Assembly: GCF_009762795.1 (NCBI RefSeq)
Contig: NZ_CP046400.1
Location: 2,333,501-2,397,500 of the forward strand
From: Pseudodesulfovibrio cashew
Lineage (GTDB): Bacteria > Desulfobacterota > Desulfovibrionia > Desulfovibrionales > Desulfovibrionaceae
Direction of reading: 5' to 3'
DNA length: 64,000 bases
Positions 1 through 64,000 of the stretch are shown here, one piece after another. The position numbers were made by a program, and so were the translations under genes. The notes under the pieces were generated by a model that worked only from the letters and a program-made list of their open reading frames with translations, did no database searches and had not been told where the DNA came from. Each line of letters opens with the position of its first letter. Position 1 is the first letter of the stretch.

Positions 1-206
1 GCGAACCCGACCACGATGATGCCGAGGATGCTTACGATCTCCTCGCTGCCGAAGATGGGCGTGTTGAACACGCCGCGCATGAACACGTCCGCGCCGGTGA
101 CCAGCGCCATGCCCATGAGGCATGTGGCCGCGATCTTGCGCATGACGCCTTCGAGTCTGTCGAGGAGTGATGGCTTCCGTTGCAGGGCTGCCTTGGTTGC
201 TTCCAT
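1..206 (-). CDS. TRAP transporter small membrane subunit (DctQ-like), 3' end outside window
   Basis: The reverse strand reads from an ATG at 206 to the window edge (about 68 codons). After a basic N-terminus (MEATKAALQRK) comes a first hydrophobic helix (residues about 24-40) and an FMRGVF segment, then GSEEIVSILGIIVVGF. This arrangement, with arginine after helix 1 and a Glu-Glu pair before helix 2, is typical of DctQ subunits. These bridge the binding protein and the large DctM channel in sodium-driven TRAP uptake. It lies 77 bases downstream of a DctP-type gene on the same strand, so it is the next operon gene; a DctM gene should follow outside the window. Confidence 0.85.
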   Translation of the reverse strand, partial: MEATKAALQRKPSLLDRLEGVMRKIAATCLMGMALVTGADVFMRGVFNTPIFGSEEIVSILGIIVVGF

Positions 207-236
207 TTCCGTTTCGTTCCTTTACGCCCCGTTGGG

Positions 237-269
237 CGAAAAAACAGGGCGGACCAGGTGGCCCGCCCC
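237..269 (-). terminator. leaky terminator/attenuator between TRAP binding protein and DctQ
   Basis: Read on the minus strand, GGGCGGGCC-acct-GGTCCGCCC forms a 9-bp stem with one G-T pair, followed by TGTTTTTT. It sits between the stop of the binding-protein gene and the DctQ start. A partial terminator here would give more binding protein than membrane subunits, a common arrangement in solute-uptake operons. The function is inferred; the hairpin and T-run are visible. Confidence 0.65.
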
Positions 270-283
270 GTTGGGTTGCGTGG

Positions 284-1282
284 CTATTTCAATGTGGAGC
301 GAGTGAACTCGAGAATGGCCTTGCCGTCAAGTCCCTTCTCGTCGGCTGTCTGCACGTAGCTGTCGAGCACGGGCTGGGCGGCCTTGACCCACTTGGCGGA
401 CTCTTCCGGTGTCAGGGAGACTATTTCGCCACCCTGGTCCTTGAGGAACTGTCTGCCGATGACGTCCGCATCATCCCAGGCCTGGGCGTGTTTCACAGCC
501 CATTCCCTGTTGATCTCGCGGATGGTCTCCTGGGTCTTGGCGTCCAGGGAGTTCCATTTACCCTTGTTCATGACGATGAAGAAGACCGTGGTGTAGGCCA
601 CGTCGAATGAGTCTGTGCCGAACTTGCAGACCTCGCCGAGTTTGAAGGACTTGTTGGACTCGATGGGGTGCATGGAGCCGTCCACCACGCCCTTCTGCAG
701 CAGCTGGTAGTTCTCGGACATGGACTTGGCCACGGGAGTGCCACCCAACGCCTTGACCAGCTTGGCGGAGTTGCCGGTGGAGCGGATCTTGAGGTTCTGC
801 ATGTCCTCAAGGGTCTTGACCGGCTTGTCGGTGGTGAAGAGCAGGCCGGGACCGTGGCCGTGGAAGTACATGACCTCGACGTCATCCAGCTCGGCGGGCT
901 TGAAATGTTCATATACGGCGTTGGCAGTCGTCGTTGCCTGTGCCGCGGTCTTGTAGCCCATGGGCAGGTCCACGGCGGCCATGGTCGGGAAGCGGCCGCG
1001 CGAATAGGCCAGACAGGAGAAACCGACATCCGAGATGCCTTCCACGACGCCGTCGTAGCACTGGGGAGCCTTGGTCAGGGTCTGGCCGGGGTAGAACTGC
1101 ACCTTGACCTCGCCGTTGGTGCGCTTCTCCACTTCCTTGCACCACTCGTCGGCCAGCTTGGCCTGGTGGTTGGTGGGCGGGAAGAAGGTGGAGTAGGTCA
1201 GGGTGACCTCGGCCTGGGCCAGGGAGGGCAGGGCCACGCAGAGCACGGCTACCGCCAGAAGCGTCGTCAGGGTTTTTTTCAT
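284..1282 (-). CDS. TRAP transporter solute-binding protein, DctP family (copy 1)
   Basis: A 332-residue periplasmic binding protein. The first 24 residues are a Sec signal peptide (KK start, hydrophobic core, cleavage after AQA). The mature protein has the DctP fold signatures: LTYSTFFPPTNH near the start, a central IRSTGNSAKLVKALGG segment containing the arginine that usually binds the substrate carboxylate, and a QKGVVDGSMHPIESNK segment. It is a close paralogue of the next gene at 1382-2383, with the same length and long identical stretches. The pair is in one operon with a TetR regulator and DctQ. The ligand is probably an organic acid but cannot be named. Confidence 0.93.
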   Translation of the reverse strand: MKKTLTTLLAVAVLCVALPSLAQAEVTLTYSTFFPPTNHQAKLADEWCKEVEKRTNGEVKVQFYPGQTLTKAPQCYDGVVEGISDVGFSCLAYSRGRFPTMAAVDLPMGYKTAAQATTTANAVYEHFKPAELDDVEVMYFHGHGPGLLFTTDKPVKTLEDMQNLKIRSTGNSAKLVKALGGTPVAKSMSENYQLLQKGVVDGSMHPIESNKSFKLGEVCKFGTDSFDVAYTTVFFIVMNKGKWNSLDAKTQETIREINREWAVKHAQAWDDADVIGRQFLKDQGGEIVSLTPEESAKWVKAAQPVLDSYVQTADEKGLDGKAILEFTRSTLK

Positions 1283-1338
1283 CGATGTCTCCGGTGTTGC
1301 ATTGTTCCGAGGAGAGAGGACTCTCCCGTATATGTGCT

Positions 1339-1372
1339 GGCCGCCCGCGCGGCCATATTCGCGCGGGCGGCC
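1339..1372 (-). promoter_or_regulatory. intercistronic GC hairpin between the two TRAP binding-protein genes
   Basis: GGCCGCCCGCGC and GCGCGGGCGGCC form a perfect 12-bp stem around a 10-base loop, 10 bases after the stop of the upstream binding-protein gene. There is no T-run, so it is more likely a 3'-end-protecting or processing element than a terminator. Confidence 0.55.
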
Positions 1373-1381
1373 TAAGCTTCT

Positions 1382-2383
1382 CTATTTGGCCATTTCGGCC
1401 TCGATGAACTCGACGACAGCCTTGCCGTCGATGCCCTTTTCGGCGACGTTTTTCTCGTATTCACGCATGACCGGCTGGGCGGCTTTTGCCCAGCGGGCGG
1501 ATTCCTCGGCGGACAGGGGGATGAACTTCCCGCCCTTTTCCAGGAAATAGGCCTTGCCTTCGGCGTCGGCCTCGTCCCAGGCCTGACCGTGCTTGAGAGC
1601 CCACTCGTCGTTGATCTCGCTGATGATCTTCTGGGTCTCGGCGTCCAGCGCATCCCATTTGTCTTTGTTCATGACCACGAAGAAGGTGGTGGTGTAGCCC
1701 ACGGAGAAGGATTCGGTGCCGAACTTGACCACCTCGGCCAGCTTCCAGCCCTTGTTGGATTCCACCGGGTGGATGGAGCCGTCAACAACGCCTTTCTGCA
1801 GCAGTTGGTAGTTCTCGGACATGGATTTGGCCACGGGAGTGCCGCCCAGGGCCTTGATCAGCTTGGCGGAGTTGCCGGTGGCGCGAATCTTGAGGCCCGC
1901 GAGGTCCTCCATGACGGCCACGGGTTTCTCCGTGGTGAAGAGCAGGCCGGGGCCGTGGGCGTGGAAGTACATGGGTTGGACGTCGCTCAATTCCTTCGGG
2001 TCGAACTTCTTGTAGACCGCGTTGGCAACCTGGGTGGCCTGGACGCCGGACGCGTAGCCCATGGGCAGGTCTACGGCGGCCATGGTGGGGAAGCGTCCGC
2101 GGGAATAGGCCAGGCAGGACATGCCGATGTCGGAGATGCCTTCGACCACGCCGTCGTAGTTCTGTTTGGCCTTGGTCAGGGTGGAACCGGGATAGTAATT
2201 GATCTTGACCTTTCCGTCGGTGCGTTTTTCCACTTCCTTGCACCACTGCTCCGCCAGTTTGGAGTGGATGTGGGTGGGCGGGAAGAAGTTGGAATAGCTC
2301 AGGGTGACCTCGGCCCAGGCCAGTGAGGTCAGCGCCACGGACAGGGCGAAAAATGCGACAAGGGTCAGGGACAGCTTTTTCAT
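1382..2383 (-). CDS. TRAP transporter solute-binding protein, DctP family (copy 2)
   Basis: A 333-residue DctP-family periplasmic binding protein. I start it at the ATG at 2383 because a Sec signal peptide (MKKLSLTLVAFFALS..., cleavage after LAWA) begins there. The open frame extends 112 codons further upstream, but that stretch overlaps the TetR gene and is not protein-like. Mature-chain signatures match copy 1: LSYSNFFPPTHIHS, IRATGNSAKLIKALGG and QKGVVDGSIHPVESNK. It lies 20 bases after the TetR gene. Two near-identical binding proteins feeding one membrane pair suggest a recent tandem duplication, perhaps with different ligand preference. Confidence 0.93.
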   Translation of the reverse strand: MKKLSLTLVAFFALSVALTSLAWAEVTLSYSNFFPPTHIHSKLAEQWCKEVEKRTDGKVKINYYPGSTLTKAKQNYDGVVEGISDIGMSCLAYSRGRFPTMAAVDLPMGYASGVQATQVANAVYKKFDPKELSDVQPMYFHAHGPGLLFTTEKPVAVMEDLAGLKIRATGNSAKLIKALGGTPVAKSMSENYQLLQKGVVDGSIHPVESNKGWKLAEVVKFGTESFSVGYTTTFFVVMNKDKWDALDAETQKIISEINDEWALKHGQAWDEADAEGKAYFLEKGGKFIPLSAEESARWAKAAQPVMREYEKNVAEKGIDGKAVVEFIEAEMAK

Positions 2384-2403
2384 GATATGGTTCCTTATTG
2401 AAT

Positions 2404-3033
2404 TTATGAGGTTGCCGGCGGACAGCCGTCCTCCGGCCCGGAGCCTTTGATGGTGCCGTTCTTCAGGGCGAGTTCGATGGCCGCCTCGCGTATCTCCCGG
2501 AAGGTCAGGACATCGTTGTCCAGGGTGTGTTGGATGAGATAGCCCTCGAACAGGGCGGTGTTCAGGGCGCCGATCTTTTCCGGGGGGAAGTCGGTTTCCA
2601 CGTGGTCCCGCACCAGGTCGGCGAAGATTTCGTTCGAAAGGCGGTAGATGGACTTGTTCATCAGCTTGCGAAGGATTTCGCTGGTGGCTGAGTAGACCGT
2701 GAACTCCAGGAAGATGCACGACCAGTTGCGGTCGTTGACGATGGTCTCCAGGAAGTCCCAGATGACGTTCATGGCTTCTTCCAGGTTGGAGGCCTGCTTC
2801 ACCTTGGCCTCGCGGGCCTCTCGGTATGACTTGAGTTTCTGTTCAACGATGCAAAGGAACAGCTCATCCTTGCTGTTCCAGTGGCGGTAGAAGCTGCCCT
2901 TGGCGTATCCGGCATGTTCGGTGATTTCCGCCACGGACGTCTGGGCGAACCCCTTTGAACCGAAGAGCGCCACCGCCGAAGCCATGAGTTCGTTCATGGT
3001 CTGCTGGGACTTTTCCTGCTGTTTTTTCGCCAT
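2404..3033 (-). CDS. TetR/AcrR-family transcriptional repressor of the TRAP operon
   Basis: 209 residues. The N-terminal TetR DNA-binding domain spans about residues 12-60: MASAVALFGSKGFAQTSVAEI, then the recognition-helix signature GYAKGSFYRHWNSKDEL. The rest is a helical ligand-binding domain typical of TetR proteins, without an obvious subfamily mark. It is the first gene of the TRAP operon (20-base gap to the next gene). Three regularly spaced palindromic sites lie 44-93 bases upstream of its start, so it very probably represses itself and the transporter until an effector, likely the transported solute or a metabolite, binds. Confidence 0.9.
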   Translation of the reverse strand: MAKKQQEKSQQTMNELMASAVALFGSKGFAQTSVAEITEHAGYAKGSFYRHWNSKDELFLCIVEQKLKSYREAREAKVKQASNLEEAMNVIWDFLETIVNDRNWSCIFLEFTVYSATSEILRKLMNKSIYRLSNEIFADLVRDHVETDFPPEKIGALNTALFEGYLIQHTLDNDVLTFREIREAAIELALKNGTIKGSGPEDGCPPATS

Positions 3034-3076
3034 GTCTCGTGTTTTCCGTTGGCCCGAAGGCTGAGTTCATCATTAT

Positions 3077-3126
3077 TGACCGACGGTCGCGAAGTGACTT
3101 GCGGTCAGAAAATGACCGATGGTCAT
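3077..3126. promoter_or_regulatory. three tandem TetR operators, 18-bp spacing
   Basis: The motif TGACC-N3-GGTCA occurs three times at exact 18-bp intervals: 3077-3089 (TGACCGACGGTCG), 3095-3107 (TGACTTGCGGTCA) and 3113-3125 (TGACCGATGGTCA, extended to ATGACC/GGTCAT at 3112-3126). They lie just upstream of the TetR gene and are the natural operator candidates. Confidence 0.75.
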
Positions 3127-3219
3127 TCTCAGCCCGAGAGGTAGCAGGGGGGCAGTGGGGTGTCAAGAGGGGATGGGGTACTTGGACGGACAAAAAGCGT
3201 TCCGGTCGCAAGATTTTCT

Positions 3220-3246
3220 TGTAACCATTCTTCGGCGTTGAACGAT
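3220..3246 (+). promoter_or_regulatory. candidate ECF-sigma autoregulated promoter
   Basis: TGTAACC at 3220-3226, a 16-base spacer, then CGAT at 3243-3246, about 115 bases upstream of the ECF sigma gene. TGTAAC with a CGTC-like -10 is the general pattern of ECF promoters. A second GTAACC lies 33 bases further on. This is a pattern match only. Confidence 0.4.
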
Positions 3247-3359
3247 TGTATTCATGTAACCGAACTGCGTCTGCCACAGGGCCACCAGGTCCTGCTTGCG
3301 CCAACCCGTCCGCTTGGGGCACAGTGCGTAGTCGGAACACGATTACTGATAAGGAAGCG

Positions 3360-3959
3360 ATGCCCGGAACACCGGACGACATGCAGATCATTGCCGAGGT
3401 CCTCGGCGGTGACGCGGATGCCTTTAAGCTTTTGCTCGAAAGGTACGAGTCCACTGTGGCCCGCGTGGTGGGGTCCCATGTACCGGCGGAAAACGTGACC
3501 GAGGTTGTCCATGAGACGTTCATCAGGGCGTACGGCTCCCTGTCCGGGTATGCCCCGGTCAAGCCGTTCGCCAATTGGCTGGTGACCATCGCGTCCCGGA
3601 GTTGTCATGATTATTGGCGGGCGCGTTACCGGAGGCGGGAGTCCTCGGCCAGCGACCTGAGCGAAGACGGGCAGGCGTTTCTGGAGAACGCCATGGCTGT
3701 GGAGTCCCGGGAGCGGTTTGACGCGCTGGTGCGGCAGACGGAGGCGCAGGAAGTGCTTTCACTTTTGCTGGATCAGCTCGCCCCCATGGACAGGATGGTC
3801 GTCACCCTGACCTATCTGGAAGAAAGGTCAGTGAAGGAGACGGCTGCAATGCTCGGCATCAGCGTGCCCAACGTCAAGGTGCGCGCCTACCGGGCCAAAC
3901 GCAAACTCAAGAGCTTCTTGAAACGGCACGGCATCCAAGGAGGGCTGCATGCATCGTAA
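3360..3959 (+). CDS. ECF-type RNA polymerase sigma factor
   Basis: 199 residues from the ATG at 3360, chosen because AAGGA precedes it by 6 bases; the frame is open further upstream without protein-like character. Region 2 (about residues 10-80) includes DADAFKLLLERYES, VVHETFIRAYGSL and PFANWLVTIASRSCHDYWR. Region 4 (about 125-190) has APMDRMVVTLTYLEERSVKETAAMLGISVPNVKVRAYRA-type helix-turn-helix sequence. Between them is an acidic linker. The stop overlaps the start of the next gene, a small membrane protein, so the downstream genes are the likely anti-sigma and sensor. The target genes are not evident in the window. Confidence 0.93.
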   Translation: MPGTPDDMQIIAEVLGGDADAFKLLLERYESTVARVVGSHVPAENVTEVVHETFIRAYGSLSGYAPVKPFANWLVTIASRSCHDYWRARYRRRESSASDLSEDGQAFLENAMAVESRERFDALVRQTEAQEVLSLLLDQLAPMDRMVVTLTYLEERSVKETAAMLGISVPNVKVRAYRAKRKLKSFLKRHGIQGGLHAS

Positions 3960-4251
3960 CGAGAGGACCCCTTTTTTTCGCCTGCTGGGCGCAATTCATG
4001 CCCAACGGCGGGTTCCCAGGCTGTCGACCGCGTGGCAAGACGCGGTAATTCGTGAGATTTCGGCTTCCTACCGTCCCCCGGTATCGGAGTTGCTGCGCCT
4101 CGCCCCTCGCTTTACCTATGCTGCGGCAACGCTTGCTGTTGTTTGCGCAGTGGCCGCAGGGCCGGTCTTGAATGGGCTTTCCAATGAATTGCATTCGCTT
4201 TACGCGAACCATGTGTACGCGCTGAACCCGCTGTCATTCTTGAATCTCTAG
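3949..4251 (+). CDS. small single-helix membrane protein, candidate anti-sigma factor
   Basis: 100 residues, starting inside the end of the sigma gene (11-base overlap), which implies translational coupling. A basic cytosolic N-terminus of about 50 residues is followed by one membrane helix (about 53-72, TYAAATLAVVCAVAAGPVL) and a short outer tail. Size, topology and position match small CnrY-type anti-sigma factors that hold an ECF sigma at the membrane. I see no diagnostic sequence motif, so the role is inferred from architecture and context. Confidence 0.6.
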   Translation: MHRNERTPFFRLLGAIHAQRRVPRLSTAWQDAVIREISASYRPPVSELLRLAPRFTYAAATLAVVCAVAAGPVLNGLSNELHSLYANHVYALNPLSFLNL

Positions 4252-4261
4252 GACGGGAACC

Positions 4262-4687
4262 ATGAGCAAATGGAGAGTGTGGACCGCCTTTCTGACGGTT
4301 TTTGTCTGTGGTGTACTTGTGGGCGTGACCGGCCTTGGGTTGTTCCTGCGGCAGCACTTCAGACCGCCGGAGGATCCTTCGGCTTTCAGGAAGGAGATGC
4401 GCGAGCGGGTGCTTACGGACCTTCGGGAGGAGGTGCGGCCGTCGCCCGGAGCCATGGCTGCCATCGCCGAGATAGTGGATGCGACACAGGACGAGTTGGA
4501 GGCCATCCGCGAGGAGACGTTTCCCCGCGTCGAAGCCGCATTCGCAAAGGGCAAGGAGCGGATTAGCGAGCACCTGACGCCGGAGCAGCGTAAGCGCTTC
4601 GAAGTCCTGCTCGAAAAGCGGCACAAAGGCGAGATGGGCCTTTTCAGACTTCCTCCGCCCATGCCGCCTCGTCCGGGCATGCCTTAG
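4262..4687 (+). CDS. membrane-anchored periplasmic sensor-like protein with LTxxQ motif
   Basis: 141 residues. One N-terminal membrane helix (about 7-30) anchors a highly charged helical domain outside the membrane. Near residue 103 it carries HLTPEQRKRFEVLL, the LTxxQ signature shared by Spy, CpxP and CnrX-like proteins, and ends in a Pro/Met-rich tail (PPPMPPRPGMP). It follows the anti-sigma candidate by 10 bases. In CnrYXH systems the anchored CnrX senses metal outside the membrane and controls the CnrY anti-sigma. The few histidines here leave the stimulus open: metal, misfolded protein or envelope stress. Confidence 0.65.
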   Translation: MSKWRVWTAFLTVFVCGVLVGVTGLGLFLRQHFRPPEDPSAFRKEMRERVLTDLREEVRPSPGAMAAIAEIVDATQDELEAIREETFPRVEAAFAKGKERISEHLTPEQRKRFEVLLEKRHKGEMGLFRLPPPMPPRPGMP

Positions 4688-4744
4688 GCATCCGCCGTAG
4701 GACGGACGGGGAGGAGTGGCTCTCTCGGTCCGGCTTCTCCCTGT

Positions 4745-5038
4745 TTATTTGCAGAGCGGTCCGGAGCCGGGGGCCAACCCGGCAAGGTAACCGGTAGCCG
4801 CATCTATCTGTCCAGCATCCAGCTTGGCGCCCTTGGCGACCATCTTGGACACTGTTCCCTTCCAGGCTCCTGGGCTTTTCACTCCCAGGTTGAGACAGAT
4901 CCGTTTGGCCGAATGGCATGCGGTGCAGGCCTTTTTCAGCGTCGGGCCCATGTCGGCGGCTCCGGCCATGGCGGCGAACAGGAAAAAGCTGAGGCAGGCA
5001 AAGACTGCCGTGATGTAGTGCATACGAGTCGTTTTCAT
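4745..5038 (-). CDS. small monoheme c-type cytochrome
   Basis: 97 residues. A Sec signal peptide ends near residue 27 (MAGAA). The mature part contains one heme-attachment site, CTACH (residues 38-42). A later VSKMVAKGAKLD segment carries a methionine suitable as sixth ligand, and DAATGYLAGLAPG is the closing helix usual in class I cytochromes. It should act as a periplasmic electron carrier. Transcribed toward the LTxxQ gene, it is probably monocistronic. Cys15 lies in the signal peptide and is not a lipobox. Confidence 0.85.
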   Translation of the reverse strand: MKTTRMHYITAVFACLSFFLFAAMAGAADMGPTLKKACTACHSAKRICLNLGVKSPGAWKGTVSKMVAKGAKLDAGQIDAATGYLAGLAPGSGPLCK

Positions 5039-5288
5039 CAGGTACTCCCTTGTCTTGTGGCAGGCCGCACACGGAAAGCAAGGTTTGCGGTCACTTGATC
5101 ATGTTTACGCCATCGGTACGGGAAAGTACAGATTCCAGTATCGGAAGGTATGATGTAGTCCCATTGCCAACGTACCCGGGGCGAAACCTCGGCTAAAACA
5201 TTCCCCCTTGTCCCGCCAACCGAAAATTGCTAAATCTGACCACCTTGCCCCGCCGCATCTCAAGGGCGGCAGTCCGCAGGGACAATAT

Positions 5289-5382
5289 GGAAGCGTTTCG
5301 GCACCGGTGTGTCGCTTGGTCTTCAAAACCAATGTACGGCAGTGATGTCGTAGGCAGGTTCGACTCCTGTACGCTTCCGCCA
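5289..5382 (+). tRNA. selC: tRNA-Sec (UCA), selenocysteine tRNA
   Basis: A 94-base tRNA with the bacterial tRNA-Sec layout. It has an 8-bp acceptor stem (GGAAGCGT/ACGCTTCC), a 6-bp D stem (CGGCAC/GTGTCG), an anticodon loop CTTCAAA with TCA at 5323-5325, a long variable arm, a T loop TTCGACT, discriminator G and encoded CCA at 5380-5382. Its presence means selenoproteins are made in this organism; none is evident in the window. The 3' end serves as integration target for the downstream elements. Confidence 0.97.
5366..5382 (+). repeat. att core, copy 1 (3' end of selC)
   Basis: CCTGTACGCTTCCGCCA, the tRNA 3' end, is repeated at 11540-11556 (one change), 12923-12939 (identical) and 14018-14034 (one change). 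Because the tRNA stays intact, this is the tRNA-proximal junction of the integrated DNA. Confidence 0.9.
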
Positions 5383-5393
5383 ATCGATCATAA

Positions 5394-5411
5394 GGGCCTG
5401 TTATGCAGGCC
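5394..5411 (+). terminator. terminator after selC
   Basis: GGGCCTG-ttatg-CAGGCC followed by TTTT, directly behind the tRNA. The same hairpin recurs after att copy 3 at about 12949-12971, showing that it travels with the element. Confidence 0.7.
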
Positions 5412-5508
5412 TTTTCCCTTTAAGGCCACCTAACACCCTGTTCTCGCAACACAAACTAGGACGCTTTTAGGACGATCCAACGTCAAATCGACCTAGTGCG
5501 AGGCCATC

Positions 5509-7227
5509 ATGAGCGACTACCTGACGCTCCAAGGGACGACCTACCACTTTCGCTACTTCATCCCGGAACCGCTACAGCCGACCATCGGGAAGAAGGTCAT
5601 TAAAATCAGCCTGAAAACGGGCCGTAAACGCCTTGCCAAGCGTAAGGCCGGGCAGTTAGCCTCTGCCGTCAGAAAATTCCTTGAGCGGGCAATGAGGAGC
5701 AAATCCATGGACAAGCAGCAACTTCAGCGAAACCTTCGCACTTACCTGAAATACTTGGTCGAGCTTGACGACTTTCTCCGCTCCGCTCCCGTTGAGATCG
5801 AAGACGACGCTGGCCTGTCCACCTTTTTTCTCGACCAAGTCACTGAGAGCATGAAGAAAGCCGACAACGCGAGCATCAAGCCCTTCATCGACGAATTCTT
5901 GTCCATGAGCGGGTTCGCCCCGATCCCCGTTGACACCCTTGAGTACAACCTCCTCGCACGGCAGATGCATAAAGTCATCGTCCAGTTCGCCCACGTCGGC
6001 AAACTCCGAGCGGAAGGAGACGTCATCGCAGAGCAGGAGTATCTCGACAAGCTGTTCCCCGACGAGGCCTTTACCGCACATGCCCGGCCTGCCGCTTCGC
6101 CTCTCCCTGCCCCCCTTGCGGTAACGCCTCCTCCTGTTCCCGAATTCGATCCAGAACCCATTGAAGAACTGATCGTGGACTTCATCAATGCCAGTGAGAA
6201 GACGCCTGAGACGAACGTGAAATACGAATTCACCATCAGGGAGTTCATGGCGATCACGGGTGCCGTGCATATCGAGGACGTGAACCACCCCATGATGCGC
6301 GAGTACGTCGAGGTGCTGAAGGCTCTACCACCGAACTACACGAAGAACTTCCCGAATCTGTCCGTCGTGGAGGTATCAAGGCTCGAACACGACAAGACGG
6401 TCACAGCTCGCACCGTCAACGACAAAATCGGCGTCATGGGTCGTTTCTTCCGGTGGGCCATCAACCAAGGATACATGACGACCAACTTCGCAGACGGCAA
6501 ACGCCTCCCTAAGGGAAAGCCGCAGCACTCCACACACGAGGCATACACCATCGAGGATTTGCGCAAGATGTTCGCCGCCCCGCAGTATGTGAACGACTCC
6601 TTCCGCTCGCCGTACCAGTTCTGGATGGTCCCGCTGGCACTATACACCGGCGCGAGACAGTCCGAGTTGGCCCAACTGCGATGCGACGACCTCTACAAGG
6701 CCGACGACCTCTGGTGCATCCGGATCAGGCCGGATGACGAAGACGACTCCTCACGGGTTAAAACCGTCAACGCGATCAGGACAGTTCCCCTGCACCCGGT
6801 GTTGACAGACGAACTGAACTTCCCGGCCTTCGTCGAACGCGTACACAAGGCCGGACACGACCGCGTCTTCCCTGAGATCAAGCCGAGGCAGGGCAAATAC
6901 GGAAAGGTCGTCTCCCAGTGGTTCAACGACAGATTCAAGAAGAAGCTCGACATCCAGCCGCCGAGGGCCGGATTCAAAAAAGACTTTCACAGTTTCAGAA
7001 ACACATTCATTGATGCAGCCAAACAGGCCCGCGTCCCTATTGAAATGGTAGAAGAAACCGTTGGCCATGCAAGCGCGTTAGGAAATCGGCAGCAGTCGAT
7101 GTCGGGGGACTACTACGCAAGCGACTATAATGAATGGATCAGATATGAAGAACTGATGCTCAAGGTCAATTTCGACGTGAAATTATCACATCTCACAAAC
7201 TCAAAATACCATCCCGGCAAAAAATAA
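5509..7227 (+). CDS. int: site-specific tyrosine recombinase (selC integrase)
   Basis: 572 residues. The N-terminus (SDYLTLQGTTYHFRYFIP... SLKTGRKRLAKRKAGQL) is the DUF6538-like start seen in many tRNA-targeting integrases. A SAM-like core-binding region spans about 215-330. The catalytic domain carries the Arg of YTGARQSE (R383), the H-x-x-R of FHSFRNT (H494, R497), the histidine of VGHAS (H520) and the nucleophile in DYYASDY (Y535 or Y536). All catalytic residues are present, so it should be active. It reads away from selC, 126 bases after the att core; that leader is partly duplicated at 12940-13066. Confidence 0.95.
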   Translation: MSDYLTLQGTTYHFRYFIPEPLQPTIGKKVIKISLKTGRKRLAKRKAGQLASAVRKFLERAMRSKSMDKQQLQRNLRTYLKYLVELDDFLRSAPVEIEDDAGLSTFFLDQVTESMKKADNASIKPFIDEFLSMSGFAPIPVDTLEYNLLARQMHKVIVQFAHVGKLRAEGDVIAEQEYLDKLFPDEAFTAHARPAASPLPAPLAVTPPPVPEFDPEPIEELIVDFINASEKTPETNVKYEFTIREFMAITGAVHIEDVNHPMMREYVEVLKALPPNYTKNFPNLSVVEVSRLEHDKTVTARTVNDKIGVMGRFFRWAINQGYMTTNFADGKRLPKGKPQHSTHEAYTIEDLRKMFAAPQYVNDSFRSPYQFWMVPLALYTGARQSELAQLRCDDLYKADDLWCIRIRPDDEDDSSRVKTVNAIRTVPLHPVLTDELNFPAFVERVHKAGHDRVFPEIKPRQGKYGKVVSQWFNDRFKKKLDIQPPRAGFKKDFHSFRNTFIDAAKQARVPIEMVEETVGHASALGNRQQSMSGDYYASDYNEWIRYEELMLKVNFDVKLSHLTNSKYHPGKK

Positions 7228-7246
7228 AATCGAGTCACGGATAGAA

Positions 7247-7687
7247 TCAGTCACCAAGTCCACCAGAATGAAGAAGTCGGTAAAAGATATGGATGGCCCG
7301 GTATGACGTCGCAATGGAATAGACAATCAACAGAAGGAGAAAAATCATGAACCACTTATCTGTTTTCTCCATACCAAATAACAAACAACACCCCGCGTAG
7401 ACAGCCAATAGCAGGCACCCATTTACAGCGCGAAGCATATACGAAATAAGCTGAGTAAATCCTCCACTGGACCGGATACGCCGTACGATATCTTTATCCT
7501 GTATGGTGTACAGGATCGACATCGCCGTGAACAAAAAGCCGAGAATTATTGAGGATACGCTAATCAACGTCGTTAAAAAATTTTCCAACGTGAACTTGGG
7601 ACTAACCAAATCGAACACGAGGAAATAAACAAACGCAGCCAGAATTGATACCCCTAGCGGGTAATACTTTTCAACCCAAAGTCCCAT
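7247..7687 (-). CDS. four-helix membrane protein, partner of the upstream cytosolic gene
   Basis: 146 residues from the ATG at 7687, which overlaps the stop of the upstream gene (TGATG), so the two are translationally coupled. Four hydrophobic helices are visible: about 10-28, 41-62, 83-105 and 112-131. Between helices 2 and 3 a polar segment contains YTIQDKDIVRRIRSSGGF. No catalytic motif is seen. A small membrane protein coupled to a soluble partner, as island cargo, fits an effector role in a two-gene defence-type system, but this is inference. Confidence 0.7.
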   Translation of the reverse strand: MGLWVEKYYPLGVSILAAFVYFLVFDLVSPKFTLENFLTTLISVSSIILGFLFTAMSILYTIQDKDIVRRIRSSGGFTQLISYMLRAVNGCLLLAVYAGCCLLFGMEKTDKWFMIFLLLLIVYSIATSYRAIHIFYRLLHSGGLGD

Positions 7688-8574
7688 CACCCAAGTTCCT
7701 CAAGTAATCCACGCAATTCAACACGTCTGCGCCTTAAGGCGTCATATGCGGCTCCGACGCGGCCTCCAACGTCCAACTGGCGATCCTCATTCAAAGGAAC
7801 CATAGCCTCTTCAACCATCCTCTCCTCAATCAAATCGATGAAACAACTCTCCGAGTCATCATCATCTTTCCCGGTGACTTCAATCCGAGTCACGGCTCCG
7901 TTACGTTCGCCACGTATCCCGGTGAGTTCTTCAATGGTACGCCGGATAGCATTCCCACTCAAAGAACCTTGTCTTTGATGCCCCATACCGATCGTCACAT
8001 CTATGACCGGTGCTTCGAATTGCTCGGCCAAATCGACGAGCCTGTTAACGCTATGCCCCTGATCCCGGAAGACATTATTGTTCCCTAAAGGGGCAACCCG
8101 TACACGAAGTTTTCGAAAAACACCCAATTGAGCCAACCTCTGGTACGCCCCTGACACCAAAATGGGGTCAAGTCGGACCCATTCGTCAAGGTCGTACTGG
8201 TCATACAGATATCGGGCAAACTGGGAAGCCGTGACCCCCATCCTATTCCTCTGCATCACGAGCACATTCAAGGTGGGGTCATACACAAATGCAGTGTCTT
8301 CACCAAGCCCCTCGTCCTCGTCCAAATCGATGGAGGAACTGGCTCCGGTCGTTATATTCTTCTTGGGCGGGATGCCATCCATCCGAACCTTGACAAGAAG
8401 GCCGTCAATCAGATTTCGACGACCGTTTTCGAGAGCATCCAAGCAAACCGGACAACCATTGATATCACATGTCCGATCCGGGTAATCTAAACCTATGATA
8501 TCCGCAAGGGCATCTTCCAAGCCATCTTCATCCGGGAAATGGACACGATAGAAGTCAAATTTTACCGCTTTCAT
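7687..8574 (-). CDS. soluble hypothetical protein, first gene of island cargo pair (possibly DUF6731-like)
   Basis: 295 residues from the ATG at 8574, chosen because AGGT precedes it at normal spacing; the frame is open 19 codons further. It starts MKAVKFDFYRVHFPDEDG. It has a CDINGCPVC cysteine cluster (about 36-44) followed by a LENGRRNLIDG segment, then FVYDPTLNVLVMQRNRMGVT, which looks like a beta-rich core. The last 80 residues are acidic and then Arg-rich (YDALRRRRVELRGLLEEL). The opening resembles DUF6731-type proteins of unknown function; I hold this loosely. The size and pairing with a four-helix protein recall KwaB/KwaA of the Kiwa defence system, though gene order differs and no DUF4868 motif was confirmed. 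Confidence 0.6.
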   Translation of the reverse strand: MKAVKFDFYRVHFPDEDGLEDALADIIGLDYPDRTCDINGCPVCLDALENGRRNLIDGLLVKVRMDGIPPKKNITTGASSSIDLDEDEGLGEDTAFVYDPTLNVLVMQRNRMGVTASQFARYLYDQYDLDEWVRLDPILVSGAYQRLAQLGVFRKLRVRVAPLGNNNVFRDQGHSVNRLVDLAEQFEAPVIDVTIGMGHQRQGSLSGNAIRRTIEELTGIRGERNGAVTRIEVTGKDDDDSESCFIDLIEERMVEEAMVPLNEDRQLDVGGRVGAAYDALRRRRVELRGLLEELG

Positions 8575-8917
8575 TACATACCTCGCGAGTATTTTGAATT
8601 TGTTTATGCATTCTCCTATCGCACATCTCAATCATATGTCCACCATGACGTAATAACGGTCAACTTATCTTGGAACTCAATGAGCAAACGAGAGTACGAT
8701 CGCCCCCCTTGTTTGACGAACAAGCGGATCATCCGAATACAGATGCCCACCACTCTCTCGCAAAACGTGAGGATTCGGTCCACACACTCGAAGACAAAAA
8801 CGATCGTTTTTTTCATCAAAAACCAAAGAAGAAAACGGTTGACTTCTTTCTTCGTAAATGATCAAAAACAATCACTCAATGACGTTTTTGTCTTCACATT
8901 CATATGCCGAGGTCCAC
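8575..8917. other. divergent AT-rich intergenic region of unit A
   Basis: Contains the promoter area for the minus-strand cargo pair and, at 8790-8895, the res-like inverted repeats in front of the resolvase gene. No credible coding sequence is seen. Confidence 0.6.
8790..8895. repeat. res-like site: three imperfect inverted repeats upstream of the resolvase
   Basis: Site 1 at 8790-8817 is a 28-bp 12-4-12 palindrome: GAAGACAAAAAC, GATC, GTTTTTTTCATC. Site 2 at about 8828-8853 pairs GAAGAAAAC with TTCTTTCTTC. Site 3 at 8858-8895 pairs ATGATCAAAAAC with GTTTTTGTCTTC; its right arm is the exact reverse complement of the left arm of site 1. A 28-bp crossover site followed by two accessory sites next to the resolvase gene is the layout of Tn3-type res sites. 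Read by eye; binding is untested. Confidence 0.6.
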
Positions 8918-9562
8918 ATGCCCCAAGTCTTCGCCTACATCAGAGTCTCCACCGCCAAGCAGGATCATCAGAATCAGGAATTGGAAATCCGCCGCTATGC
9001 CGACAAGGAGGGCATCCAGATTGACCACTGGTTCCGCCTCGAAGCCAGTAGCCGCAAGTCAACGAAGGAACGCAGACTGGACGAGCTTCTCGACGAGCTC
9101 GAATCCGGAGACACGCTCATTGTCTCTGAATTGTCTCGTCTTGGTCGCTCTCTCTCTCAGATTGTCCTCACCATCGATTCGCTCCGAGAAAAGGACGTGA
9201 CCTTCATCGCCATCAAGAACGGGATGAAGTTCAATGGGGACCATGACGCCACGGCCAAGATTCAGATCGCCATGTTCGGTGTGCTGGCTGAGATCGAGCG
9301 TGACCTGATCAGCGAGCGTACCAAGATGGGACTCGCTGCAGCACGGGCAGAAGGGAAGACATTGGGAAGACCTGCAGGATCGCTCGGCAAATCTAAGCTC
9401 GACGGTAAGGAGAAAGAGATCGAAGAGCTTCTCGGCAAGGGTATGACAAGGGCTGCGCTCGCTCGTTACTTCGAAGTCTCGCCTCCGACACTGACTTCCT
9501 TTCTCAAAACCCGAATGCCAGACCTTCACAAAGCACACAGGCAGCCATCGAAAAAGAAGTAG
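8918..9562 (+). CDS. serine recombinase (resolvase/invertase family)
   Basis: 214 residues from the ATG at 8918 (MPQVFAYIRVST); the 20 codons upstream overlap the res-like sites. The catalytic domain has YIRVSTAKQ with nucleophile Ser11, SELSRLGRS and an AEIERDLISERT helix-E region. The C-terminal part (about 165-205) is a helix-turn-helix: GMTRAALARYFEVSPPTLTSFL. Length and layout are those of small resolvases or invertases. With three inverted repeats directly upstream and a Rep gene downstream, dimer resolution is the likeliest job, although DNA inversion cannot be excluded. Confidence 0.9.
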   Translation: MPQVFAYIRVSTAKQDHQNQELEIRRYADKEGIQIDHWFRLEASSRKSTKERRLDELLDELESGDTLIVSELSRLGRSLSQIVLTIDSLREKDVTFIAIKNGMKFNGDHDATAKIQIAMFGVLAEIERDLISERTKMGLAAARAEGKTLGRPAGSLGKSKLDGKEKEIEELLGKGMTRAALARYFEVSPPTLTSFLKTRMPDLHKAHRQPSKKK

Positions 9563-9608
9563 ACGAACGACTCCCCCTCCTCAATGTTCCGCATTTTGAC
9601 CGTGTTTT

Positions 9609-9634
9609 TGGGGTGGTGAAAAATTTTCCACCCC
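9609..9634. repeat. inverted repeat between resolvase and Rep genes
   Basis: GGGGTGGTGAAAA and ATTTTCCACCCC form an almost perfect hairpin with one bulge, 47 bases after the resolvase stop. It could end resolvase transcription, although no T-run follows, or form part of a replication origin for the HUH protein encoded next. Confidence 0.4.
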
Positions 9635-9813
9635 TAACTTTTGGCCTTCGAGTCATCACAAAACCTGCCATTTTGACCTACGGTACACAGGTGTGAAGAA
9701 ATGCAACAGGAAGTGGTTGCTCATGTTCGAGGCATGATGTAGTAGTTTCCCCCTTGTCTAGGTATATGTGCTGCATATCGGCAGCCCTTTCACACCAACG
9801 GTTAAGAGGCATT

Positions 9814-10737
9814 ATGACGCCCCCGAATCCCCCCTCACCCGGCTCCCTCATCCTGCGACTTGGATTCAGGAGCATCACAGGCATCACACCCCGCAAAAGG
9901 GGAACGACAAACAAGAAATCACAGAAGACTCCTTCTCAACCCGGCACTCAGAAAAAGTCGAGCGGGTTCAAGAAGAGGAGCAGGAACAATCTCATCAAGG
10001 TGATCAACGACCTCATGATCCAGCCAGAGTTGATGCTGACCCTCACCTACACCGATGACGTCAGCCACGATCCAGAGACATGGCAACGTCATCTCGACAA
10101 TCTGCGAAGAACCATCTCCCGGAAGTTTCCGCAAAGTTGGTGGGTGTGGAGAGTCGAGCCACAGGAGCAGACGGGAAAGCCGCACTATCATCTTGTCGGC
10201 TCTCTTGGCGACACAATGTCCAGCGATGACTTCTGGCATTGGCTTCATCCTCACTGGTGTCGTATTATCGGAGTTGATCCCAAGAATGCGCAATTCTCTA
10301 CGAGGGTGAAGGCCATCACCACAGATATGGAGAAGCTGTCTCGGTATATGACCAAGCATGAAGATTCCAACGACTACCACGGATTTGGACCAGCATGGGA
10401 GAAGCTGACAAATCGATGGGGCATCCATGGACGGAACCATGCGCCTGTGTCTCCTGTTGGCGAGTATGAAGCAAGCCCAGAGACGGTTGCAGAAGCCAAG
10501 GAGTTGATCCTTGGCAGCATCGAGACTCAGATGAACGCACTGCGGGAGAAGTTGTCCGATACGACTGCGACAAACTCACGCAAGGATATTCACAAAATGA
10601 AGCAGAGCATCTCCGACAAGCAGGCATTGAAAAACAAAATCACCCATCTGCAGGATTGGTTCGGTATCCTCGATGCAGATCACGTCGAAGCGATCCGGGA
10701 GTACCTTGAAGGCAGAAAGAAGGCCGGACTTCTGTAG
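9814..10737 (+). CDS. HUH-type rolling-circle replication initiator / relaxase-like protein
   Basis: 307 residues from the ATG at 9814 (AAGAGG in front). Three motifs of single-strand HUH endonucleases occur in order: motif 1 MLTLTYT (about 74-80), motif 2 GKPHYHLVG with the His-Tyr-His metal site at 124-126, and motif 3 LSRYMTKH with candidate nucleophile Tyr178 and Lys181. Before motif 1 is a basic Ser/Lys-rich segment; the C-terminus is helical. Such proteins nick a double-strand origin to start rolling-circle replication or transfer. Single Tyr and no helicase domain fit a plasmid or phage Rep better than a large relaxase. Confidence 0.78.
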   Translation: MTPPNPPSPGSLILRLGFRSITGITPRKRGTTNKKSQKTPSQPGTQKKSSGFKKRSRNNLIKVINDLMIQPELMLTLTYTDDVSHDPETWQRHLDNLRRTISRKFPQSWWVWRVEPQEQTGKPHYHLVGSLGDTMSSDDFWHWLHPHWCRIIGVDPKNAQFSTRVKAITTDMEKLSRYMTKHEDSNDYHGFGPAWEKLTNRWGIHGRNHAPVSPVGEYEASPETVAEAKELILGSIETQMNALREKLSDTTATNSRKDIHKMKQSISDKQALKNKITHLQDWFGILDADHVEAIREYLEGRKKAGLL

Positions 10738-10899
10738 CCCATGACCGTACGGATCGGATCAGGGTTTGGCCGTCCTGCCTTTTTTGAGGAAAAGCGCATG
10801 GGCTCTAGCTTCCCTAGTGGCAACAGCAATCTCATTAGGGACAGAATACCAAAAGAGAAAGGCTCGCAGATTCAACTACGAGCCGTCCCATGAAATTGG
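10738..10899. other. short spacer between Rep gene and the convergent lipoprotein gene
   Basis: Two convergent genes end here. CCTGCCTTTTTTGAGG near 10775 may be part of a weak terminator. Nothing else is recognisable. Confidence 0.4.
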
Positions 10900-11259
10900 T
10901 TATTGGGTTCGCATTCTCAAAATTGCTTCAAGAGCTTTTCGTTTCCCTTCATTTTTTGCTTCTTCAACATATTGATCAACTTGGATCGGAGCAAAATCCC
11001 GCCTTTTGAGATCAAGGGCCATCTGACCAAGCAGATCATCGCAATCCTTGGAGCTCGCATCGACTATGAGCTTGGGATCAATTTTTCCATCATCCAAGTC
11101 GAGACTCTTCTGAACAATGCACTTCGCATAGCTGTGCTTAACCTGCTCAACCTTATCAGTCTCATACTGATTCATGGTTGAGATTTGTCGGTACGACCCA
11201 CCACAAGCATAGAGGGAGAGCAGCATGAACAAGGAACAAGCTAGAACAAGAATTCGCAT
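10900..11259 (-). CDS. small lipoprotein of unknown function, island cargo
   Basis: 119 residues from the ATG at 11259, preceded by GGAG; the open frame extends upstream without support. The N-terminus is a lipoprotein signal: MRILVLACSLFMLLSLYAC with lipobox LYAC. The mature part is charged and helical with cysteines in KCIVQKSLD and SKDCDDLLG and ends in KRKALEAILRMRTQ. No family is recognised. Placement at the right end of unit A, just before the arm repeat, marks it as cargo. Confidence 0.65.
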   Translation of the reverse strand: MRILVLACSLFMLLSLYACGGSYRQISTMNQYETDKVEQVKHSYAKCIVQKSLDLDDGKIDPKLIVDASSKDCDDLLGQMALDLKRRDFAPIQVDQYVEEAKNEGKRKALEAILRMRTQ

Positions 11260-11418
11260 TACGACTCCATAGAAATAACAGGTTGAACAAGCATGATACA
11301 ACAATCGGTATTTGCTATCAGAATGCGAAGACGCTTTCAATTGTTCAATCAAAATGCAGCCTCATGTTAGAACGATTGCACAGTCAGCAAGGAGAGCGAT
11401 CGTCCTACATTCAGGAAG

Positions 11419-11556
11419 GCACTTGAAAAGCGGACGATTTTTGGTCATCCTTACAACGACGACGTGAACAGAGAACAGGACAAATCGTCAACGATCGTGG
11501 AGTGATAGGAGGCCACACAAGCCAACCCGGCTACAGGCCCCTGTACACTTCCGCCA
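11419..11556 (+). repeat. right-end arm A with att copy 2
   Basis: A 138-base arm beginning GCACTTGAAAAGCGGACG and ending in CCTGTACACTTCCGCCA. The first 30 bases are identical to arm B (12802-12939, same length) and the two share GAGAACAGGACAAATCG and other blocks. It carries the presumed integrase arm-binding sites and marks the distal end of unit A. Confidence 0.85.
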
Positions 11557-11570
11557 TTATTGAAAAAATT

Positions 11571-11594
11571 AGACACTCTCAAGGGTGTCTTTTT
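11571..11594 (+). terminator. terminator just inside unit B
   Basis: GACACTC-tcaa-GGGTGTC followed by TTTTTT, immediately after att copy 2. It differs from the hairpin after selC, so units A and B have different left ends. Confidence 0.75.
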
Positions 11595-11894
11595 TATTGC
11601 CGACATCCTTCCCAACGCTATCCCGAGCACGCCAGAGCATGAATATGAGGCGAGCTAATGCAATCAGCCCCGGCCCCTGTTGAAAATCGCTGAATCGAAA
11701 GAATCGCCGATGAAGATAAGAGCCAACAAGCTATTGCAATCGATTGCAAGCAGGGATTAAGCGAGGGTTTCTGAAATTTCGTGCATGATTGGCATACGAC
11801 CTACAAGGCGGGCTGCTTCAGTAGCCTGCCTTTTCCTTTTTTGCTATGGCTAAACGCAATAGATAACCATACGAATTTCTCACTGGAGGCTGTC

Positions 11895-12635
11895 ATGACG
11901 CACCGCAGGACTGCCATACTCAGGTCCGCCCTCGTCTATTTTTTGCTGGTGTTCTTCTGCTGTCCGCCCGTCTATGCGGACGATTCATCGGTACTGTTTC
12001 AAATCGGCAACGGCAATTCGCTGCTTGCAGGCGCATTCGACGGCAGCTTCACCTGCGCCGAATTGCTCGAACACGGAGATCTGGGCATCGGCACTTTTGC
12101 CGGATTCGATGGCGAAATGGTTATTTCCGGCGATTCCGTCTACCAGATTCGGAGCGACGGCAGCGTACATGTCATGCTCCCGCAAGCCACAACGCCCTTT
12201 GCCATGGCAACTTTTTTCAAGGCCGACCTGCGTCTGACGCTGACCAACGTCACCAGCCGGGAGGACTTCATCCAGCGCCTTCAGCAAAAACTACCCGCCA
12301 AGAACCTTTTTTACGCCATCAAGGCCACCGGCTTTTTCGAGCACATCAAGACGCGCAGCATTCCCAAGCAACAAAAACCCTACCCGCCTCTGGCCGAAGT
12401 GGTCAAAACCCAACCGGAGTTCGTATACGACCATACCGAAGGAAGCATCATGGGATTCTATTGCCCCGAGATAACCAAGTCCATCGCTGTGCCCGGATTT
12501 CATTTCCACTTCCTGAGCAAGGACAAAGATGGCGGCGGCCATCTGCTTGAACTCCAGGCCAAGACCATAATAGTCGAACTGGACACAATCTCCCGGATGT
12601 ATCTCGTACTGCCTACTGATGCGTTCGCACAATAG
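11895..12635 (+). CDS. exported alpha-acetolactate decarboxylase
   Basis: 246 residues from the ATG at 11895 (GGAGG 6 bases upstream). The N-terminus is a Sec signal peptide of about 28 residues (cleavage near VYA-DD). The mature chain has the acetolactate decarboxylase signatures: GDLGIGTFAGFDGEM, YQIRSDG, TPFA, the FFEHIKTRSIPKQQKPYPPL segment and the zinc-site region PGFHFHFLSKDKDGGGH. The enzyme (EC 4.1.1.5) converts acetolactate to acetoin. An export signal is unusual for Gram-negative versions and places the reaction in the periplasm or outside. It is the sole gene of att-flanked unit B. Confidence 0.9.
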   Translation: MTHRRTAILRSALVYFLLVFFCCPPVYADDSSVLFQIGNGNSLLAGAFDGSFTCAELLEHGDLGIGTFAGFDGEMVISGDSVYQIRSDGSVHVMLPQATTPFAMATFFKADLRLTLTNVTSREDFIQRLQQKLPAKNLFYAIKATGFFEHIKTRSIPKQQKPYPPLAEVVKTQPEFVYDHTEGSIMGFYCPEITKSIAVPGFHFHFLSKDKDGGGHLLELQAKTIIVELDTISRMYLVLPTDAFAQ

Positions 12636-12801
12636 GTGGAGTTTTCCCATGGACTTTTTCTGGGTGGCCATGGCATGTGCCGAGTCTGATCACGGCCGCC
12701 TTTTGGGGGCATCCATTTTTCCAAAAAAGCGCATGGTGTTTGCGCTGCCTATTTGCAAGCAGAGGCCAGCCAAGGCCATAGATCGTCCAAATTAAAAAAA
12801 C

Positions 12802-12939
12802 GCACTTGAAAAGCGGACGATTTTTGGTCATCCTGACAACGATGACGACAACCGAGAACAGGACAAATCGTCAACGATTACGGAATAGTAATAGGACATC
12901 GCGGACACCACGACTACATGGTCCTGTACGCTTCCGCCA
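12802..12939 (+). repeat. right-end arm B with att copy 3
   Basis: 138 bases, the same length as arm A and strongly similar over the first 85 bases. It ends in CCTGTACGCTTCCGCCA, identical to the 3' end of selC; the identity continues into AATCGA. Confidence 0.85.
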
Positions 12940-13066
12940 ATCGACCACAAAGGCCTGTTATGCAGGCCTTTTTCTCTTTGCATAGCGTAACATTCTGTTT
13001 TGACAGTGTAAGCTGGGAAGGTCCGACGTCAAATCGTCCTGGCGCGAGGACATCATGAGAGACTAG
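12940..13066 (+). pseudogene. remnant of integrase leader and first codons
   Basis: Matches 5383-5520 in order: the hairpin GGCCTG-ttatg-CAGGCC, the CGACGTCAAATCG and GCGAGG-CATCATGAG blocks, and the start codon (13055). The reading then is Met-Arg-Asp-stop (TAG at 13064), where the intact integrase reads Met-Ser-Asp-Tyr. No further integrase sequence is recognisable. Confidence 0.75.
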
Positions 13067-13173
13067 CGTGTTCCGGGAAACGCTCATGGGGCGTGGGGGC
13101 TCAGTGGCAAAGTGCGGCTTGTGAAAGAGGGTAACTATTCTACCTTCGGGTCAAACCACTTGTCAGCAATACG

Positions 13174-13815
13174 CTAGGCATTGCAGATTCTTTGTCCAAT
13201 AGTGCTCGGCGTAATTTTCTCCCTAAATAGGCGCTCAGCCTCCGCAACGATCTTCTTTACCTTTGGCTCCACTTCATCAGAGCTTCCCCAAGACCAAATT
13301 ACCTGCTCATATTTTTGCCTCTCAGCGCTCATCTCTTTCCTTCTTTCATCCTCGCAATGTCCCATCGGTTCTGTCCAATAGTGATCACCAAGCATCTCCG
13401 CCGAGAACCTAATTTTAATAATGATGCTCCAAAGGTCATCAAAAAGCCCTGTGTACGAATCACCAAATACCACACGGCATCTTTGTCGAACGGACCTCAT
13501 TTCAGTGTACAGATCGTTATATTTCTGGAGTCGAGAGAAAATCACGTAGGCCCGATCCCGAGCACTTTTTTCACTCTCAGACTCATATTGGCTAGTTTTA
13601 CGATCTGCATATTCGGTACTGGTAGAGAAAGGACTACGGATGGCGGCAATCGCACCTTCCATCTCATAGACACAAAGCAAGGCTCTTTCCGCGAGTTAAG
13701 ATCGCTTTTTCCACCGAGCTTCTCTCTTCCAAGTCTCGACTCCAACTATCGCTACCAACGAAGCAAGAATTACTGCTGAGTTGCTCACCAAATTCATGAT
13801 ATCCGTATAGTTCAT
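13174..13815 (-). pseudogene. hypothetical protein with N-terminal membrane helix, broken by an in-frame stop
   Basis: Starting at the ATG at 13815, the frame encodes a membrane helix (SNSAVILASLVAIVGV), then ETWKREARWKKRS, hits TAA at 13696-13698 (codon 40) and continues in the same frame as LAERALLCVYEMEGAIAAIR for 174 more codons. A helix followed by WKRE and LAE-helix sequence with AIRSPF is a recurring bacterial family of unknown function. The stop sits where a Glu codon would be expected (GAA to TAA). A shortened protein from the TTG at 13680 is possible but would lack the membrane helix. Confidence 0.65.
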
Positions 13816-13897
13816 CAAAACACCCTCATCTCTTTGATCAAGTTGGCAAACGGGAAAACATTATCCCAATGCCGTTGTTCCACCAACCATCAATATA

Positions 13898-14034
13898 GCA
13901 TTTGGAAGCGGATTATTTATGGTCATCTTTACAGCGACGATGCCCACTGAGAACAGAATGGATCTACAACGATCACGAATTGCTATCTGGTCGTCTTGGG
14001 CGCCCTGGCTGCGTGGTCCTCTACGCTTCCGCCA
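13898..14034 (+). repeat. right-end arm C with att copy 4
   Basis: 137 bases, colinear with arms A and B but more diverged: it keeps GGTCATC, CGACGATG, GAGAACAG and CAACGATCACG and ends in CCTCTACGCTTCCGCCA. It is the outermost boundary of the tandem array. Confidence 0.75.
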
Positions 14035-14046
14035 ATGTTATCAATT

Positions 14047-14066
14047 GAGCCTGGTTTTCGGGCTCT
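14047..14066 (+). terminator. hairpin after att copy 4
   Basis: GAGCC-tggttttc-GGGCTC followed by TTCCATTTT, 12 bases past the last att copy. It may be the original selC terminator displaced by the insertions. Confidence 0.45.
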
Positions 14067-14154
14067 TCCATTTTACAAGATTATAACACCCATGAAATCG
14101 CAAATATGATACTCCAATAGGCACCATAAACCCTCAACCATACGGAGACCGACT

Positions 14155-14517
14155 ATGCCGAATATGGATTACCCCGGACCGTGCCCTAGCTGTATGGGGA
14201 TCGATGGTTGCCCAACCGAAACTGGTAAGCAGGAGGCTGTGACCCACTACTGTAAGGGACTGGAGATGGAACTCAACACCTGGAAGGCTCGGCTTTATGA
14301 TGTCTTGGCATCAGACAAAAGCGGAGACCTCGCCGATGAGATTATCTTGATCAAGTCGACAGTTAAGGAAATCGAAGCCATCGCAGAGCAAATGCAAGGC
14401 ACTTGCCCCAGTAGCTTGAGTGACCAGGAAAAAGTCATCGGCGGCAAACTTGAAGACCTTCGGGTTCATTACACGAAGGCCCTTGAGGTTATTGCGCCCG
14501 GTTGGTTTGGAGGATAG
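14155..14517 (+). CDS. conserved hypothetical protein with N-terminal cysteine cluster
   Basis: 120 residues. The start has CPSCMGIDGCP with a further HYC about 14 residues later, then MELNTWKARLYDVL and helical sequence, closing with ALEVIAPGWFGG. I recognise this pattern from Desulfovibrio conserved hypothetical proteins, but no function is known to me. The cysteines could bind a metal. It stands alone between two terminators. Confidence 0.75.
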   Translation: MPNMDYPGPCPSCMGIDGCPTETGKQEAVTHYCKGLEMELNTWKARLYDVLASDKSGDLADEIILIKSTVKEIEAIAEQMQGTCPSSLSDQEKVIGGKLEDLRVHYTKALEVIAPGWFGG

Positions 14518-14543
14518 TTCAAGCCCGTTTTAGCAATTAATGA

Positions 14544-14572
14544 AAAAGCCACCTCATAACGGTGGCTTTTTC
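14544..14572 (+). terminator. Rho-independent terminator
   Basis: AAAAAGCCACC-tcataac-GGTGGCTTTTT, 27 bases after the stop of the preceding gene. Confidence 0.85.
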
Positions 14573-14944
14573 ATTGCCGTATCGCCAAAATATCAGGGCG
14601 CTTTTGAAATCCATAATATTCAGTGGTTGCAATTTATAGTGGGCCTTTGCAATATGGCTCGAAACGGCGAAATAGCCCTGTTCTTTTGCCCGATTTAATT
14701 GTTGCTCCGTTTTCTCGAGAAATCTGCGTCCTGTTTTTAAGTCTTTCCCCAAGGGACGTCCTTCGATTTCGCAGGGCCGGTATTTCCGTATGCTTCTGGA
14801 GAATATGGGTGCTTTTCAGCGGCCAGTTGAGGGCTACTGCAGTAGGCTATTGACATCATACTGATTTTTTTAGCCCAAGCCGAATCACGGCTACCGGCTC
14901 TTGGATCGAACACAGAATAACCACAAGCCAGCGAGGATCAGGGA
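14573..14944. other. gene-poor spacer
   Basis: About 370 bases without a convincing gene. A reverse-strand open frame (71 codons) overlaps the terminator and has no recognisable content. TTGACA at about 14852 could be a -35 element, but no matching -10 stands out. Confidence 0.4.
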
Positions 14945-15181
14945 ATGAACACAGAACAGGAAAAGGTCAAAACCATATATATGGGCTACCACCCCCGGTC
15001 GCATGATGGCAGCATTCCTCAATCACGCACCCGCAGTGAGGCTATTGAAATCATGGACGTCTTCAACAAGAGGCAGGTGGAAGGGAAGCTTCGGGCTGAA
15101 GTTGTCGAAATCGCCTGCAGCGATCTTTGCGCCGTTGCCGTCATGGAAACTGCGATCGATAAAGTCTGGCAGTACATCTGA
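14945..15181 (+). CDS. small hypothetical protein
   Basis: 78 residues with a ribosome site (GAGGA) before the ATG. Charged, predicted soluble: YMGYHPRSHDGSIPQSRTRSEAIEIMDVFNKRQ is cut here into shorter recognisable parts GYHPRSHDG and EIACSDLCAVAV. No family recognised. Spacing and codon use look real. Confidence 0.5.
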   Translation: MNTEQEKVKTIYMGYHPRSHDGSIPQSRTRSEAIEIMDVFNKRQVEGKLRAEVVEIACSDLCAVAVMETAIDKVWQYI

Positions 15182-15392
15182 TTTCCGCCAAGATCCTTTC
15201 AAAATGCCTCTATAGCCATGTCTCGCCGGTCGGCCATAATCAACCACAGAGGCCAGTATTGAGGGGAGCTTTTGAGCTCCACTTCCATTCAGCCCGGGTC
15301 GGATCCTGTTTGACGGATACCGGGCCGCGTTGGCTCGTTCTTGCAATAAATAGAGTAAATCTAGTTGGAGCTACCAGTAGGAAACTTCGGAC
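15182..15392. other. convergent spacer
   Basis: Between a plus-strand small gene and the minus-strand kinase gene. It holds short complementary segments (GGAGCTTTTGAGCTCC near 15263) but no clear terminator T-run or coding sequence. Confidence 0.4.
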
Positions 15393-17285
15393 CTAGTCAT
15401 GGTGCGGTTCGATATGTAGCGGCAATCTGACATAAAAGCTCGATCCTTCTCCCTCGGGACAAGGGGCAACACCGATTGTGCCTCCATAGTGTTCGATGAT
15501 TTCCTTGCAGATGGCCAGTCCCAGTCCGGTGCCCTTGGGTGCTTTGGCTATTCCCTTGGAAGGGGATTCGGCCTGGTAGTATTTCTGGAAAATCAGGGCT
15601 CTTTCCTGGGCCGTCATTCCAAGGCCGGAGTCGGTGACGCGAAATTCCAGGATATCGTCTCCGATTCGGTTCGTCGAGATGACGATCTCGCCGTGTTCCG
15701 TGAATTTGATGGCATTATCCAGAAGATTGGTGAGAACTTGCATGATGCGGTCGTGGTCCGCGTAGATGTATTCTCTTTCGCTTGCTGCCTCAACGTGTAG
15801 TGACAATTTCGGCTTGGCTTCCAATTTGATGCGGGCTCCTTCCACGGCACTTTCCACGATGGATTGCACCAAGAGGGCCTCATCTCTCCATTCCATCTTG
15901 CCCGCCTCGATTTTGCTGACATCGAGCATGTCGTCCAGGAGGCGGGTCAATCTGTCGCCTTCGGATCTGATGATGGCGAGGTTATGCAGCGCCAACTCAA
16001 CCTTTCGTTTTACCGTGGAGTCTTCCCCGACAATAGGGACAACGTGTTTTTTCAGGATCTTGTCGACCAATACGGAGAAGCCGAGAATGGACGCAAGCGG
16101 TGTTCGAAGTTCATGGGAGGCAGATGAGACAAAGGCGGACTTCTGGTTGCTGATGGCGATGAGCTGGTCGTTTATCTCTATAAGTTCCTTTGTCCTCTCC
16201 TCAACCCTGTGCTCCAGGTTTTCCTTGGCTGCAAGGGTCGCCTCTTCGGCCTGTTTCCTGTCCGTGATGTTGGTCAGGACGGTGACGGTGGCCACTTTGC
16301 CTTTCCACTGTGTTATTCCCGCACTGATCATGACCCAGATGATGTTGCCGGACTTGTCTATCAAGCGATAATCATAGCGGGGCGGCACAGTCTCTCCGGA
16401 TTGGCGGGCTACATAGCGTTGCTGCAGCATCGGACGGTCGTCGGGGTGAACGAAGGAATGGAAGGGACGGCTTTGCAGCTCCTCCAGCGTGTATCCGAAA
16501 GTGCTAATCATGGCAGGGTTGCAATAGACCAGCCGTTCGTCCTGGAAGATGCCGATGGCTTCGGATGCGGTGTTTGCGATCGCCGAAAGGTTCTCTTCTG
16601 CCTGCTTCAGTTTTGTTATGTCGGAGATGACGCTTAAAAAAGCATCTTTTCCCTTCCAATTGATATATTGTGAAGAAATAATTGCGAATCTGATTTCCCC
16701 GTCCTTACGCAACAGTCTGTATTCATCGATATCCTGGGTCTCTTTTTTATCAAGAATGGCGTCGCGCCGGGCGTACACGTTGTCGTGATCAGTCTTGACG
16801 ATGAAATCGAGGGCTCGTTGCCCGATCAGCTCGTCTCGGGAGGTTCCAAGCATTTTCTCCAAGCTTGGGTTTGCGAAAACCATTTCACCGTTTTGAATAA
16901 TGACTATTCCTTCGATGGAGGTGTTGATGATGGTCTGGAAGAGTTGCTTGCTTTCGGCAAGCTTGTCCTCAGACGTATAGAATTTGTAAAGGGTCGGACC
17001 CAGTTTCCACATGCCCACCAGCACCAGGAGTATCCCGAGATAGTAGCCGCATATTTCAGTTAGAATCTTGTTTGTTTCCGGGTCGGAAAAAATGATGAAC
17101 CCATGAAGTTGCGGGATGTACAGGCCCAGTTGGAGCATGCTGCCGATTGCAACGACACCGAATCCAAGAGTTATGTAGAACCACCCCGTGCCGCGCCTGA
17201 CGTGTTCCTTCTTCCCTGCATGCAGGAGAACCAGAAATGCCGCCAAAAGCAGGCAGAATCGTATGGCAATGAGTGCAACAATCAT
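15393..17285 (-). CDS. membrane histidine kinase with two PAS domains
   Basis: About 630 residues from the ATG at 17285; a TTG at 17321 would add 12 residues, and neither start has a strong ribosome site. Three to four N-terminal helices (first about 110 residues) precede PAS 1 (about 120-240) and PAS 2 (about 245-370), each closing in a PAC-like segment. A short coiled coil leads to HisKA with the phospho-acceptor in SASHELRTPLASILG. The DHp loop carries a 30-residue insertion (LVDKILKKHVVPIVG). The ATPase domain has LLDNAIKF, DSGLGM and GTGLGLAICKEI. No receiver gene is adjacent, so it is an orphan sensor; the signal is unknown. Confidence 0.9.
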   Translation of the reverse strand: MIVALIAIRFCLLLAAFLVLLHAGKKEHVRRGTGWFYITLGFGVVAIGSMLQLGLYIPQLHGFIIFSDPETNKILTEICGYYLGILLVLVGMWKLGPTLYKFYTSEDKLAESKQLFQTIINTSIEGIVIIQNGEMVFANPSLEKMLGTSRDELIGQRALDFIVKTDHDNVYARRDAILDKKETQDIDEYRLLRKDGEIRFAIISSQYINWKGKDAFLSVISDITKLKQAEENLSAIANTASEAIGIFQDERLVYCNPAMISTFGYTLEELQSRPFHSFVHPDDRPMLQQRYVARQSGETVPPRYDYRLIDKSGNIIWVMISAGITQWKGKVATVTVLTNITDRKQAEEATLAAKENLEHRVEERTKELIEINDQLIAISNQKSAFVSSASHELRTPLASILGFSVLVDKILKKHVVPIVGEDSTVKRKVELALHNLAIIRSEGDRLTRLLDDMLDVSKIEAGKMEWRDEALLVQSIVESAVEGARIKLEAKPKLSLHVEAASEREYIYADHDRIMQVLTNLLDNAIKFTEHGEIVISTNRIGDDILEFRVTDSGLGMTAQERALIFQKYYQAESPSKGIAKAPKGTGLGLAICKEIIEHYGGTIGVAPCPEGEGSSFYVRLPLHIEPHHD

Positions 17286-17519
17286 TTTGTTACGTTGAAA
17301 TAAATAGATGCCAGGCGTCAAGTATACTTAGAACATGACAATGAAAGAAAAGGAGGAGAGGGGGATATTCTTTCCGAATTGCCCATATGAAGTGGCAGGG
17401 GAGATTCAGGCCACGAGGCATGTGCTTTGGCCTGATGCGAACATGGTCTTCTTTTATATCTTTGTTACAGTTTGCCGTTCCCGCTTCTATTGCGATGACT
17501 ATTTTGCTAAAAATGGAGC

Positions 17520-18404
17520 ATGCAGAGCATTTGCCTGTTTTTGATTCTCACATTGTTTCTCGCTTTTCCCGCCCAGGCCGCGGAGCCTGATGTCATTCTT
17601 TATCCGTGTCCACTTTCTTCCAGCGACAGCCGGTTCGATTACCATCTTTCCCTCCTTCGTGAAGCCCTGGAGAGAACCGAGGCTGAATACGGCCCCTTTG
17701 AACTGCGGCCGTCCCCGGTCAGGATGAACCAACTTCGGCAATTTGATTTGCTGCAATCGGGAAGCCGGGCTTTGGATGTCGCCATCAAGCCCACTTCGAT
17801 CAAGCGCGAGCAGGCGCTGACGCCCGTGCGTATTCCCTTGGGCAAGGGCATGGTGGGCTGGCGAATCCTGCTCATCCGTCATGAGAACCAGGCCGGCCTT
17901 GCCCGGGTTCGCAGCCTGGATGACCTGAAGAAGTTCGTCGTGGGGCAGGGATTGGGCTGGAGCGATGCAAACATTTTGCGGCAAAACGGACTTTCAGTGG
18001 TGGAGGGCGCGGACTATGAGGGCCTCTTCAAGATGATGCTATCCTACCGGTTCGACATCTTTCCCCGTAGCGCGAGTGAGGCCTTGATGGAGTGGGATGA
18101 GCGCCACGGGAACCGGCCCTCTCTGCATGTGGAGGAAACGCTGCTTCTCCACTATCCCTTTGCCCGTTACTTCTGGACCGCCAACAGCGAACGGGGCAGG
18201 AAACTCAACGAGCGTATCACCAAGGGCCTGGAGGCGATGATTCGTGACGGTTCTTTCGATGTCCTTTTCCAACGTCATTACGGGGAGATTATTCGCCGCG
18301 CCGGGTTGAGGGAGCGCCGGATTATTCGTTTGGAGAATCCCGACCTCCCGCCCGCCACTCCGCTCGGCCGCAAGGAACTCTGGTTCGATCCGCTCGGGAA
18401 GTAG
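17520..18404 (+). CDS. periplasmic solute-binding-like protein (family 3 type)
   Basis: 294 residues with a Sec signal peptide (cleavage after AQA, about residue 20). The chain looks like the amino-acid-type binding fold: VRMNQLRQFDLLQSG, then VRIPLGKGMVGWRILLIR, SLDDLKKFVVGQGLGWSD and VVEGADYEGLFKMMLSYRFDIFPRS split by normal spacing, and a C-terminal ITKGLEAMIRDGSFD helix. Proteins of this type in Desulfovibrio often stand beside kinases. It lies divergently from the PAS kinase with about 230 bases between starts, so it may be a signalling accessory rather than part of a transporter. The start is weakly supported (GGAG only 2 bases before ATG). Confidence 0.75.
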   Translation: MQSICLFLILTLFLAFPAQAAEPDVILYPCPLSSSDSRFDYHLSLLREALERTEAEYGPFELRPSPVRMNQLRQFDLLQSGSRALDVAIKPTSIKREQALTPVRIPLGKGMVGWRILLIRHENQAGLARVRSLDDLKKFVVGQGLGWSDANILRQNGLSVVEGADYEGLFKMMLSYRFDIFPRSASEALMEWDERHGNRPSLHVEETLLLHYPFARYFWTANSERGRKLNERITKGLEAMIRDGSFDVLFQRHYGEIIRRAGLRERRIIRLENPDLPPATPLGRKELWFDPLGK

Positions 18405-18682
18405 GGCGGCTGGATTGCCCGCATGCTTGGCTTGCCGGGGAAGAGCCCTGCTGTGGCCGCAGTTGCTCCTGCAATTCACTTCTTTCCCTCTTGCCATTGA
18501 AAGGTACATCTCAAACCAGCGTCGTCTCCTTTGTCCCTTCCCTCAGTTGGCCAAGGCCTTCTCTTCGGCAGCCTGTCGTGGTGCCGTTTGCAGTACGCGA
18601 GTTTCTTCGTGACGCTTGCTTTCGTGCGAGGAGAGGATGCGTCCTGAGAGCTGCCCCATGGCTGGCTGTTGCCTGGAAAGAA
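18405..18682. other. spacer between convergent genes
   Basis: About 280 bases. Short open frames occur but overlap each other and look non-coding. Nothing else recognised. Confidence 0.4.
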
Positions 18683-18713
18683 AAAGGCCGCTCCCTTTTG
18701 GGAGCGGCCTTTG
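18683..18713 (-). terminator. terminator of the lepA-lepB operon
   Basis: AAAGGCCGCTCCC-tttt-GGGAGCGGCCTTT, a perfect 13-bp stem just after the lepB stop; on the minus strand it is followed by TTTCTTTCC. Confidence 0.85.
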
Positions 18714-18733
18714 TGTCGTCTTGAATGAGCGCG

Positions 18734-19354
18734 CTAGTTGAACATGGTTCCGATCCGGTCGAAGCGGATGTCCGTCAGGGAGCCCCAGGACCAGTATATG
18801 ATCAGGGCCTTGCCCACGATTTTCTGGCGTTTGACCGTGCCCCACCAGCGGGAGTCGTGAGAGCCTTCGCGGTTATCTCCGAGCATGAAGTACTCGCCGT
18901 CGGGCACAACGATGGGGCCGAAGTTGTCGCGGACCGGGAGAATACGGGCGTCGGTGCGTCGCACGTAGGGTTCGTCCAGGGGCTCGCCGTTAATGTAGAC
19001 CACCTTGTCGCGAAGTTCCACAGTGTCGCCGGGCAGGCCGATGACACGCTTGATGAAGTCCTTGGACTCATCCATGGGATACTTGAAGACGATGATGTCG
19101 CCGCGTTCGGGATCACCGGTCTTGTACAGGACCTTGCCGTCAGTGGTGTCGAGCCAGATGTCCGAGGGCAGGCGCACGTCGTAGGCGAATTTGGTCACCA
19201 GCAGGTGGTCGCCGATCTGGAGAGTGTCGAGCATGGAACCGGACGGAATCTTGAACGCTTGAACGATGAAGGCGCGGATTACAAAAGCGAGAAGCAGGGC
19301 CACCACGATGGCCTCGATGGTGTCGCGGAATTGTTTCATGGAATCGTGAGACAT
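18734..19354 (-). CDS. lepB: signal peptidase I
   Basis: 206 residues. One N-terminal membrane helix (about 12-32) anchors a periplasmic S26 protease. Catalytic Ser40 lies in IPSGSM and the general-base Lys102 in FIKRVIGLPGDTVE; the GDNREGSHDSR box and a C-terminal WSWGS segment complete the family marks. It removes Sec signal peptides from exported proteins. It follows lepA on the same strand by about 126 bases, the classical lepA-lepB arrangement. Confidence 0.96.
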   Translation of the reverse strand: MSHDSMKQFRDTIEAIVVALLLAFVIRAFIVQAFKIPSGSMLDTLQIGDHLLVTKFAYDVRLPSDIWLDTTDGKVLYKTGDPERGDIIVFKYPMDESKDFIKRVIGLPGDTVELRDKVVYINGEPLDEPYVRRTDARILPVRDNFGPIVVPDGEYFMLGDNREGSHDSRWWGTVKRQKIVGKALIIYWSWGSLTDIRFDRIGTMFN

Positions 19355-19480
19355 ACGTATTTCCTAGTGATTGAACCGGAAGCGGAAACCGCCTGCGGCG
19401 GTATCGTCGGGTGATTTCGTCTCCAGGCGCCGTGAGGTCGTGTCCGGCGGCTTGGGGTGCTTCTACGGTTGCGTTCGATG

Positions 19481-21286
<1,806 letters not shown>

Positions 21287-21414
21287 GATTCTCTTTTTCA
21301 AGGATGGAATTTCGCCGGACAGGGGTAAAGACCCCGTGGCGCGGGCGTTGGAGACGCTTGTAAGGCATTTGGGAGCCCTTGTCTAACACATACTGTCGCA
21401 GGAGGGAAAAGGAA

Positions 21415-21441
21415 GGGCCGCCATGAGGCGGCCCTTTTTTT
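21415..21441 (+). terminator. hairpin between ribB and lepA
   Basis: GGGCCGCC-atga-GGCGGCCC followed by seven T on the plus strand. On the minus strand, the direction of ribB, the tail is TTCCTTTT, so it can still serve as the ribB terminator. Confidence 0.7.
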
Positions 21442-21472
21442 GTTTAGGTAGGGAAGGAGGAGCGGGACGGCG

Positions 21473-22129
21473 TTACGCTGCCGCAGCCTCCCTGGCCTTT
21501 CGGTATGCGGCGATGTCATCCACCGTGCAGACCGGCATGCCGTGTTTGTCGGCAAAGGCAACTATTTCCGGCAGGCGGGCCATGGTGCCGTCCGGGTTGG
21601 TCAACTCGCAAAGCACGCCGCACGGCTCAAGGCCGGCCAGACGCGCCATATCCACGGTGGCCTCGGTGTGCCCGCCGCGCTCCAGCACGCCGCCGGAGCG
21701 GGCGCGCAGGGGAAAGACGTGCCCCGGCGAAGCGATGTCGGACGGTTTGGCGTCGCCGGCGATGGCCGCCTTGACCGTGCGCACACGGTCGGCCGCGGAC
21801 ACGCCCGTGGTTACGCCCTTTGCCGCCTCGATGGAGACCGTGAAGGCGGTCTGGTACTGGGAGCGGTTTTCCTCGACCATCATGGGCAGGCCCAGGGCGC
21901 GGACCTTGTCGTCCGTCAGGCAGAGGCAGACAATGCCGCTGCACTCGCGGATGAGCAGAGCCATTTGTTCGTCGCTGAGGGTTTCCGCCGCGAAGATGAG
22001 GTCGCCCTCGTTTTCGCGGTCTTCGTTGTCGGTGACCAGGATGCCCCGGCCCTCTCGAAGGGCCGTAAGCGCGTTTTCGACCCGCTCAAGCGAGGAGCCG
22101 AACCGATTGAGTAGAGAAGACTGATTCAT
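21473..22129 (-). CDS. ribB: 3,4-dihydroxy-2-butanone-4-phosphate synthase
   Basis: 218 residues from the ATG at 22129, chosen because AGGGAG lies 6 bases before it. Motifs: [17 protein letters not shown] with the acidic metal/substrate site, [19 protein letters not shown] with the T-G-V-S-A-A-DR box, and [21 protein letters not shown]. The enzyme turns ribulose 5-phosphate into the four-carbon unit of riboflavin. Only the RibB half is present; there is no fused GTP cyclohydrolase II. An FMN riboswitch precedes it. Confidence 0.95.
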
Positions 22130-22255
22130 GTGCATCTCCCTATGGGAAAATGGTGAATCAGGGCGTGGGAAAAGGACAGCCGCCTGCCCGCATGAGCGCG
22201 CGCAGGGATGACGACGGGCCGCGCGTCGGGCGCACGTCCGCTGTGGAACTGTCTT

Positions 22256-22394
22256 ATTCTCTTTCATCCGGACTGTTACCGTCGGCCCCGGAATCACACC
22301 GGGTCTGCTGACCCTCTCCACCCGGAGAGGCGCTCGCGGGCTTTCTGGCGAACCAGATCACCGCCGGTGGGGACTTCCACCCCGCCCTGAGAAC
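22256..22394 (-). ncRNA. FMN riboswitch (RFN element) controlling ribB
   Basis: Read on the minus strand, the segment opens with CAGGGCGGGGTGGAAGTCCC, continues with CACCGGCGGTGATC, AGCCCGCGAGCG, GTCAGCAGACCCGGTGTGA and CCGGGGCCGACGGT, and closes with AGTCCGGATGAAAGAGAA. These are the conserved blocks of the FMN aptamer. About 125 bases separate it from the ribB start. FMN binding should lower ribB expression. Confidence 0.95.
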
Positions 22395-22479
22395 AAGTGC
22401 GGCGATAATGGCCCAGGTGTTCAGGTATGTCAATGCGGGAAGACGCGCCTTGCGGCTGCTCCTGTTTCGTTGGGGGGGG

Positions 22480-24348
22480 CTATGCTACGGGCAGGGTGAA
22501 GCGGAAAATGCTGCCCCGTCCCGGTTCCGATTCGACTTGGATGGCGCCGCCGTAGTGTTCGACAATCTCGCGGCAGATGGCCAGCCCCAGGCCTGTGCCG
22601 AAGGGCTTGCCCGACTCGGTCCAGTCCGCTTGGCTTTGATAGAAGTCTTCGAAAATTTTGCTGATATCCTCAGGGGATATGCCGCTTCCTGTATCTTCCA
22701 CAGTGAATTCCATAACGCCTTCCCCGGTGTCGCGAACAGAAAGGCGCACGCTGCCTCCCTCCGTGAACTTGGCAGCGTTTTCGAGAAGATGCGTCAGCAC
22801 CTGGTGGATGCGATCCCGGTCCACATGGACATGGGGCAGGGCGGGAGGCACATCCACCGTGAAGGCGACGTCCGGCATTTTCATGAAGACAGGATTGAAC
22901 AGCGTTTCGGCATGGCGGGCGATTTCTCCGGGGGGCACGTCCTCATCATGCCACTCCACGCAATTCGTCTGAATTCTGCTCAGGTCGAGCAGTTTGTCGA
23001 TGAGGTACTTCAGGCGAGCCGTCTCCTGGTTGACGACCTGGTAATTGCCCAGGTGCTTGCCCAGCCTCTCCTGGAGGTTCTCGACGGGTTGGAGGTAGGG
23101 CAGGAAATGCGTTTTGAAGGTCCGCTCCATGATCTTGATGAAGCCGATGATGGCCGTGAGCGGCGTCCTCAACTCATGGGAGGTGGAGGAAAGGAACCGG
23201 GACTTGGCCCTGTCCAGGCTTTGGAGTTCCTTGTTGGCCTCCTCCAGATCCGCCGTGCGCTCGGCAACCTTGCGCTCCAGTTGAGTGTTGGCAAGGTAGA
23301 GTGCCTGCTTGTCCTCGTTTATGACGCGGAGCATGGAGTTGACCGACTCGCCGAGTTGAGCGATCTCGTCGTTGCCGTTGACGGGCACCTGCGTCCGCTC
23401 CTCGTTGAGCAGGTCGATGTCCCTTACCTGGCGGTTGAGTCGTTCCACCTTGGAGATGACCATGTATTGGAGGATGATGAACACGAGTGCGCTGAAGGCA
23501 ACCAGCACGCCGATGATCAGGTATGCGTTGTATAAGGCTACGGACTTTCCGTGCTTGGAAATCTTCCTCTCCTGGGTAACTCTGAAGATGACGCACGGCT
23601 TCCTGAAAATGTCTTTTTCCACGGTGTATCCGGTAATGGTGTCCTCGTCGCGGACCTGGATGAACACTCCGTTATCGCTTTGTATGTCTGCCGTGTGATC
23701 CGGTCCCGTGCTGTCCGGCGTTTGTGTCACGGCATGGATGGTCACGTTCAGTTCCAGCCGCTCGGAGGCCGATTCAGCCGCGGAATCAGTCAGCAGACGG
23801 CCCATGACGAGAGTGCCTCTGGACGGTCCCTCGCCGTTGGAGGTCAGGATCGGCCTGGCCGCGAACAGCAACGGTCCCCTGACCAGAGTTATCAGGCCGC
23901 CTTTGCCCTCGCTATCGGGGAGTGGAGGAATGTCTTTGCCCATCACCGTGTTTTGAAAGTCCGCGAGGAGATCGGCCATGTCGTTGCCCTCGCCGTCCAG
24001 AGCACGTCCGTAGATTACTTCTCCTCTGGCGTTCGCGATCAGGATGAGGTTGAGGTGCTGATCGGTGAAGGTGTCTTCCGGCAGGTTGGAATCAACATAC
24101 TCCTGATTGTGGTCCTCGATGAAGGCATAGGTGTCGTCCCATGAAGCCCAGTCCCAGACAAAGGCGTCCAGGATGGCCTGTTCCTTCAGAAGATCGTTAT
24201 GCGCCCGGTGGGCGTCGGCTATCACCAACTCCCGCTCCAGTTCGTCAAATCCGCTTTTGACAGCAAAGTTGGTGGCCAAATATTCGGCGGCCATGGCTAC
24301 TATGGAAAGCAGCAGGATGGCGGAAAGAGTTACTTTGCGTATCTTCAT
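22480..24348 (-). CDS. membrane histidine kinase with CHASE4-like sensor domain
   Basis: 622 residues. Helix 1 (about 7-28) and helix 2 (about 265-290) frame an extracytoplasmic domain with FVWDWASWDDTYAFIED, the CHASE4 hallmark. HAMP (about 290-340, DEIAQLGESVNSML) and a coiled coil precede HisKA with SSTSHELRTPLTAIIGF, a DHp-loop insertion like that in the kinase at 15.4 kb, and an ATPase domain with LLENAAKF, DTGSGI and GTGLGLAICREI. There is no receiver domain and no neighbouring response regulator. Ligand unknown. Confidence 0.92.
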   Translation of the reverse strand: MKIRKVTLSAILLLSIVAMAAEYLATNFAVKSGFDELERELVIADAHRAHNDLLKEQAILDAFVWDWASWDDTYAFIEDHNQEYVDSNLPEDTFTDQHLNLILIANARGEVIYGRALDGEGNDMADLLADFQNTVMGKDIPPLPDSEGKGGLITLVRGPLLFAARPILTSNGEGPSRGTLVMGRLLTDSAAESASERLELNVTIHAVTQTPDSTGPDHTADIQSDNGVFIQVRDEDTITGYTVEKDIFRKPCVIFRVTQERKISKHGKSVALYNAYLIIGVLVAFSALVFIILQYMVISKVERLNRQVRDIDLLNEERTQVPVNGNDEIAQLGESVNSMLRVINEDKQALYLANTQLERKVAERTADLEEANKELQSLDRAKSRFLSSTSHELRTPLTAIIGFIKIMERTFKTHFLPYLQPVENLQERLGKHLGNYQVVNQETARLKYLIDKLLDLSRIQTNCVEWHDEDVPPGEIARHAETLFNPVFMKMPDVAFTVDVPPALPHVHVDRDRIHQVLTHLLENAAKFTEGGSVRLSVRDTGEGVMEFTVEDTGSGISPEDISKIFEDFYQSQADWTESGKPFGTGLGLAICREIVEHYGGAIQVESEPGRGSIFRFTLPVA

Positions 24349-24508
24349 GAGTGTATCTTGACCCGGATGAGCGGCTAATGACCATTATACTTTATCTATT
24401 GGGATGATGCACCTTTTAATTTGAGCATCCTGTCCAATACGGATTCCATGCGTGCGGATAGCGTTCCCCGCTTGCCGCTCTCCCGAAAAAGGGGTAAGCG
24501 AATTTCCC

Positions 24509-24862
24509 ATGCATGAAATGTCCATAGTTCAATCCATCCTCGGGATTTTACGCGAGGAAATGGTCAAGCACGACGGCAAGCGGCTCAAGAAGGTGGTCAT
24601 CAGAAACGGCGCGTTGGCCGGTGTGGTGACAGAGTCGCTCCAGTTTGCCTGGGAAGCACTGACACCCGGGGGCGAGTTCGACGGGGCCGCCCTGGAGGTT
24701 GTCGAGATTCCCATCAGGGTGAAATGCGGCGATTGCGGCGAAGAGTTTTCGCCGGAGCACACTCGGTGCATGCCGTGTCCCAAGTGCGAGCAATTGCTTG
24801 GCCATACGGTGCTTGAGGGGAAGGAGATGCTCATCGATTCGATAGAAATCGACGATGAGTAG
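24509..24862 (+). CDS. hypA: [NiFe]-hydrogenase nickel insertion protein HypA
   Basis: 117 residues from the ATG at 24509, chosen because HypA proteins begin Met-His-Glu-Met; His2 is the nickel ligand. The ribosome site is weak. The zinc loop has CGDC and CPKC near residues 73-76 and 89-92. HypA delivers nickel to hydrogenase large subunits with HypB, encoded 25 bases downstream. The hydrogenase genes themselves are not in the window. Confidence 0.95.
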   Translation: MHEMSIVQSILGILREEMVKHDGKRLKKVVIRNGALAGVVTESLQFAWEALTPGGEFDGAALEVVEIPIRVKCGDCGEEFSPEHTRCMPCPKCEQLLGHTVLEGKEMLIDSIEIDDE

Positions 24863-24886
24863 CAACATATTTCGTAGGAGAAACAG

Positions 24887-25546
24887 ATGTCTCAGGAAGT
24901 CACCATCGTACGCAACGTTCTGGAAGCCAACGACCGCCTCGCGGAGGAATTGAGGGTCACGTTCAAGGAGAAGAAGATCCTCTGCCTGAATCTGATGAGT
25001 TCCCCCGGCGCGGGCAAGACCACCCTGCTGGAGCGGACTCTGACCGACCTCAAGGACGAATTCAAGATGGCGGTTATCGAGGGAGATCTCCAGACCGACA
25101 ACGACGCCCAGCGCGTGGCCGCCACCGGCGCCCAGGCCGTGCAGGTCAACACCGAGGGCGGCTGTCACCTGGATTCCGGCATGGTTCTGGATTCACTCAA
25201 GGCTCTGGACCTGGAAGGCGTGGACATCCTTTTCGTGGAGAACGTGGGCAACCTTGTCTGCCCGGCCGAGTTCGAGGTGGGCGAGGACTACAAGGTTACG
25301 CTTCTGTCCGTGGCCGAGGGCGATGACAAGCCCGAGAAATATCCCCTCATGTTCCACATCTCCGCAGTCATGCTGCTGAACAAGATCGACCTGCTTCCCT
25401 ACGTGGACTTCGATCTGGACAAGGCCTCGGCCCATGCCACCAAGCTGAACAAGGACATCGAGGTCATGCCCATTTCCGCCCGCACCGGCGAGAACATGGA
25501 GACCTGGTACGCCTGGCTGCGCGAGAAACGCGCGGAAAAGCTGTAA
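24887..25546 (+). CDS. hypB: hydrogenase maturation GTPase HypB
   Basis: 219 residues. P-loop MSSPGAGKTTLLE (about 37-49), EGDLQTDNDAQR, the nickel/zinc-site region TEGGCHLDSGMV, ENVGNLVCPAEFEVGE and the base-recognition NKIDLLPYV. It lacks the N-terminal histidine stretch seen in some HypB proteins, so nickel storage is unlikely. GTP hydrolysis drives nickel transfer to HypA and the apo-hydrogenase. AGGAG precedes the start. Confidence 0.96.
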   Translation: MSQEVTIVRNVLEANDRLAEELRVTFKEKKILCLNLMSSPGAGKTTLLERTLTDLKDEFKMAVIEGDLQTDNDAQRVAATGAQAVQVNTEGGCHLDSGMVLDSLKALDLEGVDILFVENVGNLVCPAEFEVGEDYKVTLLSVAEGDDKPEKYPLMFHISAVMLLNKIDLLPYVDFDLDKASAHATKLNKDIEVMPISARTGENMETWYAWLREKRAEKL

Positions 25547-25572
25547 TCCTTTCCAGCCGAGTTATCTCAATC

Positions 25573-25606
25573 GCCCGCTTGCCTTCCGGCAAGTGGGCGT
25601 TTTTTT
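25573..25606 (+). terminator. terminator of hypA-hypB
   Basis: GCCCGCTTGCC-ttcc-GGCAAGTGGGC followed by GTTTTTTT. Confidence 0.88.
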
Positions 25607-25682
25607 CGCCCATGGGAGAATTTGCCGCCTGATTGGCCGATTTTATCATTGGCATCTGGTCCTGCCGGACGTATAGGAAACC

Positions 25683-27014
25683 ATGCCGTTTCCCAAAAAT
25701 CTGCCTCTTGAGGACATCTTTGCGTCCATCGCCGACGGGCTGTTCACCGTGGACACCGAGTGGAACGTCACGTTTTTCAACGAGTCTGCCGAGCGGATCA
25801 CCGGGCTATCCTCGGAGGAGGCGCTGGGGCGCAAGTGCTGGGACGTGTTCCGTTCCAGTCTGTGTGATGGCCAGTGCGCGGTGCGCCAGTGCGTCCTTGA
25901 GGGGGGGCGGATTTCCAACAAGTCCATCTTCATCATCAAGTCCGACGGCACCAAGCTGCCCGTGTCAATCTCCGCCGCGCCCCTGCGCAACGCCAGGGGG
26001 GAGGTCGTGGGCGGTGTGGAGACCTTTAGGGATCTTTCCGAGCTGCACATCATGCGCAAGAAGGTCGAGGCGCTCTATGAGTTCGAGGATATCGTGGGCC
26101 ATAGTTCGGCCCTGGAAAAGGTGCTCAAGATCGTGCCCCAGGTGGCGTCCAGCGAGGCAACGGTGCTGCTGCTGGGCCAGTCCGGGACGGGCAAGGAACT
26201 GTTTGCACGGGCCATCCATAACCTGAGCCCGCGCAGGGACAAGCCCTTTGTGGCCGTGAACTGCGGGGCACTTCCAGACACGCTGCTGGAGTCGGAGCTC
26301 TTTGGCTACAAGGCCGGTGCGTTCACCGATGCGCGCGTGGACAAGCCTGGGCGCATCGAGATGGCCGAGGGCGGCACAGTCTTTCTGGATGAGATAGGCG
26401 ACCTGCCAGGACATCTTCAAGTCAAGCTCCTGCGCTTTCTCCAGGAACGGACTTTCGAACCCCTGGGCGGGCTGGCTCCGGTCAAGTCCGATGTGCGGGT
26501 AGTGGCCGCCACCAATCGGAATCTCAAGCAGCGCGTGGCCGACGGCCTCTTTCGAGAGGATCTCTATTACCGGCTCAACGTGGTTACCCTGCACCTGCCG
26601 AGCCTCATCGAGCGGCGTGAGGACATCCCCCTGCTGGTGGATCACTTCGTGGAGCAGTTCAACGCCCTGCAGGGGAAGGCCATCCGGGGCGCTAGCGAGG
26701 ATGTGCTCCACGTCCTCCTGAACCATGATTTCCCTGGCAACGTGCGCGAACTGGAGAACATCGTCGAGTTCGCCTTCATCCTCTGTCAGTCGGGTTTCAT
26801 CCAGTTGGAGCATCTGCCGGAATACCTGCAGCCCCGGTCGGGAGAAGTCGATTCCGAAGGCGGGTTGTACGGGACCATGGACGAGATCAAGTGTCGGGCC
26901 GCACGTACCGCCCTCAACCGAAACGGCGGCAAGCGCATGGTCACCTGCCGCGAACTGGGGATTTCCAAGGACACCCTGCGTCGCCTTTTAGCTCATAGTT
27001 CAGAGGGCGAATAA
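25683..27014 (+). CDS. PAS-containing sigma-54-dependent activator (ORP-cluster type)
   Basis: 443 residues. An N-terminal PAS domain (about 8-120) holds four cysteines in a tight loop (C52, C61, C65, C70). The AAA+ domain (about 136-365) has Walker A GQSGTGKE, the sigma-54 contact loop as GAFTDA (212-217) instead of the usual GAFTGA, Walker [14 protein letters not shown] and an arginine-finger region. The C-terminus is a Fis-type helix-turn-helix ([15 protein letters not shown]). There is no receiver domain, so sensing is through the PAS Cys loop, perhaps redox or an Fe-S cluster. The likely target is the -24/-12 promoter at 27105, as in Desulfovibrio ORP operons. Confidence 0.9.
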
Positions 27015-27104
27015 TTCGCCCAAATCCTTTGTTTTGGACTTCTTTTACGCCCTCTTTCTTCTCGTTTGTTTCTATAACATATTGTAATCGTAGTATTTAC
27101 TTTT

Positions 27105-27122
27105 TTGGCATGCTCCATGCTT
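27105..27122 (+). promoter_or_regulatory. sigma-54 (-24/-12) promoter
   Basis: TTGGCATGCTCCATGCTT: GG at 27107-27108 and GC at 27119-27120 are exactly 12 bases apart, as sigma-54 requires. It lies 60 bases before the NifX-like gene and after the activator gene. Confidence 0.75.
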
Positions 27123-27164
27123 TATGTGACTCAATGGCACGGGTCCTGACGCAGTGGAGCGACA

Positions 27165-27587
27165 ATGACGAATGAGACGACAACACTGCTCTGTCTGGCA
27201 TGTTACGGGACCCGCCTGGCTTCTGTCTGCGAAAACGCGGACGAATACAAGCTGTTTGAAATACGTGAATCCAAATTTTACCCCGCAGGCCTCCTATCCC
27301 TTCCCTCAAAGGACCCTATGGACAGGACATCCGCCATATTGGCTTGCGGGGTATCTTTTTTGCTTTGTGGCGCGATCTGCGACGAGACCAGGAGGCGCCT
27401 TGAGCAGGGCCGCGTGATGGTCTTCCCCTGGTTGACGGGCACTGTGGAGCAGGCCCTCGACGCCTTCCGGGGCAACTCCTTTGCCCCGCTTGCCATGCCG
27501 GGCTGCCGCGACCGCTTCCGACGCAAGGGGGCCGGGCGGGGCAGGCGACCCGGACAGGGGAACATCTGGGCCGATCGCGTCATTTGA
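27165..27587 (+). CDS. NifX/dinitrogenase-cofactor-family protein (ORP-cluster type)
   Basis: 140 residues. The N-terminal 110 residues have the iron-molybdenum-cofactor-binding fold: VCENADEYKLFEI strand, a DRTSAILACGVSFLLCGAICDE segment broken by the loop seen in the family, and a FPWLTGTVEQALDAF helix. The tail is Arg/Gly-rich (FRRKGAGRGRRPGQG). Cysteines are unusually many. In Desulfovibrio, proteins of this kind accompany the orange protein, which carries a Mo-Cu-S cluster. Here only this and the Mrp ATPase follow the sigma-54 promoter. Start fixed by GGAG 7 bases upstream. Confidence 0.75.
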   Translation: MTNETTTLLCLACYGTRLASVCENADEYKLFEIRESKFYPAGLLSLPSKDPMDRTSAILACGVSFLLCGAICDETRRRLEQGRVMVFPWLTGTVEQALDAFRGNSFAPLAMPGCRDRFRRKGAGRGRRPGQGNIWADRVI

Positions 27588-27697
27588 CATTTCTTGTTTG
27601 ATGAGTATTTCTCTGAGACCGTCCGCCGGAATCCGTCGGGCGGTCGTTGCATGACAAATCCGGCGGCCCGCCGCCTTCCATACTTAGGAGTACAGTT

Positions 27698-28579
27698 ATG
27701 AGTGAATGTTCAGGATGTCCCTCCGCCTCTCCCGACGGCGGTTGTTCCAGCGCCACCGGTTGCGATCAACAGCCGGTTGACGACAAGCTCAACAAGACCC
27801 TGGGCCGCATCAAGCACAAGATCGTGGTCATGTCCGGCAAGGGCGGGGTTGGCAAGTCCACCGTGGCGGCCAACATCGCGGTGGCCCTTTCCCTGGCCGG
27901 CAAGAAGGTCGGCCTGCTGGACGTAGACGTGCACGGTCCCTCCATTCCGCGCCTGCTTTCCCTCAAGGGTCAGACCCCGCACATGGGCGTGGACGTCATG
28001 GAGCCGGTGCCGTGGAGCAAGAATCTTTCGGTCATGTCCCTCGGCTTTCTGCTGGAAGACGACCGCCAGGCCGTCATCTGGCGCGGTCCGGTCAAGATGG
28101 GCCTGATCAAGCAGTTCGTCGAGGACGTCATGTGGGGCGATCTTGATTACCTGATCGTGGACTGCCCTCCGGGCACCGGTGACGAGCCGCTCTCCACGCT
28201 CCAGACCCTCGGCCCCACGGCCATGGCAGTTGTCGTGACCACCCCCCAGGGCGTGGCCATCGACGACGTACGGCGCTCCCTCTCCTTCGTGGGCGAGGTG
28301 GGCAACCGGGTGCTCGGCCTGGTCGAGAACATGTCCGGCTTTGCCTGCCCCGACTGCGGCGCGGTGCACAATATCTTCAACTCCGGCGGTGGCGAGGACC
28401 TGGCCAAGGAAGCGGGCGTCCGGTTCCTGGGTCGCATCCCCATGGACCCGGCGGTTGCCCGCTCCGGCGACGAAGGTTTCCCGTTCGTGAAGGTGAGCGA
28501 GGACTCGGCCACAGGGCAGGCCATGAAGGCGATCATCGATCCCATGCTCAATCTGCCCGATCCGCCGAAAATGGCGTAA
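27698..28579 (+). CDS. mrp: Mrp/NBP35-family P-loop ATPase, Fe-S cluster carrier
   Basis: 293 residues from the ATG at 27698 (AGGAG upstream). The N-terminus has a cysteine motif, CSGCPSASPDGGCSSATGC. The deviant Walker A is SGKGGVGKST, followed by DVDVHGPSIPRLL and DCPPGTGDE. A C-terminal CPDCG provides the bridging cluster site. These ATPases hold and transfer Fe-S clusters. It is probably co-transcribed with the NifX-like gene from the sigma-54 promoter, with a strong terminator after it. Confidence 0.93.
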   Translation: MSECSGCPSASPDGGCSSATGCDQQPVDDKLNKTLGRIKHKIVVMSGKGGVGKSTVAANIAVALSLAGKKVGLLDVDVHGPSIPRLLSLKGQTPHMGVDVMEPVPWSKNLSVMSLGFLLEDDRQAVIWRGPVKMGLIKQFVEDVMWGDLDYLIVDCPPGTGDEPLSTLQTLGPTAMAVVVTTPQGVAIDDVRRSLSFVGEVGNRVLGLVENMSGFACPDCGAVHNIFNSGGGEDLAKEAGVRFLGRIPMDPAVARSGDEGFPFVKVSEDSATGQAMKAIIDPMLNLPDPPKMA

Positions 28580-28592
28580 TTCGATATGCAGA

Positions 28593-28624
28593 GGGCTCCC
28601 GGTTCACACCGGGAGCCCTTTTTC
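28593..28624 (+). terminator. terminator after mrp
   Basis: GGGCTCCCGG-ttcaca-CCGGGAGCCC followed by TTTTTCC. Confidence 0.9.
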
Positions 28625-28643
28625 CTTTTCACAAGGAGTTTTC

Positions 28644-29360
28644 ATGCCTCAGGAACAAAAGGATATCCCCGCCGTTCTCGCCGACATTGTCCGGCAGCTT
28701 TCCGCACACTACGGGTTGTGGCTGGCCGAAGCCGTGCACCAGTTGGGGCTGGAAGGGGCGCTGGACGCCGAGGCAGAGGCCGGGGACCGGCTCTTTGCCA
28801 TCCTGTCCGGCAAGTTGGAAAGGGCGCTCGGCAAAGAGGCGGGCGGCCTTCTGGCGGACGTGGACCCTGAGGTGCTGGAAAAGCTGGCCCAGGCACTGCG
28901 GACGGCGTGGCTGGCTACGGACGGAGTCTGGTTTCAGGCCGTGGAAAAGCAGGCGGGCATGGATGCGGCCAAGCGGGTCAACGACACCTGCTGGGCCCGT
29001 TTTGCGCCCCTTGAGGCCCGACGGGCCAAGGCGCGGCTTGGGCTTTCGGGCGAAAAGCCCATCGAAGACCTCAAGGCGGTCCTGGCCGAACGGATGTACG
29101 GCCATCTCAATCAGTGGGAGTTTGCCGAGGAGACCCTCACGTCACTGGTGTTTCGTATGACCGATTGTCGGGTGCAGACCGCTCGCAAGCGGCGCGGCCT
29201 GGCCGATTATCCGTGTAAATCCGGTGGCACCACCGAGTACACCGGCCTGGCCCGCGAGGTGGATCGCCGCCTCCGGTGCGAATGCGTGGCCTGCCCGCCG
29301 GACGAGCACCCCGAGGAATGGGCCTGCGCATGGCGCTTCACCCTGGTAGGGGACATCTAG
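28644..29360 (+). CDS. DUF6125-like cytosolic protein
   Basis: 238 residues. The C-terminal part has MTDCRVQTARKRRGLADYPC, then EYTGLAREVD and CVACPPDEHPEEWACAW. This Cys-rich block is what I associate with DUF6125 proteins, which are common in anaerobes and have no known reaction. The N-terminal half is helical (LADIVRQLSAHYGLWLAEAV). Five cysteines suggest metal or redox chemistry. AAGGAG precedes the start; it stands alone, convergent with the ankyrin gene (4-base overlap of stops). Confidence 0.75.
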   Translation: MPQEQKDIPAVLADIVRQLSAHYGLWLAEAVHQLGLEGALDAEAEAGDRLFAILSGKLERALGKEAGGLLADVDPEVLEKLAQALRTAWLATDGVWFQAVEKQAGMDAAKRVNDTCWARFAPLEARRAKARLGLSGEKPIEDLKAVLAERMYGHLNQWEFAEETLTSLVFRMTDCRVQTARKRRGLADYPCKSGGTTEYTGLAREVDRRLRCECVACPPDEHPEEWACAWRFTLVGDI

Positions 29361-30028
29361 CGGACTTCCTGCAGATAGTTCGCCGCCTCCTTGTGTTGTC
29401 GCCATTGGGCTATGCCCAGCGGGGTCAGCCCCCGCTGGTCGACGGCAGCCGTGGAGGCGCCGTGTTCCACCAGTAAGCGACAGCCCGCCACATCCCCGTT
29501 GCCGGCGGCGGTATGCAGGGGCGTCTCCCCTTTGAGCGAAGCGGCGTTGACGTTCGCTCCGTAACGGAGGAGCAGTGCGCAGACCTCGATCTGTCTGTTC
29601 TCCGTGGCAAGAAGAAGCGGCGTTCGTCCCCACCCGTCCGGGGAGTCGGCATCGGCCCCGTTGGCCAACAGGATCCGGATGAGTTCCAGGCTGTGGTGGA
29701 CCCGGTAGAGGCGAACGGCGTGCAGCAAGGCGGTCGCGCCGCAATCGTCCTGAATGTCGGGCGTGGCTCCGGCGTCCAGGAGCGCCTGGACCATGCGCAG
29801 TCCGCATCCGGTGTTCCGGTGAAAAGAGAGGATCGCGTCGTGCAGCGGAGTCCGCTTGTTGCGGTCACGGATGTCCGGGTCGGCGCCATGCGCCAGCAGC
29901 CGCCGGACCTGGACCAGATTGCCGGTGTTCACGGCCCGCTCCAGGTCGGAGGCATGCACGGCACGGGCCGGGCTTGCCAGAAATACGGAAAGGAGTGCAA
30001 ACGACGCAACGAAGTGCCGAAACGTCAT
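29357..30028 (-). CDS. exported ankyrin-repeat protein
   Basis: 223 residues from the ATG at 30028 (GGAGA 7 bases upstream; two earlier starts are possible). A Sec signal peptide (cleavage near ARA) leads into five to six ankyrin repeats, for example LLAHGADPDIRDRNKRTPLH, LLDAGATPDIQDDCGATALL, LLANGADADSPDGWGRTPLL and LLRYGANVNAASLKGETPLH. The whole mature chain is repeat. It should bind a protein partner in the periplasm; the partner is unknown. Confidence 0.88.
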   Translation of the reverse strand: MTFRHFVASFALLSVFLASPARAVHASDLERAVNTGNLVQVRRLLAHGADPDIRDRNKRTPLHDAILSFHRNTGCGLRMVQALLDAGATPDIQDDCGATALLHAVRLYRVHHSLELIRILLANGADADSPDGWGRTPLLLATENRQIEVCALLLRYGANVNAASLKGETPLHTAAGNGDVAGCRLLVEHGASTAAVDQRGLTPLGIAQWRQHKEAANYLQEVR

Positions 30029-30164
30029 GGTCATTCTCCATGGTTTCGGAAGCAACTGGAGCAGGCTTGACTATACACTCCTCTTCCTGCCGAAAGTCAA
30101 GCATACTTCCGGGCAGTTTTCTTCTCCTCTTCCCCGACCCGGAAAAAATGACTATCTTTCTCCC

Positions 30165-31829
30165 ATGTCAAAACAAATGAAATATTTTCTCAGTCTGGCG
30201 AGCCTGATCGTCGTCGGCTCGTTCCTGGCCTTCCTGTATAATTGCATTGACGGACTGGCCCTGTTTTCGGCCCGCATTGATCCCGCTCTGGAACCGTGGG
30301 TGTTCTGGATATTGTTCGCCGCCGTAGCCGGGATACTCGGCTGGTTCGCGGCGGTGGCTTTGGTCCGGCCCAAGCCGATGCTGGTCTATGCCGATCCCAC
30401 CGAGGCGGACCTGATTCGCTTTCGTCGGGAGTTGCTCGCGCGCCTCAAGCGCAATCGTCACCTGCGTGATGCCGAAGTGGTCATCAACGACGAAAACGAC
30501 CTTGCTACCGGGCTGGCCGTGCTCAAGGTGCAGGCCAACGAGGAGATCAGGGCCACGGGCAAGCGGATTTTCATCACAACAGCCATTTCCCAGAATGGGC
30601 GGCTTGATACCCTGGTGGTCCTTTTTCTCATTACTCGCCTCACCTGGCGGTTGGCCAAGCTTTACAACCAGCGTCCACACTACCGGGAGATGCTCAACCT
30701 GCTGGCCAATGTAGGTGCCACCGCCGTCATTGCCGGGAGCATCGAGGAGCTCGGCATCGAAGAGCATGTGGCTGAACTGATGGGGCCTCTGGCGGGCGGC
30801 TCGGCCATCGGCGCGGTGCCTGGTGCCCAGGCCATCGCCGGGACCATTACCCAGTCGGTGCTGACCGGTTCCACCAACTGCCTGCTCGCTTTGCGCTGCG
30901 GCGTGGTGGCGCGCAACTATCTTGCCCTCGACCTGGACGCCAAGGGAGCCATGCGCCGCAATGCCACGGCGGAGGCTTCCCGCATGTTCGTGACCATGTC
31001 CGCCGAGACTGTGACCTACGTGACCAAAGCCCTGGTCCGGGGCGCGTCCGGCGCGGTGCGCTCCGGTTCGGCCAAGGCGGTCCGCACCGTGGGCAAGACT
31101 GTCTCCGGCACGGCGCAGTCCGTGGGCGAGGGCGCAAGGAAGGTCGGCGATGCGGCCAAATCCACTGCGCAAAGCGCGGGGCGCGGCGTGAAGGGGGCGG
31201 CGGATGCCGTCGGGCAGGGTGCCAAAAAGGTCGGTGATCTCACCCGTTCGACTGCGGATACCGTGTCGCGTGGAGTGAAGGATGCGGCCGGTGCCGTCGG
31301 CGATACTTCGAAAAAGACGGCCCGAAGCGTGGGTAAAGGTGTCAAAGACGCGGTAGAGAGCGTTGGGCAAGGGGCCAAAAAAGTCGGCGGCACCACCCGA
31401 TCTGCTGCTGATACTGTTTCACGCGGAGTGAAAGAGACTGCCAGCGCTGTGGGCGGCACCTCCAGGCAGGCGGCTCGGAAAGCGGGTGAGACAGTCAAGG
31501 ATGCGGCTTCGACAGTGAGTGGCGGCGTGAAAAAGGCCGGGCAATCCGTGAAAGACGCTGCCGACTCCGTGACGCGCAACGTGCGGGACACGGCTTCGGG
31601 CGTCAAGGGAACGGCCAAGCGGCTTTCGGAGAAGGCTGTGGAAAATGTGCGTACTTCGCGCGGTAAACTCCTGCACAAGGTGCGAGGCGCATCAGAACAG
31701 TCTGAAGATATTAAGGATAAGGCGGACAGTGTGTCCGATGAACCCGTGTCCGATGAATCCGTGTCTGAAGCGAAATCCGGCGTTCGCAAGGTGCTGGGCC
31801 GATTCAAGGCGTTTCGCCGCAAGAAATAG
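30165..31829 (+). CDS. DUF697-like membrane protein with long LEA-like 11-mer-repeat tail
   Basis: 554 residues from the ATG at 30165 (MSKQMKYFLSL); the open frame runs further upstream over the ankyrin promoter. Two N-terminal helices (about 8-30 and 43-65), a soluble part, then hydrophobic stretches with LLANVGATAVIAGSIEELGI and PLAGGSAIGAVPGAQAIAGT, resembling DUF697. From about residue 285 to 510 the chain becomes an amphipathic 11-residue repeat of the kind VKDAAGAVGDT / SKKTARSVGKG / VKDAVESVGQG / AKKVGGTTRSA, as in LEA proteins, rich in Ala, Gly, Lys, Ser and Thr. The last 45 residues are charged. This is a rare domain pairing. Confidence 0.75.
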   Translation: MSKQMKYFLSLASLIVVGSFLAFLYNCIDGLALFSARIDPALEPWVFWILFAAVAGILGWFAAVALVRPKPMLVYADPTEADLIRFRRELLARLKRNRHLRDAEVVINDENDLATGLAVLKVQANEEIRATGKRIFITTAISQNGRLDTLVVLFLITRLTWRLAKLYNQRPHYREMLNLLANVGATAVIAGSIEELGIEEHVAELMGPLAGGSAIGAVPGAQAIAGTITQSVLTGSTNCLLALRCGVVARNYLALDLDAKGAMRRNATAEASRMFVTMSAETVTYVTKALVRGASGAVRSGSAKAVRTVGKTVSGTAQSVGEGARKVGDAAKSTAQSAGRGVKGAADAVGQGAKKVGDLTRSTADTVSRGVKDAAGAVGDTSKKTARSVGKGVKDAVESVGQGAKKVGGTTRSAADTVSRGVKETASAVGGTSRQAARKAGETVKDAASTVSGGVKKAGQSVKDAADSVTRNVRDTASGVKGTAKRLSEKAVENVRTSRGKLLHKVRGASEQSEDIKDKADSVSDEPVSDESVSEAKSGVRKVLGRFKAFRRKK

Positions 31830-31842
31830 CCGGGGCTCCAAA

Positions 31843-31880
31843 AACGAGAAAGCCTCCGTGAGGAGGCTGTTGTTTTCTCG
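31843..31880 (+). terminator. terminator after the LEA-like gene
   Basis: GCCTCC-gtga-GGAGGC within flanking complementary CGAGAAA and TTTCTCG, with a T-rich 3' side. Confidence 0.7.
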
Positions 31881-32196
31881 TGTGCAAAAAAAGGAAGATG
31901 CTTTCTTATTAGCACACGGCGTGCCAACTGGTCTGTGGATTGGGAATTAAATTTTATAGTCAAGTTTTACGGATGGTTATTGTATTGGCGAAAGAGGGCG
32001 GTCAGAGTGGTGCGATGTGCCTTGGGGTACAAAATTTTCTACTTCCTCTTCTCCGCCCAGGTGGAGGACAAAAATTTTGAACCGGATGAAGAGTTGTTTT
32101 CGGCAATAAAAAAACGGCTGCTCCAGGCAGCCGTTTTTATTTTGTGTCTATGAGCTGACGTGTCGTCTCTGTCTGCTCGGGTTGTAAAGACTGTCC
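31881..32196. other. AT-rich intergenic region, possible small RNA
   Basis: About 315 bases without a credible gene. It contains AAAATTTT at about 32031 and 32070 flanking a C/T- and G/A-rich pair, and a strong terminator hairpin at 32111-32138 (AAAACGGCTGC/GCAGCCGTTTT). The latter could end an unannotated plus-strand transcript or serve the minus-strand aminotransferase. Confidence 0.4.
32111..32138. terminator. bidirectional terminator
   Basis: AAAACGGCTGC-tccag-GCAGCCGTTTT with A-run on one side and TTTTTATTTT on the other, so it can work on both strands. Confidence 0.8.
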
Positions 32197-33384
32197 TTAC
32201 GCCTTGTCCATGGCCCGCTTGAAGGCGTCCTTGGCGCGCAGGATCACGTCTTCGCCCACACAGAAGGCGAGGCGGAAGTAGCCGGGGCTGCCGAAGCCGG
32301 TGCCGGGCACGGCCAGAATCTTCTCCTCCTGGAGGGTTGCGCAGAACTTGATGTCATCGCCGCCCGGCGCTTCCGGGAAGAAGTAGAATGCGCCCTTGGG
32401 CATGGTGTACTTGTACCCGGCGTTGTCCAGCACCTCGGCCATGGCCTTGCGGCGGCGGTCGTAGATGGACACGTCCACCGAACTGCCCAGGGCCTTGCCG
32501 AGCAGCTTCTGGGCCAGGGCAGGGGCGTTGACAAAGCCGAGGATGCGGTTGGCCATGATGATCGCGCCCATGAGTTTCTCCTTGCCCTCGATGGCCGGAT
32601 TCACGCAGGCGTATCCAACGCGCTCACCCGCCAGGGACAGGTTTTTGGAGAAAGACGAGCAGACGATGGAGTAAGTGTAGACGTCGAGCAGGCTCGGTAC
32701 TTCCGCTCCGTCAAAGGCCAGGAAGCGGTAGGGCTCGTCGGCCAGGATGTAGATGGGTCGCTCCCGCTTGGCGTTGTGCTTGTTCAGGATGGCGGCCAGT
32801 CCGTCCAGTTCCTCGCGTGAGTAGATGGCGCCCGAGGGGTTGTTGGGCGAGTTGATGATGATCACCCGTGTCTTGTCGGTGATGGCCGCGTCGATGCCCT
32901 CCAGGTCCAGTTCGAAGGTCAGCGGCTTGGACGGCACCGGCTTCAGGGTCGCGCCGTGGTTTTCGGCATAGAATCCGTACTCCACAAAGAACGGGGCCGG
33001 GGTGAGCACTTCGTCGCCCGGATTCAGCACCGCGCGGAAGACTGAGTTCAGTGCGCCTGCCGCGCCACAGGTGATGACCAGGCTGTCAGCCGGAATGGAC
33101 ACGCCCTGTTCCTTGGAGACCTCTTCGGCGAGGCGTTCGCGAACCGCCGGATACCCGAAGTTGGGCATGTAGCCCAGAAAAAACGGCTGATCCGCCTGGT
33201 CCGCCAGCTCGGCCAGCGCTTTCTTCACCGTGGCGGGCGGCGGCAGGTCCGGGTTGCCCAGGCTGAAGTCGTGGACGTTCTCTTCTCCAAATTCCTTTTT
33301 CAGCTTGATGCCTTCTTCGAACATCTTGCGAATCCAGGAAGCCTTGTCCATATATCCGTTCATTTGTGACGAAATCAGTTCCAT
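32197..33384 (-). CDS. class I/II PLP-dependent aminotransferase
   Basis: 395 residues, full length for the aspartate-aminotransferase fold. Seen: SLGNPDLPPPATVKKAL near the start, TCGAAGALNSVFRAVL (cofactor phosphate region), INSPNNPSGAIYSREEL, ADEPYRFLAF and SSFSKNLSLAGERVG containing the cofactor lysine. The closing part has LAVPGTGFGSPGYFRLAF with the substrate-carboxylate arginine. The amino acid specificity cannot be read; AspB/AlaA-like is most likely. Monocistronic. Confidence 0.93.
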   Translation of the reverse strand: MELISSQMNGYMDKASWIRKMFEEGIKLKKEFGEENVHDFSLGNPDLPPPATVKKALAELADQADQPFFLGYMPNFGYPAVRERLAEEVSKEQGVSIPADSLVITCGAAGALNSVFRAVLNPGDEVLTPAPFFVEYGFYAENHGATLKPVPSKPLTFELDLEGIDAAITDKTRVIIINSPNNPSGAIYSREELDGLAAILNKHNAKRERPIYILADEPYRFLAFDGAEVPSLLDVYTYSIVCSSFSKNLSLAGERVGYACVNPAIEGKEKLMGAIIMANRILGFVNAPALAQKLLGKALGSSVDVSIYDRRRKAMAEVLDNAGYKYTMPKGAFYFFPEAPGGDDIKFCATLQEEKILAVPGTGFGSPGYFRLAFCVGEDVILRAKDAFKRAMDKA

Positions 33385-33818
33385 TAAAATAACTCCTTAC
33401 TGGTAGATTCAATCGCCAAGCCTACGCCAAACCCTTTTCCCGCGCAATGGGTGATGCCTCTGGCGGCTGGGGGAAGGGAAGGGGAGAACCCATTGAGAAG
33501 GGTTTTCCCCTTCCCTTCCCCCAGGCCTCCATCCCATCATTTTCCCGAAACTTTTTTGGCTCGCTTCGCTTTGGAGTGGAGACATTTGGAGGGAGGGCAT
33601 TGTCCACCTATTAAGGATGTAGCTTGTTTTGTTGGCGGAGCAGGGGCGAGCGGACAGGCTTCCCTTATTAGAAAATAGGGCACAGTTTTAGCTGCCACAA
33701 GGACTCGGGCGAAGCGAGTTATGCGGGTTCGGGGCCGCGTCCTGGCAGGTCCAGGACGGAGTCCTGGTCCCGCCGAAGGCGACGTCGGCAGGCTCTGGGG
33801 AGCAGCCGCCTGACAGGG
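33385..33818. other. repeat-rich intergenic region
   Basis: About 430 bases with no gene. Holds the long hairpin at 33469-33522 and, at about 33720-33810, a second cluster of GC-rich complementary words (GTCCTGG/CCAGGAC repeated). Both look like REP-type intergenic palindromes. Confidence 0.55.
33469..33522. repeat. long near-perfect hairpin, REP-like
   Basis: GGGGGAAGGGAAGGGG, then AGAACCC, loop, AGGGTTTT, then CCCCTTCCCTTCCCCC: about 23 paired bases. Flanks GATGCCTCTGGCGGCTGG and CCAGGCCTCCATCCCATC are also partly complementary. It has the form of dispersed palindromes known from Desulfovibrio spacers. Confidence 0.65.
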
Positions 33819-34793
33819 TTACCGGGCCGCGCCCTGCCAGATGTAGTAGAAGCCTGCCTTGGGCGGCAGGAGCATGTCTGCATCCACGCCGAGGAGATTC
33901 ATTTTTTCCGGGTCGGCGCTGGTCATGGGGTTGTAAGGGTTGTCGTCGGGATAGGTGTCCCGCCGGTAGGCCACGACCTGGGAATCCTTGGGCAGCCCGG
34001 CGAGCTGGCGGGCCTTGGCAAAGCCGTCCTGAATGTAGCCGATCTGGTCGATGAGCCCGACCTTGAGCGCCTGGTTGGCGGTGAACACGCGGGCGGTTCC
34101 GACCAGCTCCAGATTGGCGGACGAAAGCTTGCGGTGCTGCTGAACGAGGTTGACGAAGCGCGTGGCGTAGTCATCGATGATGTCCTGAAAGAGGGCGGTC
34201 TCCTCGGGAGTGGTCGGGCGGAAGGGCGAGCCCATGTCCTTGTCCCTTCCGGACTTGGAGACCTCCACGTCCACGCCGATCTTGCCCATCAGGCCGCTGA
34301 GCTTGGGCCGCATGAAGATCACGCCCACAGAGCCGGTGATGGTGGTCGGGTGGGCCACGATCCAGTCCGCGGGCAGGGAGGCGTAGTAACCGCCCGAGGC
34401 GGCCACATCGAACATGACCACCACGACCTTCTTGCCGGTGCGCTGCTTGAAGGCGGTGATCTCGTGATAGAGGATGTCCGAGGCCGTGACCGTGCCGCCG
34501 GGGGAGTCCACGGCCAGGACAACGCCTTTGACCGCCTCGTCCTCTTCGGCCAGACGCAGCGCGCTGACCAGTTCCTGCACCTGGCTCGGTGTGGGGCGGA
34601 GCAACCCTTCCTTGGGCTGGGACACGAGCATGCCCTGAAGGTGTATCAGGGCGAGTTTGCCTTCGCCGGTTCCTTCGACCACGAACTCCTTGAGCGGTTC
34701 CGTGGTGGGGGCGGCAAATATTTTGATCTTGGGCGCACAGCTGGGAAGAAGCAGGACGCACAGGGCCAGGGCAAAAAAGAGACGAAGACGCAT
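33819..34793 (-). CDS. sppA: SppA-like S49 signal peptide peptidase, lipoprotein-anchored
   Basis: 324 residues. The N-terminus is a lipoprotein signal with lipobox LPSC (Cys19). The S49 domain (about 85-250) has VDSPGGTVTASD, nucleophile Ser133 in AASGGYYAS, GSVGVIF, and Lys185 in SGRDKDMGSP, 52 residues after the serine as in the Bacillus enzyme. It degrades leftover signal peptides at the outer face of the inner membrane. The lipid anchor in place of a transmembrane helix is less common. Monocistronic. Confidence 0.9.
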   Translation of the reverse strand: MRLRLFFALALCVLLLPSCAPKIKIFAAPTTEPLKEFVVEGTGEGKLALIHLQGMLVSQPKEGLLRPTPSQVQELVSALRLAEEDEAVKGVVLAVDSPGGTVTASDILYHEITAFKQRTGKKVVVVMFDVAASGGYYASLPADWIVAHPTTITGSVGVIFMRPKLSGLMGKIGVDVEVSKSGRDKDMGSPFRPTTPEETALFQDIIDDYATRFVNLVQQHRKLSSANLELVGTARVFTANQALKVGLIDQIGYIQDGFAKARQLAGLPKDSQVVAYRRDTYPDDNPYNPMTSADPEKMNLLGVDADMLLPPKAGFYYIWQGAAR

Positions 34794-34894
34794 GGGACCT
34801 CCGGGATTGGTTGGCTAATGGGGGCAGGGTACGCGAGGCGTGGGTTTTTTTGAAGGGAAAAGGGACATCGGCGCGGGTTCGCGCCTTGGGCTTA

Positions 34895-36286
34895 TCAGCG
34901 TTTGTTCTTCGTGGGGATGCCCGCCAGGCCGAGGTGGCGGTAGATACTGGGAACGCTCAGGCCCGAGAGGCGGCTGGCCCGGGCGATGTCGAAGTCGCAG
35001 ATGTCCATGAGCTGTTGGAAATAGGCCTGGTCGCGCATGGCCTTGTAGTCCTGGTAGGACTGGATGGGGCCGTCAGTGGCCTGCGGCGTCCGTGGGGGTT
35101 GGCGTTTGGGCTTTGCCTGGTCAAGGTAGGAAACGCGGATATGTCCTGGCAGGTGCTTTGGGTAGATGGTCGGCTCCTTGCCTGCGGCGATGACCGCCGC
35201 CTCCATGACGTGTCCCAGTTCGCGCACGTTGCCGGGCCAGGCGTAGGCCGTGATGATCCTGGCGATCTGTTTGGAGAAGCCTTTTGCGGGCAGCCGGTAT
35301 CGGTCGCAGGCCTTGCGGGCGAAGTGCTCGGCCAGGAGCATGACGTCCTCGCCGCGCGCAGATAGCGGGGGGAGCTGAATTTCCAGGGTGCGGAGGCGGA
35401 AGAGGAGGTCGCTGCGGAAAGTCCCGGCCCGGGTCATGGCCTCCAGGTCGCGGTTGGTGGCGGCCACAAGGCGGAAGTCGCTGCCCTGTTCCCTGGCCGA
35501 TCCCACCGGGCGGAAGCGGTGCTCCTGGAGCACGCGCAGAAAGGATTTTTGCAGAGAGGGCGGGAGTTCGCCGATTTCGTCCAGGAACAGGGTGCCGCCG
35601 TCGGCTTCGGCCACCAGACCCCGGTGGTCGGAGTGCGCCCCGGTGAAGGCGCCCTTGACGTGCCCGTAGAGTACGCTCTCCAGCAGGCTCTCGGTCAGGT
35701 TGGAGCAGTCCACCACCACGAAGGCGTTGTTGTGGCGGGTGCTGTTGTTATGAATGGCTTGGGCGGTCAGTTCCTTGCCCACGCCGGTTTCGCCCAGGAT
35801 GAGGACGCTGGCTTCGCTTTCGGCGGCCCGGGCCATGAGTCCCTTGGCTCGCTCCATGGCAGGGGAATCGCCGATGAGCCCGCCGTCGTCGAAGGCGCGG
35901 GGCGGTTCATAGGCCGCGCTCTTATCCCGCCGGTAGCCCAGGGCGCTTTCCAGGGATTTCCTGAGGGTGGTCGGAGTCGCCGGTTTCTGAATGTAGTCCC
36001 AGGCTCCACTGGTCAGGGTCTCCTGCGCGCCGAAGTTGTCCTTGAGGCCGGTCAGGACGATGACCTCCGGGTTGCCGGGGGCCGCGCAGAGGGTGTTGAT
36101 GGCGGTCCGTCCGTCCCCGTCCGGCAGGCTGAGGTCCAGGTAGACCACGTCCATGCCCTCGGTGGCCCGGCGGATGCCCGAGGCGAGCCCTTCCGCCGTG
36201 GCCACTTCGTGTCCCTGGTCGGTGAAACAGCGCGAGAGGGAGCTGCGGATGAGCTCGTCGTCGTCGATGATCAGGATGCGGGCCAT
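34895..36286 (-). CDS. NtrC-family sigma-54 response regulator
   Basis: 463 residues. The receiver domain has IIDDDE and phospho-acceptor Asp51 (VYLDLSLPDGDG), Thr in VLTGLKD and Lys in IQKPATP. AAA+ domain (about 135-370): Walker A GETGVGKE, full GAFTGA loop, GGTLFLDEIGELP. The C-terminus is a Fis-type helix-turn-helix (DIARASRLSGLSVPSIYRHL). It lies 9 bases after a hybrid kinase gene on the same strand, so the two form a two-component pair. The closest plausible target is the -24/-12 promoter at 38447 in front of the divergent catabolic operon. Confidence 0.95.
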   Translation of the reverse strand: MARILIIDDDELIRSSLSRCFTDQGHEVATAEGLASGIRRATEGMDVVYLDLSLPDGDGRTAINTLCAAPGNPEVIVLTGLKDNFGAQETLTSGAWDYIQKPATPTTLRKSLESALGYRRDKSAAYEPPRAFDDGGLIGDSPAMERAKGLMARAAESEASVLILGETGVGKELTAQAIHNNSTRHNNAFVVVDCSNLTESLLESVLYGHVKGAFTGAHSDHRGLVAEADGGTLFLDEIGELPPSLQKSFLRVLQEHRFRPVGSAREQGSDFRLVAATNRDLEAMTRAGTFRSDLLFRLRTLEIQLPPLSARGEDVMLLAEHFARKACDRYRLPAKGFSKQIARIITAYAWPGNVRELGHVMEAAVIAAGKEPTIYPKHLPGHIRVSYLDQAKPKRQPPRTPQATDGPIQSYQDYKAMRDQAYFQQLMDICDFDIARASRLSGLSVPSIYRHLGLAGIPTKNKR

Positions 36287-36295
36287 TCTTCCTTC

Positions 36296-38164
36296 CTAGG
36301 CGCAGTAACGGGCTACGTTTTCCACCAGCATGCGCGGTGACATGGGTTTCATGACGAATCCGGCCACGCCGATTTCTCCGGCCTGAACCTCAAGGCTGGG
36401 GGCCACATGTCCGGTGCAGATGACGATCTTGGCCTCCCCGTCGTTTTCCAGAATGCGGGAGGCCATCTCCATGCCGGTCATGCCCGGCATGGACTGGTCG
36501 GTGAGCACCAGGTCGAACAGCCCCCTGGCGCGGAAATATTCCTTGAGTCCCTCGGCCCCGTTGTCCGCCGTGAAGACCTCGTACCCGGCGTCACGCAGCA
36601 CCCGCTGCATGGCCTGGAGCGCTCCGGAGTCGTCGTCCACCAGGAGCAGACGGCCTGTGGCGCGCGAGGACGGGCGGGCCTCTTCGGTCAGCGTCTTGGT
36701 CTCCGGCGTTTCGCAGCAGGGAAAATAGACGGTGAAAGTGGTGCCTTTGCCCGGAGTGGAGTCCACATGGATGGACCCGCCGTTGCAGCTTGCGATGGCG
36801 TGAACAACGGCCAGTCCCATGCCGGTCCCGCCGCTTTTTTTCTTGCTGGTATAGAAGGGTTCGAAAATTCGCTCGGTGATGCCGGGGTCGATGCCGTGGC
36901 CGGTGTCGGAGACCGTCACCACCACGTGGTCGCCCAACCGCAGGCCGGAGTGGGGGGCGTTTTTTTGCGATTCCAGGTGGAGGTTGTCCAGGCGGACCGA
37001 CAGGGTGCCGCCGTTCGGCATGGCCTGGACAGCGTTGCGGCAGAGGTTGAGCAGGATCTGCTGGATCTGGGCCGGGTTTGCCAGGACCCTGTCCCGCTCG
37101 GCGAGACAGTCCACCTCCAATGAGACGTGTTCCGGCAGCGACGCCTGGAGCAGAGCCAGGTTTTCCTTGGCCAGGGGGGCCAGGTGCAGTGGAGAGCGTG
37201 TGACCTCCTGTTGGCGGCTGTACTCCAGGACCTGCTCCACCAGGTCCGCCGCCTTGTACGCGGCCTTGAGCGCCTCGGCCAGTGGGGTGTCCATCTCGCT
37301 GCCCGACATCTTTCCCAGGGCGTAATCTATATTGAAGATGATCGGGACCAGGTTGTTGTTCAGGTCGTGGGCGATGCCGCCGGCCAGCACGCCGATGGCC
37401 CGCATCTTCTGGGCCTGAAACAGCTCCCGCTCAACGCGTTTGAGCTCGGTGATGTCCACACCCAGCTCCATGACCAGGGGCTCGCCGTATTCGTCCTCGA
37501 AGGGGTAGTCGTAGATGCGGAAGGTTCGCCCGGCCTCGTCGGTGAACTGCCAGTCCACGGGCTCCCCCGTGTCGAAGACCCGGAAGGTGGGGCAGTGCGG
37601 GCAGGGATCGCTTCGCCCACCGAACACCTCGTAGCATTTGCGCCCGTTGGTTTCCCCATAGAAGGCCAGGGTCTTCTTGTTGGCGTAGGCCACGGAGTAG
37701 TCGCGCCGCTGCATGTACACGAACACGGGCAGCTCGTTGATGACGTCGAAAAAGACCTTGCGGTCATGGGCCCGGCGCATCTCGATCTGGCGGCGCAGCA
37801 TACGTTCCTCGCGCAGGGCCTTTTCCAGTGGTGTCGTATCCGGCAGGGCTATCTCCACCATGACTTGCCCCTGTTCCCGCAGGGGAATGATGCGGCATTC
37901 CTTCGGGATCTCGGAGGGTGCGGCGTGGATCGGAAAGTCGAATTCCGTTGCCGTCTCGCTTACTTCCTTGAGTGCCATGTCCAGCGCCGACAGCAGGTAG
38001 GCGGGCAGAGGCAGGTCATCCAGTCGCCTTCCCTCGGCAAAGGGAGCGTCGGGCGGCAACAGGCGGCTGAAAGCGTTGTTGGCGTAGAGAACCATGGCGC
38101 TGTCATCCAACAGGGCCAGGGCGTTCCGACAGCCTTGGGCATAGGATCTGAAAAGAGATGGCAT
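36296..38164 (-). CDS. hybrid histidine kinase with PAS domains and C-terminal receiver
   Basis: 622 residues, no membrane helix, so cytosolic. Two PAS-like regions (about 10-130 and 150-260); the second includes a GRSDPCPHCPTFRV cysteine loop. The DHp box is GIAHDLNNNLVPII, the H-D-L-N-N type seen in NtrB-like kinases. The ATPase domain has NLCRNAVQAM, DTGHGIDPG and GGTGMGLAVVH. The C-terminal receiver (about 500-620) carries LLVDDDSGAL and the acceptor Asp in LTDQSMPGM. It should phosphorylate the adjacent NtrC-type regulator in response to a cytosolic signal. Confidence 0.93.
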   Translation of the reverse strand: MPSLFRSYAQGCRNALALLDDSAMVLYANNAFSRLLPPDAPFAEGRRLDDLPLPAYLLSALDMALKEVSETATEFDFPIHAAPSEIPKECRIIPLREQGQVMVEIALPDTTPLEKALREERMLRRQIEMRRAHDRKVFFDVINELPVFVYMQRRDYSVAYANKKTLAFYGETNGRKCYEVFGGRSDPCPHCPTFRVFDTGEPVDWQFTDEAGRTFRIYDYPFEDEYGEPLVMELGVDITELKRVERELFQAQKMRAIGVLAGGIAHDLNNNLVPIIFNIDYALGKMSGSEMDTPLAEALKAAYKAADLVEQVLEYSRQQEVTRSPLHLAPLAKENLALLQASLPEHVSLEVDCLAERDRVLANPAQIQQILLNLCRNAVQAMPNGGTLSVRLDNLHLESQKNAPHSGLRLGDHVVVTVSDTGHGIDPGITERIFEPFYTSKKKSGGTGMGLAVVHAIASCNGGSIHVDSTPGKGTTFTVYFPCCETPETKTLTEEARPSSRATGRLLLVDDDSGALQAMQRVLRDAGYEVFTADNGAEGLKEYFRARGLFDLVLTDQSMPGMTGMEMASRILENDGEAKIVICTGHVAPSLEVQAGEIGVAGFVMKPMSPRMLVENVARYCA

Positions 38165-38446
38165 ATTGCTTTGCTGATGAATTTACAAATTTCTACATTT
38201 ATTGATCATTAGTGAGGTTACTCCAAGGAGATTGAATTGGCAAATTCTGAATAATGCACAATAATATACTGTAAATATTAATTAAATATGCAAACTAAAG
38301 GCAAGGAGTTGATTCTATTATTTAATAAAATAATTCTTAAATATAATAAATAAGAAGGCGATTAGGCCGGAATTGGTTGATAGGAGTACACAGAATAATT
38401 TTATATTATATTAAAATAAAAGCATTTTTTGTGATTTGGTCATGTG
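38165..38446. other. very AT-rich divergent promoter region
   Basis: About 280 bases, strikingly AT-rich within a GC-rich chromosome (for example ATATTAATTAAATATG near 38275). It lies between the kinase start and the -24/-12 promoter, where activator sites and an IHF-type bend would be expected. No gene is seen. Confidence 0.55.
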
Positions 38447-38462
38447 TGGCACGGCGATTGTA
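38447..38462 (+). promoter_or_regulatory. sigma-54 (-24/-12) promoter of the catabolic operon
   Basis: TGGCACGGCGATTGTA: a perfect TGGCACG -24 box and, at the right distance, TTGT in place of TTGC at -12. It lies 89 bases before the first gene and next to a sigma-54 activator gene. Confidence 0.7.
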
Positions 38463-38550
38463 GATAGGGGCTGATGACATTGATGAAAAACGTTCCGTCT
38501 GATCGGGGCGTGTGATGGTCACCGAATGACAAAACATGGGGAATGTACCG

Positions 38551-39927
38551 ATGAGCCTGCCGCAAATACCCTCAATCGACAGCATCAAGAAACAAATTCG
38601 CGATAACGACATCCATTTCGTCCGTTTTGAGCAAGCGGACCTGTATGGTGTGTCCCGAAGCAAGACCGTTCCGGTCGGCTGCTTCATGGACTACATCGAA
38701 AACGGACTGAACTTCTATGGCGGCCTGCTCGGCCTCGACATCCAGTCCATGGTCCCCTCCGGGACCGGGTACGCGGAAGAGGTTCAGTACGAAGACCACT
38801 GCACCGTGCCGGATCTTTCGACCTTCAAGGTCCTGCCCTGGGTGCCCAACACCGCAAACATCACCGTCGATCCCTACTGGTACGACGGACGCCCGGCCAT
38901 GGCCTCGCCGCGCCTGCTGCTTAAGAAGATAATCGATGAGTTCGATTCCATGGGCTACATCTGCCGCCTGGGCTACGAGTTCGAGTTCTATGTGTTGGAC
39001 AAGGAGACAAAGAAGCCGGTTTACGACGGCCAGCCCATTTTCGTCACCCTGAAGAACAACTTCGACATCGAGTACACCTACGACCTGATGCGCAAGATGG
39101 ACCAGGCCGGGGTGCGGATCATCACCCAGAACTCCGAGCACGGACCGGGTCAGCAGGAGATCAATCTCTACTATCAGGATGGTCTGGCCGCCGCCGACAC
39201 CGCCTTCCTCTACAAGATGGGCGCCAAGGAGATTTCCCTCCAGCACGGCTACATCGCCACCTGGCTGACCAAGCCGTTCATCAACTCCAGCGCGTCCGGC
39301 TCCCATTTTCACATCTCCCTCATCGACAAGAAGACCGGGAAGAACGCCTTCAACGACCCCGATGCCGAATACGGCCTGTCCGACCTGGCCAAGAATTTCC
39401 TGGCCGGCCTGCTCAAGCACGCCAAGGCCAACACGATTTTCACGGCGCCGACTGTCAACTGCTACAAGCGCTATCGGGTCAACTCCTTTGCCCCGCATAC
39501 CGCCACCTGGGGCATGGAGAACCGCACCGTGGGAATCCGCCTGAAGGGCTGCCGCGGCGAGGCCACTCATTTCGAGAACCGGCTGGCATGCGGCGGGGCT
39601 AACCCCTACCTGCTGGCCCTGTCCACCCTGGCTGCCGGGCTGGAGGGCATCAAGTCTCAGCCGGACCTTGCCGCGCCCGTGGAGGACATCGCCTACGAAC
39701 GCGACGACCTGCCCCGCCTGCCGTTCACCCTGGACGAGGCTATCGAAGCCTTCGAGGCGGACACCGATCTGCACTCCGTGCTCGACCCCGAGTTCATCAA
39801 GCTGGTCCTGGCCGTGAAGAAATTCGAGGTGGAGACCGCCAAGGCCCAGTTCAAGGACTATGGCACCCCCGCCTTCAACGACCGCGTCGATCCGTGGGAG
39901 TGGGACTACTACATGGAACTGATTTAG
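38551..39927 (+). CDS. glutamine-synthetase-family ligase (gamma-glutamyl-amine synthetase-like)
   Basis: 458 residues from the ATG at 38551 (GGGGA upstream); an ATG at 38536 is possible. GS-family signatures: LGYEFEFYVLD with metal-binding Glu, EHGPGQQEI, SASGSHFHISL and MENRTVGIRL with catalytic Arg, then FENRLACGGANPYL. The N-terminal beta-grasp part is short, as in PuuA-type ligases, and there is no adenylylation-site tyrosine motif. Rather than making glutamine it probably joins glutamate to an amine with ATP. First gene of a sigma-54-controlled operon with a transporter and an oxidoreductase-GATase. Confidence 0.85.
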   Translation: MSLPQIPSIDSIKKQIRDNDIHFVRFEQADLYGVSRSKTVPVGCFMDYIENGLNFYGGLLGLDIQSMVPSGTGYAEEVQYEDHCTVPDLSTFKVLPWVPNTANITVDPYWYDGRPAMASPRLLLKKIIDEFDSMGYICRLGYEFEFYVLDKETKKPVYDGQPIFVTLKNNFDIEYTYDLMRKMDQAGVRIITQNSEHGPGQQEINLYYQDGLAAADTAFLYKMGAKEISLQHGYIATWLTKPFINSSASGSHFHISLIDKKTGKNAFNDPDAEYGLSDLAKNFLAGLLKHAKANTIFTAPTVNCYKRYRVNSFAPHTATWGMENRTVGIRLKGCRGEATHFENRLACGGANPYLLALSTLAAGLEGIKSQPDLAAPVEDIAYERDDLPRLPFTLDEAIEAFEADTDLHSVLDPEFIKLVLAVKKFEVETAKAQFKDYGTPAFNDRVDPWEWDYYMELI

Positions 39928-40010
39928 GCACGGTACCTCCGAGCCGGGAAGGGGGCGGGAGCTTGGCTGCCGTCTCCTTCCCGCACGAGTTCACGCAAGG
40001 ATACAAGAAC

Positions 40011-41108
40011 ATGAGCACCATTCCAGTTATTCAGCTGTCCGGCACCTCCTATGAGATGGGCCGCATTCACGGCGAGGCCCTCGCGGACCAGATTGCCGAG
40101 TTCGTTGCTACCGTCACCGAGGTGCATCAGGCCAACAACGCCTCCCTCAGGGTGGCCAAGGACGCGCTGGAAACCTTCTGCAACAAGAATCTGGGCTTTC
40201 TGGAGAAGTTTTCCCCGGAGCTGGTCGAGGAGATGCGCGGCATCGCCGATGGTGCCGGGGTTTCCTTCAAGGAAATCCTCTACCTCAATTCCTTTTTGGA
40301 ACTTGAGGATCTGCGCGCTCCCGGCGTGGGGGCGAAGGTCCTGCCCGACTCCCTGTGGGGCTGCACCACTTTCAACGTCACCCCCGAAGCCGGGGAAGGC
40401 GGACGCGCCTACATCGGACAGACCTACGACATGGAGAAGTACTACGAAAAATTTCTCTGCCTGCTGCGCATCGCGCCCGAGAACGGCCCGGCGGCGCTCG
40501 TTATCTCCTTTGCGGGCATCGTCGGGCTGGTCGGCCTGAACACCGCAGGCGTGGGTGCGGTGATCAACAAAGTTACGGCCACCGACGCCCGCCCCGGCGT
40601 GATCTATCCCTTCATCATGCGCAAGGCCCTCGGCTCTGAACGCATCGGTGACGCACTGGGCGCGGCTATCTTTTCGCCCCGCGCCTCGGGCATCAACTAC
40701 CAGTTTGCCGGAAGCGGGGTCGCCTTCTGCGCCGAGACCTCCGCGACCTATTACCAACTGCTGGAGATCGACGGGGCCATTGCCCACACCAACCACTTCG
40801 TGGGGCGGGACATGCGCGGCTTCGAGACGCCCAACTGGCTGAGCCACGGCGGGTCCATGGTCCGCAAGCAGGTGGCCGACAAGTTTTTGAAGAGCAACGC
40901 CGGGTCGTTGAATCCGGAGAAGCTCAAGGAGTTGACCCGCGACCACACCAACCACCCCCGTTGCATCTGCGCGCACGGATTTCCGGGCGAGGACCCGAAG
41001 ACCGCCTTTCACACCGTGTTCGCGGTGATCATGGATCCGGAGGCCGGGTGGATGGAGCTGTGCAAGGGCAACCCCTGCGAAAACGGATATGAGCGCCACT
41101 GCCTCTAG
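40011..41108 (+). CDS. C45-family N-terminal-nucleophile amidohydrolase/acyltransferase
   Basis: 365 residues from the ATG at 40011. The order YEMGRIHGEALADQI near the start, EMRGIADGAGVSFKEILYLN, then GCTTFNV with candidate nucleophile Cys118, and AYIGQTYDM is that of the acyl-CoA:6-aminopenicillanate acyltransferase family. Such proteins cleave themselves before the cysteine to expose the nucleophile, then cut or form amide bonds. There is no signal peptide, so it works in the cytosol on an intermediate of the pathway. It follows the ligase gene by 83 bases. Confidence 0.85.
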   Translation: MSTIPVIQLSGTSYEMGRIHGEALADQIAEFVATVTEVHQANNASLRVAKDALETFCNKNLGFLEKFSPELVEEMRGIADGAGVSFKEILYLNSFLELEDLRAPGVGAKVLPDSLWGCTTFNVTPEAGEGGRAYIGQTYDMEKYYEKFLCLLRIAPENGPAALVISFAGIVGLVGLNTAGVGAVINKVTATDARPGVIYPFIMRKALGSERIGDALGAAIFSPRASGINYQFAGSGVAFCAETSATYYQLLEIDGAIAHTNHFVGRDMRGFETPNWLSHGGSMVRKQVADKFLKSNAGSLNPEKLKELTRDHTNHPRCICAHGFPGEDPKTAFHTVFAVIMDPEAGWMELCKGNPCENGYERHCL

Positions 41109-41170
41109 TGGCGGCTGAGATACAGGGTAGCTTGTTGAAATTTTAAACAATTTAATACGAGAGGTGAGAG

Positions 41171-42739
41171 ATGAAAACCAAGGACAACATGGTTGAGAAA
41201 ACCCTGAAAGAGTACGATGCCGGCGGGCTGACCCGCCGCTCCTTCCTGAAGCGCATGGGCGCGCTGGGCGTTGCCGCTGCCGTGGCCAACGCCGTGGCCA
41301 TCTCGCCCCTGGGCGCTCTGGAGGCCTGGGCCTCCATTCAGGGCCCCGAGGAGCGTGCCTGGGAACTGGCCAAGGTCGCTGCGGCCAAGGCCAAGAAGAA
41401 GACCCTGACCCTGCTCATTCCCACCGGTTCCATCGGCAACATGACCCCCTACGTGGACAAGTGGAAAAACGAGCTGGGCATCACCCTCGAGTTCATTGAG
41501 GAGCCCGACGAGGTCATCCACACCAAGGGCATGCAGGAAGCCGTGGCCAAGACCGGCCGCTACGACGTGATGATGCCCACCGCCATGTCCTACCCGGACT
41601 GGATCGACTCCGGCGTCATCTACGACCTGACCGACTGGACCGAGAAGTACGATCCCGAGCTGTTCAACAAGGACTACGGCGTTGTCTTCCCGGCCAGCCA
41701 CCATGCCCAGCTTTACAACGGGCGCGTGGCCGGTCTGCTCAACGACGGCGACCAGATCACCCTGCTGTGCCGCAAGGATTATCTTGAGGATTCCGCCAAG
41801 GCCAAGGCCTTCGAGGACAAGTTCGGCCGCAAGCTCGCCGTTCCCGACACCTGGAAGGAATACTATGAGCTCGCCTCCTTCATGCATGACCCGGCCAACG
41901 GTTTTTACGGCTCTCTGGAGTACCGCTCCCCGTATTACGTCAAGTGGATGTTCATGCAGCGGCTCGTGTCCAAGGGCATGCTCTATTTCGACGGCGAGAT
42001 GAACCCGACCTTCAACTCCGACGAAGGCGTCGAGGCCCTGGAAGACATGCTCGCCATGAACGAGTTCCTGCACCCGGACGCCTTCTCCTTCACCTGGTCC
42101 TCCAACTACAACGCCTTCGGTCGCGGCGAAGGTTTCATGAACATCGTCTGGCCCTCGGGCTTCAAGTACTCCAAAGCCCCGTCCACCGGTCCGGCCACCA
42201 CCGGCAACATCGCCGCCACGGTCATGCCCGCCGACTATACCAAGGACGGCACCAAGATCTACGCGGGCCTGTTCTGCTGGGGTTACGGCTACGCGGTCTC
42301 CAAGTACTCCGAGAATCCGGAGCTCTCCTACGCCTACGCGCAGTGGATGACCTCCCCGACCATCGGCGCGGACGCCATCCCGTACCTGGGCGGCTACTCC
42401 GATCCGTACCGCGTCAACCATATGCTCAAGCCCACCAAGCGGCTGCTGGACACCTACTCCCCCGAGTACCTCCAGACCCTGTACGATAACATGGTCAACA
42501 CCGTGCCCGACTTCTGCCTGCCCGGCGGCTTCGAGTACCAGGACGCCCTGGACAAGGAAGTGCATGCCTGCATGACCGGCTCCAAGAAGCCCAAGGAGGC
42601 GCTGGACCGCGCCGCGCACAAGTTCGAGCGCATCACACGCCGCATCGGCAAGGATAAGGTCAAGAAGTCCTGGCTGTCCCTGGCCAAGAACCTGGCCGAG
42701 CCCATCAAGAAGGCCACCGGCGCCGATCAGTGGAAATAA
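41171..42739 (+). CDS. Tat-exported ABC transporter solute-binding protein
   Basis: 522 residues. A twin-arginine signal (LTRRSFLKRMG at about 20-30) is followed by a hydrophobic stretch and cleavage near AWA. The mature protein is a large family-1 type binding protein: KTLTLLIPTGS, NELGITLEFIEEPDEV, RYDVMMPTAM, a GRGEGFMNIVWPSG region and KYSENPELSYAYAQWM. Its size and its two permeases plus two ATPases recall the rhizobial glycerol importer GlpSTPQV. Tat export implies folding or cofactor binding before export. Ligand unknown. Confidence 0.9.
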   Translation: MKTKDNMVEKTLKEYDAGGLTRRSFLKRMGALGVAAAVANAVAISPLGALEAWASIQGPEERAWELAKVAAAKAKKKTLTLLIPTGSIGNMTPYVDKWKNELGITLEFIEEPDEVIHTKGMQEAVAKTGRYDVMMPTAMSYPDWIDSGVIYDLTDWTEKYDPELFNKDYGVVFPASHHAQLYNGRVAGLLNDGDQITLLCRKDYLEDSAKAKAFEDKFGRKLAVPDTWKEYYELASFMHDPANGFYGSLEYRSPYYVKWMFMQRLVSKGMLYFDGEMNPTFNSDEGVEALEDMLAMNEFLHPDAFSFTWSSNYNAFGRGEGFMNIVWPSGFKYSKAPSTGPATTGNIAATVMPADYTKDGTKIYAGLFCWGYGYAVSKYSENPELSYAYAQWMTSPTIGADAIPYLGGYSDPYRVNHMLKPTKRLLDTYSPEYLQTLYDNMVNTVPDFCLPGGFEYQDALDKEVHACMTGSKKPKEALDRAAHKFERITRRIGKDKVKKSWLSLAKNLAEPIKKATGADQWK

Positions 42740-42802
42740 CCTACGCATAACCAACCTGAGCCGGTCCGGGGCGGACGCCCCGGACCGGCGGGGATTTATA
42801 TC

Positions 42803-43732
42803 GTGACACAGGCTGCCATCAGCACATCGCCGACCCGCAAGGGACTGAGCAACAAGACCATCGCCCGCATCTTCACGGTGCCGGGCCAGGTGGTCTCCCT
42901 GCTCGTCCTGGTCATGCCGCTTCTCGTGGCGCTCTATATGAGCTTTACCGACTGGTCGCCCACGCGCGGCTCCCTCTTCGACGCCGGTTTCGTGGGCTTC
43001 GACAACTACAGCGAGCTGCTCATCTGGGACACCCGCTTCATTTACGCGGTCATCCGGACCTTCCTGATCTCGACCATCTGCCTGAGCCTGGAGTTCTCCT
43101 TCGGTCTCGGGCTGGCCGTCCTGTTCATGCGCAAGTTCCGGGGGAAGTCCTTTTTCTTCTCCGCGTTCCTGACGCCCATGATGATCCTGCCCGTGGTGGT
43201 GGGGTACATCTTCTGGATGCTTTTCCAGTCCAACGGGCCCATCAACCAGGTGCTGGAGCTCGCCTTCGGAGCAGAGGCCATGATGGAATGGTTCAAGTCC
43301 GCGCCTCCGGCCATCTTTGCGGTGATCATCACCGAGGTGTGGCATTGGACGCCGCTCTTTTTCCTCATCCTGCTCTCCGGGCTCAACTCCGTGCCGGAGA
43401 ACCCGGTGCGCGCCGCCGTCATCCTGGGAGCCAATCCGCGGCAGGTGTTCTGGCGGGTGGTCATGCCCACCCTCAAGCCGGTGATCATCGTCGCCTTCGT
43501 CATCCGGGCCATGGAAGTGATCAAGCTTTTTGACGAGGTCTTCATGCTCACCCGCGGCGGGCCGGGCTCCTCCACGGAAACCATCAGCCTGTACATCTAC
43601 AAGCTGGCCTTCAACGACTTCCAGCTCGCCTACGGTGCGGCTGCGGCCTTCCTGGTCCTCGTGGGATCTCTCCTGCTGGTCCACATGCTGCTCGCACCGG
43701 TTCGCGACCAACTCCTGGAGGGCGACAAGTAA
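42803..43732 (+). CDS. ABC transporter permease, MalF/UgpA type
   Basis: 309 residues from a GTG at 42803 with GGGGA upstream. Six membrane helices are visible, beginning about residue 20-45. The EAA loop that docks the ATPase reads NPVRAAVILGANPRQVFWRVVMPTLKP, split by family spacing, about residues 195-220. It forms the channel with the next permease, whose start overlaps its stop (TAATG). Confidence 0.93.
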   Translation: MTQAAISTSPTRKGLSNKTIARIFTVPGQVVSLLVLVMPLLVALYMSFTDWSPTRGSLFDAGFVGFDNYSELLIWDTRFIYAVIRTFLISTICLSLEFSFGLGLAVLFMRKFRGKSFFFSAFLTPMMILPVVVGYIFWMLFQSNGPINQVLELAFGAEAMMEWFKSAPPAIFAVIITEVWHWTPLFFLILLSGLNSVPENPVRAAVILGANPRQVFWRVVMPTLKPVIIVAFVIRAMEVIKLFDEVFMLTRGGPGSSTETISLYIYKLAFNDFQLAYGAAAAFLVLVGSLLLVHMLLAPVRDQLLEGDK

Positions 43733-44592
43733 TGATGACCAAGAAACTTTCCCCCTTGCAGACCGTGATCATGGGCATCGCCCTGATCCTGGTCCTCTTC
43801 CCCGTCTTCTGGATTCTGATGACCGCCATCAAGCCGCCCACCGACTGGAACGCTTCCCCGGCCATCTGGGTTCCGTCGGAGCCGACCCTGGTCAACTTCC
43901 AGACCCTGTTCGACCCCGACGCCCTGGGCAAATATGGTGTGGGCGGCGTGAGTCAGCCCGCTACCAAGGCGGTGTTCGGCTCCATCCTGGCCACCTTCAT
44001 CGCCACCACTCTGTCCGTGGTCATCGGCCTGTTCTCGGCCATAGGCATCTCCCGCTACGGGAACAACTCCAAGTCCACGCCGCTAATCATCCTGTCCGGG
44101 CGCATGTTTCCCCCGGCGGCCATCGCGGTGCCATTCGTGATCATCTTCTCGAATATCGGGCTTATCGACAGCTATACCGGGCTCATCGCCATCTACGTGG
44201 CCGTGACTTTGCCGTTCTCCACCTGGATGTTGAAGAGCTTCGTGGACGACCTGCCTCGCGAGATCGAGGAGGCGGCCATGATTGATGGACGAAGCAAGCT
44301 CATGGCGCATCTGACCGTGACCATCCCGCTTATCAAGGGCGGGCTGTTCGCCACGACCATGTTCATCTTCATCCTCAACTGGTCGGAGTTCATGTTCGCC
44401 CTGGTGCTGTCCTACACCAACGTCAGCACCATCCCCGTACAGCTCGCCAAATACGTGACCGCCACGGCGGGTACACTCTACGGCGTGCAGGCCGCGCTGG
44501 CCGTGCTGGCCATGATCCCGCTGGTCATCGTCGGCTATCTCATCCAAGGCCACCTTGCCCGTGGCATGACTTTCGGAGCGATCAAGCAATGA
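43732..44592 (+). CDS. ABC transporter permease, MalG/UgpE type
   Basis: 286 residues. Six helices; N-terminal QTVIMGIALILVLFPVFWIL, TAIKPPTDW loop, then the EAA docking loop LPREIEEAAMIDGRSKLMAH (about 180-200) and a final helix with PLVIVGYLIQGHL. Its start overlaps the previous stop and its stop overlaps the next start, showing tight translational coupling through the transporter genes. Confidence 0.94.
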   Translation: MMTKKLSPLQTVIMGIALILVLFPVFWILMTAIKPPTDWNASPAIWVPSEPTLVNFQTLFDPDALGKYGVGGVSQPATKAVFGSILATFIATTLSVVIGLFSAIGISRYGNNSKSTPLIILSGRMFPPAAIAVPFVIIFSNIGLIDSYTGLIAIYVAVTLPFSTWMLKSFVDDLPREIEEAAMIDGRSKLMAHLTVTIPLIKGGLFATTMFIFILNWSEFMFALVLSYTNVSTIPVQLAKYVTATAGTLYGVQAALAVLAMIPLVIVGYLIQGHLARGMTFGAIKQ

Positions 44593-45692
44593 GTAGACCC
44601 AAGCTGGAACTGGTCAAGCTGAGAAAGGAATACGGTGACGACGTCATCGCGGTGGACGACATCGACCTGGCTGTGGAGGCCGGGGAGACCGTGGCCCTGC
44701 TCGGTTCCTCCGGGTGCGGCAAGTCCACCACATTGAACATGATCGTCGGCCTGGAGCAGCCCACGGCGGGCGACATTCAGATTGACGGGGCAACGGTGGT
44801 CACCACCCCGGCAGGCAAGCGCAACGTGGGGCTGGTATTCCAGGACTACGCGGTCTTTACCCACATGACCGTGCGCAAGAACCTCGCCTTCGGCCTGGAG
44901 ATCAGGGGCAAGTACATCCTTGAGATCAACCGCGCCGTGGAGGAAGTAGCCGAGCTGCTGGGCATGACCGACAAGCTCGATGTCAGCGTCAAGGAGTTGG
45001 GAGGCTCCGAACTCCAGCGCGTGGCCATCGGCAGGACCCTGGTCACCAAACCGGAGATCCTGCTCCTGGACGAGCCGCTATCCAACCTGGAGGCCGAGGC
45101 CCGCCTTGCCATGCGCCGGGAGCTGCGCCGTCTTCAGAGCGAGATCGGCCTGACCATCATCTACGTCACCCATGATCAGGTGGAGGCGCTCTCCCTTGCC
45201 GACCGTATCGCGGTCATGAACGCAGGGCGCATCCTTCAGGTTGAGGAGACGTCGGTGATTTTCGACAAGCCTGACCATACCTTTGTGGCCGGATTCCTGG
45301 GCTCGCCGCCCATGAATCTGATGCGCGGAAAATTTGCCGCCGGGCCGGGAGGGGTGCGCTTCGAGAAGGACGCCTTCCAGCTTTCGATCGGTCCCGGACA
45401 GGCTGCGCCCTCCGGCTATTACACCGTGGGTATCCGCCCCGAGGCCCTGAGTCTCTCGATCAATGATGCGCCAGATCTGACTGGGCGGATCGTGAACGTG
45501 GAGCCGCGCGGACCCGAGGCCGTGGTCACCGTGGGCGTGGGCAACGAACATCTCAAGTTGGTCGCACCGCCCGCGCAGACTCTGCGAACCGGCGACTCCG
45601 TGGGGCTGGATGTGGATTTTGATTCCCTGGTCTTTTTCGGCGGGGACAGCAACCGCCGGGTGGAACTGGCCGTGGCCGGGAGGGTATTCTGA
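44589..45692 (+). CDS. ABC transporter ATPase 1 (CUT1/UgpC type) with altered signature motif
   Basis: 367 residues. Walker A GSSGCGKST (39-47), Q-loop VFQDYAVF with Q85, Walker B LLLDEP (D161, E162) and switch His195 in VTHDQVEA are canonical. The signature motif is LGGSE (137-141) instead of LSGGQ, and the D-loop reads SNLE instead of SNLD. A C-terminal TOBE-type regulatory part follows (about 240-367). The changed motifs lie on the face contributed to the partner's site. Next gene begins at its stop. Confidence 0.93.
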   Translation: MSRPKLELVKLRKEYGDDVIAVDDIDLAVEAGETVALLGSSGCGKSTTLNMIVGLEQPTAGDIQIDGATVVTTPAGKRNVGLVFQDYAVFTHMTVRKNLAFGLEIRGKYILEINRAVEEVAELLGMTDKLDVSVKELGGSELQRVAIGRTLVTKPEILLLDEPLSNLEAEARLAMRRELRRLQSEIGLTIIYVTHDQVEALSLADRIAVMNAGRILQVEETSVIFDKPDHTFVAGFLGSPPMNLMRGKFAAGPGGVRFEKDAFQLSIGPGQAAPSGYYTVGIRPEALSLSINDAPDLTGRIVNVEPRGPEAVVTVGVGNEHLKLVAPPAQTLRTGDSVGLDVDFDSLVFFGGDSNRRVELAVAGRVF

Positions 45693-46807
45693 TGAGTGTG
45701 CAAACGGAAACCGGCGTCGTCCTTCACGTGGACGCCGTCTCCAAGCGGTTCGGAAGCAACCAGGCGCTCTCCGGAGTTGATTTCACGGTGCCTGAGGCGT
45801 CGCTGACCGTCATTCTGGGCCCCGCCGGGGCGGGCAAGACGACCATCCTGCGGACCATTGCCGGGCTGGAGATGCCTGACGAGGGGCGCGTCATCCTCGG
45901 AGGCGAGGACGTGGGAAGTTGGGAACCGCGCCATCGCAACGTGGCCATGATCTTCGACAACCTGGCCCTGTATCCGAACAAGAACGGCTACGACAACATT
46001 GCCTCGCCCCTGGTCATCAAGGGCGAAAGCGATGAGACCATCCGCGAGCGGGTGGACGCCATCGCCGCGACTTTGCAGATATCCCATGTTCTTGGTCGGT
46101 TGCCCAAGACCATGAGCGGCGGAGAGAAGCAGCGCGTGGCCCTGGGCCGCGCCCTGATCCGCACGCCGCAGCTGTTCCTCCTCGACGAGCCCCTGTCCAG
46201 CCTTGACGCCAAGCTCAGGGTGGAGCTTAGGGCAGAACTGCGGCGCATGCAGCGGGACCACGGCTACACTTTTCTGCTGGCCACGCCGGACTACCACGAG
46301 GCGCTGGCCGTTGCCGACACCGTGATTATGCTCAACAAGGGCAGGGTGGTGCAGGTGGACAGGCCCCAGGTGGTCTACGACGACCCCGCCGACCGGGACA
46401 CCGCGATCTTCGTGGGCGCGCCGCAGATCAATCTGCTGAAAAGCACGCATCTGCCGAACTCAGGCGAGATGCTTATCGAGTTGGCCGGGGTGACTCTGCG
46501 GGGCCCCGCCCACCTGGTCGGTGCGCTCAAGGGTACGGAAGGATCATTCGAGCTGGGCATCCGTCCCGAAAATCTGTTTCTTGGCGACGCCGGAGAGAGC
46601 CCGATCCAGGGCAAGCTTGCAGACATTGAGCCCCTGGGGCCCAAATCCGTGGCCACGGTGGCCGTCAAGGACGAGGAGTTTCGGGTGCTCATTGACAGCA
46701 AGGCGGTTCCTTCACTCGCGCTGGGGCAGTCTATCGGCATCGGGTTGACCAACGAGGAGCGGATGCTCGCCTTTGATCTCGAAACGGGACTGCGGTTGCG
46801 GGCATGA
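45692..46807 (+). CDS. ABC transporter ATPase 2 with degenerate Q-loop and switch histidine
   Basis: 371 residues. Walker A GPAGAGKTT (43-51), signature MSGGE (141-145), Walker B FLLDEP and D-loop SSLD are normal. The Q-loop has Asp89 where Gln is expected (MIFDNLAL), and the switch position is Pro199 (ATPDYHEA) where ATPase 1 has His195. It therefore supplies a good signature motif but a poor nucleotide site: the complement of ATPase 1. C-terminal TOBE-like part present. It overlaps the next gene by 4 bases. Confidence 0.93.
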   Translation: MSVQTETGVVLHVDAVSKRFGSNQALSGVDFTVPEASLTVILGPAGAGKTTILRTIAGLEMPDEGRVILGGEDVGSWEPRHRNVAMIFDNLALYPNKNGYDNIASPLVIKGESDETIRERVDAIAATLQISHVLGRLPKTMSGGEKQRVALGRALIRTPQLFLLDEPLSSLDAKLRVELRAELRRMQRDHGYTFLLATPDYHEALAVADTVIMLNKGRVVQVDRPQVVYDDPADRDTAIFVGAPQINLLKSTHLPNSGEMLIELAGVTLRGPAHLVGALKGTEGSFELGIRPENLFLGDAGESPIQGKLADIEPLGPKSVATVAVKDEEFRVLIDSKAVPSLALGQSIGIGLTNEERMLAFDLETGLRLRA

Positions 46808-47787
46808 TCAACCTCTTCGTCACCTACCGCTGTAACCTGGCCTGCTCCTACTGCTTCGCCAGGGAGCTGCACGCGGATTTTTCCGAGGACCTGGACGAGG
46901 CCCGGTTCACCCGCCTGCTGGGCTGGATGCGCGGCTCGTCGATCCCTGCCGCGGCCTTCATTGGTGGGGAGCCGACCCTGCATCCCGGCCTGGCGGACAT
47001 GGTCCGGCGGACCGCGGAGAGCGGTATTTCCGTCGTCTTGTTCACCAACGGCGTATTTCCCGGCGGGCTGCTGGACGAGCTGCTACCGTACGTGTCCAAT
47101 TTCGTGGTCAACTACAACGACCCGTCATTGTATACGCAGTCACAACGCGACAGGCTTCACGGCAACCTGGACTACATTGCCGAGTCCGACTCCCGGCTGA
47201 CCTTCTCCAAGAACTTTTCCAGCCGGTACTGCGAATATGATTACCTGCTGGAGGGGGCCGAGGCCTACGGGGTCAGGTCCATCCGGTACGACATCTCCCG
47301 CCCAAGCATCTCGGCGTCCAACGATCACTTCACCGACGACGACACCCGGCGGATCATCTCCCACATCGTTCGTTTCGTGAAGGCGTGCGAGGGGCGGGGC
47401 ATTCGCACGGGGCTTGATTGCAGCGTCCGGTTATGTGACCTTGACCTCGCCGACAGGAATTACCTTGAGCGGGTGTCCATGAAGTTCTCCGGCGTCTGCC
47501 ATCCCTCCATCGACATCCACCCGGATTTGTCCGCGTCCTACTGCCTGCCCATGCGGGACGTGACCGTGCCGGACGTGACCGAATTCGCGAGTCAGGACGC
47601 GCTGATGTGGCACTTTGCCGAGCTGGTCAGGCCCATCCGGCAGGCGAACGTGTCCAAGGATTGCCTGGACTGCAAGGACTTCATGCGGCGGTGCCAGGGC
47701 GGATGCATGGCGTTGCGGCGCACCGAGCGCCCCGCGAAGGGGGGCGCAAAACCTCTCGACAAGGCAGAGAGCGAAACACATGACTAA
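46804..47787 (+). CDS. radical SAM protein with C-terminal cysteine cluster
   Basis: 327 residues. The [4Fe-4S]/SAM site is CNLACSYC (Cys10, 14, 17), followed by IGGEPTLHPG and TNGVFPGG. The C-terminal part carries further cysteines (CHPSI, SYCLPM, CLDCKDFMRRCQGGC), a SPASM/twitch-like auxiliary cluster region. Proteins of this layout modify peptides or mature enzymes. Start and stop overlap both neighbours, so it is made together with the ABC ATPase and the molybdoenzyme. It may mature that enzyme or act on the substrate itself. Confidence 0.88.
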   Translation: MINLFVTYRCNLACSYCFARELHADFSEDLDEARFTRLLGWMRGSSIPAAAFIGGEPTLHPGLADMVRRTAESGISVVLFTNGVFPGGLLDELLPYVSNFVVNYNDPSLYTQSQRDRLHGNLDYIAESDSRLTFSKNFSSRYCEYDYLLEGAEAYGVRSIRYDISRPSISASNDHFTDDDTRRIISHIVRFVKACEGRGIRTGLDCSVRLCDLDLADRNYLERVSMKFSGVCHPSIDIHPDLSASYCLPMRDVTVPDVTEFASQDALMWHFAELVRPIRQANVSKDCLDCKDFMRRCQGGCMALRRTERPAKGGAKPLDKAESETHD

Positions 47788-50458
47788 GACCAGGATCATC
47801 ACCAGCTGCACCCGGGACTGCCCCAATACCTGCGGCCTCGTGGCCACCGTCGAGGACGGCCGTCTGGTCGGTCTGACCGGCAACCCGGACCACCCGCTGA
47901 CCAGCGGGGTGGCCTGCCACAAGACGGGTAAATATATCCGCCGGGTGTACAGCCCGGAGCGCATCACCCACCCCATGGTCCGCAAGAACGGGCAGTGGGA
48001 GCGCGTCTCCTGGGACGAGGCCCTGGACCTGGTGGCCGATACCATGAAGACCGTCTGCGAGGAGTCGGGGCCCGAGGCCATCCTCTATTACCAGGGCTAC
48101 GGCGAGCGCACCGCGCTCAAGCTGCTGAACAAGTATTTCTTCAATCTGCTGGGCGGAGCCACGACCATGTACGGCTCGCTCTGCGGCGGGGCCGGGCAGG
48201 GCTCCCAGAACCTGGATTTCGGGGAGCGCGTCTCTCACGACCCCCTGGACCACCTCAACAGCAACTCCATCGTCCTCTGGGCGCGCAATCCTGTCTCCAC
48301 CAACATCAGCCTGGTGCCGATCATCCGCAAGGTCAAGAAGCGGGGCGGCAAGGTCATCGTCATCGACCCGGCCAAGAGCAAGTCAGTAGCCCTGGCCGAC
48401 CATCACATCAAGCCCAGGCCGGGCGGGGACGGCTATCTGGCCATGGCAGCCACCAAGCTCATTCTGGCCGCTGGTGCCGAGGACCGCGAATTTCTGGAGA
48501 AGTACAGCGAAGGGGTCGAGGAGTATCTGGCCATATTGGAGCGCTACTCCGTTGAGGAACTGTGTTCCCTGGCAGGGGTGCCCACCAGCGATGCGCTCAT
48601 TCTGGCCAATACCTTCATGAAGCATGGGCCCACCTCCACTCTGCTGGGGTGGGGGTTGCACCGTTACGAGTACGCCCACCACTCCATCCGGCCCATCGAC
48701 GCGCTGGGTGCCGTCAGCGGAAACATCGGCGTACCCGGCGGCGGCGTCAGTCAGGGGTTCGAGGAGTACGGACCCTACGATTCGCAGTGGTGGGGCGACG
48801 GCCTCAATCCGCCCAGGCGGCAATTCCTCATCCCCAAGGTGGGCGAGGAGATCCTGAACGCCAAAAACCCTGCCGTGCGGCTGATCTACGTGACCGCGGG
48901 CAACCCCCTGTGCATGGCGCCCAATTCCTCCAGGATCGCCGAAGCGTTCGGACGGGCCGAACTGGTGGTCTATTCCGGCCATTTCATGGACGACACCGCC
49001 GACCTGGCGGACGTGTTCCTGCCAGCCACCACCTTCCTGGAGGAAGACGACGTGGTGGCCAGCTATGGACATAACTACGTGGGGCCGGTGAACAGGGCCA
49101 TCGAACCCGTGGGGGAATGCAAGTCAGAATTTCACATGTTTTATGAGTTGGCGTCCCGCTTCCCCTTTGCCGATTGGTACCGGCGTCCCGTGGACGAGTG
49201 GCTGCAGCGTATCTGCTCCCCCATCTGGCAGCAGGGCGGTGATCTGGAGAGCCTGCGTCGGGAAGCGTTCCGGCTTGACGCGCCCATGGTTCCCTATGAG
49301 GACAAGACTTTTCCCACGGAGAGCGGCCGGTTCCGGTTCATGACCGAATTCGATCCGGAGCATACGGCCGGGGACAACGCCTATCCGTACAAGCTGCTGA
49401 CCATCGCACCGCACGGGACCATCTGCTCGGAGCGGACCGTTGCCGAGCATGAGCCGTTGCCCGTGGTTACCCTCAATGCGCAGGAGGCGGAGCGGGGCGG
49501 CATGCGGGACGGCATGATCGTGCTGGTCAAGAGCCCCGTGGGCGAGGTTCGCGCGCGCCTTCGGGCCGACGCGGACATGCGCCGGGACGTGCTCGTGGCT
49601 GAACGTGGCGGGTGGACCAAGGCCGGACACGGCCTCAACCTGCTGACCCTTGATATGGCGAGCAAGGTGGGAAACGGCACCCCGTTTTATGAGACGTCCG
49701 TGGCCGTGTCCCCCGAGCCCGAGGTCAAGGCCCGCATCCTGCTGGTGCAGAACAGCGGGCGCGCGCCGGGCGGCACCTTCCACAAGGCGTTGGAGCGGGG
49801 AGGCGCCTCCCTGATGCTGGTGCGGCCAGCGGACGGGGAATCGTTGCCGGAGCTGCCGGACGCGTTCGACGGACTCGTCGTCCTCGGCGGACCGCAGCAC
49901 GCCTTTGACGACGATGCCTCACCCTATTTCCCCGCGTTGATGCGTCTCATGCGCGAGTTCGACGAGGCCGGAAAACCCGTGGCGGGCATCTGTCTGGGAG
50001 CCCAACTGCTGGCCCGGGCACACGGAGCCAGGACCTGGGGCATGGACGCCCTGGAGTTCGGGTTCGTGCGCCACGCGCTCACCCCGGAAGGGGAGGCGGA
50101 CCCTCTTTTCATGGGGATCGGCGAGCTGCCCGGCCTGATGGAGTTCCACGAGGATTCCTTTGACCTGCCCGACGGCGCAGGCCTGCTTGTCCAAGGCGAT
50201 GCCTGCGCCAACCAGTGCTTCCGGGTCGGCAGGGTGTCCTATGGTTTCCAGTTCCATCTGGAGGTTGATTCCGCCGTTGTCGAGAACTGGATCAACCTGT
50301 TCAAGCGGGGCGAGATCGACACCTATGCGGAATACAAGAAACTCTACGGCCCCGCTTTCTTCGAGGCCATGGAAGCGGACCTGCCGTTGCTGGTGGCCCG
50401 CTCCGAGGACTTCTGCAACCGGGTCGCCGCCAACTGGCTGAAGCTGGTTGTCGGGTAA
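47780..50458 (+). CDS. molybdopterin oxidoreductase fused to a class I glutamine amidotransferase domain
   Basis: 892 residues from the ATG at 47780. The first about 640 residues are a DMSO-reductase-family catalytic chain: N-terminal [4Fe-4S] cysteines (CTRDCPNTCG ... GVACHK), then YGSLCGGAGQG with Cys135 where the Mo ligand usually lies, NPVSTNISLVPIIRK, GWGLHRYEYAHHSIRP and a C-terminal molybdopterin dinucleotide domain (VVTLNAQEAERGGM). From about 650 comes a GATase class I domain with nucleophile Cys738 (GICLGAQLL) and His826, Glu828 (GFQFHLEVD): triad complete. No Tat signal, so cytosolic. This fusion is unusual; the GATase may hydrolyse a gamma-glutamyl product or supply ammonia. Confidence 0.88.
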   Translation: MTKTRIITSCTRDCPNTCGLVATVEDGRLVGLTGNPDHPLTSGVACHKTGKYIRRVYSPERITHPMVRKNGQWERVSWDEALDLVADTMKTVCEESGPEAILYYQGYGERTALKLLNKYFFNLLGGATTMYGSLCGGAGQGSQNLDFGERVSHDPLDHLNSNSIVLWARNPVSTNISLVPIIRKVKKRGGKVIVIDPAKSKSVALADHHIKPRPGGDGYLAMAATKLILAAGAEDREFLEKYSEGVEEYLAILERYSVEELCSLAGVPTSDALILANTFMKHGPTSTLLGWGLHRYEYAHHSIRPIDALGAVSGNIGVPGGGVSQGFEEYGPYDSQWWGDGLNPPRRQFLIPKVGEEILNAKNPAVRLIYVTAGNPLCMAPNSSRIAEAFGRAELVVYSGHFMDDTADLADVFLPATTFLEEDDVVASYGHNYVGPVNRAIEPVGECKSEFHMFYELASRFPFADWYRRPVDEWLQRICSPIWQQGGDLESLRREAFRLDAPMVPYEDKTFPTESGRFRFMTEFDPEHTAGDNAYPYKLLTIAPHGTICSERTVAEHEPLPVVTLNAQEAERGGMRDGMIVLVKSPVGEVRARLRADADMRRDVLVAERGGWTKAGHGLNLLTLDMASKVGNGTPFYETSVAVSPEPEVKARILLVQNSGRAPGGTFHKALERGGASLMLVRPADGESLPELPDAFDGLVVLGGPQHAFDDDASPYFPALMRLMREFDEAGKPVAGICLGAQLLARAHGARTWGMDALEFGFVRHALTPEGEADPLFMGIGELPGLMEFHEDSFDLPDGAGLLVQGDACANQCFRVGRVSYGFQFHLEVDSAVVENWINLFKRGEIDTYAEYKKLYGPAFFEAMEADLPLLVARSEDFCNRVAANWLKLVVG

Positions 50459-50479
50459 GGCTCTCCCGTTTCCTTTTCG

Positions 50480-50986
50480 TTAGTCTCCCTTGCCGCTCAG
50501 GTAGGCGTCCCTGGTCAGCCAGAGCTCTTCCATGCGGTAGAGGTGCCAGTGGTCGTGCATGAAGATGTGGCGGGCGAAGATACGCAGGCCGTACTCCTTG
50601 TACTCAGGGTGAATGGCGCGTCGCCCCCAATCCTCCGGTGAGGCTGCCTTGAGCTTCTCCACGATGGCGTCCCGTCCCTTCTTGAAATCGGCCAGCACCT
50701 GAGTCATGGGCGGAAGCGAGGGCTTCTCCGCGTCTTCCTTCTCGTTGGGCACGAAGGGAACGAATTCCGGTGTGTCCTCCTCCAGCATGCGCGTGATTCG
50801 CATCAGCCCCATGGGCTGGACTTCGGCCAGGTGGGCGGCATGCTCGGCTATGGTCCAAAACCCTTCGCCGCGTCTGGTGTGAAGCGCTTCTTCTGAAACT
50901 CCGGCGAGGAAGCCGGACAGGATGGCGTGGCTGTCACTCAGGCCGAGCAGTACGGCCTGGACATCTTCAGGCAGTTGTGTGGACAT
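50480..50986 (-). CDS. DinB-family protein (four-helix metal-binding fold)
   Basis: 168 residues from the ATG at 50986 (GGAG upstream); the frame is open 32 codons earlier. Seen: LSDSHAILSGFLAGVSEEAL, WTIAEHAAHLAEVQ with the first metal histidines, and FARHIFMHDHWHLYRM with the last. DinB/YfiT proteins bind a metal through three histidines and act as thiol- or damage-related enzymes; the reaction is unknown here. Convergent with the oxidoreductase operon. Confidence 0.85.
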   Translation of the reverse strand: MSTQLPEDVQAVLLGLSDSHAILSGFLAGVSEEALHTRRGEGFWTIAEHAAHLAEVQPMGLMRITRMLEEDTPEFVPFVPNEKEDAEKPSLPPMTQVLADFKKGRDAIVEKLKAASPEDWGRRAIHPEYKEYGLRIFARHIFMHDHWHLYRMEELWLTRDAYLSGKGD

Positions 50987-51153
50987 GATTATCTCCGTGG
51001 GTTGTCGCCTCCCGCCGGACCGGGGGGGAGCGGTGTTGCTTTGACAGAGGTGAAGTGTAGTATGCGCCGATGGCCGGGGCAAGAAGGGGAACCATCGTTT
51101 TGTGTAAAGACTCCGTTCAGCGATGTTGATGACGGAGGGGAGTCGGAAGCTTT

Positions 51154-51735
51154 ATGCGGATCATGCTCGTTACGGAAATCTGGGGTCGGACCCCGCATGT
51201 GGAACGTCTGGCAGCTGGCTTGGGTCATGCGGCCAACAGGGTGTCCATCATAGATCCGTACGGCGGGTATGATCCAGCCTTCCCAAGCGAGGAGGCTGCC
51301 TACGATACTTTTATCGGGCGTTGCGGGCATGCGGCCTACGCCGAACGGGTGTCCGAAGCCCTGGCAGAGGCAGACAGCCCGGTCTGCCTTGTCGGGTTCA
51401 GCGCCGGTGCCGGTGCGGTCTGGGCCGCCGTGTGCGGCGATAATGCGGGCAGGGCGTGCGGGGCCATCGGGGTCTACGGTTCGGCCATCCGCAGCATGAC
51501 GGATCTTGATCCCAAGGTCCCCATCGAGTTGATCTTCCCTGAAATCGAACCGCATTTCGACGTTGCCGCGCTTGTTCGCAGCCTGCGGGGTAAGCCGAAT
51601 GTCAGCTGCCGCACGGTCCCGCAGGGGCACGGCTTCATGAATCCGTTGTCGGTCAATTACGACGAAGCCGCCTGTGAGCAATGGGCCGCCTGGATAGCAC
51701 AGCGGGCAATGATGTTTTTCAAAACAGCGGAGTAG
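51154..51735 (+). CDS. alpha/beta hydrolase, dienelactone-hydrolase-like
   Basis: 193 residues. The fold marks are MLVTEIWGRTPHVERLA, the nucleophile elbow GFSAGAGAVW (Ser about 92), IFPEIEPHFD with the acidic member and GHGFMNP with the catalytic His. Short for the family and without a lid domain. Substrate unknown. It stands alone between DinB-like and copB. Confidence 0.8.
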   Translation: MRIMLVTEIWGRTPHVERLAAGLGHAANRVSIIDPYGGYDPAFPSEEAAYDTFIGRCGHAAYAERVSEALAEADSPVCLVGFSAGAGAVWAAVCGDNAGRACGAIGVYGSAIRSMTDLDPKVPIELIFPEIEPHFDVAALVRSLRGKPNVSCRTVPQGHGFMNPLSVNYDEAACEQWAAWIAQRAMMFFKTAE

Positions 51736-51749
51736 CTCCCTCCGGGGTA

Positions 51750-52463
51750 TCAGAAGCGAAGCCGGACGCCGATCACGAACTGGACGTCGTCGAAGTCCGC
51801 GCCTTCCTCCTTGGCGTAGTCGGCCGTCTTGCCGTAGAGCCGGTTCCAGTTGATCCCGACATAAGGCGCGAATTCCCGCCGTATCTCATAGCGCAGGCGC
51901 AGCCCCAGTTCGGTCTCCGAGATGCCGGAGCCAGTCCTGGTGGCGGGATCGTTCTTGCCGTATGCGTTGAGTTCGAACTCGGGGACCAGGACCAGCCGTT
52001 GGGTGAACATGAACTCGTATTCGGTCTTGAAACGGAACGAGGTCCGTCCGTCCTCGCCGAGGAAGAGCGCCGTATCCACGTCGAAATAGTAGGGTGCGGT
52101 ACCCATGAAACCCACTGCGAGCCAGTTGCGGTCAGGCATGCCCGGTTCCTGGTAGGTGTCGCGGCGCACGCCGGCCTGGAGGTCCCAGTTGGGGTCCACG
52201 GCCCTACTGTAGAGTGCCTGGAATTCGGCCTCCTCGATCTTTTGGTCGCGGTATTCGCCCTCGGTCTTGAACCACAGTTTGTTCAGGTCCTTCCCTATCC
52301 AGGCGTCGGCGTCCCAGAAGATCGGGTTGGAGCCGTCCGCCGTTCGCATTTCAAGCCTGTCCACGATCAGCGCGGCCAGCAGGGGGTCGTCCTCCATTCC
52401 GCCCGCGCGGGCTACACCCGTCAGGGTCAGCAGGAGAAGCATGGTTAGTGCCAGTTTCCTCAT
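51750..52463 (-). CDS. copB: outer-membrane copper resistance protein CopB
   Basis: 237 residues from the ATG at 52463, which overlaps the copA stop (ATGA). A Sec signal peptide (cleavage after ARA) is followed by a beta-barrel chain with alternating strands: LWFKTEGEYRDQKIEEAE, LQALYSRAVDPNWDLQAGVR, SFRFKTEYEFMFTQRLVL and, at the end, VQFVIGVRLRF closing in aromatic Phe. It lacks the Met-rich N-terminus of some CopB proteins. It works with CopA in copper sequestration or detoxification. Confidence 0.9.
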   Translation of the reverse strand: MRKLALTMLLLLTLTGVARAGGMEDDPLLAALIVDRLEMRTADGSNPIFWDADAWIGKDLNKLWFKTEGEYRDQKIEEAEFQALYSRAVDPNWDLQAGVRRDTYQEPGMPDRNWLAVGFMGTAPYYFDVDTALFLGEDGRTSFRFKTEYEFMFTQRLVLVPEFELNAYGKNDPATRTGSGISETELGLRLRYEIRREFAPYVGINWNRLYGKTADYAKEEGADFDDVQFVIGVRLRF

Positions 52464-54382
52464 TTCCCCTCCTCGCTGACCACGACTTTTCGGAACATGC
52501 CGGCCATATGGTAGAGCAGATGGCAGTGATAGGCCCAGCTGCCCATGGCGTCCGCCGTGACCAGGTAGCTTATCTTGCTGCCCGGCTGGACGATGACCGT
52601 GTGTTTTCTGGGGATGGCCTTGGGATCGCCGGTTTCCAGGTCGCTCCACATGCCGTGCAGGTGCATGGGGTGGTTCATCATGGTGTCGTTGACGAAAGTG
52701 ATGCGCAGCCGCTCGCCGTAGCGGAACCGGAGCGGTTCGGCATCGGCGTATTTTACCCCGTTGATGGACCACATGTAGCGGGACATGTTGCCGGTCAGAT
52801 GCAGTTGGATTTCGCGTTCGGGCTCGCGTGGGTCCGGGGTGGGGTGGAGGTTGCGCAAATCGGCGTAGCAGAGCACGCGCCTTCCGTTGTTCCGCAGCCC
52901 TGCGCCCGGATCGTCGAGGCGGTACTGCGGATTCTCCGTGCGCATGGCCACGTGGGGGCCGAATTCCGTGGGTACGTGGACCACCGGCGCGTTGCTGCCG
53001 TATCCGGCCTTGCCGAGCCCAGACATGCCCTCTGACGGCATGGACGCCATCGTCCCCTTAGCCGGTGCCCCCATGACGGTGTTGTTCATGTCTGCACCTT
53101 CCATGGGTTGCATGCCGGGCATTGCCGACTCCCGCTTCGTCTTGGCATTCATGGCACCATTGCCCGAGTCCATTGTGTTCATGGACATGCTTCCCGCGTC
53201 GCCCATGCTCATGGAACCATCCATGTCGCCCATATTCATGCGCATGCCCATGTCCTTGTGAGACAGGAGGGGGAGCGGGTCAAAGGGCGGGACTTCGGCC
53301 TTGAGTGAGATGTCCGGGGTGAGGGTGCCGTGTGCGTAGCCGGAGCGGTCTATGGCCTGGGCGAAGACGCAGTATGCGCCGTCGTCAGGCTCGACCACGA
53401 CATCGTAGGTTTCGGCCACGCCGATGCGGAATTCGTCCACGGCCACGGGCTGGATGTCCTGACCGTCGGCGGCGACCACGGTCATTTTCAAACCCGGAAT
53501 GCGCACGTCGAAAAAAGTCATGGCCGAGCCGTTGATGAAGCGGAGCCGGACCTTTTCGCCCGGTTTGAACAGGCCGGTCCAGCCTTCGGAGGGAGTCCTG
53601 CCGTTCATCAGGTAGGTGTAGGTGTACCCGGTCACGTCGGACAGGTCGCGGTCGGACATGCGCATGCGGTTCCACATGGCGCGATCGTTCCAGGTTCGGG
53701 CCAACCCCTTTTCCCGAATCTCGCCAATCAGGTCGCCCACGGTGCGTTCGTTGAAATTGTAGTAATGGCTGAGTTTCTTGAGTTTGGCGTAAACCGAATC
53801 GGGCTCTTCGTCGGTCCAGTCCGAGAGCATGACCACGTAGTCGCGGTCGCAGGGGTTGGGCTCTTGGTCTCTTGGTTCGATGACGATGGGCCCGTACATG
53901 CCGGTCTGTTCCTGAAAGCCGGAGTGGCTATGGTACCAGAAGGTTCCGCTCTGCCGGACCGTGAATCGGTAGCGAAAGGTCTCGCCGGGCCGGATGCCCG
54001 GGTAGCTTATCTCCGGGACGCCGTCCATGCCCGTCGGAAGGATGATGCCGTGCCAGTGGATGGAGCTATCCACGGCCAGGCGGTTGGTCACATCCAGGGT
54101 CACGGTGTCCCCCTCGCGCCAGCGCAGGACCGGTCCTGGCACCGAGCCGCCGATGGCGGTGGCGGTACGCATCGCGCCGGTGAAGTTCACCGTGAGGGGC
54201 GCGATGTCCAAGGTGAAATGGTTGCCCCTGCGCTCCGGCATGGGAGTTGTGGAACCTGTGGTGGCCAGCAGGCGCGCCGGTGAAAGGCCGAGCCCGAGCA
54301 GGGCACCGCCTGCCGCCAGCCCCGTGACGAAACGGCGGCGGGAAATGAGTTGCGAAGATGGAAAATAGAGTGGGTTTTTCAT
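52460..54382 (-). CDS. copA: multicopper oxidase CopA (copper resistance)
   Basis: 640 residues. A Tat signal (ISRRRFVTGLAAGG) leads into three cupredoxin domains. Copper ligands are visible in HWHGIILPTGMDG, FWYHSHSGFQEQ, HPMHLHGMWSDLE and AYHCHLLYHMAGMF (type 1 site with axial Met). Between domains 2 and 3 a Met-rich stretch (MGDMDGSMSMGDAGSMSMN and more, about 390-460) probably binds Cu(I). It oxidises cuprous copper in the periplasm. GGAG precedes the start; copB is translationally coupled. Oxygen dependence makes it notable in an anaerobe. Confidence 0.95.
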   Translation of the reverse strand: MKNPLYFPSSQLISRRRFVTGLAAGGALLGLGLSPARLLATTGSTTPMPERRGNHFTLDIAPLTVNFTGAMRTATAIGGSVPGPVLRWREGDTVTLDVTNRLAVDSSIHWHGIILPTGMDGVPEISYPGIRPGETFRYRFTVRQSGTFWYHSHSGFQEQTGMYGPIVIEPRDQEPNPCDRDYVVMLSDWTDEEPDSVYAKLKKLSHYYNFNERTVGDLIGEIREKGLARTWNDRAMWNRMRMSDRDLSDVTGYTYTYLMNGRTPSEGWTGLFKPGEKVRLRFINGSAMTFFDVRIPGLKMTVVAADGQDIQPVAVDEFRIGVAETYDVVVEPDDGAYCVFAQAIDRSGYAHGTLTPDISLKAEVPPFDPLPLLSHKDMGMRMNMGDMDGSMSMGDAGSMSMNTMDSGNGAMNAKTKRESAMPGMQPMEGADMNNTVMGAPAKGTMASMPSEGMSGLGKAGYGSNAPVVHVPTEFGPHVAMRTENPQYRLDDPGAGLRNNGRRVLCYADLRNLHPTPDPREPEREIQLHLTGNMSRYMWSINGVKYADAEPLRFRYGERLRITFVNDTMMNHPMHLHGMWSDLETGDPKAIPRKHTVIVQPGSKISYLVTADAMGSWAYHCHLLYHMAGMFRKVVVSEEGK

Positions 54383-54468
54383 GTCTCCTGACTGGTTGCG
54401 GTGTCTTTCAGACTACTGCGCGTGTAGTTAACTGTCGAGTGGGCCTCCCATGATAGTTTAGGGTGCGC

Positions 54469-55176
54469 TCAGAAGTCCTCGACATCGGGACTGGGCGTGT
54501 TGCTCCCGGTTTGTGGCGCGGGCTTGCCAGGCAATGGCGACAGCTGGCCACTGGGAATCGCCTGGCCCGAGCGCGTCCCGGTCGGGGATACGGGCTTGCC
54601 CGGATACGGAGATAATTGACCATCCGGCACGGCCGGACCGTAGCGTTTGACGGAAGTGGAACCGCCTGTCTGTTCCGGGATGAAGAACGGCATGTTGACA
54701 GTGGCCGGATTCATGCCGCGGTTCTGCATGAACCAGGCGTTATCCTCGCCGTTGAGGGCTTTATAGAAGCGGAACAGCAGATAGTCGGCCGGCATGGCCT
54801 GGCCGTTGGACGGGTTGCGGTAGTTATGCGCCGCAGCCAGTTGAGAGAGGAATGTCTCGGCTTCCTTGACCAGACCGTTGAAAGCCTGGAAGGCCCTTGG
54901 GTGGTTGGGCAGCGCCACCTTCTGGCGGTGCAGGACCAGGCCGAGGAACGAGGCCACAAGGTCCGGGGCCTGGCTGGCCGTTGCGCTGAGTTGCATGTTG
55001 GCCGGTGCGAGGTAAACGCGCTGTACCTGCTGCATGGCGGTATTGAGAAGAGGAGACATATTCAGGGTTGTCCCCTGAGCCGCCGCCGGGACAGGGCACA
55101 GGCTGACAGTGAAGAGGGCGACAGCCAGGAGCGCCGGGACGAAACCGCGCCGAAAGAAAAAGGAGGTCTGGTACAT
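54469..55176 (-). CDS. secreted hypothetical protein with Pro-rich repeat tail
   Basis: 235 residues from the ATG at 55176 (AAGGA 7 bases upstream). A Sec signal peptide (cleavage after AAA) precedes a helical domain (LLNTAMQQVQRVYLAPAN, HPRAFQAFNGLVKEAETFL, DYLLFRFYKALNGEDNAWF). The last 60 residues hold two copies of a motif of the type GQLSPxPGKPxxxTG. No family recognised. Same strand and 86 bases upstream of copA, but a separate transcript is likely. Confidence 0.7.
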   Translation of the reverse strand: MYQTSFFFRRGFVPALLAVALFTVSLCPVPAAAQGTTLNMSPLLNTAMQQVQRVYLAPANMQLSATASQAPDLVASFLGLVLHRQKVALPNHPRAFQAFNGLVKEAETFLSQLAAAHNYRNPSNGQAMPADYLLFRFYKALNGEDNAWFMQNRGMNPATVNMPFFIPEQTGGSTSVKRYGPAVPDGQLSPYPGKPVSPTGTRSGQAIPSGQLSPLPGKPAPQTGSNTPSPDVEDF

Positions 55177-55337
55177 GGGCATTCCTTTGTTGCGGGACGG
55201 GAGATACCGTTTCCATACCATCCGTCCGTGTCTTTGACCAGTAATGTCGAACCGGGGGCAAGTCACCTTGCGTTGCCATAACTTATGAATATGTGTACAG
55301 GTAGCTTGAGTTGTGGCGCGAAGATGAGGAGGTTTTC

Positions 55338-55949
55338 GTGTTGATTCGTCTAGCTTCGCTTGCTCTTTTGTTTGGGGTGGTCGGTTTGGTCTGGACCGGA
55401 AGTGTCTATGCCGACGATACCATTTATTGTCCCAACGATCCGGTTCAGTTGAAGAAACAATGCGCAGAAAAACAGGCTTTCATAAAGAAGGCCCAGGCGC
55501 TCGTGGACAAATGGGAGCGGAATTACCAGCACCGGGGAGCCTATTCCCTCATGCGCTACGGTCATGCCTCAAAGGCTCAGTACAATAAATGGACGAAACC
55601 CAGTTCCGTGACCGTCAAGGGTGTGCCTATGAAGGTCTACGGAACCTACCGGTCCTCCAACGGCGACGTATACGTGTATGTTGCGGACCAGAAGCACAAG
55701 CAGGTGCTGAATCAGTACGGCAAAGGCAATACCTTCAAGAGCGCCAAGAGCAACAGCAATCGGATTATGAGCAACAACCTGCAGACCAAGCTCAACAAGT
55801 ATCGCCACGCCTTGTCCCAGGCTTACGCTTACCGGGCCCAGTGCTGCGGTGCCCGCTGGACCAACGACGGGCCTGGCAGCACGCCGAACAGAGGAAACAG
55901 CGGTTCGAGCGGCGGCATCGATCTGCTGGGGGTGCCCATGGGCAACTGA
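55338..55949 (+). CDS. secreted hypothetical protein
   Basis: 203 residues from a GTG at 55338, chosen because AGGAGG lies 6 bases before it. A Sec signal peptide (cleavage near VYA) is followed by a Lys/Tyr/Gln-rich chain: CPNDPVQLKKQCAEKQAFIK, MRYGHASKAQYNKWTKPSSV, GTYRSSNGDVYVYVADQKHK and a Gly/Asn/Ser tail. Two or three cysteine pairs suggest disulfides. No known family. Divergent from the preceding secreted protein. Confidence 0.65.
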   Translation: MLIRLASLALLFGVVGLVWTGSVYADDTIYCPNDPVQLKKQCAEKQAFIKKAQALVDKWERNYQHRGAYSLMRYGHASKAQYNKWTKPSSVTVKGVPMKVYGTYRSSNGDVYVYVADQKHKQVLNQYGKGNTFKSAKSNSNRIMSNNLQTKLNKYRHALSQAYAYRAQCCGARWTNDGPGSTPNRGNSGSSGGIDLLGVPMGN

Positions 55950-56015
55950 TCCGAGCTGCAAACAGTATATTTCCTAACCCTGCTGGATGGCAGCTGGTGG
56001 GGTGCGAAGGAAAAC

Positions 56016-56057
56016 GGCCCATGGACACGTTTCCGGAAGACGCGTGGTCCATGGGCC
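56016..56057 (+). terminator. long hairpin after the secreted-protein gene
   Basis: GGCCCATGGAC and GTCCATGGGCC form an 11-bp outer stem with further inner pairing (ACG/CGT). TTCCATTTT follows on the plus strand and GTTTTCC on the minus strand. Confidence 0.6.
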
Positions 56058-56159
56058 ATTCCATTTTGGGTGAAGGGGCAGAGGGTATCGGCATCCTCTT
56101 GGGTAAATTGCCAAGCCAGCCTCCAGATACGCCCCAGAGTGTGAATCAAAAGCTTTTTC

Positions 56160-56533
56160 TTATAACTGGTTGGGATTGGTTTCATCCCACTCGCCGCTTC
56201 GTAGGCCGGACTCCATCTTGAACAGAAGTAACTCTTTGGTTCTATCGACCCATTCTTGCCCTTCCTTGGAGGGGAGCGGCATCCGCCTTCTCCTTGGTTG
56301 CCACTACTTCCCGCGTCCATCCTCTTCCGGGGTTCCCTCTGCCTCCAGAGGGGCACAGGCTTTGTCTTCTTAACGCCCGCATACCCCAGGTACTTGTCGT
56401 ACGCGGCGTCCGCATTCTTTTCGTCGAACTTGGTCTCGGACATCACATACTTGTTGATGAGATCGAAAGCGGCATCGTCATTTACTTGAACGCCATTTCG
56501 ATCCTTGGCCCCAGCGCCCCCATACCCCTCCCT
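56160..56533 (-). pseudogene. frameshifted gene debris next to tRNA-Ala
   Basis: On the minus strand, protein-like sequence (AAFDLINKYVMSETKFDE, ADAAYDKYLGYAGVKKTKP) runs from about 56533 to 56360. It then continues sensibly only in another frame (LEAEGTPEEDGRGK, stop). A further 40-codon reading at 56282-56160 (MPLPSKEGQEWVDRTKEL ... NPNQL) follows with a GGAG-type ribosome site. Together they look like one or two phage-type genes broken by an indel. No family assigned; the location downstream of a tRNA 3' end suits a prophage or island remnant. Confidence 0.5.
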
Positions 56534-56697
56534 TCAGCTATGTGGGAAGGGCGTCAGCGCGTATCTCAGCGGACTTTCTCCGCCCTTTTGATTCTGTCTG
56601 ATTTTTGTACCAAGCCAGCCGCTTTTTCAGCATGGAGGCCTGCGTCGGAATGATCGAGGGGGTGTAAACCAAAATCAGAAAGACTGATCTACAAATG

Positions 56698-56730
56698 CGA
56701 AAAAGGGACTTAGGTTGCTTCCTAAGTCCC
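56698..56730 (-). terminator. terminator after tRNA-Ala
   Basis: On the minus strand GGGACTTAGG-aagcaa-CCTAAGTCCC followed by TTTTT, 10 bases after the tRNA. Confidence 0.88.
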
Positions 56731-56740
56731 TTCTGTTTTC

Positions 56741-56816
56741 TGGTGGAGACGAAGAGATTTGAACTCTCGACCCCTGCCTTGCGAAGGCAGTGCTCTCCCA
56801 GCTGAGCTACGTCCCC
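56741..56816 (-). tRNA. tRNA-Ala (CGC)
   Basis: Reverse strand, 76 bases: 7-bp acceptor (GGGGACG/CGTCTCC with one G-T pair), D arm GCTCAGCTGGGAGAGC, anticodon stem CTGCC/GGCAG around TTCGCAA (anticodon CGC), T arm GAGAGTTCAAATCTCTT with a 7-base TTCAAAT loop, and encoded CCA at 56741-56743. Confidence 0.96.
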
Positions 56817-56894
56817 GTTGAAGAAGGGTTGATAGCCCTTTTTGCCGGGGGAAACAAGAGTTTTTCTATGGGGCCGGAGAGAAAATGCGCCGGG

Positions 56895-58406
56895 TTACTC
56901 CAGGCCTGCGGCGGTAAGCACTGTGTCGATTCGGTTGGCGTAGGTGTGGTCGCTGAGAATGTGTTTGCGCCACGCCTCGCGGAGTTCGGTTTTTTCCGGG
57001 GTTTCCTCGCGGAATCGCGAAAAGAGCGGGAGGATGTCTGCCGGGGTCTTGAACATGATTTGCTCCACTAGCGCCTCCGGGAAAATCTGAAGGCCGGGGT
57101 TGGCGTCGGTGAGCAGGAAGCCGCCTGCGCACCAGACGTCGAAATGCCGCTGGGTCAGGCCCGCCGGGAGCTGCATGCCGGTGACGTTCAGGGTCGCGGC
57201 GGCGGCGCGGTACACGGCGGGCAGGGCCGCGTAATAATCCAGCGGAGAGCGTGTCTCGGCGGTTATCTCGCTGATTTGCCCCCATTTTTCGTCGCCGAAG
57301 ATAACGGCTTCCGGCCCGGCTGCGGCCAGGCAGCGGACCTTCCAGGCATAACCCGCCACCTCGGCGCCCACGCCTACGTGCCTGATTTCGTTACCCGGCC
57401 AAAGGGTGGCGCGAATATGTTCCTGCCACCAGTGGAAATGGGGGCGTTCCCCCTTCTCCAACATGGTCACGGCCTCCTCCAGAATGCGCGGATTGGGCGT
57501 CAGTCCGGCGAAGAATTTGCTCTTTTTCGGGAACTCGGAGCGGCCCACGAAGACGAGCCGACCGCCAAGATCACGGGCGTGCTCCGGCAGGCTTCCTCCC
57601 GTGGCGAAAAGGGGCGGGCTGGCGGCCAGGGGCAGGTGCGTTACCCGCCTGGCTCCGGCGCGGATGAGCGGTGCGATGAAAGAGTGGTCCGTGACGAACA
57701 ACCGCGCTTCCTTCCAGGCCCCGGTCTTGACCGAAGTGAGGATGTGGAATGGGTTATCCACCAGCCAGACCGCTACTTCGACTCCGGCCTCGCGTAGCAG
57801 GTGGAAGGCCAGACCGAAGGGCTCCAGCCCCTTGAAGTTGATGGAGAAGAAAAGTGCGGGGCGTTCGCGGGACAGGAGCGCGGGCAGCTCCGTTCCGGGT
57901 GAGCGTTCCAGCGTTTCAGGGTCCAGGGTCCGGACCTGGTATCCCTTCTCTTCAAAGGCCAGGGTCAGCTCTTTGCCCAAGAGATCTCCTTCGCCTGAGG
58001 GAAGCCAGACTACGCGGGAAGGGGCGGTCTTGGGCAGGCGGCAGGCCGCAGTGCGGGCCGCCAGGGGAGCCCAGAACGAGGGGAACGCCTTGAGGCCGGG
58101 CCGGTAGCGGAGGACTGTACTTTGTCGGGCCAGTTCAGGCGTGAATTCCTCCGGGGGGAGGGGGGTGTAGTCCACGGGAACGCGGGCTTCGAAATTTCGT
58201 ATCTGGCCGGTCATGGTGGGGCATTCCACGTAGCGGGCCTCGCGCACGTCCGGGAAATGGTTGCGCAAAAGTTCCGGTTCCGGGCCCAGGCCCAGGAAGA
58301 TGACGCCTTCGCCACCGGGAATTACTTCGAACTGACTGCGGTCCGAAGGCAGGGTCTGGCGGTTGCCCAGTTCGTTGGTGATCTGGATTCTGACAGGTCT
58401 GGTCAC
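56895..58406 (-). CDS. CgeB/DUF3880-like glycosyltransferase
   Basis: 503 residues from a GTG at 58406. The middle part has [20 protein letters not shown] and [15 protein letters not shown], typical of DUF3880/CgeB proteins (Rossmann half of a GT-B fold). The C-terminal half has [20 protein letters not shown] followed by a D-NPG-L and an FPEALVE segment, the nucleotide-sugar site of GT1-like enzymes. It probably adds sugars to flagellin, spore-type or surface components; the acceptor is unknown. Ribosome site weak. Confidence 0.75.
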
Positions 58407-58474
58407 GGTTTCACGCTTGGCTTTTCGGGCATATTCGGGTACGGAAACGCTCCACGCCGATCAAGGAGCGCCTC

Positions 58475-59074
58475 ATGAAACAATATCAGGACAAATATTT
58501 CAAGCGCGCCAAAAAGGAAAATTACGCCGCCCGTTCCGTCTACAAACTCAAGGAGATGGACAAGCGGTTCGGTATTTTCAAGAAGGGCCAGCACGTGCTT
58601 GATCTTGGTGCCGCGCCCGGCTCCTGGACCCAGTTCGCGGGCGAACGCGTGGGTCGGGAGGGGCATGTGCTCGGTGTGGACATCCAGGACACCAAGCACT
58701 CGTTCCCGGAGAACATAACCTTTTTGCAGGCCGATGTCTTTTCCGATTCGCCGGAGCTTCTGGAGGCCATCGAGCCGCTTGTGCCGTTTGATGTGATTAT
58801 CAGCGACATGGCTCCCAAGACCACGGGGATCAAGTTCGCGGACCAGGCCAACTCGCTGGAGCTGTGCGAGCGCGCCTTTGAGGTGGCGCTTAAATACCTC
58901 AAGAAGGGCGGGCACTTCGCCGTCAAGATTTTTGAGGGCGGTGAGACCAAGGAGTATCGGGATTCGCTTCGGCCGTATTTTGGAAAGATAAAGAATTTCA
59001 AGCCTTACAGCTCCCGATCCGAATCAAAGGAAATCTTCATCGTCGCGCTTGGCTTTAAGGGCGCGGATGTATAA
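58475..59074 (+). CDS. rlmE: 23S rRNA 2'-O-uridine methyltransferase RlmE (FtsJ)
   Basis: 199 residues with AGGAG before the [14 protein letters not shown] carries the first catalytic Lys, [14 protein letters not shown] is the SAM motif, [10 protein letters not shown] holds the catalytic Asp, FAVKIFEG the second Lys and [14 protein letters not shown] the Glu (K-D-K-E tetrad). It methylates U2552 in the ribosomal A-loop. Full length. Confidence 0.96.
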
Positions 59075-59129
59075 AGTAACCGACCGAAAAATGAAAATGA
59101 ATTTTCTGACCATATTTTGAGGAGGAATC

Positions 59130-59873
59130 ATGGCCGGACATAGTAAATGGGCAAATATCCAGCATCGCAAGGGGCGTCAGGACGCCAAGAAAGCCAAGTT
59201 TTTCACCAAGGCCGCCAAGGATATCATCCTGGCCGCCAAGGCGGGCGGCGGTAATCCCGACGACAACTCCGGGTTGCGTCTGGCCATCCAGAAGGCCAAG
59301 GCCGTGAACCTGCCCAAAGACAAAATCGACAACGCCATCAAGAAGGGCACCGGCGAACTGGCCGGCGGCGACATCATGGAGATCCTCTACGAAGGATACG
59401 GTCCGGGTGGCGTGGCCATGCTGGTCGACGTGGCCACTGACAACAAGAACCGTGTGGTCGCCGAAATCCGTCATGCCTTTTCCAAAGCCGGCGGCAACAT
59501 GGCCGAGGCCGGCGCAGTCGCCTACATGTTCAACAAGAAGGGCGTCATCGTCTTCAACAAGGACAAGTACACCGAAGACGACCTGATGGAAGTGGGCCTG
59601 GAAGCGGGTGCCGAAGACATCATCGACGACGGCGACACCTTCACCGTCCAGACCGAGCCCTCGGACTTCATGGCCGTGCAGCAGGCCTTTACCGACGCCG
59701 AAATGGAATTCGAGTCCGCCGAGGTGAGCCAGGTTCCCGAGAATCTCGTGCCCGTGGACGTGGAGACCGGCAAGAAGGTCATGCGCCTGTACGACCTGCT
59801 TGAAGACAACGAGGACGTCCAGAAGGTCTACCTCAACGCCGACTTCCCGGACGAACTGTTCGACGAGGAATAG
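59130..59873 (+). CDS. YebC/PmpR-family DNA-binding regulator (translation-linked)
   Basis: 247 residues, starting [20 protein letters not shown], the family hallmark, followed by the [18 protein letters not shown] helices and a three-domain body with [24 protein letters not shown] lies upstream. YebC proteins control genes or relieve ribosome pausing; they commonly sit just before ruvC, as here. RuvC starts 2 bases after its stop. Confidence 0.95.
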
Positions 59874-59874
59874 C

Positions 59875-60381
59875 GTGGGAGACGGCGGACTCATTGTCAT
59901 CGGCCTGGATCCCGGCTCCCGGGTGACTGGCTACGGCATCGTCCGCGAGCTGTCCGGCCGGGCCGAGTTGATCGAGACCGGCACCATCCGTACGCCCGTC
60001 AAAAAGGACATGGCCACGCGCATGGGCGTGATCTTTGAGAGGCTCGCCGAGCTGATCCGCACTCATGGACCCGTCGAGGGGGCCATCGAGAACGTGTTCG
60101 TGTCCAAGAACCCCTCATCCGCCCTGAAGCTGGGGCAGGCAAGGGGGGCGGCCATGGCCGCCTGCGCCGTCCACGGGGTGTCCATGGCGGAGTATGAGCC
60201 GAGCAAGGTGAAAAAGAACCTCGTGGGCGTGGGCAACGCGCCCAAGGATCAGGTGGCCTTCATGGTTGCCCACTGTCTCGGCATCAAGAAGCCCGATTGG
60301 GCCGAAGACGCCTCCGACGCACTGGCCGTGGCCATCTGCCATCTGAACGAGCGGCGTTTACGCAGGCTCACGGGCGTATAG
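59875..60381 (+). CDS. ruvC: Holliday junction resolvase RuvC
   Basis: 168 residues from a GTG at 59875 with GAGGAA upstream. Acidic catalytic residues lie in GLDPGSRVTGYG (first Asp), GAIENVFV (Glu) and EDASDALAVAICH (last Asp pair). It cuts four-way junctions as a dimer with RuvAB. The open frame continues upstream into yebC without meaning. Confidence 0.96.
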   Translation: MGDGGLIVIGLDPGSRVTGYGIVRELSGRAELIETGTIRTPVKKDMATRMGVIFERLAELIRTHGPVEGAIENVFVSKNPSSALKLGQARGAAMAACAVHGVSMAEYEPSKVKKNLVGVGNAPKDQVAFMVAHCLGIKKPDWAEDASDALAVAICHLNERRLRRLTGV

Positions 60382-60400
60382 CTTGAAAGATATATAAAAC

Positions 60401-60436
60401 AAAGGCCGCCGGAAATTTTCCGGCGGCCTTTTTTGT
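60401..60436 (+). terminator. terminator after ruvC
   Basis: AAAGGCCGCCGGAAA and TTTTCCGGCGGCCTTTTTT form a long perfect stem with T-run. It separates ruvC from the inserted small gene and ruvA. Confidence 0.92.
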
Positions 60437-60455
60437 TTCAGTTTGTCAGGGACGG

Positions 60456-60926
60456 CTATTTTTTCTTGCCCTTTCCCTTGCTCTTGTTCTTGCTTTTCCC
60501 CTTACCTTTGTTGCCCTTTCCGGCAGCGGAGGGGTGAATGCCGCACTCCTTGGCGATGCGGCCCCAGCCCATGCCGGAGTCGCGCATGGCCTGTATTTCG
60601 GAGGGAGACTTGCCGCAACGGTCGGCATAGGCTTCCAGGCGAGCGTGGTCGAGCTTCTTCTGGGAATCGGCGTACCGTCCTTCGGCTCGTTCCAGATCCC
60701 GCTCGGCTTCTTCGCGTTCGGTACGCGTACCGCCACGCCTGAGGATGACGTCGAGCACGTCGCGGGCCTTGCGGACCTCTTCGGAGCGTTGGGTGGTTTC
60801 CTGGACGATCGCTTCTCCCACCAGGGAGATGAGTTCGTCCTGTGCGCTGCGCGGGTCCTGGGCCGGGGCTGTGGTGGCCCAGGCCAGGAGCAGCAGGGCC
60901 GCCAGCAGTACGGTGATGCGTTTCAT
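60456..60926 (-). CDS. secreted small protein with Lys/Gly-rich tail
   Basis: 156 residues from the ATG at 60926 (AGGAG 5 bases upstream). A Sec signal peptide (cleavage after APA) is followed by a coiled-coil helix (EEVRKARDVLDVILRRGG, EREEAERDLERAEGRYAD), a SPSEIQAMRDSGMGWGRIAK-type segment, and a C-terminal tail of about 20 residues made of Lys, Gly, Ser and Asn. The tail could bind nucleic acid or surface anions. No known function. It lies on the opposite strand inside the ruv cluster. Confidence 0.75.
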   Translation of the reverse strand: MKRITVLLAALLLLAWATTAPAQDPRSAQDELISLVGEAIVQETTQRSEEVRKARDVLDVILRRGGTRTEREEAERDLERAEGRYADSQKKLDHARLEAYADRCGKSPSEIQAMRDSGMGWGRIAKECGIHPSAAGKGNKGKGKSKNKSKGKGKKK

Positions 60927-61080
60927 GGTCACTCCTGTGATTGGTTTGCTATCCCTATACTATACGGTACGGTGCCGGACAAGGTCACAAAATCGGAAAC
61001 AGGGGGCTCCCCGGCGGACCGGTCCATACCCTTTGTATTGCGTTCGGTATTGGGATACAACCCTCCGACGGAGGATTTTC

Positions 61081-61698
61081 ATGATCGGATATCTGCAAGG
61101 CACGGTGCTGTCCGCCGGAGAAAAGGGGCTCACATTGCTGACCCCGGGCGGGGTCGGCTACGAGGTTGCCGCACCAACATCGGTCCTGGCCCGTCTGCCG
61201 GGCAAGGGCGGCGAGGTGGCGCTTTTCGTTCATACCCAGGTGGCGGAGAAGGCCATCGACCTGTTCGGGTTCCTGGAGGCCGATGACCTGGAACTGTTCC
61301 GCACCCTCATCTCCATCGACAAGCTGGGGCCGAAAAAGGCCATGGCCATCCTGTCCATGTTCGACGCCGAGCACCTCCGGGAAATCGCCTTCCGCGAAGA
61401 CGTGACCACACTCTCCACCGTGCCGGGCATCGGCCCCAAGTCGGCCAAGCAGATTCTCTGGTTTCTCAAGGACAAGGTGTCCAAGCTGACGCCGTCCGCG
61501 TCCGTCCCCGGTAAGGCCGCCGCGCCCCAGGGGCCGCAGGGCGAGTATCTGGACACCCTTGCGGGCCTCAAGTCCCTGGGGTACGCTGAGGACGAAATTC
61601 GGCCCCTTATTTTGGAAGTCTTCGACGACGAACCCGACCTTGACGCCGCCGGAGCCATCCGCGCCGTGCTCAAGAAAATCAACGCGGCACGCTCATGA
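61081..61698 (+). CDS. ruvA: Holliday junction branch-migration protein RuvA
   Basis: 205 residues. [20 protein letters not shown] is the OB-fold start; [16 protein letters not shown] and [16 protein letters not shown] are the two helix-hairpin-helix motifs; the C-terminal domain III ([20 protein letters not shown]) contacts RuvB. It binds the junction as a tetramer. Its last bases overlap the ruvB start. Confidence 0.96.
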
Positions 61699-62684
61699 GC
61701 AAATGCACCCTCCCGGAAGAGAATGTCCGGCCCCGGAAACTGAGTGATTTCATCGGCCAGGACGACCTGCGCGCCAACCTGGACGTTTTCATCCGGGCCG
61801 CCACCGAGCGGGAGCGTCCCCTGGACCACACCCTGTTCTATGGCAACCCCGGCCTGGGCAAGACGACCCTGGCCCGGATCATGGCCTCGGAGCTGGGCGT
61901 GAACATGGTCTCCACCTCCGGGCCGGTGCTGGAACGTTCCGGCGACCTGGCCGCCATCCTGACCAACCTGGAGCGCGGCGACATCCTGTTCATCGACGAG
62001 ATTCACCGCATGCCCGCCACTGTGGAGGAGGTCCTGTACCCGGCCATGGAGGATTTCCAGATCGACCTGGTTATCGGGTCCGGTCCGGGCGCGCGCACGG
62101 TCAAGCTTGACCTGGAGCCATTCACCCTGGTGGGGGCTACCACCAGGCTCGGGCTGTTGACCTCGCCGTTGCGAGATCGCTTCGGCTGCATCTTCCGCAT
62201 CGAATTTTACACGCCCGAGGAACTGGGCCGCATTGTGGAGCGCTCGGCGTCCATCATCGGCGTTGAAGTGGCCCCTGAGGGCGCGCTTGCCATCGGCAGC
62301 CGGGCGCGCGGTACTCCGCGCATCGCCAACCGGCTGTTGCGCCGCGTGCGCGACTACGCCCTGGTGCACGGCGACGGAAGGGTCACGCGCGAGCTGGCCG
62401 AGTCCTCCCTGGAGCGTCTGGATGTGGATCAGTACGGCCTGGACAACATGGACCGCAAGATCCTTTCGCTCATGGTCGAGCACTTCAATGGCGGTCCCGT
62501 CGGCCTGAAGACCATCGCCGCGGCCTGTGCCGAGGAGGTGCGGACCATCGAGGATATCTACGAGCCCTATCTCATCCAGTGCGGCTTCCTCAAGCGCACC
62601 CCGCGTGGCAGGGTGGCCACGGCCAAGGCCTATCAGCACCTCAAGCTGCGCATGGAAGACGAAGACCAGCACCGGCTGATCTGA
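61695..62684 (+). CDS. ruvB: Holliday junction DNA helicase RuvB
   Basis: 329 residues. [20 protein letters not shown] start, Walker [13 protein letters not shown], Walker [10 protein letters not shown], sensor GATTRLGLL with T and the arginine finger region SPLRDRFG, and a winged-helix end ([20 protein letters not shown]). The AAA+ motor drives branch migration with RuvA. Confidence 0.97.
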
Positions 62685-62698
62685 TCGGCGAAAGCGGC

Positions 62699-64000
62699 GT
62701 GCACAGCCCCGACCCACATTCGGTTCCGTCCAGGCCCGTGCCCGGCCTGCTTCCCTGGCAGTCCTGTTTTCTTGCCTTTGTCCTCGGCATCTTCGCCTTT
62801 CGGGATGCCCCGGCCTCCCTGGCCGCGCTGGCGGTTCTCGTCATGGCGGACGCTTCTCTGCGCGGGTGGGCGAGGCGGTTGCCCGTGTTGGCGTTTGTTC
62901 TCTGCGCAGCCGCCGGATTCGGCTACGCCTCCTGGGTCGCGCCCGATGCGGTTGCCATACCGGCCTGGGTTGAGGCCCGCCAGCCTGCCGAGGTCCGAGC
63001 CGTAGTGGAGCGGGCCGAGCCGCGCATGGGTGGAGGGCTGCGCGTGTTGTTGCGGGACGTCGTTTGCCGGGTGGGCGACGAGGAGTACGCCCTGGACGGG
63101 CAATTGGTCTGGAATTGGCGTAATCCCGATTATCGTCCTTTGCCGGGACAGGCGCTGGCTATGCGCATGAAGGTTGTGCCGGTGCGCAATTTCGGCAATC
63201 CCGGTGGTTGGGACTTTGAGTGGTACTGGCAGCGGCAGGGCGTTCAGTGGCGGGGGTGGCCCGCCGACCGGCAAGCCGCTCCCGCTTGGGGTGAGCCGCC
63301 CGATTCCCTTCTGCATACGCTCAAGTCGCGCCTGCGCCGGGCCGTGGCCGATAAGGTGCCCGACACCCAGGGCGGGGCCATGGTCCTGGCCCTGGTTACC
63401 GGAGATCGCTCCGGCCTTTCCCTTGCCACGGTCGATGCCTCCCGCCGTGCCGGGCTGGCGCATACCCTGGCCCTGTCAGGCCTGCACGTGGGATTCGTGG
63501 CGGCCATGGGGCTCGCGCTGGCCTGGATCATCGGGCGACTCTATCCATCTCTGTTCCTGCTTCTGCCGCGCCCCAAGCTGGCGGTCTTGCTGGCCGCGCC
63601 TCTGGTCCTGGGCTATGCCTGGCTCGGGCAGCCTTCGGCGTCCCTCATTCGGGCGGCGGTGATGTTCGGCTTCTGGGGATTCCTGCTTCTCCGGGGGCGG
63701 GGACGGGTGCTCCTGGACGGTCTTTTTTTCGCTTTGGCGGTCATTGTTTTTCTGTCGCCGTTTTCCGTGTTCGATCTCTCCCTCCAGATGTCCGCCGTGG
63801 CCGTGGCCGGGATCGCGGTCCTGTATCCGCCGTTGCACGCTCGACTCTCCGCAGTTTCGGTGCGGGGGCGGCGTATTCTGCTGTGGGCGGGCGGTCTCCT
63901 CGGGATCAGCCTCTGCGCCAACCTCGCGCTCCTGCCGCTCATCTCACGGAATTTCGGTTCGTTCACTCCTGACATTCTGTTCAATCTGATCTGGATTCCC
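62699..64000 (+). CDS. comEC: ComEC/Rec2-family DNA uptake channel, 3' end outside window
   Basis: 434 codons are open from a GTG at 62699 to the window end. Hydrophobic helices at the N-terminus, then an OB-like DUF4131 region with GGLRVLLRDV and NPGGWDFEWYWQRQGVQW, then the Competence domain: AGLAHTLALSGLHVGFVAAM and GQPSASLIRAAVMFGFWGF. ComEC carries single-stranded DNA across the inner membrane in natural transformation. The start is uncertain, as no good ribosome site is seen; it follows ruvB by 14 bases. The metallo-hydrolase part should lie beyond the window. Confidence 0.88.
   Translation, partial: MHSPDPHSVPSRPVPGLLPWQSCFLAFVLGIFAFRDAPASLAALAVLVMADASLRGWARRLPVLAFVLCAAAGFGYASWVAPDAVAIPAWVEARQPAEVRAVVERAEPRMGGGLRVLLRDVVCRVGDEEYALDGQLVWNWRNPDYRPLPGQALAMRMKVVPVRNFGNPGGWDFEWYWQRQGVQWRGWPADRQAAPAWGEPPDSLLHTLKSRLRRAVADKVPDTQGGAMVLALVTGDRSGLSLATVDASRRAGLAHTLALSGLHVGFVAAMGLALAWIIGRLYPSLFLLLPRPKLAVLLAAPLVLGYAWLGQPSASLIRAAVMFGFWGFLLLRGRGRVLLDGLFFALAVIVFLSPFSVFDLSLQMSAVAVAGIAVLYPPLHARLSAVSVRGRRILLWAGGLLGISLCANLALLPLISRNFGSFTPDILFNLIWIP

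Follow-up and report, generated by a model that had tools for sequence, protein, structure and literature searches.

The Puu putrescine pathway (PuuABCD) caps its substrate, oxidises it and uncaps it again, using flavin and NAD enzymes. In the passages cited here, the published routes for aniline and 1-naphthylamine (PMC11335346), isopropylamine (PMC6776027) and ethanolamine (PMC6529630) all pair a gene for a GS-like enzyme with one for a glutamine amidotransferase (GATase), and these capping routes run on oxygenases, P450 or NAD-type dehydrogenases. According to the passages cited from PMC11335346, the enzymes called GoaS have lost the catalytic Asp50' and a Glu-flap residue, and none has been reported to use ammonium. 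The fusion of a DMSOR and a GuaA1 (COG0518) domain was listed as new in 2018, in Table 4 of PMC6147048.

We have analyzed a window of 64,000 nt from the sulfate reducer Pseudodesulfovibrio cashew (GCF_009762795.1, NZ_CP046400.1, positions 2,333,501-2,397,500, forward strand). It contains a nine-gene unit that opens with a GS-like ligase and a C45 hydrolase, continues with five ABC-transporter genes and a radical SAM enzyme, and closes with a gene fusing a Mo/W oxidoreductase to a GATase. We propose that this fusion may be a bifunctional enzyme with which an anaerobic pathway ends, one that would gamma-glutamylate a small amine or amide; in our judgement this reading stands at the midpoint between right and wrong. 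The features, in window coordinates, are the following:

34895..36286, minus strand: NtrC-type sigma-54 response regulator (Pfam Sigma54_activat 2e-62, Response_reg)
36296..38164, minus strand: PAS hybrid histidine kinase (HATPase_c, PAS, Response_reg)
38447..38461, plus strand: candidate sigma-54 promoter TGGCACGGCGATTGT with one mismatch, lying 89 bp upstream of the ligase gene
38536..39927, plus strand: predicted GS-like gamma-glutamyl organic amide ligase (Gln-synt_C 1.2e-82; active-site losses)
40008..41108, plus strand: autoproteolytic Ntn hydrolase of the C45 type, a candidate amide hydrolase (NF040521 227 bits, cutoff 85)
41171..42739, plus strand: Tat-type solute-binding protein (SBP_bac_1, TAT_signal_seq)
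42803..43732, plus strand: ABC permease A
43732..44592, plus strand: ABC permease B
44589..45692, plus strand: ABC ATPase 1 (Pfam match)
45692..46807, plus strand: ABC ATPase 2
46804..47787, plus strand: radical SAM enzyme whose C-terminal cysteines are SPASM-like (Radical_SAM 2.9e-10)
47780..49714, plus strand: Mo/W bis-PGD oxidoreductase domain, residues 1-645 of the fusion (Pfam, conserved Cys135, fold search)
49724..50455, plus strand: class I GATase domain, probable gamma-glutamyl hydrolase, residues 649-892 (PF00117, triad C738 H826 E828)

The divergent NtrC-type regulator gene is kept at many, not all, of the operon loci. Of 20 distinct loci with the fused operon (L106 and L112 left out; L103, L104, L109 and L110 being repeats of other loci), 19 have a sigma-54-like site with two mismatches or fewer at 75-98 bp upstream, 14 of these with a single mismatch, and the sites at L049, L093 and L144 were equalled in 6.5-9.5% of shuffles. 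The nucleophile motif of the C45 hydrolase, GC[TS], is present in 25/25 aligned sequences. The radical SAM gene overlaps the fusion gene by 8 bp; its CX3CX2C motif was found in 22 of the 23 aligned proteins, the remaining one being a fragment, and eight further cysteines are kept in 22 or 23 of them. None of the transporter relatives compared named a substrate. Ethanolamine is a guess, prompted by the glyA gene of a Rhizobium operon described below and by glycine being the proposed end product of ethanolamine capping (PMC6529630, in the passage cited).

The fusion is a single 892-residue ORF (47780-50458, plus strand) whose translation has no internal stop. Pfam places Molybdop_Fe4S4 (residues 8-58), Molybdopterin (61-459, 1.2e-40), Molydop_binding (554-637) and GATase PF00117 (676-831, 1.2e-11) in this order, in agreement with the initial annotation, which had described one chain with a DMSO-reductase-family and a class I GATase domain. 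Inspection of the residues located the [4Fe-4S] cysteines C10, C14, C18 and C46 and the complete Cys738-His826-Glu828 triad of the class I glutamine amidotransferase fold where that annotation had put them, and the metal-ligand position at Cys135. Uninterrupted full-length copies were found in 19 of the 119 sampled genomes of the family (its own included, the 18 others 56-70% identical), and therefore the fusion is no artefact: a frameshift, an assembly error or the two separate genes that would have undone the annotation are excluded. One further family genome (G055) has the fusion truncated by a contig end, and it appears also elsewhere in the order Desulfovibrionales and in the delta proteobacterium NaphS2 (L144). 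A phylum-level search at 1e-200 gave 3 of 345, all three inside the window's family.

The Mo domain belongs to the DMSO reductase (bis-PGD) superfamily: the Fe4S4 domain, the Molybdopterin domain and the dinucleotide-binding domain follow one another, each above its Pfam cutoff. A PDB fold search (FdhH/Nap/DMSOR) confirmed the superfamily and nothing finer; FdhH and its bis-PGD family are the best PDB relatives, sharing the [4Fe-4S] cluster and the place of the Cys/Sec-type ligand. Cys135 is conserved in 96/96 relatives (row L002 left out of the alignment for these counts), but it is followed by Gly (88/96) or Ser (8/96) and not by His, so that the Sec/Cys-His pair of formate dehydrogenase is absent in the alignment to 7bkb and FdhH. 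Opposite the catalytic Arg333 of formate dehydrogenase (FdhH numbering) there appears to stand Phe327 (96/96), as placed by eye via ungapped extension of the pairwise alignment. Besides, the formate dehydrogenase model TIGR01591 gave 220 bits against a cutoff of 666. No inter-site distance was obtainable from the predicted model of the fusion (pLDDT 74.5), in which Mo-site stretches such as 132-155 and 327-341 fall below 50. No obvious electron-transfer subunit was found among the operon genes, and this counts against our proposal. Genome surveys found the Mo protein without a GATase in many genomes, another point against the proposal; therefore, it has a role that needs neither GATase nor ligase.

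In the window ligase, the ammonia-site Asp of true GS is replaced by Tyr and the flap Glu by Phe. In an alignment of 30 sequences, with the window and Rhizobium among them and some genomes represented by two loci, the position of GS Asp50 is Tyr and that of the flap Glu is Phe, Cys or Tyr in 30/30. The GoaS pattern, a Gln-synt_C fold with loss of both Asp50 and the Glu-flap, is thus found throughout, amine use itself being predicted from it. The Glu lost is that of the GYEAP flap and an IEVR-like Glu is kept; the passage cited from PMC11335346 names the flap residue Glu357, a number whose match to ours is unsure. The best PDB match was NpaA1 (8WWU), a 1-naphthylamine glutamylase, at 205 bits versus 200 for a methanogen true GS, scores so close that they count against the proposal. 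Judged by its active-site residues, the ligase would belong to the organic-amine type.

We have found versions of the operon in which the GATase is a separate gene. Two genomes of the Acetobacterium family (L133, L173), Anaerocolumna (L157) and a Coriobacteriales MAG (L150) have the order GS-C45-AmiS-rSAM-Mo followed by a Peptidase_C26 gene, and L146 has rSAM-Mo-C26. The L133 C26 protein, the one analyzed with Pfam, matched PF07722 (1.8e-61) and scored 112 bits with the PuuD model (cutoff 266); the remaining ones are homologous to it, with 47-77% identity, and that of L146 was assigned by clustering. A GGACT gene (gamma-glutamyl cyclotransferase, AIG2-like) comes next in L133 and L173 and one gene further on in L157. 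In Pelotomaculum (L129) and a Desulfotomaculaceae genome (L134) the gene after the Mo gene encodes a stand-alone GATase from a different subfamily (NF006562, 286 bits in L129, cutoff 205; the L134 protein is 74% identical to it), and these two adjacent genes in each genome rule out a fusion there. The plasmid of Rhizobium ACO-34A carries the same transporter (binding protein 80% and permeases 78% identical to those of the window) in an operon with glyA, together with individual genes for a GATase, a GS-like protein and an amidase, and no Mo homologue lies within the 31.6 kb stretch. Five Deltaproteobacteria MAG loci with the core genes (L147, L149, L151, L152, L155) gave no homologue of five GATase probes in 8-22 kb, which counts against the proposal. 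In the class to which the Acetobacterium genome belongs the ligase was found in 2/391; the counts were 2/40 in its family and 1/120 in the family of Anaerocolumna.

The operon binding protein is present in 14 of the 119 family genomes and all 14 have the fusion (the G055 copy cut at the contig end). The initial annotation had asked whether the fusion always co-occurs with the GS-like ligase. It does not: 12 genomes have an intact fusion and no ligase homologue at 1e-100, ruling out a strict tie. Among 46 genomes with a Mo protein at least 55% identical to the window's, less G055 (contig end) and the partial G252 and G300, the triad was intact in 20/20 operon genomes and dead or absent in 11/23 non-operon genomes, counts in which the 43 genomes are non-independent and six of the Desulfomicrobium group represent one loss. 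Operon status was assigned by the binding protein (13 of the 20) or the ligase (7), both at 1e-100, and that of the 23 by a ligase search (1e-100) that covered 30/46 and that a more distant ligase would escape; some of the surveyed genomes are incomplete (G280 82%, G264 86%). The triads of G056, G223, G264 and G193 were read on contigs checked to be identical and that of G244 from L117, with nearly the same match coordinates. At least six losses of GATase or triad were counted, none among operon genomes; the triad is still intact in 12/23 genomes without a close ligase homologue, which counts against the proposal. Of 28 operon and 17 no-operon loci named, 21 and 15 respectively gave distinct rows with both parts present, and their median GATase/Mo divergence ratios were 1.31 and 1.33 (three dead copies included in the latter), ruling out a general speed-up of the GATase after operon loss and counting against the proposal; L044 and L100, with dead triads, reached 1.91 and 1.92.

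The GATase domain matched 12 NCBIfam models, each time scoring under the cutoff, a point against the proposal, and the PuuD model NF008471 was not among them; PF07722 scored just at its cutoff (20.5 bits, E 4.5e-4), PF00117 giving 45.1 bits. The initial annotation had offered two roles for this domain, release of glutamate as by PuuD or hydrolysis of glutamine to feed ammonia to the Mo site. We favour the former, and consider the domain quite probably a gamma-glutamyl amide hydrolase, because the ligase is without two residues of true GS, the Asp of the ammonia site and the Glu of the flap, because a separate PuuD-type Peptidase_C26 gene takes the same operon place in two genomes of the Acetobacterium family, Anaerocolumna and a Coriobacteriales MAG, because the Rhizobium transporter goes with a separate GATase and GS-like gene over 31.6 kb free of Mo genes, and because the triad persists in all the operon genomes and is dead or absent in almost half of the others.

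Gene content, gene order, conservation and residue states were read from the sequence, and from them we infer all the reactions, the order of steps and a molecule shared by both domains. The substrate would be taken up by the ABC transporter, or in acetogens via an AmiS/UreI amide channel, and the C45 hydrolase would convert the amide to a free amine, to be capped by the GS-like ligase with the gamma-carboxyl of glutamate at the expense of ATP. The Cys-ligated Mo/W domain may then oxidise or otherwise transform the capped molecule, the radical SAM protein participating in the transformation or in the maturation of an enzyme, and the C-terminal GATase would hydrolyse the gamma-glutamyl amide to glutamate and product. 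That a gamma-glutamylated intermediate serves as substrate of the Mo domain seems to us about equally likely to be true or false. Further support for the proposal comes from the amine routes already published, in which a GS-like gene goes with a GATase gene, and from L129 and L134, where a GATase of another subfamily comes after the Mo gene.

The GATase might instead be a control valve that hydrolyses the gamma-glutamylated substrate back to the amine. AtdA2, GAT-like, is said to hydrolyse gamma-glutamylanilide so that its level stays appropriate, and NpaA2 is dispensable for conversion (both in the passages cited from PMC11335346), but fusion to the Mo enzyme and the last place in the operon fit product release, and PuuD-type C26 genes at that place suggest an end step, making the valve unlikely. 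Similarly improbable is that the two domains work on different molecules and the fusion merely co-produces them. In the tree, which includes L002 and L003, the GATase-less Mo proteins of the Desulfomicrobium group, L092 and L115 nest within the fused clade (support is 0.84-0.99 at several surrounding nodes and 0.15-0.4 at others, some of them deeper), and G104, G193 and G010 retain the Mo-site residues with a dead GATase, as such independence would allow; against it, the GATase-fold gene or domain that follows this Mo protein is of three kinds (fused, C26 and NF006562). GATase-synthase fusions generally work by delivery of glutaminase-derived ammonia, and the PF00117 fold with its complete triad would suit amination of the Mo-site product in this way, but we found no support for it and the organic-amine ligase, the separate C26 gene and the Rhizobium locus, with no Mo homologue nearby, make it very improbable.

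Returning to the bifunctional capping enzyme, the broader picture would be an undescribed O2-independent gamma-glutamylation route common to sulfate reducers and acetogens, with radical SAM and Mo/W enzymes in place of P450s, Rieske oxygenases and flavin oxidases, in which the Desulfovibrionales fused the transforming and uncapping steps; we put this forward tentatively, as somewhat less likely to be right than wrong. If true, an anaerobic Mo/W version would add new chemistry to the gamma-glutamyl capping enzymes and represent a carbon or nitrogen source for both groups.

In the literature searched, the one mention of the fusion or the operon that we met is the row in PMC6147048, which has the same two domain families fused; it is a table row only, and section 8 of that paper names neither an organism nor an operon for the pair, nor a triad or function. 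Within the literature searched, the earlier statement that no enzyme with this fusion has been characterised stands, the domain pair itself being already in print. The AtdA1A2 and NpaA1A2 systems for aniline and 1-naphthylamine share the GS-like and GAT-like enzymes, NpaA1 being the best PDB match of our ligase, but they have a Rieske dioxygenase as oxidant and aromatic substrates (PMC11335346, passage cited). The isopropylamine (Ipu) pathway of the P. aurescens TC1 plasmids (IpuC plus amidotransferase) has a GS-like ligase and two GATase genes in its cluster, by alignment one PF00117-like and one C26-like; its oxidation is carried out by a cytochrome P450 (PMC6776027, passage cited). In 19 kb of the Ipu region no Mo or radical SAM gene is annotated, and there is no fusion. 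The Puu pathway shares the logic of capping, oxidising and uncapping and, with the acetogen versions, the C26 hydrolase; it differs in its flavin and NAD enzymes, and the window GATase matches PF00117 rather than C26.

We have analyzed the fusion of a Mo/W bis-PGD domain and a class I GATase domain as the last gene of a nine-gene operon (L-numbers denote database loci, G-numbers sampled genomes).

Operon, candidate promoter and fusion gene in the window
38447-38461, candidate sigma-54 site TGGCAC-N5-TTGT, 89 bp before the ligase start
38536-50458, one strand, nine-gene operon: GS-like ligase, C45 hydrolase, solute-binding protein, two permeases, two ATPases, radical SAM enzyme (rSAM), fusion
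47780-50458, + strand, fusion gene, single open frame of 892 residues

Genes overlap at five operon junctions by 1–8 bases each (8 at rSAM/fusion), and Pfam identified the divergent genes upstream as a sigma-54 activator and a PAS histidine kinase. A sigma-54 site (up to two mismatches) lies 75–98 bp from the ligase start at 19 of 20 distinct fused-operon loci, 14 of them with one mismatch, and at seven loci with the operon in non-fused form no such site precedes the ligase; across the window the pattern at two mismatches is not enriched (53 found vs 71.9 expected). The usual −12 element of sigma-54 sites is GC, and since the operon sites mostly have GT or GA there, the site is only a candidate promoter. 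In the delta proteobacterium NaphS2 (L144:2801-19295) the ligase-C45-rSAM-fusion genes are followed downstream by the transporter genes, which run on the opposite strand. Elsewhere in the window, 52460-54382 on the minus strand is an ORF resembling multicopper oxidases and containing a long stretch rich in Met, as judged by eye.

The open frame and the Pfam domain order (Molybdop_Fe4S4, Molybdopterin, Molydop_binding, GATase PF00117) bear out the initial annotation of a molybdopterin oxidoreductase and a class I GATase in one chain. Its statement that it knew of no characterised enzyme with this fusion stands within the literature searched, but the DMSOR-GATase pair was already listed in 2018, in an entry giving no function (PMC6147048 Table 4, section 8). 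Searches of open-licence full-text literature found nothing for the fusion with gamma-glutamyl terms and, judged by title, nothing related for the operon parts. The N-terminus (MTKTRIITSCTRDC...) has no signal peptide by eye, so the fusion should be cytoplasmic. Cluster cysteines 10, 14, 18 and 46 are conserved at every aligned position with a residue. Cys135, which takes the metal-ligand position of FdhH Sec140, is invariant in 96/96 sequences, as are Ser324-Gln-Gly-Phe327 and Glu329. The next position after Cys135 is Gly in 88 and Ser in 8, and in none the His that formate dehydrogenases have there; by that test the domain belongs to the bis-PGD family and is not a formate dehydrogenase.

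The full fusion was found in 19 of the 119 genomes of the family sample (own genome included), others of which have a Mo protein 47–52% identical and no GATase. The class sample gave matches, fused or not, in 68 of 297 genomes at 1e-150, and the phylum sample in 3 of 345 at 1e-200, all three within the family. The closest named record (L100, 74%) is a Pseudodesulfovibrio MAG and is the same contig as that of the same-genus genome G193. The ABC binding protein occurs in 14 of the 119 family genomes, every one with the fusion (one cut by a contig end).

We compared the Cys-His-Glu triad with operon presence in 46 genomes of the family and class samples with a Mo protein at least 55% identical, three being unscorable. 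The triad was intact in all 20 operon genomes; in the 23 others it was intact in 12, dead in three (G104, Cys to Arg and Glu to Gly; G193, Cys to Ser; G010, His to Arg) and the domain was absent in eight (G145, G280 and six of the Desulfomicrobium group). The naive Fisher p of 2.6e-4 is too small, relatives being counted singly. There were at least six GATase losses, none among operon genomes; in the tree, the copies of the Desulfomicrobium group, L092 and L115 that lack the GATase are nested in the fused clade and so look like losses. Since triads were lost only outside the operon while the Mo domain was retained where the GATase is dead or absent, the GATase is linked to the pathway of the ligase, and the Mo domain serves a separate use of its own. 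Against this tie, the 12 intact copies lack a close ligase, so that the fusion does not always co-occur with it, a point the initial annotation had asked to check, and there is no general acceleration of GATase change outside the operon. At L083:12316-12948, in a genome without the ligase, a partial rSAM ORF precedes an intact fusion, which looks like an operon in decay.

We have found related arrangements in other lineages. Acetobacterium paludosum L133 and the same-family L173 have, in order, ligase, C45, AmiS/UreI channel, rSAM, Mo protein, Peptidase_C26 (C26) and a GGACT-like gene. Anaerocolumna L157 adds a MobA-like gene ahead of GGACT, Coriobacteriales L150 keeps the order as far as C26, and the short contig L146 has rSAM, Mo and C26. 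Among these, Pfam assignments were made for the L133 genes only (AmiS_UreI 2e-51, Peptidase_C26 208 bits, GGACT 5e-11), whose C26 scored 112 bits against the PuuD model (cutoff 266) and is 77, 59 and 47% identical to those of L173, L157 and L150. Pelotomaculum L129 and Desulfotomaculaceae L134 have a separate GATase gene after the Mo gene, of subfamily NF006562 in L129 and placed there in L134 by 74% identity. Directly after the Mo protein there is thus a gene or domain of GATase fold in three forms: fused, C26 and NF006562. The pattern has exceptions: five GATase probes found no homologue in the available stretches of L147, L149, L151, L152 and L155, which carry core genes (L155 only C45 and Mo). 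At L129:4649-9621 and L134:2472-7478 the Mo and GATase genes are immediately preceded by pyrrolysine genes; in L129 PylSc, PylB and PylC exceed NCBIfam cutoffs, an MtaA-like gene falls below its own and PylD was guessed by eye, and the L134 genes are members of the same clusters. L045 (4994-5668) and L047 (near 10917-11420) have, besides the fused one, an extra GATase gene standing apart between those for C45 and the binding protein, PF00117 by Pfam in L045.

The transporter also occurs with no Mo homologue in the 31.6 kb stretch of Rhizobium sp. ACO-34A plasmid CP021374.1 (binding protein 80% identical, permeases 78%, ATPases 62 and 54%). After it come a separate GATase (37% over 190 residues, with a C-H-E triad), a GS-like ligase (40%), an amidase (PF01425), a 2Fe-2S protein and glyA. 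This amidase, the acetogen AmiS/UreI channel and the window C45 hydrolase all suggest that the compound taken up is an amide. On a Thermomicrobium roseum plasmid (L166:4873-10344) a GS-like gene (41% identical) lies near an annotated aldehyde ferredoxin oxidoreductase, MoaD/ThiS and RidA.

The best PDB match of the ligase was NpaA1 (8WWU, 205 bits), a score that says little about class because methanogen GS is only slightly behind (200 bits). In 30/30 ligase sequences, window and Rhizobium included, the GS Asp50 place is Tyr and the flap Glu place is Phe, Cys or Tyr, residues by which the ligase is predicted to be amine-type. We take the Glu of the IEVR-like motif to be GS 357 and that of GYEAP to be GS 327. 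The window ligase retains the former and lacks the latter, their match to the Glu357 numbering of PMC11335346 being unsure. Passages of that paper describe comparable losses in amine-glutamylating 'GoaS' enzymes and name their flap residue Glu357 (PMC11335346).

In the proposed pathway the amide would be imported, C45 would release the amine, the ligase would cap it, the Mo domain would transform the capped molecule and the GATase domain would remove the cap. Residues and context support the predicted ligase and hydrolase classes; the Mo-domain step is proposed from context alone. The operon has no obvious electron-transfer gene, so ferredoxin may serve in this step, or the step may be non-redox, as in acetylene hydratase. 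The rSAM protein, with CX3CX2C and eight near-invariant cysteines in what we take to be a SPASM-like motif, may serve in substrate oxidation or help a partner to mature.

The pairing of a GS-like enzyme with a GATase is a known signature of amine capping, described in passages on isopropylamine (PMC6776027), on ethanolamine in Streptomyces (PMC6529630) and on aniline and 1-naphthylamine (PMC11335346). In P. aurescens TC1 the cluster for isopropylamine combines, by alignment, the GS-like gene with one C26-like and one PF00117-like gene.
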